The translations under genes and the position numbers were made by a program. Of a stretch of 64,000 nt of DNA, positions 1 to 64,000 are shown piece after piece; the stretch's first letter is position 1; every line of letters begins with the position of its first letter. Under the pieces are notes generated by a model. The model saw only the letters and a list, made by a program, of their open reading frames with translations. It made no database searches and had not been told where the DNA came from. The DNA lies in contig NZ_BSDY01000001.1 in the NCBI RefSeq assembly GCF_027925155.1, positions 300,508 through 364,507 on the forward strand. The letters are read 5' to 3'. Origin of the DNA: Propionigenium maris DSM 9537 (GTDB lineage: Bacteria > Fusobacteriota > Fusobacteriia > Fusobacteriales > Fusobacteriaceae).

Positions 1-878
1 CGGGGATCTTTGTATTTATAAGGCTGAGGAGTATATTTCTTCCCCTCATAGATATAGATGGTTACCTTCTGTGGATAACCCTGGCTACCTCTCTCCTGGG
101 AGTGATCCTGGCTGTGAAGCAGAATAATATTAAGCTGATCCTGGCTTACTCTACCATCTCCCAGATAGGTCTTATTATGTCGGGGATACTCTTAGGAGGA
201 TATGTAAGTGAGGCAGGTGCTCTCTACCACCTTATAAACCACATAATCTTTAAATCCACCCTCTTCCTCTGTGCCGGGATCTATATAAAGCACTATGGGC
301 ACAAGGATATTAGAAGGATGTCCGGGGCCTTCAGGAGCCTGCCCCTGGTATCCACCGCCTGTATATTTGCCCTTCTTGGGGTAACAGGTGCACCTTTCTT
401 CAATGGGAGTGTGTCAAAGTACTTCATACAGTATGGGGCTAAGGGTACAGTGGCAGAGTATATTATCCTCCTTATAAATACGGGAACCATCGTCTACTTC
501 TTCAGGTTCTTCAGGATGATGTGGGGGAAGAGAGAGGAATCCAAGTCTGTGGAGGCAGGATGTCCATTTAAGGGGGGAGCAGTTGCTATCCTGGGAACCC
601 TCTCCTTGGTGGGAGGAATCTTTGCCCAGAGGATAATGGTGGTGGTCTTTGGATTTGATCACCCTATAGACCCAGGCCTCTATATCCAAAAGGCCCTCAT
701 CTACTTTGCTACCCTTCTCCTCTGCTGGATTTATTTCAGGTGGAGGGGGGATAGCGTAGGAAGGAGCAGTATCATATTCAGCAGAAGGTACTCCCCATCC
801 TTTAACGGTATAAGTATGATGACCTGTATGTTTTTCATGGTCACCAGTGTGGCTATCCTTCTTGTAAACAGGGTTTAA
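1..878 (+). CDS. NuoL/MrpD-family proton- or sodium-conducting membrane subunit (5' end outside window)
   Basis: The frame is open from base 3, so the N-terminus lies outside the window and the GTG at 102 is not the real start. About 290 residues are visible, almost all hydrophobic helices. The signatures are VKQNNIKLILAYSTISQIGL and the later NHIIFKSTLFLCAG, which match the conserved Lys/Ser helix and the His/Lys helix of antiporter-like subunits of complex I, Mrp antiporters and membrane hydrogenases. Such subunits move H+ or Na+ across the inner membrane. The C-terminal helices are poorly conserved in these families, so NuoL, NuoM, MrpD and HyfB-like cannot be told apart here. It ends just before a strong bidirectional terminator. 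Confidence 0.8.
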   Translation, partial: GIFVFIRLRSIFLPLIDIDGYLLWITLATSLLGVILAVKQNNIKLILAYSTISQIGLIMSGILLGGYVSEAGALYHLINHIIFKSTLFLCAGIYIKHYGHKDIRRMSGAFRSLPLVSTACIFALLGVTGAPFFNGSVSKYFIQYGAKGTVAEYIILLINTGTIVYFFRFFRMMWGKREESKSVEAGCPFKGGAVAILGTLSLVGGIFAQRIMVVVFGFDHPIDPGLYIQKALIYFATLLLCWIYFRWRGDSVGRSSIIFSRRYSPSFNGISMMTCMFFMVTSVAILLVNRV

Positions 879-911
879 GAGCTTAGTTTTAGTTATACTG
901 TACAAAAAAAT

Positions 912-953
912 AAAAAAGTGTTGTATTTTCCCGGGAAAATACAACACTTTTTT
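912..953. terminator. Bidirectional intrinsic terminator
   Basis: A perfect 42-bp palindrome centred on CCCGGG (930-935) has A-runs and T-runs at both ends, so it can stop transcription from both sides. It sits between the convergent ends of the antiporter subunit (878) and the glucoamylase (998). Confidence 0.9.
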
Positions 954-997
954 TAATATCTGTAAACTATATTTTAACAAAGGTAGCGGATAGGTAG

Positions 998-2926
998 CTA
1001 GAGGAACCTATCCATATACCTCTGAAGAGCCTCTATATAGGTTGCGTGACTCCATGTGAGAGGGGAAACGGAAAGGGGAGCCCCTGTATAGGGGTTTACC
1101 TGCTCCGAGAGAACTCCGCTGGGAAGAGCCCTCTCCCCTACCCAGTGAAGAAGCTCCAGGGCCCTCCCCTGATCTCCTATTTCGATGTAGTAGATGGTCA
1201 GCCACAGGGTGGTTATAATCCACGGATTCCCTGGAATATCTGGAGAAGTCCGGTAGTAGGGATCATCTATATACCTGGCTACTCCCCCTATGGATGTATC
1301 TACCCAGAGAGCCCTCTCCACCCTCTCCATGGAGCTTCGTACCATGGGGTGGGAAGCCTTGAACATACCAAAGGCAAAGATGGAGTAGAGGCTGGCATCT
1401 ATATTTCTGTCGGTGTAGGTAACCTTCCCCTCCTCTACTCTGACCATCCTGGCAAAGTATCCCTCCTCCAGATACATATGCTCTATAAAAGCCTCCTTCA
1501 TCCTCTCAGCAGCCTCCCTGTACCTTTCTGACTGTTCTATCTCTCCAAAGGAGCTGGCCAGGTCTGAGGCCCCTATGAGGCCTCCGTATACAGATGCCAC
1601 TGTAAAGGCATGGACTCCAAGCCTCTCCTCCCAGAGATCATAGCTCTCAAGGGGAAGGCCAGTAAACTTATCTGTGAAGCGGCACATAAAGTCAGCTCCA
1701 TTCTTTACTATCTTCTTATAGAGGGGTTTGATAAACTCTATATCTCTGTACCTCTTAAAGTGCTCACAGAGGGTCCACACTGTAAGGGCAGTTTCATCCT
1801 CCTGGATGGGAAACTGCCTTCTTCCCTTGGCCACCCAGGGGTGCCACGAGCTACCCACATCTTCTGAGGGGGTATACTTGTGGGCAAGGAATCCCCTGAT
1901 ACAGATAACCCTTCCGGCAAAGTCATAGAAACGGCTGCTGAGAACTAAATATCCAGCCCTGTCCAGGGCATGGGCTACCAGAGCCCCGTCCCTTGGCCAT
2001 ATATAGCTGTAGGTATCCCTGTTGTACTGCATTACATCTGAATCGTTGGCAGCAATAATCCCTCCGTGGTTGTCTATCTGGGTCCTGAGGATGAGGAGGC
2101 TCTTGTTGTAGAGCCAGGCTAATTTTTCAGGAAGTTTATTTAGAGGTAAATCCTCCTTTGTGGACCATAGCTTCCAGTAGTTCTCAGTCCTCTTAAGGAG
2201 CTCCTGAGGTGTCTTATCCCTGATAATGGAATCCAGGGTATATACCTCCTCCCAGCTCTTCCCCACACATATATAGTAGAAGAACTCCCTCTCACCCCCT
2301 CCCTCTATATCCAGCTCTATACCTGTAACGGAATCCACACTTCCCTGCTCTATGGGATTGCACTCCAGTACCCCGTCCACAGCATCCATATAGGTTCCCT
2401 CGAGACCGTTCTTACCCTTGCTCCCTATGGCAAACCTCTCTACTCCATGCTGTCCCTCATAAACCATGTTTACAAGAAACCACCTGTCCCTCTTATAGTG
2501 GACTACAACCCTCTTGTCGGGTCTGTACATGGCAGTATCCCCTATCTCATTTCCCAGGATATCCAGATCCAGGGTAAGGAAGAGCCTTATATCGTGGTTA
2601 ACCGAGGAGGTGTTTCTTACCCCTATCCTTTTTATAAGGATATTCTCATGGAAATCCACACAGTCGTTTATCTTGAGTTCTATTGGAACTCCTTCCCTTG
2701 AGAGGGATACATCTGTTACAAGGGATTCTGGAAGGTACTTCATATCCACACTCCACTTTTTATCCACCCAGTGAAAGGTCCCGTCTATCCATACACCCAT
2801 CATAGAGGAGTTTCCATTGGTATGGTTCTCCTCCCCCACATAGGGGTAGTAGAGTTCCCTCATATGGTAGTTTTCATCAAAGGCCACAAGCATATTTCCA
2901 TTCCCCACAGGGATATTTCTAGGCAT
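998..2926 (-). CDS. Glycoside hydrolase family 15 glucoamylase-like enzyme
   Basis: About 642 residues. The N-terminus (MPRNIPVGNGNMLVAFDENY) is typical of the prokaryotic GH15 beta-sandwich domain, followed from about residue 270 by the (alpha/alpha)6 catalytic barrel. YIWPRDGALVAHAL near residue 315 is the substrate-binding signature. LWEERLGVHAFTVA carries the likely general acid Glu and PLTWSHATYIEAL near the C-terminus is the region of the general base. The family releases glucose from the non-reducing ends of alpha-glucans, and some members act on trehalose. No signal peptide is visible, so a cytoplasmic glycogen or maltodextrin role is likely. I chose the second ATG (2926) because AGGGGG lies 7 bases upstream, whereas the ATG at 2932 is too close. 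It is divergent from nhaC. Confidence 0.88.
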   Translation of the reverse strand: MPRNIPVGNGNMLVAFDENYHMRELYYPYVGEENHTNGNSSMMGVWIDGTFHWVDKKWSVDMKYLPESLVTDVSLSREGVPIELKINDCVDFHENILIKRIGVRNTSSVNHDIRLFLTLDLDILGNEIGDTAMYRPDKRVVVHYKRDRWFLVNMVYEGQHGVERFAIGSKGKNGLEGTYMDAVDGVLECNPIEQGSVDSVTGIELDIEGGGEREFFYYICVGKSWEEVYTLDSIIRDKTPQELLKRTENYWKLWSTKEDLPLNKLPEKLAWLYNKSLLILRTQIDNHGGIIAANDSDVMQYNRDTYSYIWPRDGALVAHALDRAGYLVLSSRFYDFAGRVICIRGFLAHKYTPSEDVGSSWHPWVAKGRRQFPIQEDETALTVWTLCEHFKRYRDIEFIKPLYKKIVKNGADFMCRFTDKFTGLPLESYDLWEERLGVHAFTVASVYGGLIGASDLASSFGEIEQSERYREAAERMKEAFIEHMYLEEGYFARMVRVEEGKVTYTDRNIDASLYSIFAFGMFKASHPMVRSSMERVERALWVDTSIGGVARYIDDPYYRTSPDIPGNPWIITTLWLTIYYIEIGDQGRALELLHWVGERALPSGVLSEQVNPYTGAPLSVSPLTWSHATYIEALQRYMDRFL

Positions 2927-3125
2927 GGTCATTCCCCCTTTAATAGATCTGTCTAAAAAACTTTACTGGTAGGAGGAGAAAAAACCTCTTTTCCTCTTCT
3001 TTAAGGAAGGGCAGGTACTACACTTAAAAAATTGTACAAATGAAAAAAAAGTAGTATATATTTAATTTAGCTATAAAAGTGAATATTAGTTTAATGAAAA
3101 AGACTGAAAAAAAGGGGGAAGGGTT

Positions 3126-4532
3126 ATGAGAGTAAGAAGAAGACCAAGCTTTGGGCTGGCAATGATACCAATTGTATTTCTGATAGTGTCTCTATCCTGC
3201 GGGGTGCTCATCTACGGGGCTGATCCGCATATACCGCTTCTGGCAACAACAGTGGTTGCAGCAATTTTAGGTAAGTGTCTGGGGTACACCTGGGAGTATA
3301 TGGAGAGGGGAATAATAGATACCATACTTCCGGCTATGCAGGCTATCCTTATACAGATGATAATAGGAGTTATTATAGGAACATGGATTCTCGGGGGAAT
3401 AGTTCCCACAATGATCTACTACGGTCTTCAGATACTGTCACCTGGGATATTTCTCCCGGCCACAGCTCTCATCTGTGCAGTAGTGTCTCTGGCAACGGGA
3501 AGTGCATGGACAACAGCTGGAACGGTGGGGATAGCCCTCCTGGGAGTAGGACAGGGTCTGAATATAGATATGCCCCTGGTAGCCGGAGCTATAATCTCCG
3601 GGGCATACTTTGGGGATAAGATGTCTCCCCTTTCAGATTCCACCAATCTGGCACCGGCAGTGACAGGGGTTAAGCTCTTTGATCATATATCTCATATGAT
3701 CAAGACAACCAGTGTGAGTTTTGTTATAGCACTTATTCTCTATAGTGTGATCGGGATGAGGTATGCAGGAAGAACACTGAATGTAGAGGGGATAGAGGCC
3801 CTTCTTACAGCTCTTCAGGGGCAGTTTACCATTACACCTATGCTCCTTCTGCCGCCCCTCCTGGTTATCCTCATGGTGTCCCTTAAGATGCCGGCTATAC
3901 CGGGACTTCTGGGGGGAAGCATCCTGGGAGCTGTATTTGCAGTGATCTATCAGGGGGCGGGAATTGGAGAGATAATAGAGGCTGCTCACTATGGTTACCT
4001 CTCAGAGACAGGTTTTGGGGCTGTGGATAAACTTCTCACAAGGGGAGGTCTGGATTCCATGATGTTTACCGTGTCCCTCATCCTGGTTGCCATGAGTTTT
4101 GGAGGTATTGTAGAAAGGATATGTGTTCTTGAGGTTATAGGAGAGAGACTACTCAGGTTTGCCAAGAGTACAGGATCCCTTGTGGCTACCACAGCTGCTA
4201 CCTGTATCTTCTGCAACTTCACCATGTCCGATCAGTATCTGGCAATTGTTGTACCAGGAAGGATGTTTAAGGAGAAGTATGAGGAGGAGGGCCTCCATCT
4301 GAAGAACCTCTCAAGGGTATTGGAGGACACTGGAACCCTGACCTCCTCCCTTGTTCCGTGGAGTACATGCGGGGCCTTTATGTATGCAACTCTGGCAGTT
4401 CATCCCTTTGCCTATCTGCCCTTTGCATTTTTAAACCTTATAAACCCCATTGTGTCGGTAATCTATGGGTACCTGGGAATAACCATGGAAAGAACAGATG
4501 GCAAGAAAGCTAAGGATGCAAAGCTTGTTTAA
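3126..4532 (+). CDS. nhaC: NhaC-family Na+/H+ antiporter
   Basis: 468 residues with about 11-12 hydrophobic helices. Motifs include GSAWTTAGTVGIAL, GDKMSPLSDSTNLAPAV and the GTLTSSLVPWSTCGAF region, all characteristic of NhaC antiporters of the ion transporter superfamily. It exchanges cytoplasmic Na+ for H+ and would support pH and sodium homeostasis, which fits a sodium-cycling anaerobe. AGGGGG lies 9 bases before the ATG. It is monocistronic, divergent from the glucoamylase, and closed by a terminator. Confidence 0.92.
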   Translation: MRVRRRPSFGLAMIPIVFLIVSLSCGVLIYGADPHIPLLATTVVAAILGKCLGYTWEYMERGIIDTILPAMQAILIQMIIGVIIGTWILGGIVPTMIYYGLQILSPGIFLPATALICAVVSLATGSAWTTAGTVGIALLGVGQGLNIDMPLVAGAIISGAYFGDKMSPLSDSTNLAPAVTGVKLFDHISHMIKTTSVSFVIALILYSVIGMRYAGRTLNVEGIEALLTALQGQFTITPMLLLPPLLVILMVSLKMPAIPGLLGGSILGAVFAVIYQGAGIGEIIEAAHYGYLSETGFGAVDKLLTRGGLDSMMFTVSLILVAMSFGGIVERICVLEVIGERLLRFAKSTGSLVATTAATCIFCNFTMSDQYLAIVVPGRMFKEKYEEEGLHLKNLSRVLEDTGTLTSSLVPWSTCGAFMYATLAVHPFAYLPFAFLNLINPIVSVIYGYLGITMERTDGKKAKDAKLV

Positions 4533-4533
4533 T

Positions 4534-4572
4534 AAAAAGAGAGGTATCCCCAACGGGGACACCTCTCTTTTT
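4534..4572. terminator. Bidirectional intrinsic terminator
   Basis: The stem AAAAAGAGAGGT-A-TCCCC pairs with GGGGA-C-ACCTCTCTTTTT with one mismatch and an AAC loop. It separates the convergent nhaC and alcohol dehydrogenase genes. Confidence 0.85.
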
Positions 4573-4593
4573 ATTATTAAAACATAGAAAACT

Positions 4594-5772
4594 CTATAGG
4601 GCTGCTTTAAGGATCTCTGTAACCACCTCAGGGGTAACATCTCCCCTCTCAGAGAGCTTTGTCATCCCGTGCTTAGTGAGGGATGACACAATAGCCTCTA
4701 TATCCCTCTCTTCTAAGTTGTGATCGGATAACCTGGTCTTTATTCCTAAAGAGTGGAAGAACTCCTCGGTTCTCATGATAGCGGCATCTATCTTCTGATC
4801 TTCACTGCCATCCCTTATATTCCAAACTCTCTGAGCATACTGTACAAGTTTCTCCCTCTTCTGCTCCCTTCTAACCTTCCAGTTGGCAGGCTGAATCACA
4901 GCAAGGGTCTTGGCATGGTCGATACCATAGAGACCTGTGATCTCGTGTCCTATCATATGAGTAGCCCAGTCCTGGGGAACACCAGCTCCAATAAGACCGT
5001 TGAGGGCCATTGTAGCACACCATACAAGGTTTGCTCTTGCATCATAGTCTGTTGGATTGTCCAGGGTCTTCTTTCCTATCTCTATAAGAGTCTGAAGTAT
5101 TCCCTCGGCAGTTCTATCCTGGAACCTGGCATCCACAGGGTAGGTGATATACTGCTCCACAGTGTGGATAAAGGTATCCACTATACCGTTGGCTACCTGG
5201 GTAGCTGGAAGGGTATATGTAAGCTCAGGGTCCAATATGGAGAAGACCGGGAAGTTAAATGGAGTAAATACAGTGAGCTTATCCTCCCCGTTACTGATTA
5301 CAGCCCCGTTGTTCATCTCGGAACCTGTAGCTGGAAGGGTAACTACCGTCCCCAGGGGAAGGTTTTCCTCTCTGGTTGTGGGAACACCTTTAAAACCAAA
5401 AGCAAGGATCTTTTCCTCCTTACCTATAAACTCCCTTGTATTGGATGCCACTGCAATAAACTTAGTACCATCCATTACAGATCCCCCTCCCACAGCCAGA
5501 AGGAAGTCGACCTTCTTCTCTCTTACTACCTCTACAGCCTTCATAAGAGTTGCAAACTGAGGGTTTGGTTCTATTCCTCCAAACTCAAAGATTTCTCTTG
5601 CAGACTTGGCCAGCTCCTCCTTTACCCTGTCAAGGGTACCAAACCTCTTAACGCTTCCTCCCCCATAGGTGATCAGCACTCTGGCATCCTTGGGAACTAC
5701 GCTGTCAAGCTTCCTCAGCTGATCCTTACCAAATAATATATTTGTGGGGTTATAAAAATTAAAGTTTAACAT
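4594..5772 (-). CDS. Iron-type alcohol dehydrogenase, YqhD/BdhA-like aldehyde reductase
   Basis: 392 residues. The N-terminal Rossmann-like part has YGGGSVKRFG and VGGGSVMDGTKF for NADP(H) binding. The C-terminal helical part supplies the metal ligands: Asp and His in NGIVDTFIHTVEQY, then two His in ATHMIGHEITGLYGIDHAK. This order matches group III Fe/Zn-dependent ADHs of the YqhD type, which reduce butyraldehyde and toxic short-chain aldehydes. The start at 5772 has AGGAGGTAGAG directly upstream; an in-frame upstream ATG at 5838 lacks one. It lies immediately downstream of a MerR regulator on the same strand, 66 bases from its stop, and probably shares its transcript. Confidence 0.9.
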   Translation of the reverse strand: MLNFNFYNPTNILFGKDQLRKLDSVVPKDARVLITYGGGSVKRFGTLDRVKEELAKSAREIFEFGGIEPNPQFATLMKAVEVVREKKVDFLLAVGGGSVMDGTKFIAVASNTREFIGKEEKILAFGFKGVPTTREENLPLGTVVTLPATGSEMNNGAVISNGEDKLTVFTPFNFPVFSILDPELTYTLPATQVANGIVDTFIHTVEQYITYPVDARFQDRTAEGILQTLIEIGKKTLDNPTDYDARANLVWCATMALNGLIGAGVPQDWATHMIGHEITGLYGIDHAKTLAVIQPANWKVRREQKREKLVQYAQRVWNIRDGSEDQKIDAAIMRTEEFFHSLGIKTRLSDHNLEERDIEAIVSSLTKHGMTKLSERGDVTPEVVTEILKAAL

Positions 5773-5838
5773 CTCTACCTCCTGAAATTTTAATTTAAAT
5801 CTTTTACTTTCCTGTAGACTGAATTTGCGAATGCTCAT

Positions 5839-6237
5839 CTAGCACTTATTGCAGCTCTCTGTATCGGAGCCCTTGATTATACAATTGCCCCTCTCCTCCT
5901 CATATATACGAACCTGCTTTAGGATATCTTCTTTCGTAAGAAGGAGTTCCTGGATCTTCTCATCTATTGTATCCACATGATCCAGAAGGATATTTTTTCT
6001 CTCCTCTATAGTATTGGTCCCCCCCTTCTTCAGCGAGATATAGTACTTTATCTCCTTTAGGGACATACCGGTATCCTTAAGGTTTAAGAAGAACTCGATC
6101 CACATGAGATCCTCCTGAGTATAAACCCTGTTTCCCTTTTCATCCCGGGCAATCTCTCTGATTACACCATTCTTCTCATAGTACCTCAACTTTGACTTGG
6201 TAATTCTAAAGTATTTAGCCACCTCATCTATATTCAT
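5839..6237 (-). CDS. MerR-family transcriptional regulator (AdhR/NmlR-like)
   Basis: 132 residues. The N-terminal winged helix-turn-helix (IDEVAKYFRITKSKLRYYEKNG) and the VYTQEDLMWIEFFLNLKDTGMS segment are standard MerR features, followed by a long dimerisation coiled coil. The tail carries three Cys (NCII, SCNKC); the arrangement does not look like a classic heavy-metal site. MerR proteins beside iron ADHs in Bacillus (AdhR) sense reactive aldehydes by Cys modification, so control of the adjacent aldehyde reductase is the natural inference. Its own promoter carries a MerR-type operator, implying autoregulation. AGGTG precedes the ATG. Confidence 0.88.
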   Translation of the reverse strand: MNIDEVAKYFRITKSKLRYYEKNGVIREIARDEKGNRVYTQEDLMWIEFFLNLKDTGMSLKEIKYYISLKKGGTNTIEERKNILLDHVDTIDEKIQELLLTKEDILKQVRIYEEERGNCIIKGSDTESCNKC

Positions 6238-6264
6238 CTCTTCACCTCGCTTTTAACTAATATA

Positions 6265-6295
6265 GTTATACACCTTAAACCATGGTTTAAGGCAA
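6265..6295 (-). promoter_or_regulatory. MerR-type promoter with palindromic operator in a 19-bp spacer
   Basis: On the minus strand a -35 TTGCCT (6290-6295) and a -10 TATAAC (6265-6270) are 19 bp apart. A perfect 20-bp palindrome, CCTTAAACCATGGTTTAAGG (6273-6292), fills the space. Over-long spacers containing a dyad are the hallmark of MerR-activated promoters. It reads into the merR-adh pair. Confidence 0.8.
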
Positions 6296-6417
6296 GGATT
6301 TTTTATTTTTTTCCACAATTACCGACAAAATCAATTGTTTTATAGGTAAAAGTTGATTAATATAGTATAAAATTTTGGTGGGATTGTTGTGTGGGTAATT
6401 GATTGAAGGAGAGTGTT

Positions 6418-6654
6418 ATGAAGAATTGTCTGTTTGATATGGTTTGCTACCACTGTGAAAACCTCGACCTAGCAGAATGGGAGGATATTACTCTTTTCTG
6501 TAATATCTGTCATAAGAAGGAGGCCCAAAACAAAAGGTGTCTCAGAGCAGGGGTTGAGTGCAATGAGTGTGAGTACTTTGTTGATCCCTCCTACTTTGAG
6601 GAGTACAGGGAGGAGTGTCTGGAGAAGATAAGGAGAAAAATAAAGAAGGGGTAA
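6418..6654 (+). CDS. Small cysteine-rich protein, probable metal binding
   Basis: 78 residues. I do not recognise a family. Paired cysteines CYHC, CNIC and CNEC plus further single Cys suggest one or two zinc-ribbon-like knuckles, and a basic helix (EKIRRKIKKG) ends the protein. The ATG at 6418 has AAGGAG 7 bases upstream; the TTG at 6403 is not needed. It stands alone between the divergent MerR gene and the desaturase and is followed by a long hairpin. Confidence 0.6.
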   Translation: MKNCLFDMVCYHCENLDLAEWEDITLFCNICHKKEAQNKRCLRAGVECNECEYFVDPSYFEEYREECLEKIRRKIKKG

Positions 6655-6664
6655 TTTATTCAGA

Positions 6665-6713
6665 GGGGAGAGGCCTTCTACTGCTACTATTAAGGGCAGT
6701 GGAGCCACTCCCC
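6665..6713 (+). other. Long imperfect hairpin downstream of the small Cys-rich gene
   Basis: GGGGAG (6665-6670) pairs with CTCCCC (6708-6713), and inner segments CTTC-A-CTGC and GCAG-T-GGAG extend the stem to about 17 pairs with small bulges. No U-tract follows, so it is not a standard terminator. It could protect the 3' end of the mRNA or be a structured leader. Confidence 0.5.
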
Positions 6714-6821
6714 TTCCTTAGGTCAGGTGTAATGAATACAAAAAAAGTTTGATTTCTATATAACGCCTGTAATATAATATCTTTATTCCTTAGTAAAAAG
6801 GTAAACAAAGGAGGAGATATT

Positions 6822-7691
6822 GTGATTAAGATTGGAAATGAAATATCCCTGGAAAAGAGGATTAGAGAGATACATGAGAGACACAGAAGTCAGGTGGAGA
6901 AGCACATATGGAACTTCTACGACTATATGCCCTGGGAGAGGGGGGGAGATAGGGAGAAGAGGATAGCCCTTCCCCAGCCCCTTGTAACGGCTATAGAGAC
7001 CTCTATGCTTACGGAGCTTAACCTTCCCTGGTACACCACATACCTTTCAGATATGTTCAGGGAGGGACTGAACCCCCTGCAGGAGTTTATACACGACTGG
7101 GTGAGCGAGGAGGAGCAGCACTCCACTGCCCTTGAAACCTATCTGGTTTTAAATGGAAGTGTGGAAAACAACAAGCTGGCAAGCCTTAAGAAGGAGATGC
7201 TGGTTTCAGGATGGGATTCAACCCTGGCTCATCCGGTAGCAGTTATGGCCTATACCTCCATACAGGAGCTGGCAACTGTGGTCTTCTACAGAAATATTGC
7301 AGTCACTGCCAGAGGTTACGACCCTACCCTGGAGAGACTTCTAATAAGGCTTGCCAACGATGAGTCCCTTCACTACGCCTTCTACAACCAGGCTATAGAG
7401 GCTCACCTGGAGCTGGATCCAGACCTCATAGTATATATTGCCCCAGTGATAAAATCCTTTAAGATGCCCGGGGCTGTATTGAAGGACTTCGATGAGAGGA
7501 TGAAGATAATAGAGGGGGCAGGGTATGGAGCAGATGAGTATCTGGACCAGGTACTGGAAAAACTCCTTATAAGATGGAAGATAGCAGCTCTTACTCCCAG
7601 AACTAAGGAGGGGAGAGCTGCAAGGGAAGAGATCCTCACCTATGTAGCCAAGCTCAAGAGGATAAACGCGAGGATGAAAAGGAGAGGATAG
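6822..7691 (+). CDS. Acyl-ACP desaturase-like diiron (ferritin-like fold) protein
   Basis: 289 residues, GTG start with AAGGAGGAG upstream. Helices carry the diiron ligand pattern of the soluble stearoyl-ACP desaturase family: Glu in TELNLPWYTTYL, then EEEQHSTALETYL (ExxH), then Glu in SIQELATVVFYRN, then ANDESLHYAFYNQ (ExxH). The spacing of the two ExxH motifs and the WYTTYL segment match acyl-[ACP] desaturases such as mycobacterial DesA. Such enzymes introduce double bonds using O2 and ferredoxin, which is surprising in a presumed anaerobe. A peroxide- or O2-scavenging role is an alternative. The next gene is an HxlR regulator. Confidence 0.82.
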   Translation: MIKIGNEISLEKRIREIHERHRSQVEKHIWNFYDYMPWERGGDREKRIALPQPLVTAIETSMLTELNLPWYTTYLSDMFREGLNPLQEFIHDWVSEEEQHSTALETYLVLNGSVENNKLASLKKEMLVSGWDSTLAHPVAVMAYTSIQELATVVFYRNIAVTARGYDPTLERLLIRLANDESLHYAFYNQAIEAHLELDPDLIVYIAPVIKSFKMPGAVLKDFDERMKIIEGAGYGADEYLDQVLEKLLIRWKIAALTPRTKEGRAAREEILTYVAKLKRINARMKRRG

Positions 7692-7832
7692 CCTCAAGAG
7701 CTGCTGAAATAAACTTTTTCTGCCATATTTCTCTCCTAATAAAATTTCTGTAATAGTCAAATTAATTGAAAAGAAATGGAAACTTTCCTTGGTATAGTGT
7801 AGATAAGAAAGGAAGGATTGGAGGTAGAAGCT

Positions 7833-8294
7833 ATGGAGAAGAGGTATAGATGTCCCTTTGAGGCTCTTACAGATGTCATAGGGGGGAAGTGGAAGATGCA
7901 TATCCTGTGGAGGCTGAATATCCACGATTTTTTAGAGCTGGATGAGATCGAGGAGGCAAGCTTCTGTCCCTCCAGGGAGCTACTGGCAGAGCAGCTAAGG
8001 GAACTGGAGAGGGATGGCTTCATTCAGAGGATAAGCTATCCAGAGATACCCCCAAGGGTGGAGTACCACATTACCAGTGTGGGAAGAAGTCTGTGGCCTG
8101 TACTTTCAGCTATGCAGGAGTGGTCTATTGGCTATATGCAGGGGTTAGGCATGGAGGTAGAGGAGGAGGTCTTGGAGGAACTCAAGACCGTCAAGAGGGA
8201 TCACAGGATACAGGAGCTGGGAGAGGGTTTTGTAGAGGAGAAGCTGCCCCTAGATGACTATTTTAAGAATACATTTGAAAATTCCGAGGAATAG
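7833..8294 (+). CDS. HxlR-family transcriptional regulator
   Basis: 153 residues. The sequence CPFEALTDVIGGKWKMHILW with its conserved N-terminal Cys, then LAEQLRELERDGFIQR and PPRVEYHITSVGRSLWPVLSAMQEW, is diagnostic of the HxlR (DUF24) winged-helix family. Several members sense thiol-reactive or oxidative stress through that Cys. I chose the ATG at 7833 because GGAGG lies 8 bases upstream, whereas the TTG at 7818 has nothing suitable. It follows the diiron desaturase-like gene by 141 bases, so a redox-linked control of that gene or its own operon is plausible but unproven. A further acidic tail of about 50 residues extends beyond the core domain. Confidence 0.85.
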   Translation: MEKRYRCPFEALTDVIGGKWKMHILWRLNIHDFLELDEIEEASFCPSRELLAEQLRELERDGFIQRISYPEIPPRVEYHITSVGRSLWPVLSAMQEWSIGYMQGLGMEVEEEVLEELKTVKRDHRIQELGEGFVEEKLPLDDYFKNTFENSEE

Positions 8295-8336
8295 GAATAT
8301 ACTCTTACTATAAAAAGTGTTTAAGGGGGAGTTAAG

Positions 8337-8621
8337 ATGATTTTACACCTGGTATTCTTTAAATTCAAGGATGAGGATAAGGAAGCTAATATGAAAAAGA
8401 TGAAGAGGGACCTTGAAGCTCTGGAGATGGATGAGATTTTAAAGCTGGAGGTCGGGGTAAACTACAACGAGAGTGAGAGAGCATGGGATCTTTCCCTTAT
8501 TACTGAGTTTGAGGATCAGGCTGCTCTGGATGCATATCAAAACTATCCGCCTCACGTGGCAATAAAGGAGTTTGCAGCTAGGGTTTGTGCTGAATCAGCT
8601 GTAGTGGACTATGAGAAGTAG
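8337..8621 (+). CDS. Dabb-domain (stress-responsive alpha/beta barrel) protein
   Basis: 94 residues. MILHLVFFKFKDE at the start, GVNYNESERAWDLSLITEF in the middle and YQNYPPHVAIKEFAA near the end follow the Dabb pattern of ferredoxin-like dimeric barrels. The His of YPPHVAI is the conserved one. Members are small stress proteins or cyclases; the substrate cannot be predicted. AGGGGGAG precedes the ATG. It lies 42 bases after the HxlR gene and may be co-transcribed. Confidence 0.8.
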   Translation: MILHLVFFKFKDEDKEANMKKMKRDLEALEMDEILKLEVGVNYNESERAWDLSLITEFEDQAALDAYQNYPPHVAIKEFAARVCAESAVVDYEK

Positions 8622-8641
8622 GAATAAGTAAATAGATGAAT

Positions 8642-8671
8642 AAAGAAGGAGACCTTAGGGCCTCCTTCTTT
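8642..8671. terminator. Bidirectional terminator overlapping the racemase stop codon
   Basis: AAAGAAGGAG (8642-8651) pairs with CTCCTTCTTT (8662-8671). On the minus strand the first arm encodes the last residues of the racemase (KRRRP) and the loop holds its stop codon, so the hairpin is partly coding. Confidence 0.7.
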
Positions 8672-9353
8672 TCCTTCCCATAATTCTTATTACAGCCAGT
8701 GCCAGGATCTCTGTGGGGTCTACCAGGGAGATGTCTCCTTTAAAGGTTCCGTTAAAGACTAATGGAAGCTCACTGCATCCCAGGATCACTGTGTCTATTC
8801 CCTTCTCCCTGAACCAAGCCAGGATCTCCTCTACCTCTCCCCTATGCTCCTCAGGCTTGTATCTTCCTCCCTTGACCCTGTATATAAGGTTATTGGTAAC
8901 TTCCTTTATCTCCTCCGATGGCTGGACAACAGGGATATCGTATTTTTTGAATGCCTTCTCATAGAGCCTGGCATGGTATGTCCCCCTGGTGGCCAGAAGA
9001 CCAACTCTCTCCCTTCCCATAACTGTTTTAGCTGTCTCCTCCACCATATTGAGGAACTCCACTTTTAAGTTTCCCTTGATCTCATCATAGAAGTAGTGAG
9101 CTGTATTACAAGGCATCACTATCACCTCAGCCCCCATCCTCTCAAGCTGCAGAGCTGTGTCCACTAGATCCTCCAGAGGACTTTCCCCACTACCGGTAAG
9201 GAATTCAGTCCTATCAGGGATTGTGCAACGACTTTCTGTAAGTGTATGGATGTGATCCCTGTCCGAGGCAGCCTCTGTATTAACAACTACCTTCCTCAAA
9301 AAATCAACGGTGGCCATAGGTCCCATTCCTCCCATAACTCCCAGTATATTCAT
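8655..9353 (-). CDS. Aspartate/glutamate racemase family protein
   Basis: 232 residues, close to the usual length. It begins MNILGVMGGMGPMATVDF, the substrate-binding start of aspartate racemases. The two catalytic cysteines are in VMPCNTAHYF (about residue 83) and ILGCSELPL (about residue 194), with CTIPDRTEFL between them. It would interconvert L- and D-aspartate (or glutamate) without PLP, for the cell wall or D-amino acid metabolism. AGGAGGG lies 6 bases from the ATG. It stands alone, convergent with the Dabb gene. Confidence 0.9.
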   Translation of the reverse strand: MNILGVMGGMGPMATVDFLRKVVVNTEAASDRDHIHTLTESRCTIPDRTEFLTGSGESPLEDLVDTALQLERMGAEVIVMPCNTAHYFYDEIKGNLKVEFLNMVEETAKTVMGRERVGLLATRGTYHARLYEKAFKKYDIPVVQPSEEIKEVTNNLIYRVKGGRYKPEEHRGEVEEILAWFREKGIDTVILGCSELPLVFNGTFKGDISLVDPTEILALAVIRIMGRKRRRP

Positions 9354-9622
9354 AGCTTCCCTCCTTAAAAAGTCTATTTAGAGTTAATATACTGAATAAA
9401 GTAAAATTTCTTTTAATGGAATAATCTTCCTCAACAGCCTTATTCACCAAAAGAGAATAATATTCAATTTGTAGTTTTTGATAACAGATTTTTATATGGC
9501 AGAAGGAGAGGGGGTAGGATAAAAACTTATTTGAATATTTAAAAGGAAATAAAGTTAAGAGGTATATATACTTAATACCGTATTTAAATTATACAAAGTT
9601 TTTACATCGCGAGGGGGTGAAT

Positions 9623-9865
9623 ATGGAATCAGTAGCTGTTCATGTTGGATCGGGGAAGAACCTCAAGATAGCTGTTACAAAGCGAAAAGATTTCCTATAT
9701 ATTAAGGGGTACAGGTGTACACAGGGATGTTTGGATTGTCCTCTGCATGTTGTTGGGGAGGATCTTGAAAACCTAAACAGAAGCTGTAAGCATCTAAGTA
9801 AAAAGGATCTTCTCATGGAGTTGAAGCTGGCCTTCAATATCTCTGAAAAGATATCCTTTACCTAA
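9623..9865 (+). CDS. Small hypothetical protein with a Cys cluster
   Basis: 80 residues, not recognised. A central CTQGCLDCPLH cluster and a later Cys (SCKHLS) could form a metal or disulfide site. The ends are lysine-rich and there is no signal peptide. GAGGGGG precedes the ATG at 9623 with good spacing; the GTG at 9617 overlaps that site. It is monocistronic and closed by a terminator. Confidence 0.55.
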   Translation: MESVAVHVGSGKNLKIAVTKRKDFLYIKGYRCTQGCLDCPLHVVGEDLENLNRSCKHLSKKDLLMELKLAFNISEKISFT

Positions 9866-9885
9866 AGACCCATACACCTATAGAG

Positions 9886-9936
9886 AAGCCATACCACTCA
9901 ACCTTAAAGGGCTGAAGGGTATGGCTTTATTTTTTT
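9886..9936 (+). terminator. Intrinsic terminator
   Basis: AAGCCATACC (9886-9895) pairs with GGTATGGCTT (9918-9927) and is followed by a T-rich run. Confidence 0.8.
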
Positions 9937-9964
9937 ATTGTGGGAGATAGAAATAAAATTTTAT

Positions 9965-9994
9965 TTAAACCTCCTGGAGGGAGTGTGGTATAAT
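9965..9994 (+). promoter_or_regulatory. Promoter of queH (extended -10)
   Basis: TATAAT at 9989-9994 is preceded by TG one base upstream (extended -10), with a weak TTAAAC -35 at 9965-9970. The predicted leader is only about 15 bases and contains AGGAGG. Confidence 0.6.
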
Positions 9995-10014
9995 TAACCT
10001 TCAGGAGGTAGGAT

Positions 10015-10677
10015 ATGAAAATTAATTATCAGAGTATTTTAGAGGAAGAACTGAAGAAGATAGAGAGGGAAGAAGGGGTTCCAAGCCTGCTCCTGCATTC
10101 ATGCTGCGCCCCGTGCAGCTCCTATGTAATGGAGTATCTTTCCAACTACTTTAACATAACCATATATTTCTATAACCCAAACATAACATTTGAGGAGGAG
10201 TACAGAAAGAGGGCTGTAGAGCAGCAGGAGTTTATAGATAGAATGAACCCTAAGCACCCCATCAAGTATATAGAGGGAAGGTATGAAACTGAGGAGTTCT
10301 ATAACAAGATAAAGGGGTATGAGAAGATCCGTGAGGGGGGGAAGAGGTGCTTCAGGTGCTATGAGCTCCGTCTAGAGGAAGCAGCTATAAAGGCAAAAGA
10401 TCTGGGGTTTGACTACTTCTGCACGGCCCTTTCCATAAGCCCCATGAAGAATGCTAGAAAGATAAATGAGATAGGGGCAGATTTAGAGGAGAAGTATGGA
10501 GTAAAGTTTCTTCATAGTGACTTTAAGAAGAAGAATGGATATAAGAGGTCCACAGAGATCTCCAAGGAGCAGAACCTCTACAGACAGGATTACTGCGGGT
10601 GTGCCTTCTCCAAGGCAGAGAGGGAGGAGCACGCCAGAATGAAGGCCCAGGAGAGGGATAATGAGGAGATAAAATAG
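10015..10677 (+). CDS. queH: Epoxyqueuosine reductase QueH
   Basis: 220 residues. LLLHSCCAPCSSYVMEYL near residue 30 and the C-terminal DYCGCAFS supply the cysteines that bind the [4Fe-4S] and mononuclear iron centre of QueH (DUF208). GGKRCFRCYELRLEEAA and TALSISPMKNARKINEIG are also family signatures. QueH performs the last step of queuosine synthesis, reducing epoxyqueuosine in the tRNA anticodon, and replaces the B12-dependent QueG in many anaerobes. It has a strong AGGAGG site and stands alone between terminators; other que genes are not in the window. Confidence 0.93.
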   Translation: MKINYQSILEEELKKIEREEGVPSLLLHSCCAPCSSYVMEYLSNYFNITIYFYNPNITFEEEYRKRAVEQQEFIDRMNPKHPIKYIEGRYETEEFYNKIKGYEKIREGGKRCFRCYELRLEEAAIKAKDLGFDYFCTALSISPMKNARKINEIGADLEEKYGVKFLHSDFKKKNGYKRSTEISKEQNLYRQDYCGCAFSKAEREEHARMKAQERDNEEIK

Positions 10678-10688
10678 TTTTTAGAAAG

Positions 10689-10714
10689 CAGCCAGGCTCA
10701 GGTCGGCTGTTTTT
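10689..10714 (+). terminator. Intrinsic terminator after queH
   Basis: CAGCC (10689-10693) pairs with GGCTG (10705-10709), followed by T5. The stem is short. Confidence 0.55.
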
Positions 10715-10801
10715 ATTTTGTCCATAAATGGACTGGAGGTGGCTCTTAAAAAGGAAGTCCCAGGGTATAGAGGTATAGTTTCTTAATATGGAGGTGGTTT
10801 T

Positions 10802-11311
10802 GTGTATAGATATTTACTGATACTGCTCCTGCTGTTTACAGCCTGTGATTCTGGGGAAAAGATAGGAGTGGCAGATAAGGGAATAAAAGATTTTAAGGTG
10901 GAAAGATATATGGGAGAGTGGCATGAGGTTGCCAGGATAGATAATAGATTTGAGAGGGGCCTTACCAGGGTCACAGCCAGATACTATAGAGACAGTGAGG
11001 GAAGGATAAGAGTTGTGAACAGGGGCTGGAATGCTGAAAAAAACAAGTGGAAGGAGGCTAGGGGCTGGATAAGGACTACAGAGGTTTCAGGAAGGCTGAG
11101 GGTATCCTTCTTCAGGCCCTTCTATTCAGATTACAGAGTTCTTCAGGTGGAAGAAGATTATCGTTACGCTCTGGTGGGAGGGAGCAGGAGGAACTACCTG
11201 TGGATCCTTTCCAGGGAGGAGGAGATTCCAGAGGACCTAGTGGAGGAGTATACAGAAAAAGCCAGGGAGTTGGGCTATGAAGTGGATAGATTGATCTTTT
11301 TTAATAAGTAA
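10802..11311 (+). CDS. blc: Outer-membrane lipocalin lipoprotein
   Basis: 169 residues, GTG start with GGAGGTGG upstream. A lipoprotein signal ends LLFTAC, giving a lipidated Cys at residue 15. The mature protein has the lipocalin GxW motif (YMGEWHEVARIDNRFE) and the bacterial features VTARYYRDSEGRIRVVNRGW, YRVLQVEEDYRYALVGG and YLWILSREEEI. Blc-type lipocalins sit in the outer membrane and bind fatty acids or lysophospholipids under envelope stress. Length and motif order are normal. Confidence 0.92.
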   Translation: MYRYLLILLLLFTACDSGEKIGVADKGIKDFKVERYMGEWHEVARIDNRFERGLTRVTARYYRDSEGRIRVVNRGWNAEKNKWKEARGWIRTTEVSGRLRVSFFRPFYSDYRVLQVEEDYRYALVGGSRRNYLWILSREEEIPEDLVEEYTEKARELGYEVDRLIFFNK

Positions 11312-11314
11312 TGG

Positions 11315-11343
11315 TTGAAAAGTTCTTTAAAAAATGATATACT
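11315..11343 (+). promoter_or_regulatory. Promoter of the metal ABC transporter operon
   Basis: TTGAAA (11315-11320), 17-bp spacer, TATACT (11338-11343). It is placed about 55 bases before the chosen start of the ATPase gene. Confidence 0.75.
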
Positions 11344-11397
11344 CGTAAAGCTTATATTTTGAATTACAAAATAAATTGTTTTGTGGAAGGATTGATT

Positions 11398-12102
11398 ATG
11401 AAGAATATTATCCAGTTAAATGAGGTGGATGTTTACTTTAAGGAGTATAAGGTCCTGTCGGATCTTACATTTAATATAGAGGAGGGAGACTATATTGGAA
11501 TCATTGGCCCAAATGGTTCTGGAAAGACCACCCTTGTGAGGTCTATCCTGGGACTTGGAGGAGAGGTCAGGGGAGAGATTGTGGTAGGGGATAGAAGGAA
11601 TATAGCCTATCTTCCCCAGCTTACAGGAAGTAAGAGTAAATTCTTTCCCGCTAAGGTAAGGGAGATTGTAGCTACAGGTCTCCTTAAGAATAAGAGCTTT
11701 CCTAAGTTTATGACAAGAAGGGACCATGAGAAGGTAGATGAGGTATTGAAGGAGCTGCAGATGTACGATAAGAGGGACAGCCTAATTGGGGAGCTCAGCG
11801 GTGGTCAGAAGCAGAGGGTGCTCTTGGCAAGAGCCATAGTTTCAGAACCTAAGATACTTATCTTAGATGAACCTACAAGTGCACTGGATCCCAAGCTCAG
11901 GGATAAGCTCTACAAGCTTATCTCGGAGTTAAACAGAAATAAGGGTCTTACAGTGCTCTTTATATCTCATGATGTAGGAACCATAGAAAAATATGTGGAT
12001 AAGGTTATGTATCTGGACAAGAAACTTGTGTTCTACGGAACTCCTCTGGAGTTTGAAAGATCCGAGGAGATAAAAAAATATACTGGAAGCTTGAAGCACT
12101 AA
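11398..12102 (+). CDS. znuC: Metal (zinc/manganese-type) ABC transporter ATP-binding protein
   Basis: 234 residues from the ATG at 11398, which has AAGGA upstream. Walker A is GPNGSGKTTL, the signature is LSGGQKQRVLLARA and Walker B is ILILDEPTSALD, followed by the switch His in FISHDVGTI. Similarity is to the ZnuC/MntB/TroB group. The permease gene starts 13 bases downstream. The metal cannot be read from the ATPase, and no solute-binding protein gene lies beside the pair. Confidence 0.87.
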   Translation: MKNIIQLNEVDVYFKEYKVLSDLTFNIEEGDYIGIIGPNGSGKTTLVRSILGLGGEVRGEIVVGDRRNIAYLPQLTGSKSKFFPAKVREIVATGLLKNKSFPKFMTRRDHEKVDEVLKELQMYDKRDSLIGELSGGQKQRVLLARAIVSEPKILILDEPTSALDPKLRDKLYKLISELNRNKGLTVLFISHDVGTIEKYVDKVMYLDKKLVFYGTPLEFERSEEIKKYTGSLKH

Positions 12103-12115
12103 GGAGGAGAAGGAA

Positions 12116-12922
12116 ATGGAGATTATACTAGAAGCACTATCATACAACTTTATACAGAGGGCTCTCTTGGGAGGGGTCCTCATATCTGTAACCTGTTCCT
12201 TTCTTGGGGTCTTTCTGGTTCTGAGAAACTATTCCCTCATAGGAGACGGGCTGGCTCATATTAACTTTGCCACTATAGCCATCGCACTCCTTCTTGGTTT
12301 TTCACCCCTGATGTTTTCCATCCCCCTCACAGTGGGAGCCTCCTTTATGATCTATAAGTTGAACTCCTCTAAGAAGCTTGAGGGGGACACGGCTATAGCT
12401 CTGGTATCATCCTTTTCTGTGGCTCTGGGGGTCATAATAAGCAGCCTGGCCAACGGTTTTAATATAGATCTCTTCTCCTACCTTTTTGGGAGTATCCTTC
12501 TTATTACCACCAGCGAGCTCTATATCTCAGTGGGAGTGTGTGTGACCCTTATTGTAATAATGGTGTTTTTCTATAACGATCTTCTCTCACTGACCTATGA
12601 TGAGGATTTTTCAAAAGTTATGGGGATCAAGGCGGCTTTTTTAAACAACCTTACCCTTATAATAACAGCTGTGGCAATAAGTATCGGAATAAGGCTTGTG
12701 GGGACTATGCTAATATCAAGCCTCATAGTCTTTCCCAGTGCCACATCTATACACCTTGCCCGTAGCTTCAAGGGGATGATCTTCTACTCCCTTGCTGTGG
12801 GGGTAATCTCCATAGTGAGCGGGATAATCATATCCTATGCAATAGACATTCCCAGCGGAGCTACTATAGTGGTCATAAACTCCATATTATTTGCAGGAAG
12901 CTTCCTGATAAAGAGAAGATAA
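12116..12922 (+). CDS. znuB: Metal (zinc/manganese-type) ABC transporter permease
   Basis: 268 residues with about eight hydrophobic helices. The early SCSFLGVFLVLRNYSLIGDGLAH segment, the mid-protein LFGSILLIT and LTYDEDFSKVMGIKA, and the GIRLVGTMLISSLIVFPSATS helix are typical of the ABC-3 permease family (ZnuB, MntB, TroC). It would form the inner-membrane channel with the preceding ATPase. AAGGAGGAGAAGG precedes the ATG. Zinc is my best guess; manganese or iron is possible. Confidence 0.88.
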   Translation: MEIILEALSYNFIQRALLGGVLISVTCSFLGVFLVLRNYSLIGDGLAHINFATIAIALLLGFSPLMFSIPLTVGASFMIYKLNSSKKLEGDTAIALVSSFSVALGVIISSLANGFNIDLFSYLFGSILLITTSELYISVGVCVTLIVIMVFFYNDLLSLTYDEDFSKVMGIKAAFLNNLTLIITAVAISIGIRLVGTMLISSLIVFPSATSIHLARSFKGMIFYSLAVGVISIVSGIIISYAIDIPSGATIVVINSILFAGSFLIKRR

Positions 12923-12948
12923 AGAGCCGGTTTAAACGGCTCTTTTTT
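12921..12948 (+). terminator. Intrinsic terminator after the metal transporter operon
   Basis: AAAGAGCCG pairs with CGGCTCTTT around a GTTTAAA loop, followed by T6. A copy of the dispersed element starts in its U-tract. Confidence 0.85.
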
Positions 12949-13037
12949 ATTTTTGAGGAAAGTTATGAAGTGTTAAAAAATTGCGTGAAGCAATTATTAT
13001 TCGATCTGATGTCAGGGTGTGACGTTACGTCACCTTT
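12943..13037 (+). repeat. Dispersed terminator-associated element, copy A
   Basis: It begins in the terminator U-tract, carries GAGGAAAGTTATGAAG (related to GGAAAGTATAGAA of the other copies), and after about 50 bases ends in a palindrome GTGACGTTACGTCAC. It is in sense orientation to the upstream gene. Confidence 0.55.
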
Positions 13038-13144
13038 ATTATTAAAATAACACTTAGAGTATAAATTAATTCCACAATAAACCTCCTTATATCAGGATTA
13101 AAAGGGATAGATTGTCATTCTCTATTTTATTAAAAAACAATAAT

Positions 13145-13173
13145 TTGACACCGATCACTTTTTAATATATATG
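13145..13173 (+). promoter_or_regulatory. Promoter of the CPBP protease gene
   Basis: A consensus -35 TTGACA (13145-13150) is followed after 17 bp by TATATG (13168-13173). Confidence 0.6.
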
Positions 13174-13232
13174 GTATCTTATGAAAAGAGAACTCATTAA
13201 TGAAAACAAATTTACAGATAAAGGAGAGGAAT

Positions 13233-14159
13233 ATGGAAGTGAAGGTTTACGAGGATGAAAGGAAGCGGCAATTGGAAGGAAATTTAAGTGGTGTGGGAGT
13301 GGTGTGGATATTTTCTGTGATATTTTTTATACCGTTTTTTTTATGGATTTTTATGGTCTTTCCAGCTTCATTTATTAAATTAGCTACAGGATCAGCTATA
13401 TATGATAATATTTATTTTGAATGGGCTGTCACTAACTTAGGGAGTATCCTGATTTTGCTCTACTTTGTCAGAGCCTTCAGGCTGGATGGAGTGGATATAG
13501 GGGCAATAATGGGAAAGAGGAAGATACCTATTAAAGAGATATTATTTTACGGCATATTATTTGTTATAGTTGAGGTATCAATTTTTATTGTTGCAGATTA
13601 CTTTAGTCTGACAGCCCCCTATGATTACTATGAGCTTGATGACAAGCCCTTTAGATATATTCTTCTATTTTCGGCTAGCTCTATCCTCTTAACTCCCATC
13701 TATGAGGAGTTTATAATGAGGGGGGTATTATTTAATAAGCTGTCTGAAAGATTAAGTCTGAAAAGATCTGTTATTATTATAGGTGTGTTATTTGCTTTCC
13801 TCCACGGCTTCACTAAGGGGATGGTCTTTATTATCTCCGGATCGGCGTTTTACTATGCCTATATATATCACAAGACAAAATCTCTCTATGCATCTATCTT
13901 TTTTCACCTTGTAGGCAACTTCATAGCTTTTACAGGAGATCCAATAAACTACCTATATTTCCCCAATTTGAATTTAGATGCTCCCACTAGAAGTGATATG
14001 CTTGCTGCTCTTGTAGTATTATTCATATGTTCACCTATTATATATAGATTGTTTAAAACTATATGGAGAGATCTCGATGGTAAAGGTGAAAGCGTCTATA
14101 TGTACAATATGAGGGAATTGCATGGGGATGAGAAGGCAAGGTCTATTGGGGAAAGCTAG
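13233..14159 (+). CDS. CPBP (CAAX-type) intramembrane metalloprotease
   Basis: 308 residues, membrane protein with about eight helices. The family motifs appear in order: EEFIMRGVLF (EExxxR), FAFLHG (FxxxH) and FFHLVGNF (HxxxN). These bind zinc inside the membrane in Rce1-like proteases. In bacteria the family is linked to bacteriocin self-immunity, processing of peptides or unknown roles. The ATG at 13233 has AAGGAG 7 bases upstream; the ATG at 13200 has none. It is richer in A+T than its neighbours. It is monocistronic, with no bacteriocin gene visible nearby. Confidence 0.87.
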   Translation: MEVKVYEDERKRQLEGNLSGVGVVWIFSVIFFIPFFLWIFMVFPASFIKLATGSAIYDNIYFEWAVTNLGSILILLYFVRAFRLDGVDIGAIMGKRKIPIKEILFYGILFVIVEVSIFIVADYFSLTAPYDYYELDDKPFRYILLFSASSILLTPIYEEFIMRGVLFNKLSERLSLKRSVIIIGVLFAFLHGFTKGMVFIISGSAFYYAYIYHKTKSLYASIFFHLVGNFIAFTGDPINYLYFPNLNLDAPTRSDMLAALVVLFICSPIIYRLFKTIWRDLDGKGESVYMYNMRELHGDEKARSIGES

Positions 14160-14217
14160 TCAAAACATCAATTTTATAGTAGAATAGAGGCTAGTTCAAC
14201 AGAATAGGAGAAGTAAT

Positions 14218-15132
14218 ATGTGGAATAATAAGAGGTTTCATTCACTGAACTATGCCCTTAAGAAGGAGTTTGGTGAGAAGATATATAAGGTGTCTTTAGA
14301 CGGGGGATTTACCTGTCCCAACAGAGACGGCAAGGTAGGGAGAAGGGGATGCATATTCTGCAGTGACAGCGGAAGCGGCGAGTTTGCAGGGAGCAGGAGG
14401 AAGAGTATAACCGAGCAGATAGAGGACCAGCTGGAGCTCATCTCCAAGAAGTTTCCAGAAGGGAAAGTCATAGCTTACTTTCAGAACTTTACCAATACTT
14501 ACGGTGAAGTGGAGTACCTTGAAGGAATCTATAGGGAGGCCCTCTCCCATCCCAGGGTAGCAGGTCTGGCAATTGCCACAAGACCAGATGCCCTGCCAGA
14601 AGATGTGATGGAGCTCTTAGACAGGTTAAATAGGGAGCATTTTATCTGGATAGAGCTGGGGCTACAGACTATGCACGACAAGACAGCAGAGTTTATAAAC
14701 AGAGGATACAACCTCCAGGTCTTTGATACCTCAGCGAGAACCCTTATAGAAAAGGGGATCAGAGTGGTAGTTCATATGATAGTGGGACTTCCCCATGAAA
14801 GTAGGGAAGATATCCTGGAAACTGTTAACTATATAAATGAGTTAGAGGTATGGGGAGTGAAGATCCACCTGCTCCACGTAATTAGGGATACAGCCCTTCA
14901 TCGGATCTATATGAGGGAGGGGTTTCCTCTTATGGAGGAGGGAGAGTATATCCAACTTGTTTGCGATATAATAGGGAGGTTGAATCCCAAGATAGTTATC
15001 CACAGGCTTACTGGAGATGGCTCTAAGGACACCCTCGTGGGTCCTGTGTGGAGCCTCAATAAGAGGAGGGTCCTGAACACAATAGATAAGACCCTCAAGG
15101 AGAGAGAGATTCTTCAGGGGTATGAAAAATAA
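14218..15132 (+). CDS. Radical SAM protein, YhcC/TIGR01212 family
   Basis: 304 residues. KVSLDGGFTCPNRDGKVGRRGCIFCSD holds the cluster-binding cysteines in the family's unusual spacing. Later IATRPDALPEDV, WIELGLQTMHDKTAEFINRGY and VHMIVGLPHESREDI are TIM-barrel strands seen in YhcC. The E. coli homologue has no firmly assigned reaction. AGGAG precedes the ATG. It is followed within about 90 bases by the RpiR regulator and may be co-transcribed. Confidence 0.9.
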   Translation: MWNNKRFHSLNYALKKEFGEKIYKVSLDGGFTCPNRDGKVGRRGCIFCSDSGSGEFAGSRRKSITEQIEDQLELISKKFPEGKVIAYFQNFTNTYGEVEYLEGIYREALSHPRVAGLAIATRPDALPEDVMELLDRLNREHFIWIELGLQTMHDKTAEFINRGYNLQVFDTSARTLIEKGIRVVVHMIVGLPHESREDILETVNYINELEVWGVKIHLLHVIRDTALHRIYMREGFPLMEEGEYIQLVCDIIGRLNPKIVIHRLTGDGSKDTLVGPVWSLNKRRVLNTIDKTLKEREILQGYEK

Positions 15133-15224
15133 TTTCTCTAAAAATCTATTTATAAGAAATAAAAAAACAAATACCCTTGAAAAGTAGCTCTATATCTCCT
15201 ATACTATTAGTAGGAGGGGATAGG

Positions 15225-16082
15225 ATGAGTAGTATAGTAAAGCTAAAAGAGATGAAGGAAAAACTTACAAAGAGTGAAAAAAAACTTGCTGAATATATAT
15301 TGGAAAACCTCAATGAGGTCAAGGAGATCAATACCTATGAGTTAGCTGAGAGAAGTGGCACCAGCCAGGCAACTATAATAAGGTTTGCTAAGAAGCTGGG
15401 TTACTCAGGGTTTCCGGCCTTTAAGATAGCCCTCAGTGAGGATCTGGGGAAGAGATCCCATAAGAGGAGGGAGGGGCTTATCCACAATGAGATAAGTATA
15501 GATGACACCTATGGGGATATAGCCAAGAAGGTTGTCTTTGAAAATACAGCAGCCATAAAGGACACATTTAGCATCTTAGATGAGGGGAAGATAGAGGAAG
15601 CTGTGGAGCTTCTAGACAATGCAGGAAAAATACTTATACTGGGAGCGGGCTTTTCCGGTCTTGTGGGAAGAGATTTTCACTATAAACTTATGGAGATCGG
15701 AAAGATTACCTTCTATGATTCAGATACCCATGTACAGATGACCAATATATCTGTTATGACCGAGGATGATGTAATCTTTGTTATCTCCCATAAGGGAAAC
15801 TCTTCGGACATCTATAATGTAGTAAAGATGGCTAAAAGCAGGGGGATTAAGGTTATCTCCCTCACAAGACTAGCAGATAATCCCATAAGCAGTCTGGCTG
15901 ATGTGAGATTGCACACTGTGGCTGAAGATGTAGCCTTCAGATCTACAGCCATCTCATCGAGGATTGCTCAGCTATCCATTATAGATGTGCTCTACATTGG
16001 ACTGGTAAGAAGAAACTATACCGAGGCAAAGAAGTATCTGGACAGCTCCAGGGAGCTTGTACAGCCATTGAAGATAAAGTAG
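15225..16082 (+). CDS. RpiR/MurR-family regulator with SIS domain
   Basis: 285 residues. The N-terminal helix-turn-helix (YELAERSGTSQATIIRFAKKLGYSG) is typical of RpiR, and the C-terminal SIS domain (about residues 120-260) binds a sugar phosphate: ILGAGFSGLVGRDFHYKL and VISHKGNSSDIYNVVKMAK are the phosphosugar-binding loops. I chose the ATG at 15225, which has AGGAGGGGATAG upstream, over a TTG at 15177. No sugar gene is adjacent; the nearest sugar-phosphate genes in the window are nagE and nagBA, where two RpiR-like sites occur, so a distant link is possible but speculative. Confidence 0.88.
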   Translation: MSSIVKLKEMKEKLTKSEKKLAEYILENLNEVKEINTYELAERSGTSQATIIRFAKKLGYSGFPAFKIALSEDLGKRSHKRREGLIHNEISIDDTYGDIAKKVVFENTAAIKDTFSILDEGKIEEAVELLDNAGKILILGAGFSGLVGRDFHYKLMEIGKITFYDSDTHVQMTNISVMTEDDVIFVISHKGNSSDIYNVVKMAKSRGIKVISLTRLADNPISSLADVRLHTVAEDVAFRSTAISSRIAQLSIIDVLYIGLVRRNYTEAKKYLDSSRELVQPLKIK

Positions 16083-16109
16083 AAAAAGACAGCTTGTGCT
16101 GTCTTTTTT
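16083..16109 (+). terminator. Intrinsic terminator after the RpiR gene
   Basis: AAGACAGC, loop TTGT, GCTGTCTT followed by T5. Confidence 0.85.
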
Positions 16110-16203
16110 GTTTAGATGATGAACTCCTGGACCTTCACATTTAAGGAATTGTTAAGCAGCAGTTAATCTTTATAAAGTAATAAAAATTAGTATTATTCTG
16201 GGG

Positions 16204-16470
16204 GTGATTACCATTAAGATAAGTTTTGTTTTCATAGCTTTTTTATTGATTTTTTTCAGCGTCAATCCTAGTTTTGCTGGGGCTCAGGATAAAGGAGAAA
16301 TAGTTAAAGCAGAGATAATAGTAGAAGCTGAGATTATTAGCACCTTTAAAACAGAGAGGAAGGAGATTTCTAGAACTAAGGAGAGTAAGCAGGTAGATAA
16401 AGAAATGAATGCTACAGTTCTAGAGAGAATAGACGAGGAAAGTAATATTCGCACCTTTATATTTGAGTAA
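16204..16470 (+). CDS. Small exported hypothetical protein
   Basis: 88 residues, not recognised. A clear signal peptide (hydrophobic core FVFIAFLLIFFSV, cleavage likely after NPSFA) precedes a short charged Lys/Glu-rich mature region of about 60 residues without Cys. The start is uncertain: the GTG at 16204 lies inside a GGGGGTGA sequence that would be the ribosome site for an ATT codon at 16213, which is where the Lys-Ile-Ser of the signal begins. A terminator follows. Confidence 0.5.
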   Translation: MITIKISFVFIAFLLIFFSVNPSFAGAQDKGEIVKAEIIVEAEIISTFKTERKEISRTKESKQVDKEMNATVLERIDEESNIRTFIFE

Positions 16471-16474
16471 AAAG

Positions 16475-16500
16475 CTTCTCTTTTTAAGAGAGGTTTTTTA
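16475..16500 (+). terminator. Intrinsic terminator
   Basis: CTTCTCT pairs with AGAGAGG (one G-U), followed by T6. Confidence 0.65.
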
Positions 16501-16564
16501 TTTTAGTGAAAGGTTTAATCGAAATAAGAGGATGAGGAAAAAGATGTAGTGTCGAAGAGAATTA

Positions 16565-16609
16565 TTTTTTAAAAAAAAAAGAGTTCCCAAGCTGTAGCTT
16601 GGGAACTCT
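16565..16609 (-). terminator. Strong intrinsic terminator on the minus strand
   Basis: A perfect 14-bp stem (16580-16593 with 16596-16609) and a two-base loop are followed on the minus strand by a run of T. It serves the STAS-like gene at 16619. Confidence 0.9.
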
Positions 16610-16618
16610 ATAATAATT

Positions 16619-16876
16619 TTATTTCTTTTTTCTGTCTATGGAGTTTACAACCATCTTAAGGCTGTGGACAATGATCGAATTGGCATTTTGTATTCTTATC
16701 TTCTTTAGGAAATCCATAGATTTAGGATAAGTGGCAAATAGGTCCTTTAAGAACTCCTCCTCTATATTCATCATCCCGGCAAAATCAAGGGTAACAATCC
16801 TATTTTCCCTCATGGCTTTAAGCAGCTTCTCCTGAATCTGACTTAAAGATCTTTCCTCTTCCATTACTATTACCAT
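16619..16876 (-). CDS. Small STAS-like (DUF4325-type) protein, tentative
   Basis: 85 residues. The core NRIVTLDFAGMMNIEEEFLKDLF resembles the strand-helix core of STAS-like DUF4325 proteins, which often partner with kinases or phage-defence ATPases. No partner is adjacent. The ATG at 16876 has GGGAGGGG at 5 bases; the GTG at 16882 overlaps it. Assignment rests on this one motif. A strong terminator follows it and PBP1a is divergently placed upstream only in the sense of being the previous gene on the same strand. Confidence 0.5.
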   Translation of the reverse strand: MVIVMEEERSLSQIQEKLLKAMRENRIVTLDFAGMMNIEEEFLKDLFATYPKSMDFLKKIRIQNANSIIVHSLKMVVNSIDRKKK

Positions 16877-17023
16877 ACCCACCCCTCCCGACTTAAATAA
16901 AAGTTGAAGTTATTAAAAAACTATTTTAATACATATTTTAAATGAACTGATTACATATCATAACATTTTTCCGGAAAAAAATCAATATCGCATTTGTATT
17001 GAAAACAAACACCTGTAACTCTA

Positions 17024-19099
17024 TCAATCAAAGAGCCTTCTGAAGAAGCCTTTGGTACCGTCGCTAACCCCTCTAAAGAACTTTTTAATCTCTCCCTCAG
17101 GGACCTGATCCTTCTTGAAGAGGACTTCTCTTCTATAGGTTTTAGGAGGTCTTCCCACCTCTCCAGTACGAAGATCTATGTTTCTTTTTACAAGCTCTCC
17201 ATTTCTCTTATTATCATCTATAAACTCAAATTCCGAAGGATCATAGATTCCCTTATCTATAAGGGACATGTAGAAGTTTTTCCATAGGGGAGCTGCAACT
17301 CTACCTCCAGTTGATCCATTTGGCATAGAGGAGTTGTCGTCATATCCCATATAGATAACGGTTACGTAGTCTGGAGTGAAGCCAGCATACCAGGCTGCTC
17401 TGAAATCGTTGGATGTTCCGGTTTTACCTCCCTGTTCCAGAGCAGAACCAAACCTCGTTGTTACCTTAGCTGCCCTACCAGAACCGTTTTTTACCACATC
17501 CTGGAGCATATAAGTTGTAAGAGCTGTATTTACCGGATCGAAGATCCAGCTTCCTTCTTCAGTCTCTCTTCTGTAAAGGACATTTCCGTGGTCATCCTCT
17601 ATTTTTGTAATGAGAACAGGCTCGTGAGCATAACCTCCATTGGCAAAGGGAAGGTAGGAAGTTGCCAGATCAAGGGGAGATGCACTCATAGATCCAAGGG
17701 CCGATGTGAGGTTATCCTCCATTGTTATACCAGCTCCTGTAGCCTGAAAGTTTCCCTTAACACTTTCTAGTCCCACTTCCTTTAAAAGCTTTACAGCTAC
17801 TGTGTTTACAGATTTTTCCAGAGATTCCAGAAGAGTTATCTTACCGTATTCCTTCCTCCCGTAGTTTCTGGGAGTCCACTTCCCGTAGGAAACTGTAGAG
17901 GCATCTACAACCTGGTTCATTGTATATCCCTTCTCCATGGCTGTATAGTAAACAAAGGGCTTGAAGGTAGACCCGATCTGCTTCTTGGTATTTACTGCTC
18001 TGTTAAAGTTTCCTGCACTGTAGTTCTTTCCACCGATGATACTCCTTACCTCACCAGTGTGAGCATCTAATGTCACCATGGCTCCCTGGAGCTTAGCATC
18101 CTTTCTCAGGTAGGAGTAGGAGTTAAACTCCTCACGGGCAGTTTTCTGCATCTCTGTATCCAGGGTGGTATATACCTTTAGCCCTCCCCTTGCTACTATA
18201 TCCACAGCCACAAGGTCGGTAAGTTTATCCTCTACTATATCTGTAAAATCAGGAGCCTTGGCGCTCTCCCTCTTCCTTCTCCCGTCCTTCACTATGACAG
18301 AGACATTCTTCCTTCTACGATATCCCCTTGGAAGGTCCTGCTCCTTTAGAAATTTATGCTGGAGAGCCAGGTTGTACTGAGCTTCATCGATGATTCCCTG
18401 ATTATACATAAGCTTCAGTATAAGGTGGGCTCTCTTCAGGGCATTGTCCAGATTAGTTCTGGGATTATATGTGCTTGGTCTGTTGGGAATACCTGCAAGC
18501 ATGGCTGCCTCTGGGAGATTTATCTCAGACACATCCTTGTTAAAGATATCTCTCGCAGCTTCCCTTACACCGTAGGATCCCGAGCCAAAGTAGATCTCGT
18601 TGAGGTACTTTTCCAGGATCTCCTTCTTGGTGTAGACTCTCTCTATCTCAAGGGTAATAATAAGCTCCTTAAACTTTCTTGTGATGGTTCTCTCATTGCT
18701 AAGGAAGGCGTTCTTTGAAAGCTGCTGGGAGATTGTACTTCCTCCCTGGGACACCCTTCCCTTGGAAAGATTAACCAGTACGGCTTTACCAAGTCTCCTC
18801 ACATCTATTCCAAAGTGGGAGTAAAACCTCCTGTCCTCCACAGCTATAAAGGCATTTTGCAGGTCCTCTGGGATCTCACTGATATCGGCGTTCTCCCCCT
18901 TCTGTCTGGAGATATACTCGATTATATTTTCATCCCTGTCAAGAACTGTAATGGGTTCTGTGAGGGTATAGGAATTTATCGAATCCTTAACACTTATGTA
19001 GGTTGCAATGGATACTCCTCCCATGGTTATACATCCTGCTGCAAGGAGGATGAGAAGCTTTCTTTTTTGTCTCTTTATTGTCTCAATAACTCTTTTCAT
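17024..19099 (-). CDS. mrcA: Class A penicillin-binding protein 1A (transglycosylase/transpeptidase)
   Basis: 691 residues. A short cytoplasmic tail and one TM helix (about 13-33) anchor it. The GT51 domain shows EDRRFYSHFGID (catalytic Glu), GGSTISQQLSKN and KKEILEKYLNEIYFG. The transpeptidase has the serine motif STFK (in GSTFKPFVYYTA), SVN in KSVNTVAVKLL, and KTGTSNDFRAAWY. It polymerises and crosslinks peptidoglycan on the periplasmic side. The linker (about residues 270-290) is Lys/Arg-rich. AGGTGAAG lies upstream of the ATG. It is monocistronic and no terminator is obvious. Confidence 0.94.
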   Translation of the reverse strand: MKRVIETIKRQKRKLLILLAAGCITMGGVSIATYISVKDSINSYTLTEPITVLDRDENIIEYISRQKGENADISEIPEDLQNAFIAVEDRRFYSHFGIDVRRLGKAVLVNLSKGRVSQGGSTISQQLSKNAFLSNERTITRKFKELIITLEIERVYTKKEILEKYLNEIYFGSGSYGVREAARDIFNKDVSEINLPEAAMLAGIPNRPSTYNPRTNLDNALKRAHLILKLMYNQGIIDEAQYNLALQHKFLKEQDLPRGYRRRKNVSVIVKDGRRKRESAKAPDFTDIVEDKLTDLVAVDIVARGGLKVYTTLDTEMQKTAREEFNSYSYLRKDAKLQGAMVTLDAHTGEVRSIIGGKNYSAGNFNRAVNTKKQIGSTFKPFVYYTAMEKGYTMNQVVDASTVSYGKWTPRNYGRKEYGKITLLESLEKSVNTVAVKLLKEVGLESVKGNFQATGAGITMEDNLTSALGSMSASPLDLATSYLPFANGGYAHEPVLITKIEDDHGNVLYRRETEEGSWIFDPVNTALTTYMLQDVVKNGSGRAAKVTTRFGSALEQGGKTGTSNDFRAAWYAGFTPDYVTVIYMGYDDNSSMPNGSTGGRVAAPLWKNFYMSLIDKGIYDPSEFEFIDDNKRNGELVKRNIDLRTGEVGRPPKTYRREVLFKKDQVPEGEIKKFFRGVSDGTKGFFRRLFD

Positions 19100-19213
19100 A
19101 TTTAATCTTCACCTATATCGTATTTTTTATAATTATCTCATATAAATGTGATGTTTATATGAGGAGGGCGAAGTATCGAAAATTGAATACCTCAACAAAA
19201 TGTGTGGGAAATC

Positions 19214-19242
19214 TTGACAGAAGTTTATTTTAAAAGTATACC
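19214..19242 (+). promoter_or_regulatory. Promoter of the C26 peptidase operon
   Basis: TTGACA (19214-19219), exactly 17 bp, TATACC (19237-19242). Confidence 0.8.
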
Positions 19243-19277
19243 ATTACCATATTAACGTAAAAAGCAGAGGGATGTCT

Positions 19278-19988
19278 ATGAAAAAGAAGGTTGTAGGAGT
19301 CAGCGGAAACAGAAGAAGTTGGAGTGATTTTGAAAGGGATTATGTAAATACCCACTATACAGATTCCATAGAGATGGCAGGGGCAGTTCCTCTCATTCTT
19401 CCCATTACCACGAGAGAGGAGACAATTAAAAGCTATATAGATATGGTAGATGTACTTATTCTCTCTGGAGGGCATGATATGGATCCGGTTTACTACAATG
19501 AGGAAGTCCTTCCCGAGGGAGATATGCCCTTTAGGGATAGGGATGCCTTTGATATGCTTCTTATAAGGTATGCAGTGGAGAAGGGGATTCCTATCTTAGG
19601 TATATGCCGGGGGATGCAGGTTCTCAATGTATATTTTGGAGGAAGCCTCTACCAGGACCTCAAGTACAATAAGAATGTTTACCTTAAGCATATTCAGGAG
19701 AGCTCTCCAGGAGAGCACGTACACAAGGTAGCAATAGAGGAGGACTCGGTTCTTTCAGAGATCTTTGGGGAGGAGTTATGGGTGAACTCCTACCATCACC
19801 AGCTTGTAAAGGAGGTAGGTGAAGGCTTAAAAGTTACAGGGAGGGCCAGCGATATGGCTGTGGAGCTCATCGAGTGGAGAGATAGCAGTAGGTTTATAGT
19901 AGGGGTCCAGTGGCATCCAGAGATGATGTATTCCAGCGGTTCAAGGGAGATGGGCAGGATATTTAAACTGCTTTTAGAGTGGGCATAG
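19278..19988 (+). CDS. Gamma-glutamyl-gamma-aminobutyrate hydrolase family (C26) peptidase
   Basis: 236 residues, class I glutamine-amidotransferase fold. The nucleophile elbow is GICRGMQVLNVYFGG, the catalytic His is in VQWHPEMM, and LILSGGHDMDPVYY and NSYHHQLVKEVGEG are further PuuD-family features. It hydrolyses gamma-glutamyl bonds in the cytoplasm. The second ATG (19278) is chosen because AGAGGG then has proper spacing. The peptide-binding lipoprotein gene starts 29 bases after its stop, suggesting that imported gamma-glutamyl peptides are the substrate. This is inference. Confidence 0.88.
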   Translation: MKKKVVGVSGNRRSWSDFERDYVNTHYTDSIEMAGAVPLILPITTREETIKSYIDMVDVLILSGGHDMDPVYYNEEVLPEGDMPFRDRDAFDMLLIRYAVEKGIPILGICRGMQVLNVYFGGSLYQDLKYNKNVYLKHIQESSPGEHVHKVAIEEDSVLSEIFGEELWVNSYHHQLVKEVGEGLKVTGRASDMAVELIEWRDSSRFIVGVQWHPEMMYSSGSREMGRIFKLLLEWA

Positions 19989-20017
19989 AAAAACAAAAAT
20001 TAAAAAGGGGGAGTTAT

Positions 20018-21520
20018 ATGAAGAGAGTTTTATTGCTGCTAATGGTATGCGTATGGCTTGTATCGTGTGGTAAGAAGGAGACAGAGGTTCCCAAGAAGGA
20101 TACCCTTGTATACGCTCAGTTGACGGAAGCTAAGAGTTTGGATCCTCATGCAAGTACCGACCAGTATTCTCAGAGGGTGATAGCCAATATCTATGACAGG
20201 CTTGTGGAAGTGGATGAGGATATGAATATCATTCCCAGCTTTGCCACAGAGTGGAAGAATGATGGTGATACCACAATGGTATTCAAATTAAGGGAAGGAG
20301 TAAAGTTTCACAGCGGAAAGGAGGCAACTGCTGAGGATGTAAAGTTTTCACTGGAAAGGGCAATGGGATCTCCCAAGCTGGGGAGTCTGTATACCCTCTT
20401 TGATAGGATAGAAGTTGTGGATAAGTACACTGTATCTGTAACCACGAAGAAGCCCTTTGGAGCCCTCCTCTACCACCTGTCCCATAAATCTGCCTCCATC
20501 CTCAATAAGGAGTTTGTAGAGGAGAATGAGGGGAATATAGATCAGATAGCAGACGGTACCGGGGCCTATATGCTGGATTCGTGGACAGCTGGGGACAATA
20601 TAGTTCTAAAGAGAAATGCCCAGTACTTTAGAGGGGAACCAGCTATCGAGTATATCAAGATCAGGAGTATAGCTGAGGAGAACAGTAAGGTGATAGGCCT
20701 TGAGACTGGAGAGATAGACATTGCTGCTGATTTAGAGTCTATGTCCAGAAATACAATCCTTGAAAATAATAACCTTATCCTTGCTGAGACCAGTTCCTTC
20801 AGTGTTCAGTACCTAGGAATGAATGTGGAAAAGCCATATCTGAACGATATCAAAGTGAGAAAGGCAATTGCAATGGCTATAGATAAGGATATAATCATTG
20901 AAACTATTCTCATGGGAGCTATGAAGGAGGCCAACAGCTTCCTTGCTCCAGGTGTTTTTGGATATTCCAAGAGTGCAGCTACTTATGAATACAATCCAGA
21001 GGAAGCTAGGAAGCTTATAGAGGAAACTGGATATGAAAACATCGAGCTTACTGTACTTACAAGTAACAATACCACAAGAGCGCAGATATGTGAGGTAATT
21101 CAGGCACAGCTCAAGGAGATCGGAGTAGATCTTAAGATAGAGATTGTAGAGTGGGGAACATTCCTTTCAGCTACATCCTCTGGTAAAGCTGAACTCTATA
21201 TGCTTGGTTGGTCTCCATCTACAGGTGACGGGGATTACGGACTTGTTCCCAATACCCACAGTGCCAACAAGGGAAGCGGAGGAAACAGAAGCTTCTATGA
21301 GAACAAGGAGCTGGACAGAGTGCTAGACATGGCCAAGGAGGAGCTTGATGTAGACAGGAGAAGGGACCTCTATGCTGAGGCTCAGGATATTATAAATGAG
21401 GATGTACCGGTACTTCCCCTCTACTATCAGTTATCCAATGCAGGATTAAACAAATCTGTAAAGGGATATGTGCAGACATCAGCAAACTATCCATACTTTT
21501 ACAAACTAAGTTTTCAATAG
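20018..21520 (+). CDS. Peptide-type ABC transporter substrate-binding lipoprotein (SBP family 5)
   Basis: 500 residues from the ATG at 20018 (AGGGGGAG upstream). A signal peptide ends VWLVSC, giving a lipid-anchored Cys. LVYAQLTEAKSLDPHASTDQ, ANIYDRLVE, FHSGKEATAEDVKFSLERAM and DVPVLPLYYQLSNAG are typical of DppA/OppA/GsiB-like binding proteins. It would capture oligopeptides, dipeptides or glutathione for import. No permease or ATPase genes follow, so it must share a transporter encoded elsewhere. It forms a two-gene operon with the C26 peptidase and ends at a strong terminator. Confidence 0.9.
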   Translation: MKRVLLLLMVCVWLVSCGKKETEVPKKDTLVYAQLTEAKSLDPHASTDQYSQRVIANIYDRLVEVDEDMNIIPSFATEWKNDGDTTMVFKLREGVKFHSGKEATAEDVKFSLERAMGSPKLGSLYTLFDRIEVVDKYTVSVTTKKPFGALLYHLSHKSASILNKEFVEENEGNIDQIADGTGAYMLDSWTAGDNIVLKRNAQYFRGEPAIEYIKIRSIAEENSKVIGLETGEIDIAADLESMSRNTILENNNLILAETSSFSVQYLGMNVEKPYLNDIKVRKAIAMAIDKDIIIETILMGAMKEANSFLAPGVFGYSKSAATYEYNPEEARKLIEETGYENIELTVLTSNNTTRAQICEVIQAQLKEIGVDLKIEIVEWGTFLSATSSGKAELYMLGWSPSTGDGDYGLVPNTHSANKGSGGNRSFYENKELDRVLDMAKEELDVDRRRDLYAEAQDIINEDVPVLPLYYQLSNAGLNKSVKGYVQTSANYPYFYKLSFQ

Positions 21521-21530
21521 AAAATTAAAG

Positions 21531-21560
21531 AGACAGGCTGCCTAAGCAGCCTGTCTTTTG
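21531..21560 (+). terminator. Intrinsic terminator after the binding-protein gene
   Basis: AGACAGGCTGC, loop CTAA, GCAGCCTGTCT then TTTTG. The dispersed element starts here. Confidence 0.9.
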
Positions 21561-21650
21561 TTATTAAGGAAAGTATAGAAATTATATAAATCTACATGAA
21601 ATAATAAGTGTTCCAATTGGTTATTGGAATGTAACTTCACTTTATTTTTT
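21557..21650 (+). repeat. Dispersed terminator-associated element, copy B1
   Basis: It contains TTAAGGAAAGTATAGAA (21564 onward) close to the consensus and ends about 85 bases later at a degenerate TGTAACTTCAC. Same orientation as the upstream gene. Confidence 0.55.
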
Positions 21651-21733
21651 ATAGTTAAGGAAGGTATAAAGTTATAGATTATTCTCACCGATAAAGCCCC
21701 ACTGCATAAAATTAGAAGGGTGGAGCGTCACGA
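21651..21733 (+). repeat. Dispersed terminator-associated element, copy B2 (tandem)
   Basis: It starts GTTAAGGAAGGTATAAAGTTATAG, a diverged second head, and ends GCGTCACGATC. It lies directly after copy B1 and reaches the 3' end of the pagL-like gene. Confidence 0.5.
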
Positions 21734-21752
21734 TCCTTTAAAAGGATTTTTT
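21732..21752 (+). terminator. Small hairpin with T-run overlapping the 3' end of the pagL-like gene
   Basis: ATCCTTT-A-AAAGGAT followed by T7 on the plus strand. It overlaps the last codons of the minus-strand gene. Confidence 0.4.
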
Positions 21753-22235
21753 TATAGCTATTCCCAGGGTATTTCCATCTATTCCCGGATTGTTGTCGGT
21801 TATTCCTGCATTGGATATATGCCAGATTGTCCCCTTAAGGATGAGTTCAGTGTCCTCACAGAGAGCATAGCTGAGTCCCACTCCGATATTCTCCTTGAAG
21901 TTGAAGTTGTCGTGCTGGCTGGTGTTGTAGGTATTCAGGTACATAAATCCAAGGCCTCCAAAAATAATAAACTTCCACTGGGGGGCGAGGATAAACTCCT
22001 TGTTGAGATTTATCATAACCCCAGGATCCAGAGTGCCGTCAGCTACATGGATGAAGGGTTCCCCGCTTATGTAGAAGGTAGGAGAAAAGTTATATAGGGG
22101 AAGGGCAGACTGTATATACCAACCGTCATATGTTTTTTCATTGGTGCTGTTTAAATATCCTCCCTCTAAAGACAGATCTATCGAAGGTGTTATCACTGTA
22201 AGAGAAAGGAAGAGAAAAGAGAGTATTTTTTTCAT
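21738..22235 (-). CDS. pagL: PagL-like lipid A 3-O-deacylase (outer-membrane barrel)
   Basis: 165 residues: a signal peptide (MKKILSFLFLSLTVITPS) then alternating amphipathic strands ending in a C-terminal Phe, as expected for a small eight-strand outer-membrane barrel. The segment WHISNAGITDNNPGID carries the His-x-Ser-Asn motif and NPG turn of the PagL family; an Asp stands 12 residues after the Ser, where the acidic triad member is expected (Glu in PagL). The enzyme removes the 3-position acyl chain of lipid A and alters endotoxicity and permeability. It follows the FadL-like gene by 129 bases, with a terminator between. Confidence 0.72.
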   Translation of the reverse strand: MKKILSFLFLSLTVITPSIDLSLEGGYLNSTNEKTYDGWYIQSALPLYNFSPTFYISGEPFIHVADGTLDPGVMINLNKEFILAPQWKFIIFGGLGFMYLNTYNTSQHDNFNFKENIGVGLSYALCEDTELILKGTIWHISNAGITDNNPGIDGNTLGIAIKKSF

Positions 22236-22299
22236 TGTATCCTCCTAATGAAGCAGGTCTATTTACCTATAATTAGGAGCAATGTTGGCTAAATCCTTT

Positions 22300-22345
22300 T
22301 ATATAACAAAAACTTTCCAGTGATATTTTATAAACTGGAAAGTTT
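22300..22345 (-). terminator. Intrinsic terminator after the FadL-like gene
   Basis: AAACTTTCCAGT (22310-22321) pairs with ACTGGAAAGTTT (22334-22345); on the minus strand a TTTTTG run follows. Confidence 0.85.
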
Positions 22346-22364
22346 CATTATATTTATATTCTTA

Positions 22365-23693
22365 TTAGAACTTCATAGTACAGCTGATACCAAAGGCAAG
22401 GAAGCTTTTCTCATACTTCACTGAAGGGAAGCTTGCCTCCGTTCCGTTAAAGTCCTTCTCCTCTCCAGAGGCTGTAGCTGTGTCATAGGAGATCTGAGCT
22501 ACCGATAGTAACCACTCCTGATTTGGATTGGGCCTGTACTTTATACCTGTACCAATGATGTGGGAATCTAGGGCATACTCCACATCTGAATATGTCTCTT
22601 CATTAGCTCCCGTATCAGCATAGTTATAACCCAGGGTCCACGACCACTTTTCATTTATCAGATACTCCATACCTACATTCAGCTCGTATCCATTGTCATA
22701 ACCATTCTGTCCGTCAAGGTCGGCATCCTTTACAAAGTAGTAGTTACCCCCTGCCATAATAACAAGCCTGTCTGTAAGCTTATGGGATGCTCCAAGGGCA
22801 AGCATTGCAGGGAGATCTCTGTATCTCTTATCCCCGTCTGCATACTGAGGATAGAAATCTAGGAATCCAATCTCTTTATTAAGGATTTTTGCTGGGTCAT
22901 CTGTAGCATCTGCCTCAAACTTCAGCTTAACCTTTGTTTCATATCTGGCAGCAAAGTTCCACCTGTCATTGGGCATATAGTTTACACCAAAGATTCCTCC
23001 AACTCCCCAGGCCTCCCTCTCAGAGTCGATGGTGAAGTCTTTCTTCTGTACAATCATCCCCTCAACTGGTTCAGTAACCCCATCATATTTAGCATATCCC
23101 TTGAGCTCTCTGGTAGCATAGACTACTCTACCTGCTGCTGAAAGCGCCCACTTTTCGTTTAGAGCCCAAGCCCTACCAAGGGTAGCTCCAAAGTACTTGT
23201 TGCTTCCCTCAAAGCTGGAATCTTTCATATATACATTTTCAAAGGGATTAAACCCTAATTTTGGTATGAGTTTCGCTCCCTGTTGGTTCAAGATACCTGG
23301 GATCTTTCCTGAACCAGGTACTCCGTCATCATACTCAAGAGTAGCTCCCCCACCAATTACTCCTATGGAGAAGTAGGTGGCTGTGCTCCCATTTTTGTTG
23401 ACAAAGTTTATGTTTGGAATTACCGGTTCAAAGGTATCTGAGTCATAGTCCTTTCCCTCAGACTTCATCCCCTCGTGGATAAATCCAAATTGGTTTCCAA
23501 TCTGTAGATATCTACCATCCTCCAGGTGCACAATACCTGCAGGGTTATAATTACTTCCGTCTACAGAAATAATAGCATTTTGAGCCGGGTTTCCAAGATA
23601 TGCAGGTGACTGGTTCATAAGGTAGTCAACACTTGCAGAGTAGGAAACATGGCCAATACAACTTAGTAGTAATAACTTTTTAAGAATTTTCAT
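22365..23693 (-). CDS. OmpP1/FadL/TodX-family outer-membrane protein
   Basis: 442 residues. After a signal peptide ending SYSAS, the mature start VDYLMNQSPAYLGNPAQNA has the family's N-terminal hatch and the NPAG motif (SNYNPAGIVHL). Many amphipathic strands follow and the protein ends CTMKF with terminal Phe. FadL-like channels take up long-chain fatty acids or other hydrophobic compounds by lateral diffusion. The start at 23693 lies inside the end of the TetR gene (14-base overlap), so the pair is translationally coupled and probably repressed together. Confidence 0.9.
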   Translation of the reverse strand: MKILKKLLLLSCIGHVSYSASVDYLMNQSPAYLGNPAQNAIISVDGSNYNPAGIVHLEDGRYLQIGNQFGFIHEGMKSEGKDYDSDTFEPVIPNINFVNKNGSTATYFSIGVIGGGATLEYDDGVPGSGKIPGILNQQGAKLIPKLGFNPFENVYMKDSSFEGSNKYFGATLGRAWALNEKWALSAAGRVVYATRELKGYAKYDGVTEPVEGMIVQKKDFTIDSEREAWGVGGIFGVNYMPNDRWNFAARYETKVKLKFEADATDDPAKILNKEIGFLDFYPQYADGDKRYRDLPAMLALGASHKLTDRLVIMAGGNYYFVKDADLDGQNGYDNGYELNVGMEYLINEKWSWTLGYNYADTGANEETYSDVEYALDSHIIGTGIKYRPNPNQEWLLSVAQISYDTATASGEEKDFNGTEASFPSVKYEKSFLAFGISCTMKF

Positions 23694-24273
23694 AATCTCT
23701 CTCATCAGGATTAATAGCTTCCTTTATAAAAAACCTTCCAGTTTCCAGCAGATTTTTCTTTATATACTCATCTGAAGGATCCTCTATATAACCAGTACAG
23801 GTAAGGGTAGCTAGTCCCTGGGCATAGATCCATCCCTTGTTTAAAAGCCAGTCGGCTCTCTCACAGCTGAGGTTCTGGAACCTGGGATCCCTTGCAAACT
23901 GCTCCTTTATAAGGGCTTTAAAGTCCTCTAATATCTCCTGTATTAAGTCATTGTAGGGCGTTGCTCTTAAGAAGATAGATCTGAAGAGTTCCTTCTCCTC
24001 CCTGGCAAAGAGAACTACTCCCATCCCTACATTTAGGAGAACAAGGTCGGTATAATCCTCCCTTATATACTCCATAAACTTATTTTTGGCGAGCTTAAGT
24101 AACTCCTCCTTTACCTCATCCATAGAGGAAAAAAAGGTATAGATAGGAATAGTAGAAGAGTTCATCTCCCTGGCTAGATTTCTGGCGCTAATATCCTGAA
24201 GTCCCCTTTCAACTAATATTTTATAAGCATAATTTAAAATAACTTCTCGAGAATAAACTGCTTTCTTAGGCAT
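23680..24273 (-). CDS. TetR/AcrR-family transcriptional regulator
   Basis: 197 residues. The N-terminal HTH (SREVILNYAYKILVERGLQDISARNLAREM, then PIYTFFSSMDEVKEELL) is TetR-like; the C-terminal ligand domain has the TetR_C_33-like layout of five or so helices. It probably represses its own operon, including the FadL-like porin, and may respond to a fatty acid or other hydrophobic ligand (inference). Two inverted repeats built on AGGTGTTAT lie upstream, one over the promoter. AGGAGG precedes the ATG. Confidence 0.88.
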   Translation of the reverse strand: MPKKAVYSREVILNYAYKILVERGLQDISARNLAREMNSSTIPIYTFFSSMDEVKEELLKLAKNKFMEYIREDYTDLVLLNVGMGVVLFAREEKELFRSIFLRATPYNDLIQEILEDFKALIKEQFARDPRFQNLSCERADWLLNKGWIYAQGLATLTCTGYIEDPSDEYIKKNLLETGRFFIKEAINPDERDYENS

Positions 24274-24286
24274 TAATTAACCTCCT

Positions 24287-24338
24287 AGGTGTTATGCATA
24301 GGCAATATAATATAACACTCTTTTCTTTGTTAAGTCAA
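24287..24338 (-). promoter_or_regulatory. TetR operon promoter with overlapping operator
   Basis: On the minus strand a -35 TTGACT (24333-24338) and a -10 TATATT (24309-24314) are 18 bp apart. AGGTGTTAT (24287-24295) and ATAACACT (24312-24319) form an inverted repeat covering the -10 and the start site, a position suited to repression. Confidence 0.7.
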
Positions 24339-24377
24339 TATTTTTAAAGGGTTATAACTATATATAAAAAACATAAA

Positions 24378-24408
24378 ATAACACCTATGTTTTATGCACA
24401 GGTGTTAT
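24378..24408. promoter_or_regulatory. Second TetR operator candidate
   Basis: ATAACACCT (24378-24386) and AGGTGTTAT (24400-24408) are a perfect 9-bp inverted repeat, using the same half-site as the operator at 24287 but 90 bases upstream of it. Confidence 0.6.
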
Positions 24409-24493
24409 ATAACGTCCGTCGGTATCTTTTAAAATATGAAAATATTAGATTTTTGACCTCTAAATTAAAACAAAAGATACAGGTTCTTTTTTA

Positions 24494-24530
24494 CAAAAAA
24501 AATTAAAGGCTATCTTTTCAGATAGCCTTT
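24494..24530 (-). terminator. Intrinsic terminator on the minus strand
   Basis: AAAGGCTATC and GATAGCCTTT form a 10-bp stem followed on the minus strand by a T-rich tract; it serves the Glu/Pro-rich lipoprotein gene. Confidence 0.85.
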
Positions 24531-24542
24531 AGTGGATATACT

Positions 24543-25076
24543 TTATTCCTCTTCCTTAGTAGGTGGCTTTTTCATCTTGGCAACTACAAAGGCTGCTACT
24601 GCTGCTGCCACAGCACCTAAAGCAACAAATATTCCCTTGGAATTATCTTTTTCCTCTACCTTCTCCTCAGGAACTACAGGAGGCTCAACCTCCTCTACCT
24701 TCTTGGTGGTTTCCTCATCCACCTTCACCTTTTCCTCTACCTCTTTAACTATGGCAGTATCGATCTCCTCATCAGCTGGCTCAGGGACAGGTGTAATAGT
24801 TTTTGGAGGTGATTTCTTCCTTGGAGCTGGTTTCTTGTATACAGGCTTAGCTACTGGGGCAACCTCTTGAACACTGTCTTCAACCTGAGGCTCTTCTTCT
24901 TCTTCCACTACAAGAACCTCCTCTTCAACCTGAGGTTCCCCTATCTCCTCTACTACCTCTTCCTCAACTATAATTGTACTTTTAACTACCTCTGGTTTAT
25001 CCTCCTGCTTTGGCTCGGTTTTGGCACATCCCACAACGAGCATGAGGGCAAATATGAGCATCAAGAGTTTTTTCAT
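24543..25076 (-). CDS. Glu/Pro/Val-rich lipoprotein with C-terminal membrane anchor
   Basis: 177 residues, no known family. The signal peptide ends LMLVVGC, giving a lipidated N-terminus. About 120 residues of low-complexity acidic sequence follow (repeated VEEE and PQVEE) with a basic Pro/Lys patch (KKPAPRKKSPPK) in the middle. Near the C-terminus GIFVALGAVAAAVAAFVVA is a transmembrane helix followed by MKKPPTKEEE. One end could sit in the outer membrane and the other in the inner membrane, spanning the periplasm; or both ends are in the inner membrane. The ATG at 25076 has AAGGTGAT upstream. Confidence 0.7.
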   Translation of the reverse strand: MKKLLMLIFALMLVVGCAKTEPKQEDKPEVVKSTIIVEEEVVEEIGEPQVEEEVLVVEEEEEPQVEDSVQEVAPVAKPVYKKPAPRKKSPPKTITPVPEPADEEIDTAIVKEVEEKVKVDEETTKKVEEVEPPVVPEEKVEEKDNSKGIFVALGAVAAAVAAFVVAKMKKPPTKEEE

Positions 25077-25185
25077 AGAAATCACCTTCTTTATCTTTAT
25101 TCTTACTTCTCAATACTTTTTTCTGTAAGAGGAGGATAATTCCTTCAAATAAATTACGTATTTAAGATTGCCTGTACCTCTTATG

Positions 25186-26106
25186 CTATCTTGAAGGTCT
25201 GTAATCTATAGGTGAGCTTCCAAATAACTTCTCTTCCCGTCTGGCTTCCAGTTCTACAGCTAGCATCTCCTCAGCGATATGTGTCATATTTCTAAGGGTT
25301 TCCGGAGGACATACCTTTTCTACCTCTACTCCGTGTATCTTTTTAAGGTGGGTATAGTTCTTCCACAGCCACTGTTTAACCCTCTTGGCATCGGATGGTC
25401 TCCTGAGGAGTTCCAGTATCTCTATCCTTATCCTGTTGATCTCCTGGAGAGATGTGACCTTGGAAAAGGAAGCGATTCGATGTCCCAGCTCCCTTGAACT
25501 CTTCTCATCTATCTCCTGGCAGAGAAACTTGAGGGTATGCCATATCTCAAAGAGGTCGGACACTGTATCGATATCCCTTCTCTTGAGCCATGTAAAGGCA
25601 GTTAGCCTTCTTCTCCAGTCCCACCACTTAACTGGGCTCTGGAGATCTGCTGCAGGAATTAAAAATATCTCCTTCTTCAGTAGAAGGGCACCAAATACTC
25701 CAGGGGGCTTACCCAGACGCTGATTCTTCAGAGTAGTTCTGTATACCCCGCAGCTGGGGCTCCCCTCCATAAAGATATAGGCGTCCACATCTGCCCTCTC
25801 GAGAGTTTCCATACAGGCCTTTGCCCCTGCCCTCATCATAGAGCTGACGTTTCGCCCGTGACGGTTTTTAATCTGGGCACCCCCATCCCAGAAGTCTATA
25901 CCATTTCCTCCTACAAGCTTTATAGGTGGTCTTGGAACTCCCATACCGGACATCACCTCTGGACATACTGGTGTCCAGAGGAAATTAGCCCTCTCCCTCT
26001 TTAGATATCCCAGCATATCCCAACCCTTAGCATTATACCTCACCTTGGCTCCATACATACAAGCAGAGATTCCTATCTTCATTCTATCGGTTAAAGTGTG
26101 TTCCAT
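25186..26106 (-). CDS. ybgA: DUF523 plus DUF1722-like protein (YbgA family)
   Basis: 306 residues. Residues 10-165 match DUF523: IGISACMYGAKVRYNAKG, WTPVCPEVMSGMGVPRPPI, and EGSPSCGVYRTTL with conserved Cys that could bind a metal or cluster. The C-terminal half (FTWLKRRDIDTVSDLFEIWHTLKFL and after) fits DUF1722. E. coli ybgA has the same two domains and lies directly upstream of phr, and here too it follows the photolyase gene on the same strand, separated by one base. The function is not established; the repeated pairing hints at a role in photorepair or its cofactor. GGAGG precedes the ATG. Confidence 0.8.
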   Translation of the reverse strand: MEHTLTDRMKIGISACMYGAKVRYNAKGWDMLGYLKRERANFLWTPVCPEVMSGMGVPRPPIKLVGGNGIDFWDGGAQIKNRHGRNVSSMMRAGAKACMETLERADVDAYIFMEGSPSCGVYRTTLKNQRLGKPPGVFGALLLKKEIFLIPAADLQSPVKWWDWRRRLTAFTWLKRRDIDTVSDLFEIWHTLKFLCQEIDEKSSRELGHRIASFSKVTSLQEINRIRIEILELLRRPSDAKRVKQWLWKNYTHLKKIHGVEVEKVCPPETLRNMTHIAEEMLAVELEARREEKLFGSSPIDYRPSR

Positions 26107-26107
26107 A

Positions 26108-27499
26108 TTATCCTCCCTCCCTCAATACTTTTTCTACTCTATCTATATACTCCTCCATATGAAATTTCCTTTCTAGGCCCGAAGCCATCATGCACCTTAC
26201 CTTTCCATAGATAGCTCTCTCCTTCCAGGCTCTGTCATGCTTGCCAAAACACCAGGCCACTCCAGTATAGGAGTTGGGATCCCTTCCGTCTATAAAGTAC
26301 TTATTGTTCAGGTAGATGGCTCTTTCATAGGCAGCTTCAGGTGTTTCCGACCACTCCAGGATCTTTTTGCACCAGTACATCCTCATATACCCATGCATAT
26401 AACCTGTTCCCACCATCTCCCTCTGGGCAGTATTCCAGTAGAGGTCATGGGTGCTCCCCTCCTCCAACTCCTTCAGGGTGTAGAGGTATTCCCTCTCATC
26501 TGAAGTGTGGATCCTCATGGTATCGTATGCCCAGGAATAGGTGATTCTATCCCACTTATCGTAGTTTTCATTGTAGTAGATGAAGTTAAAGGCAAGCTCC
26601 CTCCTTATAATGAGTTCCTCTAGAAAGTCCTCTACATCACCGGCGTTTTGAGGATTTCTTTCCTTCAGTACCCTTGTGGCTATCTCCAGGGGGGAGATCT
26701 GTCCAAAGTGGAGGTAGGGAGATAGCTTAGAGACACTCTCCTTTCCTGGATTACTACCCAGGGAACTGTAGGTGTCCAAGCCCTCCTCTAAAAACTCCTC
26801 CAATCTCCTCTGAGCCGCTTTCTCTCCTCCTTCAAAGACCTTAGACCTGTCTACACTCCTGTCCAGCTTCAGCCTTCCACAGAGCTCTTCAGAATCTTCT
26901 TCAGGGAGAATTATAGACTTCCACCCATCTACAATCTTTCTTGCTACCTTTTTACCTACTCTGTACTCCTCCTGCTGAAAATCATAGAGGAAGTCATCTA
27001 AAACCCTTTTTATCTTAGGCCTTATAGTTCTTGCCCCATACTCCTCCTTATTGGAGGCCACCTCCACTGGTACCACAAGGTTGGACTCCACCTCTATCAT
27101 TGGACAATTTATCCTATCAGCGATCTCTCCTCTCCACATTTTATCCATCTTCATATATCCCTTATCACATATAAGAAGTAAGGCATTCCGGGAGATCTCC
27201 AAGATATTTTCAACTATATCTCCATAGAGGAGAAAAAACTCTATCCCCCTTCCCTTCAATTCCTTCCTGACATCTATGAGCCCCTCCATCATAAAGTAGT
27301 AGTGCCTGTAGTTAGCTTCAGGATAATCATCCATGAGATTAAAAAATACCACCAGGGGAACTCCCATTCTGTTTGCTTCCATTACTCCATACTCCAGGGA
27401 GTGGTTGTACCTGGTCCTCTGGTTTCCCTGCATCCAGTAGGCCACATACTTTCCTTCCTCTTTTTGGATATCATTTATCCTTTTAAACCTTTCCTCCAT
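26108..27499 (-). CDS. phrB: Class II CPD photolyase
   Basis: 463 residues from the ATG at 27499 (AGGGGGGAG upstream). YVAYWMQGNQRTRYNHSLEY and YPEANYRHYYFMMEGL are class II signatures; the FAD domain has PYLHFGQISPLE, RRELAFNFIYYN, THDLYWNTAQREMVGTGYM and IDGRDPNSYTGVAWCFGKHD. It repairs cyclobutane pyrimidine dimers using blue light and FADH-. A light-repair enzyme suggests surface, shallow-water or tidal exposure. It is translated first in a two-gene operon with the YbgA-like gene. Confidence 0.93.
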   Translation of the reverse strand: MEERFKRINDIQKEEGKYVAYWMQGNQRTRYNHSLEYGVMEANRMGVPLVVFFNLMDDYPEANYRHYYFMMEGLIDVRKELKGRGIEFFLLYGDIVENILEISRNALLLICDKGYMKMDKMWRGEIADRINCPMIEVESNLVVPVEVASNKEEYGARTIRPKIKRVLDDFLYDFQQEEYRVGKKVARKIVDGWKSIILPEEDSEELCGRLKLDRSVDRSKVFEGGEKAAQRRLEEFLEEGLDTYSSLGSNPGKESVSKLSPYLHFGQISPLEIATRVLKERNPQNAGDVEDFLEELIIRRELAFNFIYYNENYDKWDRITYSWAYDTMRIHTSDEREYLYTLKELEEGSTHDLYWNTAQREMVGTGYMHGYMRMYWCKKILEWSETPEAAYERAIYLNNKYFIDGRDPNSYTGVAWCFGKHDRAWKERAIYGKVRCMMASGLERKFHMEEYIDRVEKVLREGG

Positions 27500-27634
27500 A
27501 CTTTCTCCCCCCTTCATCTATATGTGATATACTCTGTCTCTGAATAAAACCTTTAACTAAAATTTAATAATACCCTTGCATTATACTTGTTTAGATGTTA
27601 TTATTGTATCGATTTCAAATTTGAGGAGGATGTT

Positions 27635-27811
27635 GTGGAGATTAAAGATCAGATCGTTGACCTGTTAAAAAAATCTGAACCCCTAAAGGGTGGAGAGATA
27701 GCTGAGAAGCTTGGAGTGGAAAAAAAGGATGTAGACAAAGCAATCAAAGCATTAAAGAAGGAGGAGACAGTGATCTCCCCGAAGAGATGCTTCTACTCTG
27801 TGGAAAAGTAA
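27635..27811 (+). CDS. Small winged-helix DNA-binding protein
   Basis: 58 residues from a GTG at 27635, chosen because GAGGAGG lies 6 bases upstream; the upstream frame (27587) has no ribosome site. IVDLLKKSEPLKGGEIAEKLGVEKKDVDKAIKALKKEE folds as a helix-turn-helix with a small wing (TVISPKRCFYSVEK). It resembles single-domain MarR/ArsR-like minis. Target unknown; it is monocistronic, divergent from the photolyase, and has its own terminator. Confidence 0.65.
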   Translation: MEIKDQIVDLLKKSEPLKGGEIAEKLGVEKKDVDKAIKALKKEETVISPKRCFYSVEK

Positions 27812-27812
27812 T

Positions 27813-27846
27813 AAAAAACCTGAACTCCAAAGTTCAGGTTTTTTAT
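27813..27846. terminator. Intrinsic terminator (likely bidirectional)
   Basis: AAAACCTGAACT, loop CCAA, AGTTCAGGTTTT with A- and T-runs on both sides, between convergent genes. Confidence 0.9.
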
Positions 27847-27883
27847 TTTATTCAATTTATCCTTCCCTTATATCCACTACCCG

Positions 27884-28354
27884 TTATTCAAAATACCCCC
27901 ACAACATACTAAATATTATAAGACCTCCCAATACCGTGATTCCCATTGTAAAATCAAACATATAGTTAGCGAGCAATCCTACTGTTGCTATAATTCCCCA
28001 TGTATAGTTTCTGTTAGATGTTTTTACCCCAAGTCTTAAAGCTTCAGAAAACTCTTGGTCCGTTAATGTACCCTTATCCATCTTACTCTTTAAATATTTC
28101 CTTCTGTCGTCTCTTCGCTTCATCTTTTCATACTTAAGGTTTTCCCCCAGTACATCGATTATCACTAACTCTACAACCTGGAAGTCATAGATCTTCCCCA
28201 GCTCCATCTTAGAAATTGCCTCTGTTAACTCTCTTCCCCAGCTGCACTCATTGTCATCTGGTACCCTGTACCTTACCTCCTCCCCTTGTGGATCTATAAA
28301 CAGTGCTTCTCCATCCTTATAATTAATAAACTTCATTTCTTTTTGTGTTCTCAT
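27884..28354 (-). CDS. Hypothetical protein with C-terminal membrane hairpin
   Basis: 156 residues, not recognised. The first 110 residues are soluble and charged, containing KSKMDKGTLTDQEFSEALRLG, which resembles short SHOCT-like helical segments (length 20-30, KxxGxITxxEF). Two hydrophobic helices follow (YTWGIIATVGLLANYMF and GITVLGGLIIFSMLWGY). The start is uncertain: AGGA lies 11 bases before the ATG at 28354. The neighbours are small unknown genes on the same strand. Confidence 0.5.
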   Translation of the reverse strand: MRTQKEMKFINYKDGEALFIDPQGEEVRYRVPDDNECSWGRELTEAISKMELGKIYDFQVVELVIIDVLGENLKYEKMKRRDDRRKYLKSKMDKGTLTDQEFSEALRLGVKTSNRNYTWGIIATVGLLANYMFDFTMGITVLGGLIIFSMLWGYFE

Positions 28355-28524
28355 AGGTCTTCATTCCTCTCTAACTTTAAACATAATCTAACTATTCCTT
28401 GATTCCCTTCCTCTGTGATATGTCTTTTCAGAATCATATACAGAACTTTCCCAATACAAATCCTCATAAAGGGTTTAGTATTTCATACAATTAAATTTTC
28501 GCTGCCAAACTTCCAAGCCCCTCT

Positions 28525-29025
28525 TTAGACCCTTAAAATTCCAGCCTGTATGAGCACACCCATTAATTCAGCCATGCTATATTCTCCGCTTCTGATCCTT
28601 ATTCCTGCCACTGGCTGGCTCTGCCTCATCCCCTTGTAAACCTTCATCTCATTACCATGCTTTCTGATACTTAAAACCTGTTCCTCCTTGCTTGCCCCCC
28701 TGTAGACCCTGATGACTCCCTTGTGTTCCCTTGCATTGTAAAGGAGGGGGTTCATGGTTTTTCCTGAAAAGATTCTTACCGATCCACGGCTCCCTCTTAT
28801 GTTTGCCTCAGGCCTCTTTTTACTGTCCCCTTTATACAGTCTTAAGACCTCCCCCTCCCTTCTGATTATTGCAAGTTGCCTGGTTGATACTGAATCTGAG
28901 TAGAGCCTGATCCCTTCATGGAATTTCCTTGAGTGTAGTATCTCCCTGTCCCCTACATAGACCGACATCCTGCTATAAGTAATAACATTCAGTGTGATCA
29001 TTAAAAACAGAATAACTTTCTTCAT
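28525..29025 (-). CDS. Exported protein of five 22-residue repeats
   Basis: 166 residues: a signal peptide (MKKVILFLMITLNVITYS) then five consecutive units of exactly 22 residues plus a partial sixth. Each unit has the pattern IR-x3-G-x-[VI]-R-[VLI]-Y-x-G-x9 (for example IRREGEVLRLYKGDSKKRPE). The alternating residues imply beta-strands stacked as a solenoid or small propeller. No family is recognised. It is the last gene of a four-gene minus-strand run of small unknown proteins and starts 8 bases after the previous stop. Confidence 0.6.
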   Translation of the reverse strand: MKKVILFLMITLNVITYSRMSVYVGDREILHSRKFHEGIRLYSDSVSTRQLAIIRREGEVLRLYKGDSKKRPEANIRGSRGSVRIFSGKTMNPLLYNAREHKGVIRVYRGASKEEQVLSIRKHGNEMKVYKGMRQSQPVAGIRIRSGEYSMAELMGVLIQAGILRV

Positions 29026-29033
29026 CTCACTCC

Positions 29034-29225
29034 TTAGTATTCAAAGTGTGGTAGGAGCTGCCCCTTATATCTGTAATACATCTCCTTAGTATTATTCTTC
29101 TGATATAGTCGTCTTTGAATAATCTCCCCCTCTCCAGTTTTAAACTTTAGCCATCCAATAGCTTGACTGTTGTTGTAGGAAGAGACTATTCTTGTCCTTC
29201 TCTCCTCTATAAGTTTGAAAATCAT
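29034..29225 (-). CDS. Small hypothetical protein
   Basis: 63 residues, not recognised. It is basic and polar (Arg, Asn, Tyr-rich), with no signal peptide and no Cys; it ends LLPHFEY. GAGGT lies 9 bases upstream of the ATG. It sits 17 bases after the lipoprotein gene and 8 bases before the 22-residue-repeat gene, so it is part of the same small operon. Confidence 0.45.
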   Translation of the reverse strand: MIFKLIEERRTRIVSSYNNSQAIGWLKFKTGEGEIIQRRLYQKNNTKEMYYRYKGQLLPHFEY

Positions 29226-29242
29226 CCTTCATCTACCTCGCT

Positions 29243-29800
29243 CTAATAATATTTTGTATCTAAAATCCCCCTATATGTTGATGCATAATTGTCTGTTATT
29301 GTTATTTCAACCCTTTCTGCCTCTCTAAAAAATTCATGGAATCTCTCATAGCTACCGGGGTTCCCTTCTCTTGAGATTACCGTCTTTCCAAATCTTCTAC
29401 TTCTGAACCCTATCTCATCTCCAGCCTCATTTACTGCGGTTATTCTATATCCCCCTGTATGCATCTTATTGATATTCCCCTTTCCTGGATATATCTGAAA
29501 TAAGAAACCATTGCTATCAACTAAAACCCTCATAGTAATCTTATGATCTTTTATAGCTCTTGAATCAGAATAAGATGCTCTGGATAATGTCTTTGATCTG
29601 TATAGATTTTCTGTTGTGTATCCACCAATAAACCACTGTCTCTGCTCCCTCTCGTATCTCTCATTCTCCTCTATAGATATCGCCTTTGATCCTCTGCTGA
29701 AGAACTTTCCTGATTTTAAATCATTGTTATTGCTCTCCTCGCTGCAGCTCAGCATGACTACCGTTAATATACCTAGTACAAATAATCTACTTACCTTCAT
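29243..29800 (-). CDS. Hypothetical lipoprotein
   Basis: 185 residues. Signal peptide ends VVMLSC, giving a lipidated Cys at about residue 19, then a polar Asn-rich linker. The mature domain looks beta-rich (ITMRVLVDSNGFLFQIYPG, HTGGYRITAVNEAGDEIGF, RVEITITDNYAST). No family recognised. It is the second gene of the orphan operon 30036-28525 and could be its outer-membrane component. Confidence 0.55.
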   Translation of the reverse strand: MKVSRLFVLGILTVVMLSCSEESNNNDLKSGKFFSRGSKAISIEENERYEREQRQWFIGGYTTENLYRSKTLSRASYSDSRAIKDHKITMRVLVDSNGFLFQIYPGKGNINKMHTGGYRITAVNEAGDEIGFRSRRFGKTVISREGNPGSYERFHEFFREAERVEITITDNYASTYRGILDTKYY

Positions 29801-29808
29801 ACTTTCCT

Positions 29809-30036
29809 TTATTCATGTTTCCTAAAACCATTTCTGGCTTTTTCCAACATGGATTCAAATGTCTTGGTACTGTGAAAGTCACAGAAACCGTGGGGCTGAA
29901 CCCAGTTGCTCTCCTCCTCCATTAGCTGGCAAATGTAGATACTTTGTCCCTCTGCTCTTCTCCCTGTGTCACAATTACTGCAAACTAACTTTGCCTTATT
30001 GTACCCCATATCTTCTCTCTTCATTTTTTTAGCCAT
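29809..30036 (-). CDS. Small Cys-containing hypothetical protein
   Basis: 75 residues from the ATG at 30036, which has AGGAGG 7 bases upstream; an upstream frame (30084) is not needed. AKLVCSNCDTGRRAEGQSIYICQ and HGFCDFHSTKTF give a C-x2-C ... C ... C-x2-H pattern, a likely zinc site. No family recognised. It opens the small operon that continues with the lipoprotein gene 8 bases downstream. Confidence 0.55.
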   Translation of the reverse strand: MAKKMKREDMGYNKAKLVCSNCDTGRRAEGQSIYICQLMEEESNWVQPHGFCDFHSTKTFESMLEKARNGFRKHE

Positions 30037-30295
30037 TGTTCTGCCTCCTCTTTCCACTAGTAATTGTTCAAGTGATTTTACCAACTTTTTGGAGACCTTC
30101 CATTGACATTATCAATAAAAAGAGAAAAATATTCTACAGTAACGGTATACTCGGTATTTATTTCGATTAGTTTTTTAAAATTTGGATATAGCCTCCCCTA
30201 TTTGAGCTTTTGGGTAGCTGTTTGATAGTACCAAATTTTGATCTTCCACACCTCTTCTTTGTATTTTAATCCCGGGATAGCATATTAAATTTGAA

Positions 30296-30391
30296 AGAAA
30301 AAGCAACGTGACGTTGCATCCTTTCGAACCCTATGTAATGGCTCTTTATAATGGAGTTAATCTATAATTCTATACTTTCCTTAACAATAAA
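30296..30391 (-). repeat. Dispersed terminator-associated element, copy C
   Basis: Read on the minus strand it runs from the terminator tail through TTGTTAAGGAAAGTATAGAA to a perfect palindrome GCAACGTGACGTTGC-like end (30303-30317 on the plus strand), then TTTTTCT. It is one of the two best-matched copies. Confidence 0.7.
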
Positions 30392-30418
30392 AAAAGCCTG
30401 AACTTTATAGTTCAGGCT
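30389..30418 (-). terminator. Intrinsic terminator of the DUF5348-like gene
   Basis: AGCCTGAACT, loop TTAT, AGTTCAGGCT; a T-run follows on the minus strand. Confidence 0.85.
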
Positions 30419-30427
30419 CACTTCTTA

Positions 30428-30838
30428 TTATGCTCTGTCTACTCTTATCCTTGCCTTCATTCCCTCGGTGAGGGGAAGGTTTTTACCCTCATAGTTACAG
30501 AAGTAGTAGTCTTTACTGTCATGTTCAACCCTTCCTCTGTACCACTTGCCCTCTATAGAAACCTCGATTATATTTCCACAGGTAAAGTAGAACTCAGGCA
30601 TAGTATCTAAGTTATACCTGCCCTGACTATTGAGGAGAAGAACTCCCTCCTTAACCTCCCGGGTAAGGTGCTCCAGTTCGTGGATAGCTTCCTCTATCTC
30701 CCCGGTGAGATACTCAACAATTGAATATGCTTTTTCATCCTCAAACTTATCTGTAGGGTCTACCTCCAATACCTCTCTATTCCTCTCGTTAACCTTCTTT
30801 AATTCATTTATAATCTCAAGATATCTTTCAGCTAACAT
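30428..30838 (-). CDS. DUF5348-like protein
   Basis: 136 residues from the ATG at 30838 (GGGGGGAG 4 bases upstream). The first 75 residues form a charged helical region (ERYLEIINELKKVNERNREVL). The C-terminal part, GRYNLDTMPEFYFTCGNIIE, then GKWYRGRVEH and YYFCNYEGKNLPLTEGMKARIR, matches the small beta domain DUF5348. The role is unknown in the family. It is monocistronic. Confidence 0.6.
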   Translation of the reverse strand: MLAERYLEIINELKKVNERNREVLEVDPTDKFEDEKAYSIVEYLTGEIEEAIHELEHLTREVKEGVLLLNSQGRYNLDTMPEFYFTCGNIIEVSIEGKWYRGRVEHDSKDYYFCNYEGKNLPLTEGMKARIRVDRA

Positions 30839-30925
30839 CTGGCTCCCCCCTTTTTTTATCAATTCCATATAAGTGTATTCTAAAAAAACCGATGAAACCT
30901 TTTTTTTGAGAAACATTTAAGGTGT

Positions 30926-30963
30926 CAAAAAAGGGAGACCCGCCTGCTTTTAAACAGGCGGGT
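30926..30963 (-). terminator. Terminator of the 16-kb glycan operon
   Basis: ACCCGCCTG (30938-30946) pairs with CAGGCGGGT (30955-30963); on the minus strand a TTTTTTG run follows after a few bases. It lies about 70 bases past the last operon gene. Confidence 0.8.
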
Positions 30964-31032
30964 AAAATCATGAAAAAGAAAATGTTTTATCTTACTTATG
31001 CATTTTTTAGTCGTAGAGAACTTCTAAAAAGT

Positions 31033-31923
31033 TTAATTTATCTTCTCTTTTTTTGCATTATTTTTTATGAGCTCCTGGATCCATACCAGGGTAAGAGCCA
31101 GATACATATAGATCATTCCCAGGGTGAGGACGGGGTGTTTTATATACTCAATGAGATTTTCCCCTCTGTAGAGCACTCCCCTGAAGAAATACCATCTTCT
31201 CACTGTCTTCATGAAGCCTCCATCCTCACTTTCTATGGTCCTGTCCATTACTGAAAAGTAGTACCTCTTCTTTTGGAGGATATTCTTAAGGGTAACCCTC
31301 TTCTCATTGTGAGCTACTCCAGTGAACTCAGCTCTCTCAATAATCCCTCCCTGTTCCAGATATCTTATTGTAGGCTGAGTCTCCTCAAAGGCTATCTGAT
31401 TAAAGTTTATCCCTCCAGATCTCTCATACTCCTCTGTTCTCCAGAATCTGGCAGCTTCAATAGATGTTTTTCCCAGAAACCTTCCAGCTCTATTTACAAC
31501 ATTCCTCTCAAATACCTTTACCTTGGAAAAGAAGTTATCGTGATCTGTAAAGGCCCTTTCCGGTATAACCAGGGAACCTATCTGAGGGTTGTTCATGAGG
31601 TAGGAGATGCACTTTTCACAGAGGTCTTCCTCTAATATCATATCCGAGTCTATAATATAGATGTAGTCGGGATTTAGCTCCCTGGCTCTTTTCAGAGCCT
31701 TCTTTCTGGCTATCCCCCTCTCCCCGTGAGGAAGGAATATAGGGTGAAAGTTAGTGTGTCCATTGGAGATCTTTTTAAGGATAGCAGGAGTAGAATCGGT
31801 AGATCCGTCATCAGCTACCACCACATGAATATTTGCTCCCCTCTGATTAAGGGAACTCATGACACAGCTCTCTATAATCTCCTCATTGTTGTATGCTGAC
31901 AGCAGTATAACTAAGGTCTTCAT
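31033..31923 (-). CDS. Family 2 glycosyltransferase
   Basis: 296 residues. GT-A fold motifs: VILLSAYNNEEIIESCVMSS, VVADDGSTDSTPAILKK (nucleotide binding) and YIYIIDSDMILEEDL (metal-binding DSD). ERSGGINFNQIAFEETQ is the acceptor-side loop. A C-terminal hydrophobic segment (LTLGMIYMYLALTLVWIQ) would attach it to the inner membrane. It is the last gene of the glycan operon and its ATG overlaps the previous stop by 4 bases. Confidence 0.87.
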   Translation of the reverse strand: MKTLVILLSAYNNEEIIESCVMSSLNQRGANIHVVVADDGSTDSTPAILKKISNGHTNFHPIFLPHGERGIARKKALKRARELNPDYIYIIDSDMILEEDLCEKCISYLMNNPQIGSLVIPERAFTDHDNFFSKVKVFERNVVNRAGRFLGKTSIEAARFWRTEEYERSGGINFNQIAFEETQPTIRYLEQGGIIERAEFTGVAHNEKRVTLKNILQKKRYYFSVMDRTIESEDGGFMKTVRRWYFFRGVLYRGENLIEYIKHPVLTLGMIYMYLALTLVWIQELIKNNAKKEKIN

Positions 31924-33077
31924 CTCTCTACCTCCAGTCCCTCGATAAATCTATCGAAGTGGTCTTTTGTATTTCCCCAGTGAAAATTCAGTGAGAACTC
32001 ATAGGCCGCTTCCCTCATGAGGCTATACTTCTCCCTTTCCTCTATAACCTGCCTCATCTGGTAGATGAGCTCTCCCACACTATTCTCCCTGCACAGGTAG
32101 CCAGCTTCCCCGAGGTTGAGGGCATCTCTAATACCTGCAGAATCAAATCCGATACTCGGTGTTCCCACAGCAGCAGCTTCTGTTATAATAAGGCCCCATC
32201 CCTCCCTCAGTGAAGGAAAGAGAAGGCAGTGGGCTCTGCTCATGAGTTCTAGCTTCTTCTCCTCTGACACAAATCCCCAATAGGTGACATCTGGATTGTC
32301 CCCCTCCCTTGAAAGGGAGTACTTCTCCTCTATGGGCTTCAGTACCTCCTCTATATACACCTCCTTCTTCTTCCCTACGAGCCACAGCCTGGCCTCAGGA
32401 TAGAGGCCTTTTATCTGCCCAAAGGCCTCTAGAGCTTTATCTATTCCCTTGTAGTTGGAATACCTCCCCACATAGATGAAGGTAGGCTTCTCCTCCTTGG
32501 GAAGGAAGTTGTCCCTATTCCATGGGATGAAGTCGATTCCCTCTGGAAGGATAGTTACCCTCTCAGGCTTGAAGCCGATCCTCACCAGGTCCTCCTTGGT
32601 GGAGTTGGAAACTGTAATTGTGGGATCCCTCCTGGAAAACCTCAGGAAGGGTGTTTCAGTATATTTTCCTATCAGGTTTATGGGGAAGGCAGTGTTCATA
32701 TCCCAGATCTCCCTGGTAAGCTGATGGATGAAGAAGATCCTCTTTTTCTCTTTCACCCAAAACCTACTGAAGAATCGGTGGGTATTACACTGGTCAACTA
32801 CATAGTCTATACTCTCTCTGTTCTCTCTGTAGTAGTTTCTGGCCTCCAGTATAACTGAGAGCATGCCCCCTCTTCGGATATATCTTATTCCGTCTATGAT
32901 CTCCTCTCCTTCAGCTCCTTCAAAGAGGGGGGAAAAGTGGGTTATCTCATAGCGATCCCTGTCCAGCCTCTTTATCATCTCATGGGTAAATATCTCAGCT
33001 CCTCCCATCTTAGGAGCCTTTATATCTCTCCAGGAGAGAAAAAGAATCCTTTTCTTCTTAGCATATTCCTTCTTCAT
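31920..33077 (-). CDS. Family 4 (GT-B) glycosyltransferase
   Basis: 385 residues. The N-terminal lobe starts ILFLSWRDIKAPKMGGAEIF, a common GT4 opening; the C-terminal lobe has FIYVGRYSNYKGIDKALEAF and FPSLREGWGLIITEAAAVGTPSIGF, the EX7E nucleotide-sugar motif. GDP-mannose is a natural donor given manC at the head of the operon, but this is inference. The ATG at 33077 lies 20 bases inside the flippase gene with GAGGGGG upstream; a TTG at 33095 is the alternative. Confidence 0.87.
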   Translation of the reverse strand: MKKEYAKKKRILFLSWRDIKAPKMGGAEIFTHEMIKRLDRDRYEITHFSPLFEGAEGEEIIDGIRYIRRGGMLSVILEARNYYRENRESIDYVVDQCNTHRFFSRFWVKEKKRIFFIHQLTREIWDMNTAFPINLIGKYTETPFLRFSRRDPTITVSNSTKEDLVRIGFKPERVTILPEGIDFIPWNRDNFLPKEEKPTFIYVGRYSNYKGIDKALEAFGQIKGLYPEARLWLVGKKKEVYIEEVLKPIEEKYSLSREGDNPDVTYWGFVSEEKKLELMSRAHCLLFPSLREGWGLIITEAAAVGTPSIGFDSAGIRDALNLGEAGYLCRENSVGELIYQMRQVIEEREKYSLMREAAYEFSLNFHWGNTKDHFDRFIEGLEVER

Positions 33078-34278
33078 CCTTAACCGCCCCCTCAAAATAA
33101 AATATAGTAAAAAGAGTTAAAAATAGCAGTGTATAGAAACCTATTCCCCCATATAAAAAGTAGTCGATGCTCCTTCCATAGTGTAGAAGGAAGAAGCTAA
33201 ATAGCAGCGCAGTCCCTCCAAGGGGAAGGATATACTTCCTTCTGTCCAGGATAATATTTAAGTTAACCAGATAGAAGCTGTCTACCAGAGCTATATACAT
33301 AAATGCTCCCCTTAGAAGATACTCTGAGGCTTTTATATACTCTGCTCCAAAGAGATAGGCTACCGAAAGGGGCAGAATAGTCTCATAGGCTATAAGCATC
33401 AAAAACTGTACTCCCAGAAGGATGAAAAAGTATTTTCTGGCTCTCTCCTTGAAGACCTTTTTGTCTCCTACCTGGGAACTGAGGTTTGGAATAAAAACCG
33501 TAATAAGACTAAATGAGACAAAGAGTATAATCTGGCTGTATCTTAAGACCACAGCGTATATCCCGGAAATAGATGAAAGATTGTAGTTTATTATTATCAT
33601 ATCTATGGATGTAAAGTAATAGATAAAAAAGTTGGAGAGAAATATCAGTATTGTCTGCTTTGCCACAGGGGAGATACTTCCCTCACCCCTGACAATCACC
33701 CTCTTTATCTTTAGCTTTATGATACCGTGGAGCATAGCTGTACACATACCAAAGGCAACACTTAGAAGAACAACCTCTATCCTGTTGAACCTTGGGAGGA
33801 AAACTACCAGAAAGAGGATCTTGGAGAGAACCTCTATATAGAAGTTTATGTTCAGATTTAAAAACTGCTTCTCCCCCTGGAAGATCCCCCTCAATATACT
33901 CAAAAAGAGATTTAGAAGGAAGATACTCAGGGTAATTCCCAGGGCCAGGTGGGACCCTCTGGTAAAGGTAGCTATCCTTCCTGAAAAGCTCAGAAAGAAT
34001 AGGCAGATAATAACAACATAGACAAAGGCCGTCTTATATATCCTCTTGGCCCCGACCCCCTTTTTGGCCACCTCCTTAGCTGTAAAGGTCTGAAAGGATA
34101 TCCCGGTAACCAGGAGAATAGCCAGTATACTCAAAATAGCATTGAGGGTACCATAGCTTCTCTGACTCAGATACCAGCTGCAAAAGATATGAAAGAAGTA
34201 GTTTACTCCATTTAGGGCGATATCCAATACGGGAAAAACCTTTGCCTGGTGCTTTAATATCAGTGACTTTACCTCCAT
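33058..34278 (-). CDS. Polysaccharide flippase (Wzx/MATE-like)
   Basis: 406 residues with about 12 TM helices and little soluble sequence. LDIALNGVNYFFHIFCSWYLSQRSYGTLNAI at the start and SILRGIFQGEKQFLNLNINFYIEV are typical of oligosaccharide flippases of the MOP superfamily, which move lipid-linked glycans to the periplasmic face. The ATG at 34278 (GGAGGCGGG upstream) comes one base after the kinase stop. Confidence 0.82.
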   Translation of the reverse strand: MEVKSLILKHQAKVFPVLDIALNGVNYFFHIFCSWYLSQRSYGTLNAILSILAILLVTGISFQTFTAKEVAKKGVGAKRIYKTAFVYVVIICLFFLSFSGRIATFTRGSHLALGITLSIFLLNLFLSILRGIFQGEKQFLNLNINFYIEVLSKILFLVVFLPRFNRIEVVLLSVAFGMCTAMLHGIIKLKIKRVIVRGEGSISPVAKQTILIFLSNFFIYYFTSIDMIIINYNLSSISGIYAVVLRYSQIILFVSFSLITVFIPNLSSQVGDKKVFKERARKYFFILLGVQFLMLIAYETILPLSVAYLFGAEYIKASEYLLRGAFMYIALVDSFYLVNLNIILDRRKYILPLGGTALLFSFFLLHYGRSIDYFLYGGIGFYTLLFLTLFTIFYFEGAVKDEEGIC

Positions 34279-34279
34279 A

Positions 34280-36235
34280 TTATTCCCGCCTCCTCTTCCT
34301 TTTCTTTCTATCCTCAATCAGTGCCCTCAGCTTCTTCTTATCTAGGGGTTTAGTAAGGATATCGTCACTTCCAGCTTCCCTTATCTTATCGGTTTCATTT
34401 TTAAGGGCATAGGCTGTAAGAGCAACCACATGGATTATATTGATCTCCCCTGACTTCTTGAGCTCGGCAAGGACCTCAAATCCGTTCATTACAGGCATCT
34501 GTATATCCAGCAGGAAAAGATCGTATTTTTTACCGCTCCTGAATAACTCCAGAGCTTCTTTACCATTATCAGCAAAATCTATATTTACCTGGGATTTCTT
34601 TAACATCATCTCAAGAACCAGCTGATTATCCCTTACATCTTCAGCAACCAGGATATTAAACTCGGAATCCTTATTTTTTCCTTCATGCTCTACTTCAACT
34701 ATTGATCCATTAGATACGACTGGGCTCTCCTCCATAATACTATCCAGTGTCTCGTAGTCTGGGGTACTCTCCCTTGCCTCCTCTGTAGATGGGAGGGTGA
34801 GGTGGAAGGAGAAGGTGGTTCCCTCTCCAGGAGTACTTTTAACCTCTATATCCCCCTTCATAAGCTTACACAGTGCCTTGGTGATAGATAGTCCCAGCCC
34901 CGTTCCCTTGTGGTTGAGGTCCACCTGCTCAAAGGAGTTGAAGATCTTTTCCTGGTACTCCTTTTCGATTCCTCTTCCTGTATCCTCTACCTCACCCTTT
35001 AGAGTTCTATAGTTGTATTCTATCCTCACGTGGATATGACCGCTGTCTGTGAACTTAAAGGCATTTGAGATAAGGTTTATGAGGATCTGTCTTATCCTCC
35101 CCTCATCTCCCACTAGATATTGAGGAAGTTCCCCTACTCTTATGATCTGGAAATCCAGATCTTTTTCATTGGCCTTTAACCTGAATAGGTCCTCTACACT
35201 CTTTAGGAGATTTCTTACATTAAAGGGAGTGGTCGCTAGCTCTAATTTTTTTGCATCCATCTTGGAAAAGTCCAGGATGCTGTTTATAATTCCCAGTAGA
35301 TGATCACCCGCTCCCACAACAGAGGAGAGCCTTTCCCTTTTAAAGTTGTCCCTTTCATCCTCCAAAAGCAGCTCCGTATACCCCATAATTGAGTTTAAGG
35401 GGGTTCTCAGCTCATGGGTCATGTTAGCCAGAAATATATCCTTTAAGCTGTTCAGTCTCTCAGCCTCAAACTTGTTCTTCTCAAGGGTCTCCGAACTCTC
35501 CCTTATCTTGGAGGACATCTTATTAAATACCCTGATGAGCTCATTTACCTCCTTGTCCCTACCTGTTTCTACCTTGTAGGTATAATCCCCCTCAGATACC
35601 TTGGCAAGGCCATCCTTCATAATGAGAAGGGGGGAAAGGATGTGAAACTTTATAAGGGTGACATTGAGAAGGAAGAGCAGAAGCAGAAAGAAGGAGCTTA
35701 TAAGGAGAAGTACAAACTTCATATACTGGTGAAACTCCATCTCATCCTCTAAGTCATACCTCATATAGAGGATGTGTCTGTTTTTTGCTATCTCACTTCT
35801 TATAAGGTACTTCCCCTTTATAGGAATGGCCAGTTCATAGAAGTGGTTACTGTAGTTTCTGTTTCTTACTATAATCCTTCCCCGCTTTATAATGGGCTCT
35901 ATAAATCTTTTTTCAGTTGTTTCACCTACTTCTAGGGGAAGAGTGGAGTACTTAATAGCGCACTCACTGTCGTAGATCCTCAGTAGATCTACCTGGGTAG
36001 TTGAGATAAGCCTTTCAAAGAGCCTCTCTATTCCCTGGGCATCTTCTGCGTCCACTAGGGGGGTAAGTGCCCAGTCGAGAGTAGATGAAAGAGCGGCAAC
36101 CCTGTCCTCTACCCTCTTTTCAAAAAGCCCCTCAACAAAGGTTGTTATTGCCATATAGACAAAAAAACCTATAGCCATAGTATAGAGAAGCATCTTAAAG
36201 GGGATCTTGTAGAGAGCTGAAGTTTCCCCCTTCAC
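34280..36235 (-). CDS. Hybrid sensor histidine kinase with receiver domain
   Basis: 651 residues. TM helices at about 13-35 and 173-196 enclose a periplasmic sensor domain of about 135 residues. A HAMP linker (about 196-250) leads to HisKA with the phospho-acceptor His274 in NMTHELRTPLNSIMGY, then the ATPase N box NLISNAFKFTDSG, G1 DTGRGIE and G2 GTGLGLS. The C-terminal receiver starts ILVAEDVRDNQLV with phospho-acceptor Asp577 (FLLDIQMPVMNG) and Lys in ILTKPLDK. It is built to feed a phosphorelay. The gene overlaps the upstream binding-protein gene by 4 bases, so that protein may present the signal. Confidence 0.92.
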   Translation of the reverse strand: MKGETSALYKIPFKMLLYTMAIGFFVYMAITTFVEGLFEKRVEDRVAALSSTLDWALTPLVDAEDAQGIERLFERLISTTQVDLLRIYDSECAIKYSTLPLEVGETTEKRFIEPIIKRGRIIVRNRNYSNHFYELAIPIKGKYLIRSEIAKNRHILYMRYDLEDEMEFHQYMKFVLLLISSFFLLLLFLLNVTLIKFHILSPLLIMKDGLAKVSEGDYTYKVETGRDKEVNELIRVFNKMSSKIRESSETLEKNKFEAERLNSLKDIFLANMTHELRTPLNSIMGYTELLLEDERDNFKRERLSSVVGAGDHLLGIINSILDFSKMDAKKLELATTPFNVRNLLKSVEDLFRLKANEKDLDFQIIRVGELPQYLVGDEGRIRQILINLISNAFKFTDSGHIHVRIEYNYRTLKGEVEDTGRGIEKEYQEKIFNSFEQVDLNHKGTGLGLSITKALCKLMKGDIEVKSTPGEGTTFSFHLTLPSTEEARESTPDYETLDSIMEESPVVSNGSIVEVEHEGKNKDSEFNILVAEDVRDNQLVLEMMLKKSQVNIDFADNGKEALELFRSGKKYDLFLLDIQMPVMNGFEVLAELKKSGEINIIHVVALTAYALKNETDKIREAGSDDILTKPLDKKKLRALIEDRKKRKRRRE

Positions 36236-37128
36236 TGTATTATCTCCCCACTGTATAGTTCCTTAATATCTGCCTTTAACTCCATATCCTCCAGCTCCTT
36301 TTTAATGATATTTTCAATCTCCCTCTCTCCTAGCATAGACATATTATCACTATGGAAATAATACATCTTTCTGTAGAGTCCCGCATACTCACTCTTGTGG
36401 TGGCCCAGATCCTCCAAGATGCTGTGGAACTTCTCAGGCTCCTGCAGCTTAATAGCCAGAGCAGCATACCACGCATCTACAATACTCTTTAGTTCTCTCT
36501 TTCTTTTAAAGCTTTCCTCGCTGGCAATGAGGACCTCCTTTATCTTCTTAAGACCCCGGGAGTTTCTGTAGATCTCCCCCCTCTCCATTAGTCTATCGGT
36601 GTACTCATCATAGTAGTAGATAGCGTCCACTTCTCCATTTAGAAATGCACTGTGTCCCTCCTCCTCTGGGAGGAAGAAAATTTCAAGCTTATCTAGGGAG
36701 ATTCCCTCCTCTCTTATGAAGCTGACCAGCTCCAGGTACTCATTGGCACTTACCTCCACTGCAATTTTGCTTCCCTCCAGAGTACTAAGTCCCTGCCTCA
36801 CGAGGAGGCCCTTTCTCTTAAGGGTGTGGCTGGTAAGAAGAAATATCTTCCCCCTATCTCCCTTACCGTAGAAGTAGAGGGAGTCGAAGAGGGTAGAGTA
36901 GACAACATCCAGTCTTCCCAGATAGAAGGCCTCTACACTGTCCCCCTTGCTCTCAAACTCTATTATCTTAAACTTGTCATCTAAGTACCCCAGTTCCTTG
37001 GCTACTATAAATAACATTGCATTTTCATGGTCGTCTATACCAATGGTAACTGGTTCCCTATAGATAATGCACCCTGTAAGGATTCCAGTTAACAGAAGGG
37101 TGACCAATACTCCTCTTCCTCCCATCAC
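36232..37128 (-). CDS. Solute-binding lipoprotein (NMT1/SsuA-like), probable kinase partner
   Basis: 298 residues. The signal peptide ends TGILTGC (lipidated Cys near residue 20). VTIGIDDHENAMLFIVAKELGYLDD and GDSVEAFYLGRLDVVYSTLFDSLYFY follow the NMT1-like periplasmic binding-protein pattern of SsuA/ThiY, with KGLLVRQGLSTLEGSKIAVE as the hinge region. No transporter genes are near, and it overlaps the hybrid kinase by 4 bases, so a sensing role is more likely than import. It also overlaps the preceding GT2 gene by 4 bases. Confidence 0.72.
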   Translation of the reverse strand: MMGGRGVLVTLLLTGILTGCIIYREPVTIGIDDHENAMLFIVAKELGYLDDKFKIIEFESKGDSVEAFYLGRLDVVYSTLFDSLYFYGKGDRGKIFLLTSHTLKRKGLLVRQGLSTLEGSKIAVEVSANEYLELVSFIREEGISLDKLEIFFLPEEEGHSAFLNGEVDAIYYYDEYTDRLMERGEIYRNSRGLKKIKEVLIASEESFKRKRELKSIVDAWYAALAIKLQEPEKFHSILEDLGHHKSEYAGLYRKMYYFHSDNMSMLGEREIENIIKKELEDMELKADIKELYSGEIIQ

Positions 37129-38246
37129 TCCCTCACCTCGAGGGCCTGATCCTGCTTACACAGGATACTGGCAATGCTCTTTAAATAACGGAGGGAATCC
37201 CTCACTATATCCACATGGGAACCATCCCTGTCGATGCACCTCACAGGAAGCTGCATGGCTCTAAATTTAAGTTTCTTGCAGATATAGAGCATCTCCAGAT
37301 CTATAGCCAGCTCCCTCTCTACACTCAGGTGGGGAAGGATATACCTGGCAGCTTCCCCCCTCATCCCCTTAAGTCCCGTCTGGGCATCGTATATTCCCTT
37401 TGGCAGGAGGGGTTTTGTAAGGGTTCTCTTAATAAAGCTCAGGAGCCTCCTTACAGGAGGCCTGTTCTCAGCTGTAAGGTCCTTGGTCCCTGCCACCAGA
37501 TCATAGTAACCCTCCCTGAGGATATTTACTATCTTGGCAATATCCTCCACATAGAAGGAGTCATCTCCGTCAACTATGACAATAATGTTGCTGTGAACGC
37601 TCTTTAATCCCTCTATATAGGTTCCCGCCTTCCTGGTATTTTTCTCCAGTTCCCTTACCTCCAAGAATCCAAAGTCACTGATATAGGAGCTGCTTTCACT
37701 GAGTTTTTTTACGAGTTTTTCAGCAAGCTCTCCAGTACTGTCAGCACTTCCATCGTTGATGAAGTAGATCTTGGAGTTTCTATAACTCTCCTCCAGAAAG
37801 AGGTTCAATTTTTCAGCAAAATTTAAAACGTGTTCAAATCTCTCCTCCTCGTTGTAGAGGGGGACTATGATGGAAAGTTTAAATACTTCGCTGGCATACT
37901 CGGGATTTATAAGGGTATTTAAGAGCTCTACGATCTTATCCCCATTGTCTGCTGTAACAGAGTGTATCCTTATCTGGCCAGTCCCCTCTATTCTGGAGAT
38001 GTCACCAGAGGTGAAGATCTGGTTATAGTCTGTAAGTATTAGGATGGGAAGGCCTTGATACCTTCTCCTATACTCAGTGGCCAGTTCTATGGCCCTCTCC
38101 TTGGATAGGGTATCGATTATCAGTGTCTGTCCCTCCTGGGTATCCACTGCTTCCTCTATACTATATTCCTTAAAAGAGAAAAAACCCAGGATTTCACTGT
38201 AGTTAATATTACGTTTTTTACTTGTTGCCACAACTATCTGATCCAT
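37125..38246 (-). CDS. Family 2 glycosyltransferase with N-terminal receiver-like domain
   Basis: 373 residues. The first ~115 residues look like a degenerate receiver: QTLIIDTLSKERAIELATEYRRRYQGLPILILTDYN mirrors strand 3, helix 3 and strand 4 of REC, but the N-terminal acidic pair and conserved Lys are not obvious. From about residue 120 a DPM1-like GT2 begins: LSIIVPLYNEEERFEHVL, IYFINDGSADSTGELAEKL, VIVDGDDSFYVEDI and DAQTGLKGMRGEAA. A polyprenyl-phosphate mannose (or other hexose) synthase role is suggested by the likeness. It starts 29 bases inside the giant upstream gene. Confidence 0.78.
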   Translation of the reverse strand: MDQIVVATSKKRNINYSEILGFFSFKEYSIEEAVDTQEGQTLIIDTLSKERAIELATEYRRRYQGLPILILTDYNQIFTSGDISRIEGTGQIRIHSVTADNGDKIVELLNTLINPEYASEVFKLSIIVPLYNEEERFEHVLNFAEKLNLFLEESYRNSKIYFINDGSADSTGELAEKLVKKLSESSSYISDFGFLEVRELEKNTRKAGTYIEGLKSVHSNIIVIVDGDDSFYVEDIAKIVNILREGYYDLVAGTKDLTAENRPPVRRLLSFIKRTLTKPLLPKGIYDAQTGLKGMRGEAARYILPHLSVERELAIDLEMLYICKKLKFRAMQLPVRCIDRDGSHVDIVRDSLRYLKSIASILCKQDQALEVRE

Positions 38247-41200
38247 CTTTTTCCTCCCTTCTGAACTTTTCTTTCTGAGATCTCCTATGGAGAAGAACTC
38301 TGTATCCTCCGTAGGTGAGAAGGCTCACTATGAGAAGAAGAATTCCCAGGTAGTAAACTTTTCTTAGTAGGATACTAACCTCTCCTCTGCCGCTCTCCTC
38401 GGTTATAAAGTAGGCTCCTACCCCGTTCATAACCTTATCTACCCTCTCTCCCCCGATGGTTTCCCTCCAGAGGGGGTTGGGAGACTCGCCGTAGGAGATC
38501 ATCACCCTCTTATTCAGAGGATTTACAACCTGAAACTCCCTCTTCATAGAATCTATCCTTCTATAGGAGACCTCTACTCCTGTATCTGCTGGAAAAAAGT
38601 AGCTTTCCTCTTGGTCTATCTTCTTCTCTCTCAGAGTGATGTTGTCTAGGAGGATCAGCTGATCATAGGGAAGGATATTCAGGTTTTTCATCTGAAACAG
38701 TCCCTCCTCCTCCTTGTCACCCCTGCACCATATCTGCAGCTGCATGAAAGAGGCCCCTTCTGGAGGTGAAAGGATCTGTTCATAGGAGTTCCATCTACCT
38801 TTAAACTCCTCCTCTACCTCGTAGATATACTGAACATCCACTACATCCCTCTTCTCATCTAAAAATAGAACCTTCCCATGCCTCTTGTCCACTGTTTCTG
38901 ATCTGGCATCATAGCTTATGAGATACTCCTTTATAGGTTCTATAGGCATCATCTTAGAGGCATATACATACCAGTCGCAGGAGCAGGTAGGGTCATATCT
39001 TATATTGAGGATCTTCTGGAGCTTATCTCCATTGGAATCATCTGGCACCCCTATGATCTCATCCTCCATCATAGCCTCATCTATAAATTCACACTCGCTG
39101 CAGTCCTCCTGGAAGATATCCTCGAAAAATTCAGGCTCCATGATCTCAGCTGGATCAAATTTATGCATATCCTCCAAAGTGGTCATAGAGGGCGCCTTGG
39201 AGTTAAAGCTGATCTCAAGTTCATACTCTCCCACCTTTAGCTCTCTAATATTCCTTCTTCTCCTGGAGTAGTGGTTCAGTGTATCTGGGAGCTTTAGATA
39301 CCTTCTGGGAAAGTTCTCATAGAGGTAATCGGGAATGACGACGCTCTCCACACTTTCTTCCTCATCTTTTTCCTCTGCAATAGAAGTTTCACTAGCTTCA
39401 GGGGTAAATATCTCCCTCTTTACTATTTTCTTTTCTGAATCTCTCAGGGTAACTGTGAGGGTCCCATCATGCTCTGGAACAGCCTCCATTCCCAGAAGGA
39501 TCTCGTAGTCTGTATCCTTTAAAATCTCCACTCTCTTGGAGAGTCTTCCCTCCTGGCTTCTGATCCCCCTTCCTCCGCTGAGAAGAGGATAGCGTCTCTC
39601 AGACTGGATATTCCCCTCGTAATCAAAAGCATCCTCAGCTTCCAAGCTCATAAAGAGAGTAGAGTCCTTTATGAGCCTCCTTACTGGAAACTCCACCCTT
39701 CGCTTCTCTCCCTCTGGAATGAAAACCAGGGCGTTTATTGCATTAAACCCCTTTCTGTTGTAGATAGTTAACTTATCGCTATCAAGGGTAGTGCTCCCCA
39801 GATCTATCCACTGAAGCCTATTGAGATCTTTACTGTATGTATCTACATCTATGAGCTCATCTCCGTTTTCCAGCTGTATCTCGCCACCAGCTTTGGATAT
39901 AAGGGTTCTTATATATAGACTTCCCCTCTCCCCCTCCCTTCCAGGGAGTTCTAAGTGGAAGTAGTTTTCCCCCTTATACTCCTCTAAATCCTTGATATAG
40001 AGATCGTGGATCCACCAGTAGTTTTTCTGTTTATTGTTTTGAAAGGAGAGGAGATCCAGCCTCATATACTCAGATTTAGGGGGAGAGATATACTCTCCGT
40101 AGAAGTTCATCTCATCAAAAAAGAATTCATCCTTAGGGGCTACCACATAGCTGACCCCTATCTCATTGAGATCCCTATCGAAAAACCTCACCTTCACGTG
40201 AAGCTTATTTGTTCCCCTACCAGAGATAAGGAGATTAAACTGGTAGGGATTATTTTCCTTGGCCTTTATCAGTCCCGATTTAGCTACCTGCCATATTGAT
40301 TTAGGATCCCCCTTTATGATCTCCCCCCTCAGTACAGGTATCTTATTTGTAGCTTTTTTAGGGTTTGCCTGAACGGAAAAGAGGTGGGGGTTGTCAGCTT
40401 TAAAGAACTTATTTGTTCTCAGGAAGCTGTCAAAATCAGCGATTATCCTTCCCCTAAGATCCTTAAACTTATAGGGGGGAACATCCAGCCTGCTTGTGGA
40501 AAAGGTAGCTGCCATCCCTCTCTCCATATCAAAATCAAAGGGGAAGTTATCGATCCCCTGGGAGTTCAGGTACCAGGTCCAGTCACTGTTTTTTATGAGG
40601 ACCTTTCCCCAGTTCATAAATACATTGGCTCCCTCTATAGCTTCAAAGGGAAATGCATAGTACTCCTCAGGGAGGGTGGATAGGAGGAGATCGTTAAAGG
40701 TCTCAGTTTCCACGTAGTCATCACGGGTTCCCTCAAAGACCATCTCACCGTCAATCCTCTGGTTGGTAAATATTACCGGTATATCCCTGATCTCCATCCT
40801 GTCTGTGCTCAGGTAGGTTTCAAGCTTGGAGAATCCATAGGGAGTGTAGATCTTATTTCCATAGGCCTCCATATAACCTCTGGGATCCTTCAGTTTATAT
40901 AGATGATAGATATCATTCTCATAGTGCTTCTCCATCTCTCCCTGCTCCGAGAGGAGCTTAAGGTTGAAGTCTTGCCTTCTTTCCTTTCCCAGATACTCAT
41001 CGTGGTATGCTACTTCATCCACTGGAAAGGCCTTTAAAAGTTTCCCCATATTTCTGGAGAGGCCCCTGTCCATGAGATGCTGTATATAGTTAAGAAAGTA
41101 GGTTATACCCACGATATTCCCCTCGTGGTGAAATATTGTATTCTTTCTACTGCTATAGATATGAATATCTCCAGTAGCCTTCACAAACCCCTCCAGGTTG

Positions 41201-42744
41201 GGATTTTTATTCCATTTAGGGGTAGCCACCCCAGTATGGGGCTGTATCATATTGTCTGCCACTGGCAGGAAGAGTACCCTGCTAAACTCTCCCCCGTCGT
41301 AGAACTTATCCTGTACCTCCTTCATCTCTTGGGGGATCTCTACCGGAGAGTAGAACCCGTCGATAAATTGGAGCTTAAAGGGCTCGATATAGTACCAGAG
41401 GGAGAAGAGAGTAGTAAGAATAATTATCCCCTTGGTGAGGTAGCTCCTGTATGAATCCCTGAAACGTATGAGTACCTGCTCTACCCCGAAGGTCAGAAGC
41501 AGGGAAAACCCCACTGCCAAAAGGCCCACCAGCTTATTGGGGTCTCTGAAGATAGACCCTATTACTGGTGTCTTGGTCACGAATAAAACAAAGATGGGAG
41601 CCAGGGTCTCCACCTTGGTACCTGTAGATGCCACAATAAATATGACCGATAACACAGTAAAGAAAAGTATTATGTGGTATCTATAGGATCTGAATATCAT
41701 GGCGTGAAGAATAAATAACAGCAGTATCCCTCCACCTATATAGAAGGAGAGGGGAAGCTTGGTCATATCAAACATAGGCCACCAGTAGCTGTCCAAGTAG
41801 AGGATATTGGTAAAGGTGCTGTTTCTGCTAAAGAGTGACATTGTATCCACGGTGTTGATATTGTGCTGAGATGCCTGAGATCTTGTAAGGATGCTGAGGA
41901 CATAGTTACCCAGCCAGTAGAAGGAGGTAAGGGAGAAGAAGAGGATAAGTATCCCCAACTTCATCGCCATATTCTTTACAAAACCTCCAAGCTTGCTCAG
42001 GTCTGGCAGGAGCCTTATGCCATTTTTAATAAGAATAAGACCTCCAATTACAGAAAAGTATATAGCCCCATAGAAGAAGTAGTGGATAGCCCCTGCACTG
42101 ATGCTGTAGAGTAGAGCGAAGACAGCCATCTCCCTGATATTCTTCCTGTAGGGAACTACTCTTGATATATCATAGTTATCTATTACCTGGGCCTGAAACT
42201 TAGGGTCAAATATATCAAAAAAGAGCCTTAAAAGGAGGGGAAATAAGCTGTATCCACAGAGGAGGTAGATATGCTGTATCCTGAAGATTACCCATGGATT
42301 GAGAGCATAGTAGAGGGAACCTGTAACAAGGGCAAAGACCTTGTAGAAGTCAAACTCCTTGTGAAAGTAGAGGCTGACCACCCTTTTACTGAATAGGTAC
42401 ATACTTCCGGCAGATATTGTAATAAGCCCCAGAATAAAACTCTTTATTAAAAACGGGCCGCTTCCCCCAAAGACCATCGACAGGAGCCAGAAGGGGAGGA
42501 TATAGAGTAACCTCGGAATATTCAGAAGGGTAGAGGTAGACCACCTTTCATTCCATAGTCCAAAGATCTCTGTGAGATACCGGTTCGACTCATATCCAAA
42601 GGCAATATCACTAAATACTATATGACCCTTAGAAAATATAGGCTCAAAAGTCCAAAGGATAAATGAGAGCATAAAAATTCCAGAAAAAAGGTCGTATCTA
42701 TATGTATATATCAGTTCATTTATTTTTTTAGTATATCTCTTCAT
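38218..42744 (-). CDS. Giant GT-C-like membrane protein with large extracytoplasmic region
   Basis: 1508 residues. The first ~470 hold about 12 TM helices, with acidic residues in the first external loop (HIVFSDIAFGYESNRY) and a later GSIFRDPNKLVGLLAVGFSLL segment, resembling GT-C polytopic transferases such as the arabinofuranosyltransferase AftD and YfhO-like proteins. About 1000 residues then lie outside the membrane, including beta-rich carbohydrate-binding-like stretches, before a single TM near residue 1470 and a Lys/Arg-rich tail. It probably transfers lipid-linked sugars to a growing glycan or protein in the periplasm. The exact reaction cannot be read. Confidence 0.65.
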   Translation of the reverse strand: MKRYTKKINELIYTYRYDLFSGIFMLSFILWTFEPIFSKGHIVFSDIAFGYESNRYLTEIFGLWNERWSTSTLLNIPRLLYILPFWLLSMVFGGSGPFLIKSFILGLITISAGSMYLFSKRVVSLYFHKEFDFYKVFALVTGSLYYALNPWVIFRIQHIYLLCGYSLFPLLLRLFFDIFDPKFQAQVIDNYDISRVVPYRKNIREMAVFALLYSISAGAIHYFFYGAIYFSVIGGLILIKNGIRLLPDLSKLGGFVKNMAMKLGILILFFSLTSFYWLGNYVLSILTRSQASQHNINTVDTMSLFSRNSTFTNILYLDSYWWPMFDMTKLPLSFYIGGGILLLFILHAMIFRSYRYHIILFFTVLSVIFIVASTGTKVETLAPIFVLFVTKTPVIGSIFRDPNKLVGLLAVGFSLLLTFGVEQVLIRFRDSYRSYLTKGIIILTTLFSLWYYIEPFKLQFIDGFYSPVEIPQEMKEVQDKFYDGGEFSRVLFLPVADNMIQPHTGVATPKWNKNPNLEGFVKATGDIHIYSSRKNTIFHHEGNIVGITYFLNYIQHLMDRGLSRNMGKLLKAFPVDEVAYHDEYLGKERRQDFNLKLLSEQGEMEKHYENDIYHLYKLKDPRGYMEAYGNKIYTPYGFSKLETYLSTDRMEIRDIPVIFTNQRIDGEMVFEGTRDDYVETETFNDLLLSTLPEEYYAFPFEAIEGANVFMNWGKVLIKNSDWTWYLNSQGIDNFPFDFDMERGMAATFSTSRLDVPPYKFKDLRGRIIADFDSFLRTNKFFKADNPHLFSVQANPKKATNKIPVLRGEIIKGDPKSIWQVAKSGLIKAKENNPYQFNLLISGRGTNKLHVKVRFFDRDLNEIGVSYVVAPKDEFFFDEMNFYGEYISPPKSEYMRLDLLSFQNNKQKNYWWIHDLYIKDLEEYKGENYFHLELPGREGERGSLYIRTLISKAGGEIQLENGDELIDVDTYSKDLNRLQWIDLGSTTLDSDKLTIYNRKGFNAINALVFIPEGEKRRVEFPVRRLIKDSTLFMSLEAEDAFDYEGNIQSERRYPLLSGGRGIRSQEGRLSKRVEILKDTDYEILLGMEAVPEHDGTLTVTLRDSEKKIVKREIFTPEASETSIAEEKDEEESVESVVIPDYLYENFPRRYLKLPDTLNHYSRRRRNIRELKVGEYELEISFNSKAPSMTTLEDMHKFDPAEIMEPEFFEDIFQEDCSECEFIDEAMMEDEIIGVPDDSNGDKLQKILNIRYDPTCSCDWYVYASKMMPIEPIKEYLISYDARSETVDKRHGKVLFLDEKRDVVDVQYIYEVEEEFKGRWNSYEQILSPPEGASFMQLQIWCRGDKEEEGLFQMKNLNILPYDQLILLDNITLREKKIDQEESYFFPADTGVEVSYRRIDSMKREFQVVNPLNKRVMISYGESPNPLWRETIGGERVDKVMNGVGAYFITEESGRGEVSILLRKVYYLGILLLIVSLLTYGGYRVLLHRRSQKEKFRREEKDGSDSCGNK

Positions 42745-42760
42745 AGAACCACCTCACCTG

Positions 42761-43978
42761 TTATAGCTTATCCTTTATCTTTTCCTTCAACTCCTCATGG
42801 GAGCTAACCCTCTCTATAATCCTCTCATCTTCTCTGACCCTTTCTATAAAGTGCTTATTCTGATGGAGGATCCTGCCCTTGATGGTATCCAGGTTCTTGG
42901 TAAACTCATCCAGTTTATTCAGAGACCCCTCTATCTCTTCCAGATCATCGAAGATGTCGATGAGTTCCCTCTTTAAAAACTTATACCTTTTATCCCCCTC
43001 CCTCTCCACACTTATCCTTGCAGCTCCAGTAGAGTAAGATTCTGCAGAGAGTTTTATAAAAACAACAACGGTAAGGGTACCAGCCATGGCAATTATCCAT
43101 AGGAGGGATATCTTTGTTTTATATCTTGTGAGGGGGGCCTTATAGACCGCCTCATCCTCGTAGACCTGGAGGTAGACAGATGTCTCATCCAGTTCAATAA
43201 ATGAATAGGAGTAGAGTTCTCCCTTGAAGGAGTCTATTCCTACCCTTCCATCCAGCATCTTCTTGCTTACATCATTTATTACATACTCAGTACTCTCTAG
43301 TTCCCTGTTGGATGCCACAACATAGAATTCATCATTTAAGATATCAGCTTTAAAGGTTGACCTGGCTAATATCCTGTTCAGGTATGAATTATTCAGCTTA
43401 AAGTAGAGGTAGTACTCCCCTCCCCCTGGCTGAAAAAACTTGTAGTAGATATGCTGGTAGGTAGTGTCATTGTCTATGGTAAGCTTATTTATATAGAGAG
43501 GATCCTGAAACCTGAGGGATTTTATCTCCTTTTTAATGGGAAGCCACTCTCTTTCTACCGACTGATAGAGAATCCTGTACTCTCCATTGAGTAGAGCTAC
43601 CTCATCTACACCCATCTCCCTGTATCTGGAGATACTTTTATCTATAAAGTCGGTACTCCCCTCGGCAGCATAGGATCTTACTCCCTCTGCCATCTCCCTC
43701 TCTATCCTCCTGTAGTACTCCTCGGTAGCCAGTATCCTTTCATCCCTAGACCTGTTGAGCTTTGTAATGAAGTTTTCCACCAGCATGGAGTCTATAGATC
43801 TTATGGAGACCATTGTAAAAACAAGGAGCAACAGCAGGGATGTACCAAATATTCCGCTGATAAGCCTTATCATGAGCTTCCTTCTCAGGGTATCCATATT
43901 TTTTTCATAGTCTGCTTCTATCTCATTGCAAGGAGTCTTTTCTCTCCTAAATAATTTATACTTCTTTAAAATTTTCAT
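42761..43978 (-). CDS. Two-TM sensor-like protein with periplasmic domain and cytoplasmic coiled coil
   Basis: 405 residues. TM1 at about 36-60 and TM2 at about 285-305 bound a ~225-residue extracytoplasmic region resembling a double-Cache fold (SVEREWLPIKKEIKSLRF, YLYFKLNNSYLNRIL, FYVVASNRELE). After TM2 there is about 100 residues of charged helix (LIDIFDDLEEIEGSLNKLDEFTKN) with no kinase, cyclase or methyl-accepting domain. It could be a receptor subunit for the hybrid kinase, or a coiled-coil glycan chain-length-type regulator. Confidence 0.6.
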   Translation of the reverse strand: MKILKKYKLFRREKTPCNEIEADYEKNMDTLRRKLMIRLISGIFGTSLLLLLVFTMVSIRSIDSMLVENFITKLNRSRDERILATEEYYRRIEREMAEGVRSYAAEGSTDFIDKSISRYREMGVDEVALLNGEYRILYQSVEREWLPIKKEIKSLRFQDPLYINKLTIDNDTTYQHIYYKFFQPGGGEYYLYFKLNNSYLNRILARSTFKADILNDEFYVVASNRELESTEYVINDVSKKMLDGRVGIDSFKGELYSYSFIELDETSVYLQVYEDEAVYKAPLTRYKTKISLLWIIAMAGTLTVVVFIKLSAESYSTGAARISVEREGDKRYKFLKRELIDIFDDLEEIEGSLNKLDEFTKNLDTIKGRILHQNKHFIERVREDERIIERVSSHEELKEKIKDKL

Positions 43979-43988
43979 CTAAACCACC

Positions 43989-45314
43989 TTAAAAGTATGC
44001 CTTAACCCCTGCAGTCACCCTCACTATATTTTCCTCGGGAAGTCTGTTTTCTACAGGGATATTTGTACTGAGCCTGTAGAGCTCATAGGAGTTCTTCAGG
44101 ATAAACATGATATCCTCTGTAATGTACTTCTCATACTTCCAGTAGAATATATAGGAGGTCTCATCCATATACTGATCCTCAGTATCTGTTTCCCATTCAC
44201 CGTGTCTGTAAGCAGTTTCCTGACCTAGATAGAAATCACCCCAGACCCTGTACTCCACATATACCTTGGGAGCAAAGATCCAGGCTGAGTATGTATCTGC
44301 CTTCTTATATCCAAAGAGCTCCTGATTATCAAATATAATTCCAATCTCATCCTCAAAATCATATCCTCCTCCAGAGAACCCCAGAAGCCATCTGTTGCTT
44401 CTATACTCCAATCTCGGAGTCATCTTGAAGATATGCTGCCAGAAGCTGAGGTACTCAAACTTTTCATTTTCAAAGGCCATGTAGTTAAAGTAGGTAAACT
44501 CCTCTCCTACACTTCCCTTGGTTATGAATTGGGGAGTGAGCACATACTTATAGTATCTGTCCTCCTCCTTTCCCTCTACTTCAAATTTTTTATTGTAGTA
44601 TTTTCTGTTCTCCATATATCCCTCAAAGACAAATCTATTGCTTTCTGTGACCTGGGTCTGATAGATTATCTTAGGGGTTATAGTTACAGAGACAGCGGTA
44701 TTGTCATATACATTACTGTCCTTGGTATCTGCTATAACTACCTGATCATCCCTTACAATGGGAATGGGATCGGTAACCTCCTCCTTACCAACTACCACGT
44801 CATTCCAGAATCCCACTGTGAATCCGTGATCCAGTTTCTTAAAAAGGTCTCCGTAGAACTTTACACCAAAGTCCTCCTCATCCTTGTTCTTTCCAGATTT
44901 TCTTGGGTAGTCTCCCTCTATAACATAACGGGAGAAGTAGTCGTTGTAGTTTTCATAGAAGTTATCGTAATCAAGGGATCCCTTCATTCCCAGGATAATC
45001 CCCTTATCTCCCCAGCCATTGTACTGGTATCTACCACCAAAGCTGGTATATCCTATATTGTTGGCCATACTGTGGTGTTCGCCCTTTACATCATACTTAA
45101 ATACTCCCTCAAAATCTGCAGGATAGTTTATAAAATTATAGTAACCCTTTCCAAGGGTAAGGGTAGTGGCATCTATACTTCCACTATCTATATCCTTTAT
45201 ATCACTGTGCTGATACTCTATCCCAGTAAAGTGTTCCCCGTTAAATACTTGTGTAGCTCCCATGATCGAGGTCCCGCCCAGGATCATTAGTGCAGCAATC
45301 AATCTCCCCCTCAT
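43989..45314 (-). CDS. Outer-membrane beta-barrel protein
   Basis: 441 residues. A signal peptide (cleavage near SIMGA) is followed by long alternating strands with aromatic girdles and a C-terminal AGVKAYF ending in Phe, as in outer-membrane barrels; an 18-strand size is suggested. No family is recognised. Its position between the receiver gene and the membrane sensor suggests it exports or anchors the glycan made by the operon. It starts 5 bases after the receiver stop. Confidence 0.65.
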   Translation of the reverse strand: MRGRLIAALMILGGTSIMGATQVFNGEHFTGIEYQHSDIKDIDSGSIDATTLTLGKGYYNFINYPADFEGVFKYDVKGEHHSMANNIGYTSFGGRYQYNGWGDKGIILGMKGSLDYDNFYENYNDYFSRYVIEGDYPRKSGKNKDEEDFGVKFYGDLFKKLDHGFTVGFWNDVVVGKEEVTDPIPIVRDDQVVIADTKDSNVYDNTAVSVTITPKIIYQTQVTESNRFVFEGYMENRKYYNKKFEVEGKEEDRYYKYVLTPQFITKGSVGEEFTYFNYMAFENEKFEYLSFWQHIFKMTPRLEYRSNRWLLGFSGGGYDFEDEIGIIFDNQELFGYKKADTYSAWIFAPKVYVEYRVWGDFYLGQETAYRHGEWETDTEDQYMDETSYIFYWKYEKYITEDIMFILKNSYELYRLSTNIPVENRLPEENIVRVTAGVKAYF

Positions 45315-45319
45315 CTATC

Positions 45320-45862
45320 TCACCTCTTTATTTTAAGTACATACTTCAAGTTGAGGTCCAAGCAGTCCTCCCCAGCATCTTTTCTCTCAATTATTTCATA
45401 GTCTGTATCAAGGGTCTTTAAAAGTAGCTCCAGGATTTCCATGGAAACCACATCTGTATCGCAGTCACAATAGAACTTAAACTTTAGGTATTTAGAGTAA
45501 TCGATAGCTTTCTTTATTATCTCCCTTCCCTCACTATCTACCTTCCATGGTTTTGGTATATACTTATACACATCCCCCTCATTTATTGCCATTAGAAGGC
45601 TCCCAGTATTCAGGGATCCAGAAAGAGCAATCCTTACCACATTGGGGTTGCTCTTCCTGAGAGATTTAAAGAGTTCGATACCGTTTTTAGGCATATTCAT
45701 ATCACTGACCACTACATCTATATCCCTCTCCTTGATATACTCCTCCACTCCATCTGTGGTATCTAAAAAGTGTTTCTCATACTCCTCATCCTTCAGCCTG
45801 ATCTTCAGAAGCTCTAAAAAATCCCTCTGATCATCTATAAAAAGTACCCTACCCCCAGCCAT
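45320..45862 (-). CDS. Stand-alone response regulator (RpfG-type receiver)
   Basis: 180 residues. Receiver residues: Asp10-Asp11 (LFIDDQRDFLELL), phospho-acceptor Asp54 (VVVSDMNMP), Ser81 (IALSGS) and Lys104 in YKYIPKPW. The AINEGDVYKYIPKPW ending is typical of receivers found with HD-GYP domains, but here only about 60 residues of unknown type follow, with Cys pair FYCDCD. No DNA-binding domain, so output is probably protein-protein. Its start codon overlaps the Hpt stop (TAATG). Confidence 0.87.
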   Translation of the reverse strand: MAGGRVLFIDDQRDFLELLKIRLKDEEYEKHFLDTTDGVEEYIKERDIDVVVSDMNMPKNGIELFKSLRKSNPNVVRIALSGSLNTGSLLMAINEGDVYKYIPKPWKVDSEGREIIKKAIDYSKYLKFKFYCDCDTDVVSMEILELLLKTLDTDYEIIERKDAGEDCLDLNLKYVLKIKR

Positions 45863-46164
45863 TAAAACTCCTCCTCTACATACTCTATCTCCATCTCATC
45901 CATATGCCTGCTCAGGTTTTCTGCATCATCTCTGGCATCGGTGTACCTTTTTTCCTGCAGATCCTCGTCTACCTTGGACGCTATCTCACCTGCTCTTTCA
46001 AAACCATAGCTCCCCAGTACGCCCTTTAGGGCATGGGAAAGATCCTTAGCTTCCGAGTACCTCCTCTGAAACATATAGTTTCTCAGGCGGAGGATCTCCT
46101 CCCGGCGATTTTTGAGCATAGAGGGGATAATCTCCTGTAGGTCAACGGATATCCTTACAACCAT
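45862..46164 (-). CDS. Hpt phosphotransfer protein
   Basis: 100 residues, all helical. KDLSHALKGVLGSYGFERAGEIA carries the His-x2-Lys-Gly phosphotransfer motif with His44. It would pass phosphate from the hybrid kinase's receiver to the next gene's receiver, completing His-Asp-His-Asp inside one operon. The ATG at 46164 has AAGGGAAG 7 bases upstream and lies 4 bases past the manC stop. Confidence 0.85.
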   Translation of the reverse strand: MVVRISVDLQEIIPSMLKNRREEILRLRNYMFQRRYSEAKDLSHALKGVLGSYGFERAGEIASKVDEDLQEKRYTDARDDAENLSRHMDEMEIEYVEEEF

Positions 46165-46168
46165 AGTA

Positions 46169-47233
46169 TCACTTCCCTTCATTTACCTTTTTTAGTAGAG
46201 CTTTAATATCCTGAGCCTCCTCCTTTCTGCACACCAGAAGGACATCATCGGTTTCGACGATAACGGTATCCTTCATCCCAAGGGTGGCAATTACCTTCTT
46301 ACTTCCCTCATTTATAATGATATTGTCTCTGGAGTTGTGCTCCACCACCTGTTCTCCTTGGTGGATCCTCACTACCGAGCCATTTTCGCTGTGGGTAAAG
46401 ATATCGTCAAAGGCTGTGAAGTTTCCAATATCATTCCACCCGATGTCAGCTGGTAGCACCACCACATCCCTGGCTCCCTCCATCACACCGTAATCAATGG
46501 AGATCTTTTCAAACTCATCAAAGGCCCTGGACAGGGAATCTTCATCCATCTCCCCCTTCAAAAGTTCCTCGATGTTTTTAAGGGTACTCCAGTGCCCTGG
46601 CATGAGCTCTTCTATATGGGATAGGATGGTTCTATCCGACCACATAAACATTCCGCTGTTCCAGTAGTAGTTTCCCTTAGCCAGATAATCCTTTGCTACC
46701 TCCAGTACTGGCTTCTCCTTGAAGGAGGACACCCTGAAGGCTTCCCCTATCCTCTCTCCCTCAGCCTCTACATAACCGTAGGCTGTTTCCGGCTTATCTG
46801 GTTTTATCCCAAATATTGCTATCCTTCCAGGTTTCTCTATGAGTTCTTCTCCCCTTCTTATTATCTCCAGGAAGGTGTTTCTGTCGTTTATGAGGTGATC
46901 CGATGGAAGGACTATAAAGTTACACTCTCCTAGGAGGCTTCTTATATAGATACTGGCATATCCAATGCATGCAGCTGTGTCCTTGAACTTTGGCTCCACT
47001 ATAATATTTCTCTCTGGAAGAAAGGGTAGTTCTCCTCTTATATCCTCAGCCTGCTTTATATTTGTAGCTATGAAGATTCTTTCTGCAGGAATTATAGGAA
47101 GGATCCTATCCACAGTTTCCCTTATCATAGTCTTATCTGAAAATAACTTTAGAAGTTGCTTTGGGTGCTCCTCATTGGAAAGGGGCCAGAACCTCTGTCC
47201 GCTTCCACCAGCCATAATAATCGCTACTAACAT
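46169..47233 (-). CDS. manC: Mannose-1-phosphate guanylyltransferase
   Basis: 354 residues. The nucleotidyltransferase signature MAGGSGQRFWPLSNEEHPKQLL opens the protein; VLPSDHLI, SFKEKPVLEVAKDYL, YYWNSGMFMW and DIGWNDIGN follow in the usual order. It makes GDP-mannose from mannose-1-phosphate and GTP. It lacks the C-terminal isomerase domain of bifunctional ManC/AlgA, matching single-function enzymes. First gene of the operon; AGAGGAGG precedes the ATG at 47233. Confidence 0.93.
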   Translation of the reverse strand: MLVAIIMAGGSGQRFWPLSNEEHPKQLLKLFSDKTMIRETVDRILPIIPAERIFIATNIKQAEDIRGELPFLPERNIIVEPKFKDTAACIGYASIYIRSLLGECNFIVLPSDHLINDRNTFLEIIRRGEELIEKPGRIAIFGIKPDKPETAYGYVEAEGERIGEAFRVSSFKEKPVLEVAKDYLAKGNYYWNSGMFMWSDRTILSHIEELMPGHWSTLKNIEELLKGEMDEDSLSRAFDEFEKISIDYGVMEGARDVVVLPADIGWNDIGNFTAFDDIFTHSENGSVVRIHQGEQVVEHNSRDNIIINEGSKKVIATLGMKDTVIVETDDVLLVCRKEEAQDIKALLKKVNEGK

Positions 47234-47291
47234 ATTTTCCTCCTCTATAAGTAAAATCACACTTAGATTTGTTTCTTATTAACCTTATATG

Positions 47292-47320
47292 ATAATAAAC
47301 TTTTGTTCCTTCAAATTCAA
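47292..47320 (-). promoter_or_regulatory. Promoter of the manC-led glycan operon
   Basis: On the minus strand TTGAAT (47315-47320), 17-bp spacer, TATTAT (47292-47297), about 60 bases before manC. Confidence 0.75.
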
Positions 47321-47334
47321 AAGTGTACTTTTGA
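47317..47334. promoter_or_regulatory. Palindromic operator candidate at the manC promoter
   Basis: TCAAAAGT-GT-ACTTTTGA is a perfect 8-bp inverted repeat overlapping the upstream part of the -35 box. Its 14-base core recurs upstream of nagE. Confidence 0.55.
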
Positions 47335-47531
47335 TTGAATTTTTATCCTTAATTAATATAGTGAATAAAACAAAGACAATATTCAGTCTGATTTTTAGTT
47401 GTGAGAAGAAAAGTCAGCTTATATGGTGAACTTCGTTTCAGAAAAAGAGGGATAGAGTTTGATATCTCAGGGGGATGAATAGTTGATTTTCAGAGGTTTA
47501 TAGGTTAGAGTTAATTAATGGAGGTGAGATT

Positions 47532-47729
47532 ATGCATTACTTTATTTCTGGATGTGATGATAAGGGGATAGAAAAGATTAAAAAGGTAGAGAAGGAGAAT
47601 GATCTTCTTCTTATAGCTTACAGGGAGTCGGACTATGAGTATAAGGAGCTGTCTCAGGAGGAGCTTAAAAAGATAGCTCAGCTAGAGGAGGAACTTGGTG
47701 TAAGAATAATAGCTCTTAAGAAAAGTTAA
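47532..47729 (+). CDS. Small hypothetical protein
   Basis: 65 residues, not recognised. It is acidic and mostly helical (SQEELKKIAQLEEELGVRI), with one Cys (FISGCDDKG). No signal peptide. A strong GGAGGTGAG lies 4 bases before the ATG and a terminator follows, which supports a real gene. It is divergent from manC. Confidence 0.55.
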   Translation: MHYFISGCDDKGIEKIKKVEKENDLLLIAYRESDYEYKELSQEELKKIAQLEEELGVRIIALKKS

Positions 47730-47741
47730 TCTTTATGTATG

Positions 47742-47776
47742 AAAAAGATGCTGACAATTAACAGCATCTTTTTTAT
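47742..47776 (+). terminator. Intrinsic terminator
   Basis: AAAGATGCTG and CAGCATCTTT form the stem, followed by T6. Confidence 0.85.
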
Positions 47777-47810
47777 TTTCACGGAAAGTATAGGATTCTT
47801 ATAGAAGTTT
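47773..47810 (+). repeat. Dispersed element, partial copy E
   Basis: It begins in the terminator tail with CACGGAAAGTATAGGATTCTTATAG, matching the head of the element; no clear palindromic end follows. Confidence 0.45.
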
Positions 47811-48020
47811 TATTTCATTATATAAAGGAAGGGACTCCATCTCTTAGCATGATCCAAAAGACAAATTAAAGAAAGTCTAGGGATTTATAATTGCTACCTT
47901 GAGTAACTTTACCTTTCGTTGCTAGATACTTAGAAGAGCTGAAGGAGTATAAGGAAAGGAAGTAGATTTTTAATGTGAAGCTAAAGAACTATGAATTCCA
48001 CCTTAATATAAGAGTAAATT

Positions 48021-48116
48021 AGAAAAAGCAAGGTGACGTTGCAACCTGATAATCATTTGGGAGGCTGTCACTTCATTTGTTTTCTATAAATTCTATACTT
48101 TCCTTAACAATAAAAA
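48021..48116 (-). repeat. Dispersed terminator-associated element, copy D
   Basis: Minus-strand reading: TTGTTAAGGAAAGTATAGAA at the nagE terminator, about 40 unmatched bases, then GCAACGTCACCTTGC and TTTTTCT. Both ends match copy C closely. Confidence 0.7.
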
Positions 48117-48138
48117 GGGAGGTGATTCCACCTCCCTT
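48109..48138 (-). terminator. Intrinsic terminator of nagE
   Basis: AAGGGAGGTG (48115-48124) pairs with CACCTCCCTT (48129-48138); a T-run follows on the minus strand. Confidence 0.85.
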
Positions 48139-48143
48139 AACTT

Positions 48144-49577
48144 CTATACTAACTTCTTTAATTCATCTGCTACAAATTCAACTGTAGGTCCTACAATTAT
48201 CTGTACAGAGGTCTTTCCTGGTTTAAGTACTCCAGAAGCTACCCTCTTGATACCTGCGTCATCCACCAGTGAGTTATCCTTTACCTCTAGTCTAAGTCTA
48301 GTTGCGCAGTTATCCACATTTACGATGTTGTCTCTTCCTCCGATATATGCAAGGATAAGTCCAGCTTTTTCAGAGTGTGAAGATACCTTTCTCTCCTCAG
48401 CCTCCTCCTCTGTAGCTTCCTCTCTTCCAGGAGTCTTAAGGTCAAACTTCTCAATGATGAATACGAATGAGAAGTAGTAGATCGCTGCAAAGACAAGTCC
48501 CTGAACAACCAGCATATATGGCATATTAGCCAGTGGCATTCTCGATGAAAGAACAAGGTCAACAAGACCTGCTGAGAATCCGAATCCTGCAATCCAATGC
48601 ATACTAGAAGCGATGAATAGTGAGATACCAGTCAGGATAGCGTGTACCAGGTATAGTCCAGGAGCCACAAACATAAATGCAAACTCCATTGGCTCAGTTA
48701 CCCCTGTAAAGAATGTTGCAAATCCAGCTGCCAGCATGATTGATTTTATCTTGTTCTTGTTTTCAGGCTTAGCTGTCTTAACAAATGCTGCTGCCGCTCC
48801 CACAAGACCAAACATCATGATAGGGAAGAACCCAGCCATATACATACCAGTAACTCCTCTGGTACCATTGGATGCCCAGAAGTTACCAAGGTCATTGATA
48901 CCAGCTACATCAAACCAGAATACTGAGTTCAGTGCATGGTGAAGTCCCACTGGAATAAGAAGTCTGTTTAGGAAACCATATAGAGCTGCTCCCATAGATC
49001 CCAGTCCGATGAATGAAGTACCAAATGCCACAAGACCATTGAATAGAATAGGCCATACAATCATAAGGGCAAAGGATACAACTATCATAGTTGCTGCTGT
49101 AACAATAGGTACAAGTCTTCTACCAGAGAAGAATGAAAGTGCCTTGTGAAGCTCCACGTCTTTAAACCTGTTGTATAGTGCTGAAGTAATAACACCAACC
49201 AGGATACCTACAAACTGGTTACCATTGTTGATCTTTCCAAAGGCTGCAGGAACCTCAGATGCATCGATTCCCTTTAGCATTGCCACTGTGCCAGGGTTAA
49301 GAAGAGTTGTAACGACTAAGAATCCTACCAGACCTGCAAGAGCTGCTGCTCCATTCTTATCCTTGGACATTCCATAAGCCACACCAACTGCAAACAATAT
49401 TCCCATGCTATCTATAATAGAGGCACCGGCCTTAATTAAAAATCCTGCTAACTGGCTGTTTGCCCCCCATCCTGCCGGGTCGATCCAGTAACCAATACCC
49501 ATTAATATAGCTGCTGCTGGTAGAACTGCTACAGGTACCATCAGTGCCTTTCCTATCTTTTGTAAGTAACTAAACAT
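48144..49577 (-). CDS. nagE: PTS GlcNAc/glucose-type transporter, IICB
   Basis: 477 residues. The EIIC membrane domain (residues 1-375) starts FSYLQKIGKALMVPVAVLPAAAILMGIGYWID and has GVTEPMEFAFMFVAPGLY, the sugar-binding loop. The C-terminal EIIB domain carries the phosphorylated Cys in VNVDNCATRLRLEV. No EIIA domain is fused, so it depends on a separate EIIA. Divergence from nagBA makes GlcNAc the likely sugar. GGGAGG precedes the ATG. Confidence 0.9.
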   Translation of the reverse strand: MFSYLQKIGKALMVPVAVLPAAAILMGIGYWIDPAGWGANSQLAGFLIKAGASIIDSMGILFAVGVAYGMSKDKNGAAALAGLVGFLVVTTLLNPGTVAMLKGIDASEVPAAFGKINNGNQFVGILVGVITSALYNRFKDVELHKALSFFSGRRLVPIVTAATMIVVSFALMIVWPILFNGLVAFGTSFIGLGSMGAALYGFLNRLLIPVGLHHALNSVFWFDVAGINDLGNFWASNGTRGVTGMYMAGFFPIMMFGLVGAAAAFVKTAKPENKNKIKSIMLAAGFATFFTGVTEPMEFAFMFVAPGLYLVHAILTGISLFIASSMHWIAGFGFSAGLVDLVLSSRMPLANMPYMLVVQGLVFAAIYYFSFVFIIEKFDLKTPGREEATEEEAEERKVSSHSEKAGLILAYIGGRDNIVNVDNCATRLRLEVKDNSLVDDAGIKRVASGVLKPGKTSVQIIVGPTVEFVADELKKLV

Positions 49578-49625
49578 AAACTTTCCTCCCTTTTCAAAAT
49601 AAAAGTTCTCTAATTTGTTATTAAT

Positions 49626-49653
49626 ATTGTACTAGAAATTTTCAAAAAATCAA
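49626..49653 (-). promoter_or_regulatory. Promoter of nagE
   Basis: Minus strand: TTGATT (49648-49653), 16-bp spacer, TACAAT (49626-49631). Confidence 0.65.
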
Positions 49654-49688
49654 TAGTTTTCGTAAAAAAAAATCATTTTTAATATTCA

Positions 49689-49706
49689 GAAATGAAATTT
49701 TATTTC
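49689..49706. promoter_or_regulatory. Operator candidate upstream of nagE (RpiR-like)
   Basis: GAAATGAAATTTTATTTC is an imperfect inverted repeat. It shares AATGAAATTTTA with the site at 50055 and lies 35 bases upstream of the nagE -35. Confidence 0.45.
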
Positions 49707-49718
49707 TTTAAACAGGAT

Positions 49719-49732
49719 AAAAGTACACTTTT
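49719..49732. promoter_or_regulatory. manC-type palindrome upstream of nagE
   Basis: AAAAGTACACTTTT is identical, as reverse complement, to the core of the palindrome at the manC promoter (47319-47332). Confidence 0.45.
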
Positions 49733-50054
49733 CAAACAAAGTTTGTGAACTAAAGTTACAAACAAAACACCATATTCCATTGCTTTGGAGGGAGGCAAGG
49801 CTGAAGGTCTCTAGTCGGTAAATTTACTTCATGGTAAATTACCCTTATATACTTTAAAAAATTTAAGTTAGAAGAAGATAGCTTCAAAAAGAGGATGACT
49901 ATAGAAAAGAACACTATAAAATATGTAAATATTTCAGGTGAAAAGAATATCATTATAAGCTAGCTATAGTTTTACAGAAAATTGCAATAGTTGAATGTCG
50001 GAAGTTTCACCGATCTTTCATTTTATGTATTTTTTTTTCCTATTCAGAATAAAA

Positions 50055-50107
50055 AATGAAATTTTAATTCAATTTTTATTGATTTTGATGGAGTTTTATG
50101 TTATCTT
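50055..50107 (+). promoter_or_regulatory. nagBA promoter with upstream operator candidate
   Basis: TTGATT (50079-50084), 17-bp spacer, TATCTT (50102-50107). AATGAAATTTTAATTCA (50055-50071) ends 7 bases before the -35, a position suited to activation. Confidence 0.6.
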
Positions 50108-50148
50108 TATATTAAGAAAACAAGATTATAAAAGGGGTTGAATGGATA

Positions 50149-50970
50149 ATGAGAGTGATAATTACAGATAACTGCATAGGTCACTGGGCTGCAGTATATG
50201 TAGCGGAAAAACTGATTGAAGCTAAACCAACTAAGGAAAAACCATTTGTGCTGGGACTTCCAACTGGAAGCACGCCACTGCCGATGTACAGAAAGCTAAT
50301 TGAGTTTTATAAAGCTGGTATTATCTCCTTTGAAAATGTTATTACCTTTAATATGGATGAGTATGTGGGACTTGAACCTACCCACGAGCAGAGCTACCAC
50401 TACTTTATGTATGAGAACTTCTTTAACCACATAGATATAAAAAGGGAAAACATAAATATCCTGGACGGTATGGCTTCAGATTACAGAGCCGAGTGTAAGA
50501 GGTTTGAAGATAAGATCAAGAAGGTAGGGGGAATAGATCTCTTCCTTGGTGGAATAGGTCCAGATGGACACATCGCCTTCAATGAACCTGGATCATCCCT
50601 TTCATCTAGAACAAGGGATAAGGAGCTTACTACAGATACAATCCTTGCAAACTCGAGATTCTTTGGAGGAGATACAGAAAAGGTTCCAAAGCTGGCCCTT
50701 ACTGTAGGAGTGGGAACTATCCTCGATGCCAAGGAAGTTCTTATAATGGTAAATGGACATCATAAGGCAAGAGCTATGTACCATGCTGTAGAGGGTGGAG
50801 TAAATCACATGTGGACAGTTTCAGCTCTTCAGCTTCATCCTAAGGGGATCATCGTTTCAGATGAGGAAGCATGTGGAGAACTGAAGGTATCTACCTACAG
50901 GTACTTCAAGGATATAGAGGCTCCCAACCTGGATATAAAAAAATTAGAGGAAGACCTTTATAGAAGATAG
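50149..50970 (+). CDS. nagB: Glucosamine-6-phosphate deaminase
   Basis: 273 residues, normal length. [22 protein letters not shown] binds the sugar phosphate, [21 protein letters not shown] holds the catalytic Asp, [25 protein letters not shown] and the later [15 protein letters not shown] are further signatures. It converts GlcN6P to fructose-6-phosphate and ammonia. It starts a two-gene operon with nagA. Confidence 0.95.
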
Positions 50971-50980
50971 GAGGAGAACC

Positions 50981-52111
50981 ATGTTTGCGATAGTTAATGG
51001 TAGAGTTTTCGATGGGGAAAACTTTTTAGATAGAAAGGCTGTTCTCATAGAGGGAAGTAAGATTGTGGATATTGTAGAGGAGGACCACCTGGCTTCAGAT
51101 GTAGAGAGGATGGATGCAGAGGGCAATTACATTACCCCTGGGTTTATAGATCTTCAGCTGAACGGGTGTGGAGGAGTTCTTTTCAATGATGATATCAGCA
51201 GAAAAACTTTGGAGGTCATGAATGAGACCAACATCAGATATGGGTGTACCTCATTCCTTCCTACCCTTATTACAAGTACAGATGAAAATATAAGAAGATC
51301 TTTAGAGGTTGTGGATGGTATGGAGGACCCTGAAGAGATTGGAGTGCTGGGCCTTCACCTTGAGGGGCCTTATATCTCAGTGGAAAAAAGAGGTGTTCAC
51401 AGGGAGGACCTGGTAAGAGTACTGGACAACTCAGTGGTATCTGAGATAGCCAGATATGGGGGAGAGGTTACAAAAATTCTTACCCTGGCACCTGAAAATG
51501 CTAAACCAGAGCATATAAGGGAGCTGGCAGAAAGCGGAATAAATGTAGCACTGGGACACACCAATGCTACCTATAATCAGATAGAGGAGAAGAGGGAGTA
51601 TGGAATCACCCTTGCTACCCACCTCTATAATGCAATGAGTCAAATGGGACACAGGGAACCGGGTGCTGTTGGAGCAGTATTAAATGGGGATTACCATGCA
51701 GGTATTATAGTTGACGGTCTCCATGTGGCATATCCAGCTGTGGAGATAGCTAAAAAAATTATGGGTGAGAGGCTATATCTGGTTACCGATGCAGTGGCAC
51801 CTGCAGGAACTGATATGGAGAGCTTTATCTTTGAGGGGAAGAAGGTATTCCACAAAGACGGAAAGTGCTTCGATGAAAATGGAACCCTTGGGGGAGCAGC
51901 CCTTACTATGATAGGGGGAGTCAGAAACCTGGTTGACCATGTAAATCTTTCACTGGAGGAAGCTGTGAGGATGGCAACTATCTATCCGGCTAAAGCCATA
52001 GGTGTAGATGACAGATATGGGCTAATAAGAAAGGGATATGTCGCAGATCTTGCGATAATCGATAAAAATCTTGAGATTTCTCAGATGGTTGTAAAGGGAA
52101 GGCTTATATAA
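50981..52111 (+). CDS. nagA: N-acetylglucosamine-6-phosphate deacetylase
   Basis: 376 residues, amidohydrolase fold. The metal ligands appear as Glu in LGLHLEGPYIS, His in VALGHTNATYNQI and His in ATHLYNAMSQMGHREPG; the catalytic Asp is in LVTDAVAPAG. It removes acetate from GlcNAc6P made by the NagE transporter, supplying NagB. It starts 10 bases after nagB with AGGAGG upstream. Confidence 0.95.
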   Translation: MFAIVNGRVFDGENFLDRKAVLIEGSKIVDIVEEDHLASDVERMDAEGNYITPGFIDLQLNGCGGVLFNDDISRKTLEVMNETNIRYGCTSFLPTLITSTDENIRRSLEVVDGMEDPEEIGVLGLHLEGPYISVEKRGVHREDLVRVLDNSVVSEIARYGGEVTKILTLAPENAKPEHIRELAESGINVALGHTNATYNQIEEKREYGITLATHLYNAMSQMGHREPGAVGAVLNGDYHAGIIVDGLHVAYPAVEIAKKIMGERLYLVTDAVAPAGTDMESFIFEGKKVFHKDGKCFDENGTLGGAALTMIGGVRNLVDHVNLSLEEAVRMATIYPAKAIGVDDRYGLIRKGYVADLAIIDKNLEISQMVVKGRLI

Positions 52112-52128
52112 ACTTTAAGATATTGATG

Positions 52129-52163
52129 AAGGAGTAATCATAAATACGATTACTCCTTTTTTA
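52129..52163 (+). terminator. Intrinsic terminator of nagBA
   Basis: AAGGAGTAATC pairs with GATTACTCCTT, followed by T5. Confidence 0.88.
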
Positions 52164-52287
52164 TTCATTGAATTATTTTATAAAAAAGATAATTTTTAAG
52201 GGCGAAATACCAATAAATTGGGGAATACCTGGTCTTACTTTTAAGATCTCAACTCTTCTCTCCTTCTTTAGGCTTTCACTTGTTTGC

Positions 52288-52316
52288 TTTACAGAAACCA
52301 TTAACTTTCATATACG
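52288..52316 (+). promoter_or_regulatory. Promoter of the encapsulin operon
   Basis: TTTACA (52288-52293), 17-bp spacer, TATACG (52311-52316). Confidence 0.6.
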
Positions 52317-52413
52317 ATAAATTTATAGGAGCCAGGCACTTAAATTTAAAAGGATTTCCCGATAATTTCAGTAAATACTTTACAGACAAATTCGTAACAA
52401 TCAGGGAGGGAAT

Positions 52414-52773
52414 ATGGCAAATTTATATAATGAACCAATGGACCTGTTAAGTGAAAAAGCTAAGGATATAACAAGAGCAATAAGCAGTATTAAGGAGGAG
52501 CTTGAGGCAGTGGACTGGTATAACCAGAGGGCTGATGTAACAAGCGATCCTACACTTCAAAAGATTTTAGAGCACAACAGAAATGAGGAAATGGAACACG
52601 CTATTATGCTTCTCGAGTGGCTGAGAAGAAATATGGATGGATGGGACAATGAGATGAAAACCTATTTCTTTACAAATACAAATATTACAGAGTTAGAGGA
52701 TGCTATGGAAGTTCCAGCAGAGGAAGAGATTGTTTCTAAGGGAAGTTCATTAAATATAGGAAGTATGAAATAA
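52414..52773 (+). CDS. Encapsulated ferritin-like cargo protein (EncFtn)
   Basis: 119 residues. Two helices carry the EncFtn iron ligands: Glu in IKEELEAVDWYNQRA and ExxH in RNEEMEHAIMLLEWLRRNMDGWD. The C-terminal SSLNIGSMK is an encapsulin targeting peptide (LxIGSxK type), joined by a flexible acidic linker. EncFtn proteins form rings that oxidise Fe(II) and store iron inside the shell. The shell gene follows 13 bases downstream. AGGGAGG precedes the ATG. Confidence 0.93.
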   Translation: MANLYNEPMDLLSEKAKDITRAISSIKEELEAVDWYNQRADVTSDPTLQKILEHNRNEEMEHAIMLLEWLRRNMDGWDNEMKTYFFTNTNITELEDAMEVPAEEEIVSKGSSLNIGSMK

Positions 52774-52786
52774 TAGGAGGTCTGAG

Positions 52787-53572
52787 ATGGATGTTTTAAA
52801 GAGAGAACTGGCTCCCATATCGGTAAAGGCGTGGGAGGAGATAGATAGAAGAGCTAAAGAGGTGTTAAAGAACTACCTTTCAGCAAGAAAGTTTGTCAGG
52901 GTAAATGGTCCCATGGGACTGAACTTTACCTCTGTAACTGAGGGAAGAATCGAGGTTCATTCAGACGAACTGCTAAACTATGGAATATACTCTGTAAGAC
53001 CCCTAATAGAACCAAGGGTAAGCTTTAAACTTGGAAGGTGGGAACTGGATAATATCGAGAGGGGAGCTAAAGATATAAATTTAGATGCCCTGGATGAAGC
53101 TGTAAAAAATATGGCTCAGTTTGAGGAGAAGGTTGTATTTAACGGCCTCGAGGATGCGTGCATCAAGGGGATCCTGGAATCCTCTCCAAATAAGCTGGGA
53201 GAACTTGGGGACACTGAAAGTGAGATCCTTGCAAATGTTACCAAGGGAGTTATGATCCTTGAAAGAGCCATAGCTGAAAAACCATATGTACTTATTGTAA
53301 GTGAGGAGGTATGGTGTAAGTTAAACGCCCTTGGAAAAGAGGTAGCCCTTGTGGAGAGGATCAAAAATATTGTAGGTGGAGATATAATTGTCAGCAGAAG
53401 TATTTCTGGAGCTGTACTTATTCCCTTTGACAATGAAAATATCGAACTGACAATTGGAGAGGATTTTTCCATAGGATATCAGGAGCACGGAGAAAATTAT
53501 GTGAAACTATTTGTAACTGAAACCCTCACATTTAGAATACTGGATGAGACCATTATAGTAAGTTATTCATAG
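52787..53572 (+). CDS. Family 1 encapsulin shell protein
   Basis: 261 residues, an HK97 capsid fold. RELAPISVKAWEEIDRRAKEVLKNYLSARKFV is the N-terminal cargo-docking and P-domain opening; GIYSVRPLIEPRVSFKLGRWELDNIERGAKDINLDAL is the E-loop; LTIGEDFSIGYQEHG and VTETLTFRI close the A-domain. It assembles into a small icosahedral compartment in the cytoplasm around the EncFtn cargo. It gives the anaerobe safe iron storage and oxidant protection. Confidence 0.95.
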   Translation: MDVLKRELAPISVKAWEEIDRRAKEVLKNYLSARKFVRVNGPMGLNFTSVTEGRIEVHSDELLNYGIYSVRPLIEPRVSFKLGRWELDNIERGAKDINLDALDEAVKNMAQFEEKVVFNGLEDACIKGILESSPNKLGELGDTESEILANVTKGVMILERAIAEKPYVLIVSEEVWCKLNALGKEVALVERIKNIVGGDIIVSRSISGAVLIPFDNENIELTIGEDFSIGYQEHGENYVKLFVTETLTFRILDETIIVSYS

Positions 53573-53579
53573 AAGAAAG

Positions 53580-53612
53580 ATCCCTCTACTAATGTAGAGG
53601 GATTTCTATTTT
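53580..53612 (+). terminator. Intrinsic terminator of the encapsulin operon
   Basis: ATCCCTCTAC, loop TAAT, GTAGAGGGAT then T-rich sequence. Confidence 0.88.
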
Positions 53613-53939
53613 TACACAAACATAAAAAAAGTCTTTTAACTATATTTATAGAAAGTCTCTGTCTGTATTTTATTTAATAAGACCTTTATTTCAATCTATG
53701 CTATTATTTTGATTTTAAGAACAAAATATATAATTATGAATATTTGTATGTTGCATCACCAAAATAACATTTAATTTGATTATTATATGTCCTTATAGAT
53801 AGAAATTACACGGAATAATTTAAAGAAAAGAAGAAAATGATAGAGTAAAAGTTCCGTAAATTGTAGGTACCAGCTGATAATTAGCTTCCCTAATTGTGTT
53901 GAGTATAAAAAGGGCGGCTCCTATTTATCAAACTTCTCT

Positions 53940-53973
53940 AGACAATTAAGAGAAAAATTTCTCTTGTTTGTCT
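53940..53973. repeat. Inverted repeat in the gene desert
   Basis: AGACAA-TT-AAGAGAAA-AA-TTTCTCTT-GT-TTGTCT: 14 paired bases per arm with one 2-base internal mismatch. No T-run; possibly an operator, hairpin or recombination site. Confidence 0.5.
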
Positions 53974-54004
53974 TGATTAGAGATTTTAGTCATAGGCCTT
54001 TGGG

Positions 54005-54215
54005 CTATTGAAAGATGAAGGTGACGACACCCAAGAAGAATTTTGCTAGCAGTACTCCCATAAGAAATGCTCTAAAACTCCATAAATTATCTACTGTAAT
54101 TTTTAATTATAAAAGTTCCGGTAATAAACTATATATAATAAAGGTTATATTGATCACTGTTATAAAAATAAAAATTATCCCGAATAAAATTAGTGCATTT
54201 AGGTCAATAAAATAA
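54005..54215 (-). pseudogene. Possible remnant of a small membrane protein
   Basis: A minus-strand frame reads hydrophobic helices (ALILFGIIFIFITVINITF, then FRAFLMGVLLAKFFLGVVTF) interrupted by an in-frame TAA at 54107-54109 and ended by TAG at 54005. AT-rich DNA can mimic such helices, so support is weak. Confidence 0.3.
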
Positions 54216-54427
54216 GAGTTTTGTGTTTAGATGTAAAATGAGACTGAAATATTTGCGGGACTGAAAATAAACGATCTCCGAGATAATAATTACCATCTCT
54301 TTAGAGAGGAGATCCCTTGAAAAAAGAGAAGGTGAGGGTAGAATGGTAAAGCGACAGTAGTATCTCATCTGTCCTGGCCCAGATCTTCACCTCTCCAGTA
54401 TGAAATTTTCAAGAATGTATTGTGATA

Positions 54428-54760
54428 TTATTCTTTTATAACCTTGAGAGATACCCTGAATTTCATATCCCCAGGAACTTCTCCTAGCTCCTCTTTTATC
54501 TCTTTGGTTATCAAGAGTGGATCTGCTTCCACAGTTTTGAAGCGACTTTGAAGAGGATTTAATCCTCTTAGGATAGGAATTTTAGCCTGGGAATAAAGCT
54601 ATGCCTCCTTCCTCTTCTGTCTGATTAAGGAAGGTGAATTGGATATTTTTTAAATGGTTTCAAATTGGAGTGGTCACTTCTAGAGAAAAATATGTCGCAG
54701 TAACTTCTAAAGATAAGTCTGGATCTTTGTGAAAATTATTTAAAATGAGCTTTTTTAATA
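54428..54760 (-). pseudogene. Decayed gene, family unknown
   Basis: Two minus-strand frames give consecutive protein-like sequence. The upstream piece (DPDLSLEVTATYFSLEV, then KNIQFTFLNQTEEEGG) carries an in-frame TGA at 54660-54662 and ends at 54582. The downstream piece in another frame (KIPILRGLNPLQSRF, TVEADPLLITKEIKEELGEV, DMKFRVSLKV) ends with TAA at 54428. One nonsense mutation and one frameshift are thus needed. The N-terminal boundary is uncertain. I do not recognise the parent protein. Confidence 0.5.
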
Positions 54761-54875
54761 TTTTTAATATGATAAGATTAACTGCAAAAAAAATTCAAAA
54801 TACTATTTTCTATATTTAAAATTGTAGGACTTTTTCAAAAGAGGGAAATATCGAGTTATTAAAGTATTTTCTACT

Positions 54876-54906
54876 AAAAGAGGGAAACCATTGTTGGTTT
54901 CCCTCT
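54876..54906 (-). terminator. Strong hairpin, likely terminator of the recombinase gene
   Basis: AGAGGGAAACCA, loop TTGT, TGGTTTCCCTCT; on the minus strand TTTT follows. It lies about 170 bases past the recombinase stop. Confidence 0.65.
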
Positions 54907-55075
54907 AAACTTATTTATTCTTCTATTTAGTCTTCAAGATTACAGATTTTTCTTTATCTATCCTTTGAACTGCCTCTCTATCCCTTGTTTTTCAATGGTT
55001 CCAGAGGTTCCAAACAAAAAGTCTTCTTATTCCAATTTTAAGGCCTCATGATTTGCGCACTGCACTTACTACACC

Positions 55076-56050
55076 CTACCTGAGCTCAGGGAGCTTCTCA
55101 AGAGCCCTCTTTTCAAGGATGGATTTGGCATTGATATAGATCTCAGTTACCTTAGTATCTGCATGTCCAAGGAAGTCCCTGATCTCCACAAGGTCCGCCC
55201 CGTTAAGGGAAAGTTCCGTTGCAACAGCATGACGAATATTGTGGGGACTGATATCCTTGTCTATCAGCTTTCCCATATCCTGAACGATATTGTAGAGAGC
55301 ACTGTAGGAGAGTTTTTTATCTGTTCCCCCTGTACCTGCAAATACATAGGAGTCCTCCATCTCATCCTCATTCATAGAGTAGAGGTTTTCCATATACTTC
55401 CTATAGGTCTTTAACTTATCCATACAGGCATTGTGAAGGGGTTTATACTGCTCCCTTCCGCTCTTGGTTTTCTCGATCTTTACCACATACTCATTTTCTC
55501 TCTTTATTATGTTGCTATACTTCATATCCAGCAGCTCCTGGCTACGCATTCCAGTATAGAAGAGGGTATAGAGGATCATCCTGTTTCTATAGGATTTATC
55601 ATCCACCACATCATACTTGTCCAGGATCTCCTGAATATCTGAAGCAGAGATCTTCAGAACATTATCAAAGTTGTGTCTTGTAGTTTTCAGGAGGGGGATA
55701 AACTTTGTGGGATTCTCGTGACCATGTTTCTCAACCTCCTTGTAGAGACTCTTCAGTGCTGAGATTATCTTGTTTACCGAGGTCTTCTTCATCTCCTTTT
55801 CCTCTACCAGGTGATAGATATAGTCCTCTACATCCTCCTTGGTAATCTCAGTCATAAGCTGGACGATCTCCTCTCCCTTTATGGGACCTCCTCCCTCATA
55901 GGTATAGTTCAAGAACTTATTCAGGTAAAACATATAATCCTTGAGGGTTTTCTCCGATTTATATATGGAAAAGAGATTTTTATGTTCCCCGCTTCTCTTT
56001 CTCTTCTTTCTTCTGGCTAGCTCAGTACTGCCTCTATTTATAATATCCAT
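55076..56050 (-). CDS. Tyrosine recombinase (XerC/D-like integrase)
   Basis: 324 residues. An N-terminal SAM-like core-binding domain (EKTLKDYMFYLNKFLNYTYE) is followed by the catalytic domain with Arg in YTGMRSQELLDMKY, Lys in IEKTKSGREQYK, HNIRHAVATEL (HxxR), His in LGHADTKVTEIYINA and the nucleophile Tyr in the same segment. It cuts and joins DNA through a 3'-phosphotyrosine. Whether it is the chromosome-dimer resolvase or an element's integrase is unclear; no phage or plasmid genes are near, but the flanking decayed sequence hints at a mobile past. Confidence 0.88.
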   Translation of the reverse strand: MDIINRGSTELARRKKRKRSGEHKNLFSIYKSEKTLKDYMFYLNKFLNYTYEGGGPIKGEEIVQLMTEITKEDVEDYIYHLVEEKEMKKTSVNKIISALKSLYKEVEKHGHENPTKFIPLLKTTRHNFDNVLKISASDIQEILDKYDVVDDKSYRNRMILYTLFYTGMRSQELLDMKYSNIIKRENEYVVKIEKTKSGREQYKPLHNACMDKLKTYRKYMENLYSMNEDEMEDSYVFAGTGGTDKKLSYSALYNIVQDMGKLIDKDISPHNIRHAVATELSLNGADLVEIRDFLGHADTKVTEIYINAKSILEKRALEKLPELR

Positions 56051-56094
56051 GCATTCTCCTAAAAAGTCCTGTTAATATAATTATAGAAAATAGA

Positions 56095-56523
56095 TTAGAA
56101 GCTGTAGTCTATTACCTCTATCTTAGTATCTCTTCCCTCTATATCCTGCACACTTATCTGCCTCTGAATCTCAACACTTTCACCGGCTTTTAAGTTATTT
56201 ACAGAGATGAGTTTTCTTAGGGAGTACTCCTCTCCAAATCTAAACTTTACTCCAAAGGCTGCATAAGTTAGGTCCTCCATGGATCTATTTGTTACCTTAA
56301 AGGTCATAGTCCTATATTGATTACTCTTCTTATTCATCTTCAATATCTCTATATCCACCTTATCTTCAAAGGCCTTAATCTTATCAGCTCTTTCCTTGGT
56401 GATCCAACGCCCTGTATTATAGAGAACTATCTCCTCTCCAGAGGAGTTGGTTACAACTTCCTCTCCCAATGCTGCTACTCCTAAAGAAAACAAACAAAAT
56501 AACCCGATAGCTATCCTCCTCAT
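56095..56523 (-). CDS. Periplasmic protein, DUF3157-like
   Basis: 142 residues. Signal peptide cleaved near GVAALG. EVVTNSSGEEIVLYNTGRWITKE resembles the DUF3157 pattern (gene product with a short 'dG..v.L.d.g.W' motif). The rest (RTMTFKVTNRSMEDLTYAAFGVKF, AGESVEIQRQISV) looks like an immunoglobulin-like beta domain, with a FxxxNxS-type strand. Function unknown. It starts 13 bases after rsuA on the same strand, so the two are co-transcribed. Confidence 0.55.
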   Translation of the reverse strand: MRRIAIGLFCLFSLGVAALGEEVVTNSSGEEIVLYNTGRWITKERADKIKAFEDKVDIEILKMNKKSNQYRTMTFKVTNRSMEDLTYAAFGVKFRFGEEYSLRKLISVNNLKAGESVEIQRQISVQDIEGRDTKIEVIDYSF

Positions 56524-56536
56524 AATATCAGCTCCT

Positions 56537-57217
56537 TTAAATTATGTCGGCCAGATCTACCTCCCTTACCTCACCAGGTTTCATATCTCCCAGGTGGAGT
56601 TCTCCAAACTGGACCCTCTTAAGGTATTCCACCTTATTGTCCACAGCCACCATCATCTTTTTTACCTGGTGGAAACGCCCCTCGCTTATAGTAAGAAGTA
56701 TTTCTGTATTATTTATTATCTGAACTTTTGAGGGTTTCGTTACGTAACCTCCTATATCTACTCCCCTCTCTAGTAGTTTTACTTTGTCATCCTGAATTTC
56801 CTCTAAAAGTTTTACATAATATGTCTTATCCACATGCCTCTTTGGGGAAAGCATCTCATGGGAAGCCTTTCCGTCATTAGTAAAGATGAGAAGCCCCTCT
56901 GTGTCCTTGTCCAGTCTTCCCACTGGAAAGAGCTTCTTTGTATTTACCCAATCTGGCAGGAGTTCCATTACGGTTTTATCCCTCCTGTCCTCTAAAGCTG
57001 TCACATATCCAGCAAGCTTATAGAGAGCATAGTACCTGTTGCTCTTAAAGGAGAGGTTCTCACCATTGTAGATAACCTCATCGCTCTCCTCATCTATATG
57101 TTCCTTGGGAGTTTTAGCTACTTTGCCATTTACAGTGATCTCTCCCTTTTTAATTATATCCTTTACCTGGCTACGAGTTCCCACTCCACACTCAGTTAAA
57201 AATTTGTCTAATCTCAT
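56537..57217 (-). CDS. rsuA: 16S rRNA pseudouridine synthase RsuA-type
   Basis: 226 residues. An N-terminal S4 RNA-binding domain (MRLDKFLTECGVGTRSQVKDIIKKGEITVNG) precedes the catalytic domain with Asp in VGRLDKDTEGLLIFTNDG and KTYYVKL, EGRFHQVKKMM. RsuA converts U516 of 16S rRNA to pseudouridine. RluF/RluE-like siblings have similar motifs, so the exact target position is an inference. It follows the LysM/M23 gene on the same strand. Confidence 0.88.
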   Translation of the reverse strand: MRLDKFLTECGVGTRSQVKDIIKKGEITVNGKVAKTPKEHIDEESDEVIYNGENLSFKSNRYYALYKLAGYVTALEDRRDKTVMELLPDWVNTKKLFPVGRLDKDTEGLLIFTNDGKASHEMLSPKRHVDKTYYVKLLEEIQDDKVKLLERGVDIGGYVTKPSKVQIINNTEILLTISEGRFHQVKKMMVAVDNKVEYLKRVQFGELHLGDMKPGEVREVDLADII

Positions 57218-57261
57218 TATATCTCCTTTTGTCGCATAATAATAAATACGGAAATTTATTT

Positions 57262-57289
57262 ATAAAATAAAGAGCAGCATATAGCTGCC
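57262..57289 (-). terminator. Weak intrinsic terminator after the LysM/M23 gene
   Basis: GCAGC (57274-57278) pairs with GCTGC (57284-57288); a T-rich tract follows on the minus strand. Confidence 0.45.
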
Positions 57290-57308
57290 CTTACTTTCAT
57301 ATCTTCTC

Positions 57309-58121
57309 TTATAGAGTACTAGCAGGGTCGATGGTGTTCCCGTTTTTTCTGATCTCATAGTGAAGATGCGGACCTGTGCTCAGTCCGGTATTCCCGGTTT
57401 TAGCAATAAGCTGTCCCTTCTTTACCTTTGTTCCCTTCCCCACTATCCACCTGTTCAGATGAGCATACCTCGTGGTATATCCACCCCCGTGGTCGATAAT
57501 TACAATCTTACCATATCCATTCATCCATCCAGAGTAGGTCACAACTCCTGCATAGGGAGCATATACCGGTGTATTCATGGCAGCTCTCAGGTCTACTCCG
57601 TGGTGGGTTGTCCTCCTCTTTGTTACAGGGTGAACTCTTGTACCATAGGGACTGTTGATAGATATTGATTTAAGGGGTTTTCTAAAGGATCTGAGGGTAG
57701 GTGAACTCAGGTTATTCCTGGAGCTGCTGCTACTTGCAACCCTTGCGTTAGTCTGTCCCGGCATCAGGTAGATCTTCTGGCCAACCTGAATATTGTTATC
57801 CCTTAGGTTGTTGTATCTCTTTAAGTCATCCACGTTTACATTGTATCTGGCAGATATTCTATAGAGGGTTTCTCCCCTCTTAACAACATGATAGGTTGAT
57901 TTGGTGCTCTTCTTCTTCTCTCCCTTCAAAAGGAGTCTCTGACCTTCATATACCTTTGCTGAAGTCATATTGTTCAGGTCCATGATCTCATTTACACTTA
58001 TCTTATTCCTGGCTGAAATGGAATAGAGAGTTTCATTTCTCTTTACAGTGTGGTAGTTACTGCTGCAGCCGGCTAAGATAAGAAAGAGAGAACCTAGTGC
58101 TATCTTCTTTAATCTTCCCAT
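57309..58121 (-). CDS. LysM and M23 peptidase lipoprotein (NlpD/EnvC-like)
   Basis: 270 residues. Signal peptide ends LFLILAGC (lipid Cys near residue 19). Two LysM repeats follow (HTVKRNETLYSISARNKIS and HVVKRGETLYRISARYNVN). The C-terminal M23 domain has YGTRVHPVTKRRTTHHGVDLRA (zinc ligands), VVTYSGWMNGYGKIVIIDHGGGY and GPHLHYEIRKNG. These zinc ligands appear intact, so it may cleave peptidoglycan itself, or activate amidases at division like NlpD. It is anchored to the outer membrane. Confidence 0.92.
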   Translation of the reverse strand: MGRLKKIALGSLFLILAGCSSNYHTVKRNETLYSISARNKISVNEIMDLNNMTSAKVYEGQRLLLKGEKKKSTKSTYHVVKRGETLYRISARYNVNVDDLKRYNNLRDNNIQVGQKIYLMPGQTNARVASSSSSRNNLSSPTLRSFRKPLKSISINSPYGTRVHPVTKRRTTHHGVDLRAAMNTPVYAPYAGVVTYSGWMNGYGKIVIIDHGGGYTTRYAHLNRWIVGKGTKVKKGQLIAKTGNTGLSTGPHLHYEIRKNGNTIDPASTL

Positions 58122-58191
58122 TGACGTACTCCTTTTTTTGGTCTCATTATTAATTTACCATAAATAATAACATCTTTCAATGATATTTCCT

Positions 58192-58220
58192 TTGAAATCA
58201 AGGGTTTTTGGTGGTATAAT
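58192..58220 (+). promoter_or_regulatory. Promoter of the 180-residue gene
   Basis: TTGAAA (58192-58197), 17 bp, TATAAT (58215-58220) preceded by an extended -10 TG. One of the best promoters in the window. Confidence 0.85.
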
Positions 58221-58256
58221 TAGTTTAAATAATTATAATACAGGAGAAGATTTAAT

Positions 58257-58799
58257 ATGGTAGATTTTGATGCAGTAGATAAGATGATAGACATAGTTGA
58301 GAGTGGAGAAATTCCTTCAGGATCAACCTTTAATGATTTTGCTATAAAGTTTTACCTGGAGAGCAAGGCTCTGCCCCTTTCCAAGTATCTGAGGAATAAG
58401 GGGAAGACCAAGAGGCTTCCAAAGATCATGAATACAAGAAAGGCCGGAGAGGTTCTCTGGATGACGGAGAAGGATGAGGATACAATTAAGTTTCTCAAGA
58501 GGAGGGGATATAAGGAGATACCTAAGCTTGACTACACTTGTGTTATGCTTCTGAGAAAGACCGACCTTCTCTCCAACTGGACAAAGATCCTCTCATACTT
58601 TGAGGGAAAGGGGACTATAGAGGAGATAAACAACTCCACAAGAACCATCCTACTTCCAGATGAGAAGGAGAAGCTGGAAACCTTTGTTATCAAGGAACTC
58701 AACGTAAACCAGAAGGAGTATGACTGGCTTATAAACAAATACTCACAGATTATAGACAACAAGGAAGTTGGAAGAGCCATAAGAAAACTTATGAGGTAG
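58257..58799 (+). CDS. Hypothetical protein
   Basis: 180 residues, not recognised. It is soluble, basic and helical (SEVDFDAVDKMIDIVESG-like start, SKYLRNKGKTKRLPKIMNTRKAG in the middle, VIKELNVNQKEYDWLINKYSQII at the end). No catalytic motif, Cys pair or membrane segment is visible. AGGAG lies 10 bases before the ATG. It is followed 7 bases on by the GNAT gene, so the two form an operon; it may be the acetylation partner. Confidence 0.55.
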   Translation: MVDFDAVDKMIDIVESGEIPSGSTFNDFAIKFYLESKALPLSKYLRNKGKTKRLPKIMNTRKAGEVLWMTEKDEDTIKFLKRRGYKEIPKLDYTCVMLLRKTDLLSNWTKILSYFEGKGTIEEINNSTRTILLPDEKEKLETFVIKELNVNQKEYDWLINKYSQIIDNKEVGRAIRKLMR

Positions 58800-58806
58800 G
58801 TGGAGT

Positions 58807-59307
58807 ATGGAGATAGTAAAGCTTGGTATAGAGGATTCCCATAGGTTCAGCAGATTTTTAGAAAAGGTCTCAGAGGAGACCACCTACCTCACCTTTGACA
58901 GAGAGGAAGCTCCCGACCTGGAAGCTTCCCAGGCTATGCTCAAGATCCTCAGTCTGGGGAAGAATGCTTCCTTTGCAGCGGTAGAGGGGGAGGAGATAGT
59001 AGGAAATATTACCTTCAGGGGAAGGGAAAACAGAAAACGTCTGGCCCATGTGGGGGAGATTGGTATAGTTGTAGCCAAGAGCCACTGGGGAAGAGGTATC
59101 GGGAAGGAACTCATTGAGAGGGTCATCCTCCACTGCAGGGAAAACTCCATTGAAAAGATAGGACTCAAGGTGCTGGATACCAACAGCAGAGCTGTGGAAC
59201 TCTATGAAAGACTGGGATTTATCAGGGAGGGAGTTCTCATAGATGAGGTGAAGATAGAGGGGAAGTACTACAACTACGTAGTAATGGGCCTCTTTATAGA
59301 CAGATAA
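58807..59307 (+). CDS. GNAT-family N-acetyltransferase
   Basis: 166 residues. The acetyl-CoA binding motif VVAKSHWGRGIGKELIERVI (R/QxxGxG/A) is at about residues 90-109; KIGLKVLDTNSRAVELYERLGFIREG is the C-terminal signature of RimJ/YhhY-like acetyltransferases. Substrate not predictable. It is directly coupled to the preceding 180-residue gene. Confidence 0.9.
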   Translation: MEIVKLGIEDSHRFSRFLEKVSEETTYLTFDREEAPDLEASQAMLKILSLGKNASFAAVEGEEIVGNITFRGRENRKRLAHVGEIGIVVAKSHWGRGIGKELIERVILHCRENSIEKIGLKVLDTNSRAVELYERLGFIREGVLIDEVKIEGKYYNYVVMGLFIDR

Positions 59308-59636
59308 TTTATCAAAGCTGTTGACAAAGCCCCAGAAATACTGTAAATTATATAGTAAGTAAGGGATTATTGAATGAAAGCAGTAAACCTAAAAACAAAA
59401 ATAAAAAACATAAATAAAAAACATAAATAACTTTAGATAACTTTAAATATATTTGTATGAACCCCTTCGTGCCTGGCATGATTGGTATTAATATGGATGT
59501 TTTACAGGGATTTAAAATCATATTAGTCTGGGTTTACCTTTAGGCTTTGATTTTAAGTGCCTGTTTTTTTTATAAAAAAATTATCTTAAGTCATTTAAGT
59601 TAATATATTGATTCTATTAAGACATAGGAGGGGCAT
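59308..59636. other. Leader and promoter region of pyruvate carboxylase
   Basis: It includes TTGACA (near 59322) with an AT-rich -10 region, a short tandem array of AAAAAACATAAAT units (about 59399-59430) and ATAACTTTA units, and 59540-59575 a weak AGGC/GCCT hairpin followed by T8 that could be an attenuator. No known riboswitch was recognised. Confidence 0.45.
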
Positions 59637-62600
59637 ATGAGTAGAAAGTTTAAGAGGATATTGATTGCAAACAGGGGCGAGATAGCAATAAGAATAATCA
59701 GAGCATGTAAGGAGCTGGGGATAAGATCGGTGGCCATCTATTCAGAGGAGGATAGAGGGGCAATCTTCAGAGTAAAAGCAGATGAGGCCTATATGGTGGG
59801 AAAGGGAAAGGCTCCCATCGATGCCTATCTGGCTATAGATGAGATAATCACTCTGGCCAAGAAGAAGGGGGTAGATGCAATCCATCCTGGATATGGATTC
59901 CTCTCGGAAAACCCAGAGTTTGCAAGAAAGTGTGAGGAGGCTGGTATCGAGTTTATAGGGCCTAATGGAGATATGATGGAGAGCCTCGGGGATAAGATAA
60001 AGTCCAAGATTGTGGCCTCACAGGTGGGAGTACCTACCATTCCAGGTGTGGATAAGCCTGTAAAATCAGAGGAGGAGCTTCTGGAGTTTGCCGGCAGCTG
60101 CGGATATCCTATAATGCTTAAGGCTGCTGCAGGAGGCGGGGGCCGTGGAATGCGTATAGTTAGGGAGGAAGGAGAACTCATATCCTCCTACAGAAGTGCA
60201 AAGAACGAGGCAAGTAAAGCCTTTGGAATAGATGATATCTTTGTGGAGAAGTATGTGGAGGAACCAAAACATATAGAGGTGCAGGTACTGGGAGACAAAT
60301 ATGGAAATGTAGTCCACCTATATGAGAGGGACTGTTCGGTACAGAGAAGGCATCAAAAAGTGGTGGAGATATGTCCAGCCCTCACCCTTACAGAGGAGCA
60401 GAGGGAGGCTATGTGCGAGGATGCCCTTAAGATAGCCAGATCCGTAGGTTATAGAAGTGCTGGAACCCTTGAGTTTCTTGTGGATAAAACAGGTAACCAT
60501 TACTTTATTGAGATGAATCCCAGAATACAGGTGGAGCATACAATAACTGAGATGGTGACCGGGATAGATATAGTACAGAGTCAGATCCTTGTGGCAGAGG
60601 GATACAGACTGGACTCGGAGGAGATAGGTATTCCTAGTCAGAAGAGTATAGAACCCAGAGGGTACTCCATTCAGTGCAGGATCACAACTGAAGATCCATT
60701 AAACAACTTTGCCCCAGATACTGGTAAGATAGATATCTACAGAACAAGTTCAGGTTTAGGGGTACGTCTGGATGGGGGAAATGGATATGCAGGAGCAGTA
60801 ATCGGTCCATACTACGACAGCCTTCTGGTAAAGGTTATCTCCTATGGAAGGACCTTTGAGGATGCCAGAAGAAAGGTACTCCGTTCCCTGAGAGATACCA
60901 AGATAACTGGGATAAAGACAAATATAGCCTTCCTTATAAATGTGATTAACCACTCTGTATTTGCTGAGGGTAGGTGCAACACAGGATTTATAGGAGAGCA
61001 CCCGGAGTTATTCAAGGGAGCATCCAGAGAGGACTTCGAGGGAAGTGTCCTTAAGTTTATAGCTGAAAAGGTGGTAAATGAGACCCACGGCAGTGAGAAG
61101 AACTTTGATGTCCCTGTAGTGCCTGGTTTATCCTACCCGGAAGGATTAAGGGGAACAAAGCAGATCCTAGAGGAGAGAGGGCCTGAGGGAGTAGTAGAGT
61201 GGATCAAGGGTCAGAAGAAGCTCCTCCTTACAGATACTACCATGAGAGATGCCCACCAGTCCCTTATGGCAACTCGTATGAGAACAAAAGATATTACCAA
61301 GATAGCCAAGGATACCTCTATCCTTGCCAAGGACCTCTTCTCCCTGGGGTGCTGGGGAGGAGCTACCTTTGATGTTTCCTATAGATTTTTAAAGGAATCC
61401 CCGTGGGAGAGGCTGAGAGAGATAAGAAGAGAAGTTCCCAATGTCCTTCTACAGATGTTGATCAGGGGATCCAACGCTGTGGGGTATAAGAACTACCCGG
61501 ACAATGTTATAGAGGAGTTTATCAGGCAGGCCTCTGACAGTGGTATAGATGTATTCAGGATCTTCGATTCCCTCAACTGGGTAAAGGGAATGGAGGTGTC
61601 CATAAGAGAGGTCATTAAAAACGGAAAGATAGCAGAGGCATGTATCTGTTATACTGGGGATATCCTTGACCATAAAAAGGGAAAGTACAGCCTGGAGTAC
61701 TATATAGAAAAGGCCAAGGAGATCGAGAAAACAGGTGCTCACATCCTGGGGATAAAGGATATGTCTGCACTATTAAAGCCCTATGCAGCCTATCAGCTCG
61801 TAAAGGCTCTAAAGGAAAACATCTCCATTCCCATCCACCTTCATACCCACGACACCACTGGAAACGGAGTAGCTACATGTCTTATGGCAGCTGAAGCAGG
61901 GGTAGATATTGTGGATACTTCCTTTGACTCCATGTCGGGCCTCACAAGTCAGCCTTCCCTGAACTCCATTGTGGCTGCCCTAGAAAATACAGGAAGGGAT
62001 ACTGGAATAGACCTAGATGATATTCAGCAGATATCCGACTACTGGAATGCTGTGAGACCTGTATATGCACAGTTTGAATCGGGCCTTAAGTCTGGTTCTG
62101 CAGAGATATATAAGTATGAGATCCCGGGAGGACAGTATTCCAACCTCAAGCCTCAGGTTGAGAGCTTTGGGCTGGGACACAGATTCAACGAGGTAAAGGA
62201 GATGTACAGAGGGGTAAACCATATGCTTGGGGATATTGTTAAGGTTACTCCGTCGTCCAAGATGGTAGGGGATATGGCAATATTCATGGTAAAAAATAAC
62301 CTCACACCGGAAACTCTTCTAGAGGAGGGGAAATATCTCGCATTCCCAGATTCGGTGGTAGCCTACTTCAAGGGGATGATGGGTCAGCCAGATGGAGGTT
62401 TCCCAGTTGATATTCAGAAACTTGTCTTAAAAGGAGAGGAGCCTATCACTTGCAGACCGGGAGAACTCCTTTGTCCAGAGGATTTTGAGGGGATAAAGGA
62501 CCATCTTGAATCTCAATATGGGATCGAGGCTAGTATAGAGGATGCTATCAGCTACGCCCTCTATCCCGATGTATATAAGGAGTATCTCAAGTATCTGAAG

Positions 62601-63074
62601 GAGTATGGAGATTTCTCCTCCATGGGAAGCGATATCTACTTCCACGGCCTCACTGAGGGAGAGACCTGTGAGATAGAAAGTAATAAGGGAGAGATGCTGG
62701 TTATTACCCTTCTCCAGATCTCTAAGGTAGATTCCCAGGGGTTCAGAACTGTAACCTTCGAGGTAAATGGGAATAGAACCGAGATCAAAGTAGCTGATAA
62801 ATCCCAAAGATTGAGTTTAGAAGGAGGCAATGGCACCCTCATGGCGGACAGCAGCAACGATCTTCATATAGGTGCCAGCATTCCGGGATCCATTGCAAAG
62901 GTATTGGTAAAAGAGGGGGAGAGGGTAGAGGAAAATCAAACCCTGGTTATCATAGAGGCCATGAAAATGGAGACGAATATAACTGCCAAGAAAGCAGGAG
63001 TGGTTGAAAAACTTCTGGTAAAGGAGGGACAGGGAGTAAAATCCGGAGAACTTCTGGTGGAGCTGACAAACTGA
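59637..63074 (+). CDS. pycA: Pyruvate carboxylase
   Basis: 1145 residues, the full single-chain form. The biotin carboxylase domain (1-450) has KRILIANRGEIAIRIIRACKELG, AAAGGGGRGMRIV (ATP grasp) and EMNPRIQVEHTITEMVTG. The carboxyltransferase domain starts LLLTDTTMRDAHQSLMATRMRT and continues to the PYC_OADA helices. The C-terminal biotinyl domain has EAMKMETNI with the biotin Lys. It makes oxaloacetate from pyruvate and bicarbonate, supporting succinate/propionate metabolism. AGGAGGGG precedes the ATG. It is monocistronic. Confidence 0.97.
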   Translation: MSRKFKRILIANRGEIAIRIIRACKELGIRSVAIYSEEDRGAIFRVKADEAYMVGKGKAPIDAYLAIDEIITLAKKKGVDAIHPGYGFLSENPEFARKCEEAGIEFIGPNGDMMESLGDKIKSKIVASQVGVPTIPGVDKPVKSEEELLEFAGSCGYPIMLKAAAGGGGRGMRIVREEGELISSYRSAKNEASKAFGIDDIFVEKYVEEPKHIEVQVLGDKYGNVVHLYERDCSVQRRHQKVVEICPALTLTEEQREAMCEDALKIARSVGYRSAGTLEFLVDKTGNHYFIEMNPRIQVEHTITEMVTGIDIVQSQILVAEGYRLDSEEIGIPSQKSIEPRGYSIQCRITTEDPLNNFAPDTGKIDIYRTSSGLGVRLDGGNGYAGAVIGPYYDSLLVKVISYGRTFEDARRKVLRSLRDTKITGIKTNIAFLINVINHSVFAEGRCNTGFIGEHPELFKGASREDFEGSVLKFIAEKVVNETHGSEKNFDVPVVPGLSYPEGLRGTKQILEERGPEGVVEWIKGQKKLLLTDTTMRDAHQSLMATRMRTKDITKIAKDTSILAKDLFSLGCWGGATFDVSYRFLKESPWERLREIRREVPNVLLQMLIRGSNAVGYKNYPDNVIEEFIRQASDSGIDVFRIFDSLNWVKGMEVSIREVIKNGKIAEACICYTGDILDHKKGKYSLEYYIEKAKEIEKTGAHILGIKDMSALLKPYAAYQLVKALKENISIPIHLHTHDTTGNGVATCLMAAEAGVDIVDTSFDSMSGLTSQPSLNSIVAALENTGRDTGIDLDDIQQISDYWNAVRPVYAQFESGLKSGSAEIYKYEIPGGQYSNLKPQVESFGLGHRFNEVKEMYRGVNHMLGDIVKVTPSSKMVGDMAIFMVKNNLTPETLLEEGKYLAFPDSVVAYFKGMMGQPDGGFPVDIQKLVLKGEEPITCRPGELLCPEDFEGIKDHLESQYGIEASIEDAISYALYPDVYKEYLKYLKEYGDFSSMGSDIYFHGLTEGETCEIESNKGEMLVITLLQISKVDSQGFRTVTFEVNGNRTEIKVADKSQRLSLEGGNGTLMADSSNDLHIGASIPGSIAKVLVKEGERVEENQTLVIIEAMKMETNITAKKAGVVEKLLVKEGQGVKSGELLVELTN

Positions 63075-63086
63075 TAACTAAAAAGG

Positions 63087-63110
63087 AGCTGCCTTCGGGC
63101 AGCTTTTTTT
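63087..63110 (+). terminator. Intrinsic terminator of pycA (UUCG tetraloop)
   Basis: AGCTGCC, loop TTCG, GGCAGCT then T6. Confidence 0.92.
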
Positions 63111-63138
63111 GTACTTGAAAGTTTGATATCATATAGAT

Positions 63139-64000
63139 ATGAATTCTTTAAATAAACCATTAAAACAAATTCTTTCAAAATACTTCTTTAAATATTGGAG
63201 ATGCAATAACCATAAATTTCCTTCTTCCTTAAAAGATAATATCCTTCATAATGTTAATCGCTTTCTTGAATGTGGAGATCCTAAGGTTGGATATACATCA
63301 TTTATCTGTTTAAAGTGTAAAACTATTCATAAAACTCCTTTTTCCTGTAAGTCTCGTTTTTGTTCTTCTTGTGGAAGAGCTTACTCTGAAACCTGGGCGC
63401 ATAATCTTACTAATAATTTAATTAATTGTTCTCATAGACATGCCGTCTTCTCTTTACCTAATGGCTGGCTTAGAAACATCTTCTTCAAAAAGAGGCACCT
63501 TCTTAAAGATTTAGCAGAGGCTTCGTACCTCGCGCTAAAGTACTCCTTTAATAAAATGGGAATTTCAACTTTTGGATCTATCTCTACAATACACACCTTC
63601 TCCAGAAAAATAGAGTGGAATCCCCACATCCATTGTCTAGTTACTTTTGGAGGACTTAATAAAAGCAACCAATGGAAAAATATTAAAAACCTTCCTTGGC
63701 AAGTTTTAAGGAAGGCTTGGCAAAAGTGTGTCTTGGATATCATTGCTAAATATGCCAAGAATATCAATTCTCAACACCTTAAAAATAAGGTTTCATTAAC
63801 CTATAAAAGGTATCCAAATGGTTTTTACGTTAATGCTAAATCTAAAGTTGGTAATTTTAAAATTATTGCGAAATATATAGGTAGATATCTTGCGCGTCCT
63901 GCTGTTGCAGATTACCGAATCATCTTTTTTAACAGTAAAATTGTTAAATTTTGGTATCAAAACCCTGATTCTAAAAAGAAGCTTATCATCACCCTCACTA
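63139..64000 (+). mobile_element. IS91-family HUH transposase, 3' end outside window
   Basis: The frame is open from the ATG at 63139 to the last base (287 codons), so the gene is truncated by the window. The N-terminal part has a zinc-binding Cys array (FICLKCK, CKSRFCSSCG). NPHIHCLVTFGG is the HUH metal motif and KYIGRYLARP supplies the catalytic Tyr region of IS91/IS1294 rolling-circle transposases. Codon use (CGT, TCT, TTT) and A+T content differ from pycA next door, and no ribosome site is visible before the ATG, both signs of recent transfer. It begins about 30 bases after the pycA terminator. Confidence 0.88.

Follow-up and report, generated by a model that had tools for sequence, protein, structure and literature searches.

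In the mycobacterial lipomannan pathway, polyprenyl-phosphate-mannose from Ppm1 feeds GT-C mannosyltransferases, and we know of no control of this pathway by a receiver protein. The locus described here is predicted to follow a similar supply logic, polyprenyl-phosphate-mannose feeding a GT-C protein, although the GT-C enzymes are different ones; the lipomannan pathway is the subject of PMC3485146. A second relative is three-component extracytoplasmic glycosylation, which consists of a polyprenyl-phosphate sugar synthase, a flippase and a GT-C enzyme with a CBM, as exemplified by ORF15/14/12 of Citrobacter youngae O1 (GT136) in the available text of PMC11127046. For control, the nearest precedent is, by analogy, EpsW-EpsZ of Myxococcus xanthus, where a single-domain receiver acts post-translationally on a glycan biosynthesis enzyme, a large monotopic phosphoglycosyl transferase that starts a Wzx/Wzy pathway (PMC12802240, available text). 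The available text of neither PMC11127046 nor PMC12802240 has a receiver joined to a polyprenyl-phosphate sugar synthase or to a GT-C protein. The pep cluster of P. polymyxa was considered as the same system and rejected, its listed genes including Wzy polymerases and a phosphotransferase; the terms 'response regulator' and 'histidine kinase' are absent from the main text of that paper (PMC7911366). A literature search in which subscription journals were thinly covered retrieved no dedicated study of the system.

The twelve-gene locus of Propionigenium maris

The window, a stretch of 64,000 nucleotides from Propionigenium maris DSM 9537, contains twelve consecutive, tightly packed minus-strand frames between 31033 and 47260 in the ORF list (Table 1). 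The manC gene very probably starts at an ATG at 47233, which matches the end coordinate in an earlier note on this DNA. Three gaps (5, 10 and 16 bases) and six overlaps of 1-29 bases agree with the tight spacing described there; two overlaps of 38 bases, one on either side of the flippase gene, exceed it and become smaller if internal ATG starts of the flippase and GT4 genes are used. The terminator placed after the last gene is borne out by a hairpin with the most G-C pairs in a terminator scan that found 33 sites (17.4 +/- 4.6 expected). What had been called the one clear promoter (47292-47320) does not rise above chance, being one of 34 matches when 33.9 +/- 6.3 are expected. An Rfam search of the window returned no family at gathering score.

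Table 1. Features of the locus, listed from the manC end.
Feature	Description	Coordinates	Strand	Basis
manC	mannose-1-phosphate guanylyltransferase	46169-47260	-	Pfam NTP_transferase 8.7e-40, ManC beta-helix 8.4e-13
hpt	stand-alone His phosphotransfer protein, His50	45862-46182	-	Pfam Hpt 9.1e-06
rec	stand-alone receiver	45320-45862	-	Pfam Response_reg 1.1e-15
omp	predicted outer-membrane beta-barrel	43989-45314	-	assignment of the earlier note
cache	membrane sensor, two TM helices, coiled-coil-like tail	42761-43978	-	TM peaks, alignment
gtc	1508-aa AftD-like GT-C glycosyltransferase with carbohydrate-binding-like jelly-roll domains	38218-42744	-	predicted fold
gt2rec	degenerate receiver-like domain (1-113) and polyprenyl-phosphate-sugar synthase GT2 (120-365)	37125-38246	-	
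lip	NMT1/SsuA-type substrate-binding lipoprotein	36232-37128	-	Pfam NMT1 6.1e-05
hk	hybrid histidine kinase, His274, receiver Asp577	34280-36235	-	HAMP, HisKA, HATPase_c, Response_reg
flip	Wzx-like flippase	33058-34317	-	Polysacc_synt 21.6 bits (curated cut-off 28.2); 11 TM peaks
gt4	cytoplasmic GT4 glycosyltransferase	31920-33095	-	Glycos_transf_1 1.4e-30
gt2	GT2 glycosyltransferase	31033-31923	-	Glycos_transf_2 1.1e-21; one predicted C-terminal TM helix
terminator	intrinsic terminator-like hairpin after gt2	30938-30963	-	11 pairs, 7 G-C, T-rich tail

Pfam recovers most of the domains previously named (ManC, Hpt, receiver, the GT2s, lipoprotein, kinase and GT4); the barrel and the 1508-residue protein have no family, and the flippase and Cache assignments fall below cut-off. 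ManC, predicted from its sequence to supply GDP-mannose, matches TIGR01479 (1.8e-79) under that model's cut-off, and neither Pfam nor NCBIfam reports a fused isomerase domain in it. The stand-alone receiver has Asp10, Asp11, Asp54 and Lys104 in place and a tail of about 60 residues without a known domain. The barrel draws no match from Pfam (E 0.5) or NCBIfam; copies lie in L004, which is Fusobacteriaceae bacterium UBA2433 (66% identical), and L050 (51%), and it was seen in the three fusobacterial loci only. Directly upstream of gtc, the membrane sensor has a single sub-cut-off Pfam match (0.066); its Cache fold is the earlier assignment, unconfirmed by Pfam, and a PDB profile search gave nothing meaningful. 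The lipoprotein matches TIGR01728 (8.8e-16), also under cut-off, its adjacency to the kinase gene recurs in L050, and it is predicted to be the kinase's input.

All residues of the proposed built-in His-Asp-His-Asp phosphorelay are intact (kinase His274 and Asp577, Hpt His50, receiver Asp54), and His50 is invariant in nine of nine aligned sequences. The 4.1-Mb assembly holds 27 receiver matches and two Hpt matches, that of the window (106 residues) being the sole short-ORF one and the other lying in a 1671-residue frame. At these densities about 0.1 receivers and about 0.008 Hpt proteins are expected per 16.2 kb; two and one are seen. Phosphate is predicted to pass from the kinase through Hpt to the receiver.

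A large glycosyltransferase and its neighbours across genomes

For the 1508-residue protein, the mycobacterial arabinofuranosyltransferase AftD (6w98) ranks first in both Foldseek and VIA, with a long GT-C membrane domain and jelly rolls; the lower Foldseek rows hold many unrelated jelly-roll proteins at a TM of about 0.1 of the model. The model points to a GT-C fold like that of AftD, joined by carbohydrate-binding-like domains. The sequence has no Pfam family at E 0.5, no NCBIfam family and no match to any solved GT-C, the PDB search returning only glucoamylase scraps (E >=0.27); identity to AftD is 12%, and a profile built from 29 homologues picks up none of the AftD chains in the PDB at E up to 10. 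The likeness to AftD is thus one of modelled fold, a GT-C domain with a carbohydrate-binding tail, in which no sequence homology was found, and the neighbours here are ManC and a DPMS-like GT2, not arabinan genes. A large protein family missed by Pfam and NCBIfam in the window is thus modelled with a fold like that of AftD.

A single scan across named genomes found 44 gtc loci. The hosts are Fusobacteriota, Clostridium, Peptoclostridium, Paenibacillus, Brevibacillus, Exiguobacterium, Lysinibacillus, Ureibacillus, Bacillus and other Bacillota, together with a Thermotogales MAG, Margulisiibacteriota and Bdellovibrionales. In whole-genome sampling the distribution is rare and patchy: matches occur in 3 of 98 Fusobacteriota genomes (the window's own included) and, centre genomes counted, in 2 of 261 in the order of G098 (the second, G358, repeats the L047 contig), 2 of 291 in the class of G099 (the second is a likely chance match, with E 2.6e-4 across 73 positions), 2 of 240 in the phylum of G101 and 7 of 206 in the family of G099. 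The window genome belongs to the same family as G011. In a tree built by a quick method with a midpoint root, and with many long branches and skewed rows flagged, the window and L004 join Peptoclostridium and G009 in a group of four rows that has support; the Margulisiibacteriota and Bdellovibrionales placements are unsure. Because this group falls among Bacillota rows, the sequences suggest that gtc moved between phyla.

Gene neighbourhoods were compared after leaving duplicate or short loci (L001-L003, L048, L049, L051) out of the tallies, which kept 45; 39 of these, 38 from the scan plus G009 and excluding the window, extend 6 kb or more to either side of gtc (L015, L020, L023, L034, L039 and L040 do not enter). 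Its companions in the 39 are GT4 (39), GT2 (39), flippase (38), receiver-GT2 (36) and ManC (31), followed by Cache (19), Hpt (9), barrel (2) and lipoprotein (1); a window-like kinase occurs in at least 8, a lower bound that counts only matches over about half of the window kinase's length. The one missing flippase is fused to GT4 in L038 (Brevibacillus), and L034 (Margulisiibacteriota) has a GT4-GT2 fusion. The conserved core is gtc, receiver-GT2, flippase, GT4, GT2 and the stand-alone receiver, while ManC, Hpt, kinase, Cache protein, lipoprotein and barrel vary by lineage. The six genes are collinear in G1040, G1043 and G1016 (receiver-GT2, a 131-residue receiver, flippase, GT4, GT2, gtc), with no match to the window's kinase, Hpt or ManC within about 12 kb on each side; G1043 and G1016 are assigned to Clostridium. 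The conserved unit is thus six genes and not the twelve once proposed, and the promoter is not above chance. The other part of that proposal is supported: a machine for a mannose-type glycan, encoded together with a His-Asp-His-Asp relay and with no output to transcription among the twelve genes. As a separate observation, a mannose-6-phosphate isomerase lies near the locus in L022 and L027, the two tested members of a cluster present in 11 loci.

The core resembles the three-component system of PMC11127046 (available text) in a GT2 predicted to make a lipid-linked monosaccharide and in a GT-C protein, by predicted fold, with a C-terminal carbohydrate-binding part; its candidate flippase, which is Wzx-like, below the Pfam cut-off and in 38 of 39 loci, may correspond to the dedicated flippase there. 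It differs in that the synthase has a receiver-like domain, a GT4 and a GT2 accompany it in 39 of 39 loci, mannose is the sugar predicted and the locus also encodes a receiver or relay. A Wzx/Wzy pathway would be another matter: Pfam finds neither phosphoglycosyl transferase nor Wzy polymerase families among the twelve proteins. GT4, GT2 and flippase could alternatively make a lipid-linked oligosaccharide that gtc transfers whole to protein or lipid, in the manner of an oligosaccharyltransferase or ligase, with gt2rec supplying one donor only. This seems unlikely to us, as AftD, with its shared long carbohydrate-binding tail, is the first match in both fold searches and a core that includes a polyprenyl-phosphate synthase suggests that the donor is a single sugar.

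The stand-alone receiver and the receiver-fused synthase

The GT2 part of gt2rec is modelled as a polyprenyl-phosphate-mannose-synthase (DPMS-like) fold. The enzyme most likely feeding gtc carries a degenerate receiver-like domain that Pfam misses, and since the VIA rows mostly span residues 120-373, this domain was barely probed by the fold search. Does the stand-alone receiver belong with it? Receivers of the window type, none with an OmpR-type tail by BLAST, are present in 33 of 36 loci with a full receiver-GT2, as against none of three (L043, L046, L047) where the GT2s near gtc are short, at 255-257 residues, and lack the receiver-like part (Fisher p 0.002, for loci that are related, kinship uncorrected). 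Both genes occur in all five extra genomes (G910, G1040, G1043, G1016, G809; G358 was removed as a duplicate), which brings the totals to 38 of 41 versus 0 of 3. A receiver tally of 34 of 39 was not used: it mixes in OmpR-type regulators and misses Exiguobacterium L021, L022 and L031, whose receivers are displaced by an over-long manC frame. The regulator beside the kinase in L046 is OmpR-type and was not counted as stand-alone. The three exceptions (L009, L036, L037) form one Paenibacillus lineage that also lacks the Cache protein, and L009 has an OmpR-type regulator in the receiver's stead.

The receiver adjoins receiver-GT2 in some Clostridium and in both Bdellovibrionota genomes (L041, G809), where the two genes overlap by 14 bases; L019 carries the pair twice, at distances of 12 and 33 bases, and an additional short receiver ORF lies next to receiver-GT2 in L007 and L038. 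The two are 7 kb apart in the window, and about 3 kb apart, often on opposite strands, in Paenibacillus, Exiguobacterium and others. Such separation would suit a receiver and relay that act elsewhere, on the Cache protein, gtc, the flippase or motility, co-location then meaning joint expression only; so would the joint loss of receiver and Cache protein in the three Paenibacillus loci, and the Cache chemoreceptor that overlaps receiver-GT2 in G1016. We think this rather improbable, given that the receiver is absent from the three loci whose GT2 has no receiver-like part and that the two adjoin in Bacillota and Bdellovibrionota alike. Asp10, Asp11, Asp54 and Lys104 are all kept in 26 of 37 receivers, and all 11 Exiguobacterium receivers have Glu in place of Asp54, in loci without an Hpt match. 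We take the persistence of these copies with Glu at 54 to mean that the receiver would still be required as a protein partner in lineages that have given up its phosphorylation.

The idea that the glycan is controlled directly gains from a receiver that keeps with receiver-GT2 in the majority of loci, several of which have the two side by side. Some relatives (Paenibacillus L008 and L009, L027, L046) also carry OmpR-type DNA-binding regulators, so that transcriptional control is not absent everywhere. These regulators favour an ordinary two-component system whose relay ends in control of operon transcription through a regulator encoded elsewhere. For the window we consider this very improbable: Pfam reports no DNA-binding output domain in any of the twelve proteins, as originally claimed, and no DNA-binding family in 17 window-type receivers, the window's included. 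The inputs themselves differ by lineage: Fusobacteriota and several Clostridia have a hybrid kinase with Hpt, Paenibacillus L008 has a Cache homologue that ends in HATPase_c (4.4e-07), an extension aligned in four Paenibacillus rows, and G1016 has the Cache chemoreceptor named above. It is mainly because the receiver, receiver-GT2 and GT-C set mostly stays while inputs differ that we place the switch at the enzyme.

A model for gated mannose supply

We propose, at about even confidence, that mannose is loaded onto polyprenyl-phosphate, flipped and transferred outside by the AftD-like GT-C protein, and that the phosphorylated receiver switches the receiver-fused synthase directly. With mannose as the probable donor and in this probable order of steps, ManC would make GDP-mannose, gt2rec would convert it to polyprenyl-phosphate-mannose, GT4 and GT2 would assemble an acceptor on the cytoplasmic face and the flippase would turn the lipid-linked intermediates outward. 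The gtc protein would then add mannose while anchored to its product via the carbohydrate-binding-like tail; the predicted destination is a cell-surface glycan. In the diderm Fusobacteriota the barrel may take the product across the outer membrane, a role we assign only on account of its presence in the three fusobacterial loci. An external signal would be sensed by the lipoprotein together with the hybrid kinase, phosphate would pass from His274 to Asp577, to Hpt His50 and to receiver Asp54, and the phosphorylated receiver would pair with the degenerate receiver domain of gt2rec, raising or lowering donor supply.

What would such a switch imply? The enzyme logic is known from three-component and polyprenyl-phosphate-mannose systems, and the control logic would be, by analogy, that of EpsW-EpsZ. 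As with EpsW, the operon's receiver lacks a DNA-binding output; no family like that of EpsZ is encoded in the operon, and the likely target here is the receiver-fused polyprenyl-phosphate sugar synthase (PMC12802240, available text). If the model is true, two-component signalling is wired straight into transmembrane mannosylation, and if the receiver gates the synthase, glycan output would be set by phosphorylation without a change in gene expression. More tentatively, and at somewhat less than an even chance, we speculate that this is an undescribed multi-phylum system in which a mannose synthase gained a receiver-like domain where a phosphorylated single-domain receiver docks and gates the mannose that reaches a new GT-C family resembling AftD. 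One of the six-gene genomes is very probably Clostridium acetobutylicum ATCC 824, and its receiver is presumably CA_C2407, going by tag numbers estimated by position. This laboratory species is genetically tractable, and the gating idea would be directly testable there. CA_C2407 is listed as a CheY-like protein in the available text of PMC3044671.

Sensors, kinases and receivers at related loci

Like the first one there, the second kinase of the Fusobacteriaceae UBA2433 locus (L004) shares about 46% identity with the kinase of the window. At the Paenibacillus locus L008 the homologue of the Cache protein, a membrane sensor in the window, carries a C-terminal HATPase_c domain and gave no match to HisKA, and the 153-aa protein encoded just before it (cluster c16) matched no known family. 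In L007 and in the Brevibacillus locus L038, the short receiver ORFs come on top of the window-type receiver. The dCache-HAMP-MCP chemoreceptor of L061, whose gene overlaps that of receiver-GT2, is reminiscent of the chemosensory control of EpsW. The gtc homologue of the Bdellovibrionota genome G809 is interrupted by a TAG and a frame break.

Features at related loci and in the window
Feature	Location	Strand	Context
Second kinase	L004 20791-22725		immediately after gt2
Cache-protein homologue	L008 8211-9944		
153-aa protein	L008 7753-8214		
Chemoreceptor	L061 5185-7179		
Short receiver ORF	L007 2236-2628	that of receiver-GT2	immediately adjoins receiver-GT2
Short receiver ORF	L038 4391-4795	that of receiver-GT2	immediately adjoins receiver-GT2
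gtc homologue	G809:C56:34065-38287		
FadL/TodX-type outer-membrane transporter	window 22365-23705	-	outside operon
DUF5348 protein	window 30428-30916	-	directly 3' of operon's terminator
Open frame, 285 aa	window 44433-45290	+	opposite barrel gene
Small ORF, 65 aa	window 47532-47729	+	divergent from manC, in 830-base gap upstream of manC
PTS IIBC permease	window 48144-49577	-	upstream of operon
Glucosamine-6-phosphate isomerase-like gene	window 50149-50970	+	upstream of operon

Open frames in and beside the operon

The 285-aa frame is probably a shadow ORF. The 65-aa ORF has a ribosome-binding-like sequence and is followed by a hairpin.
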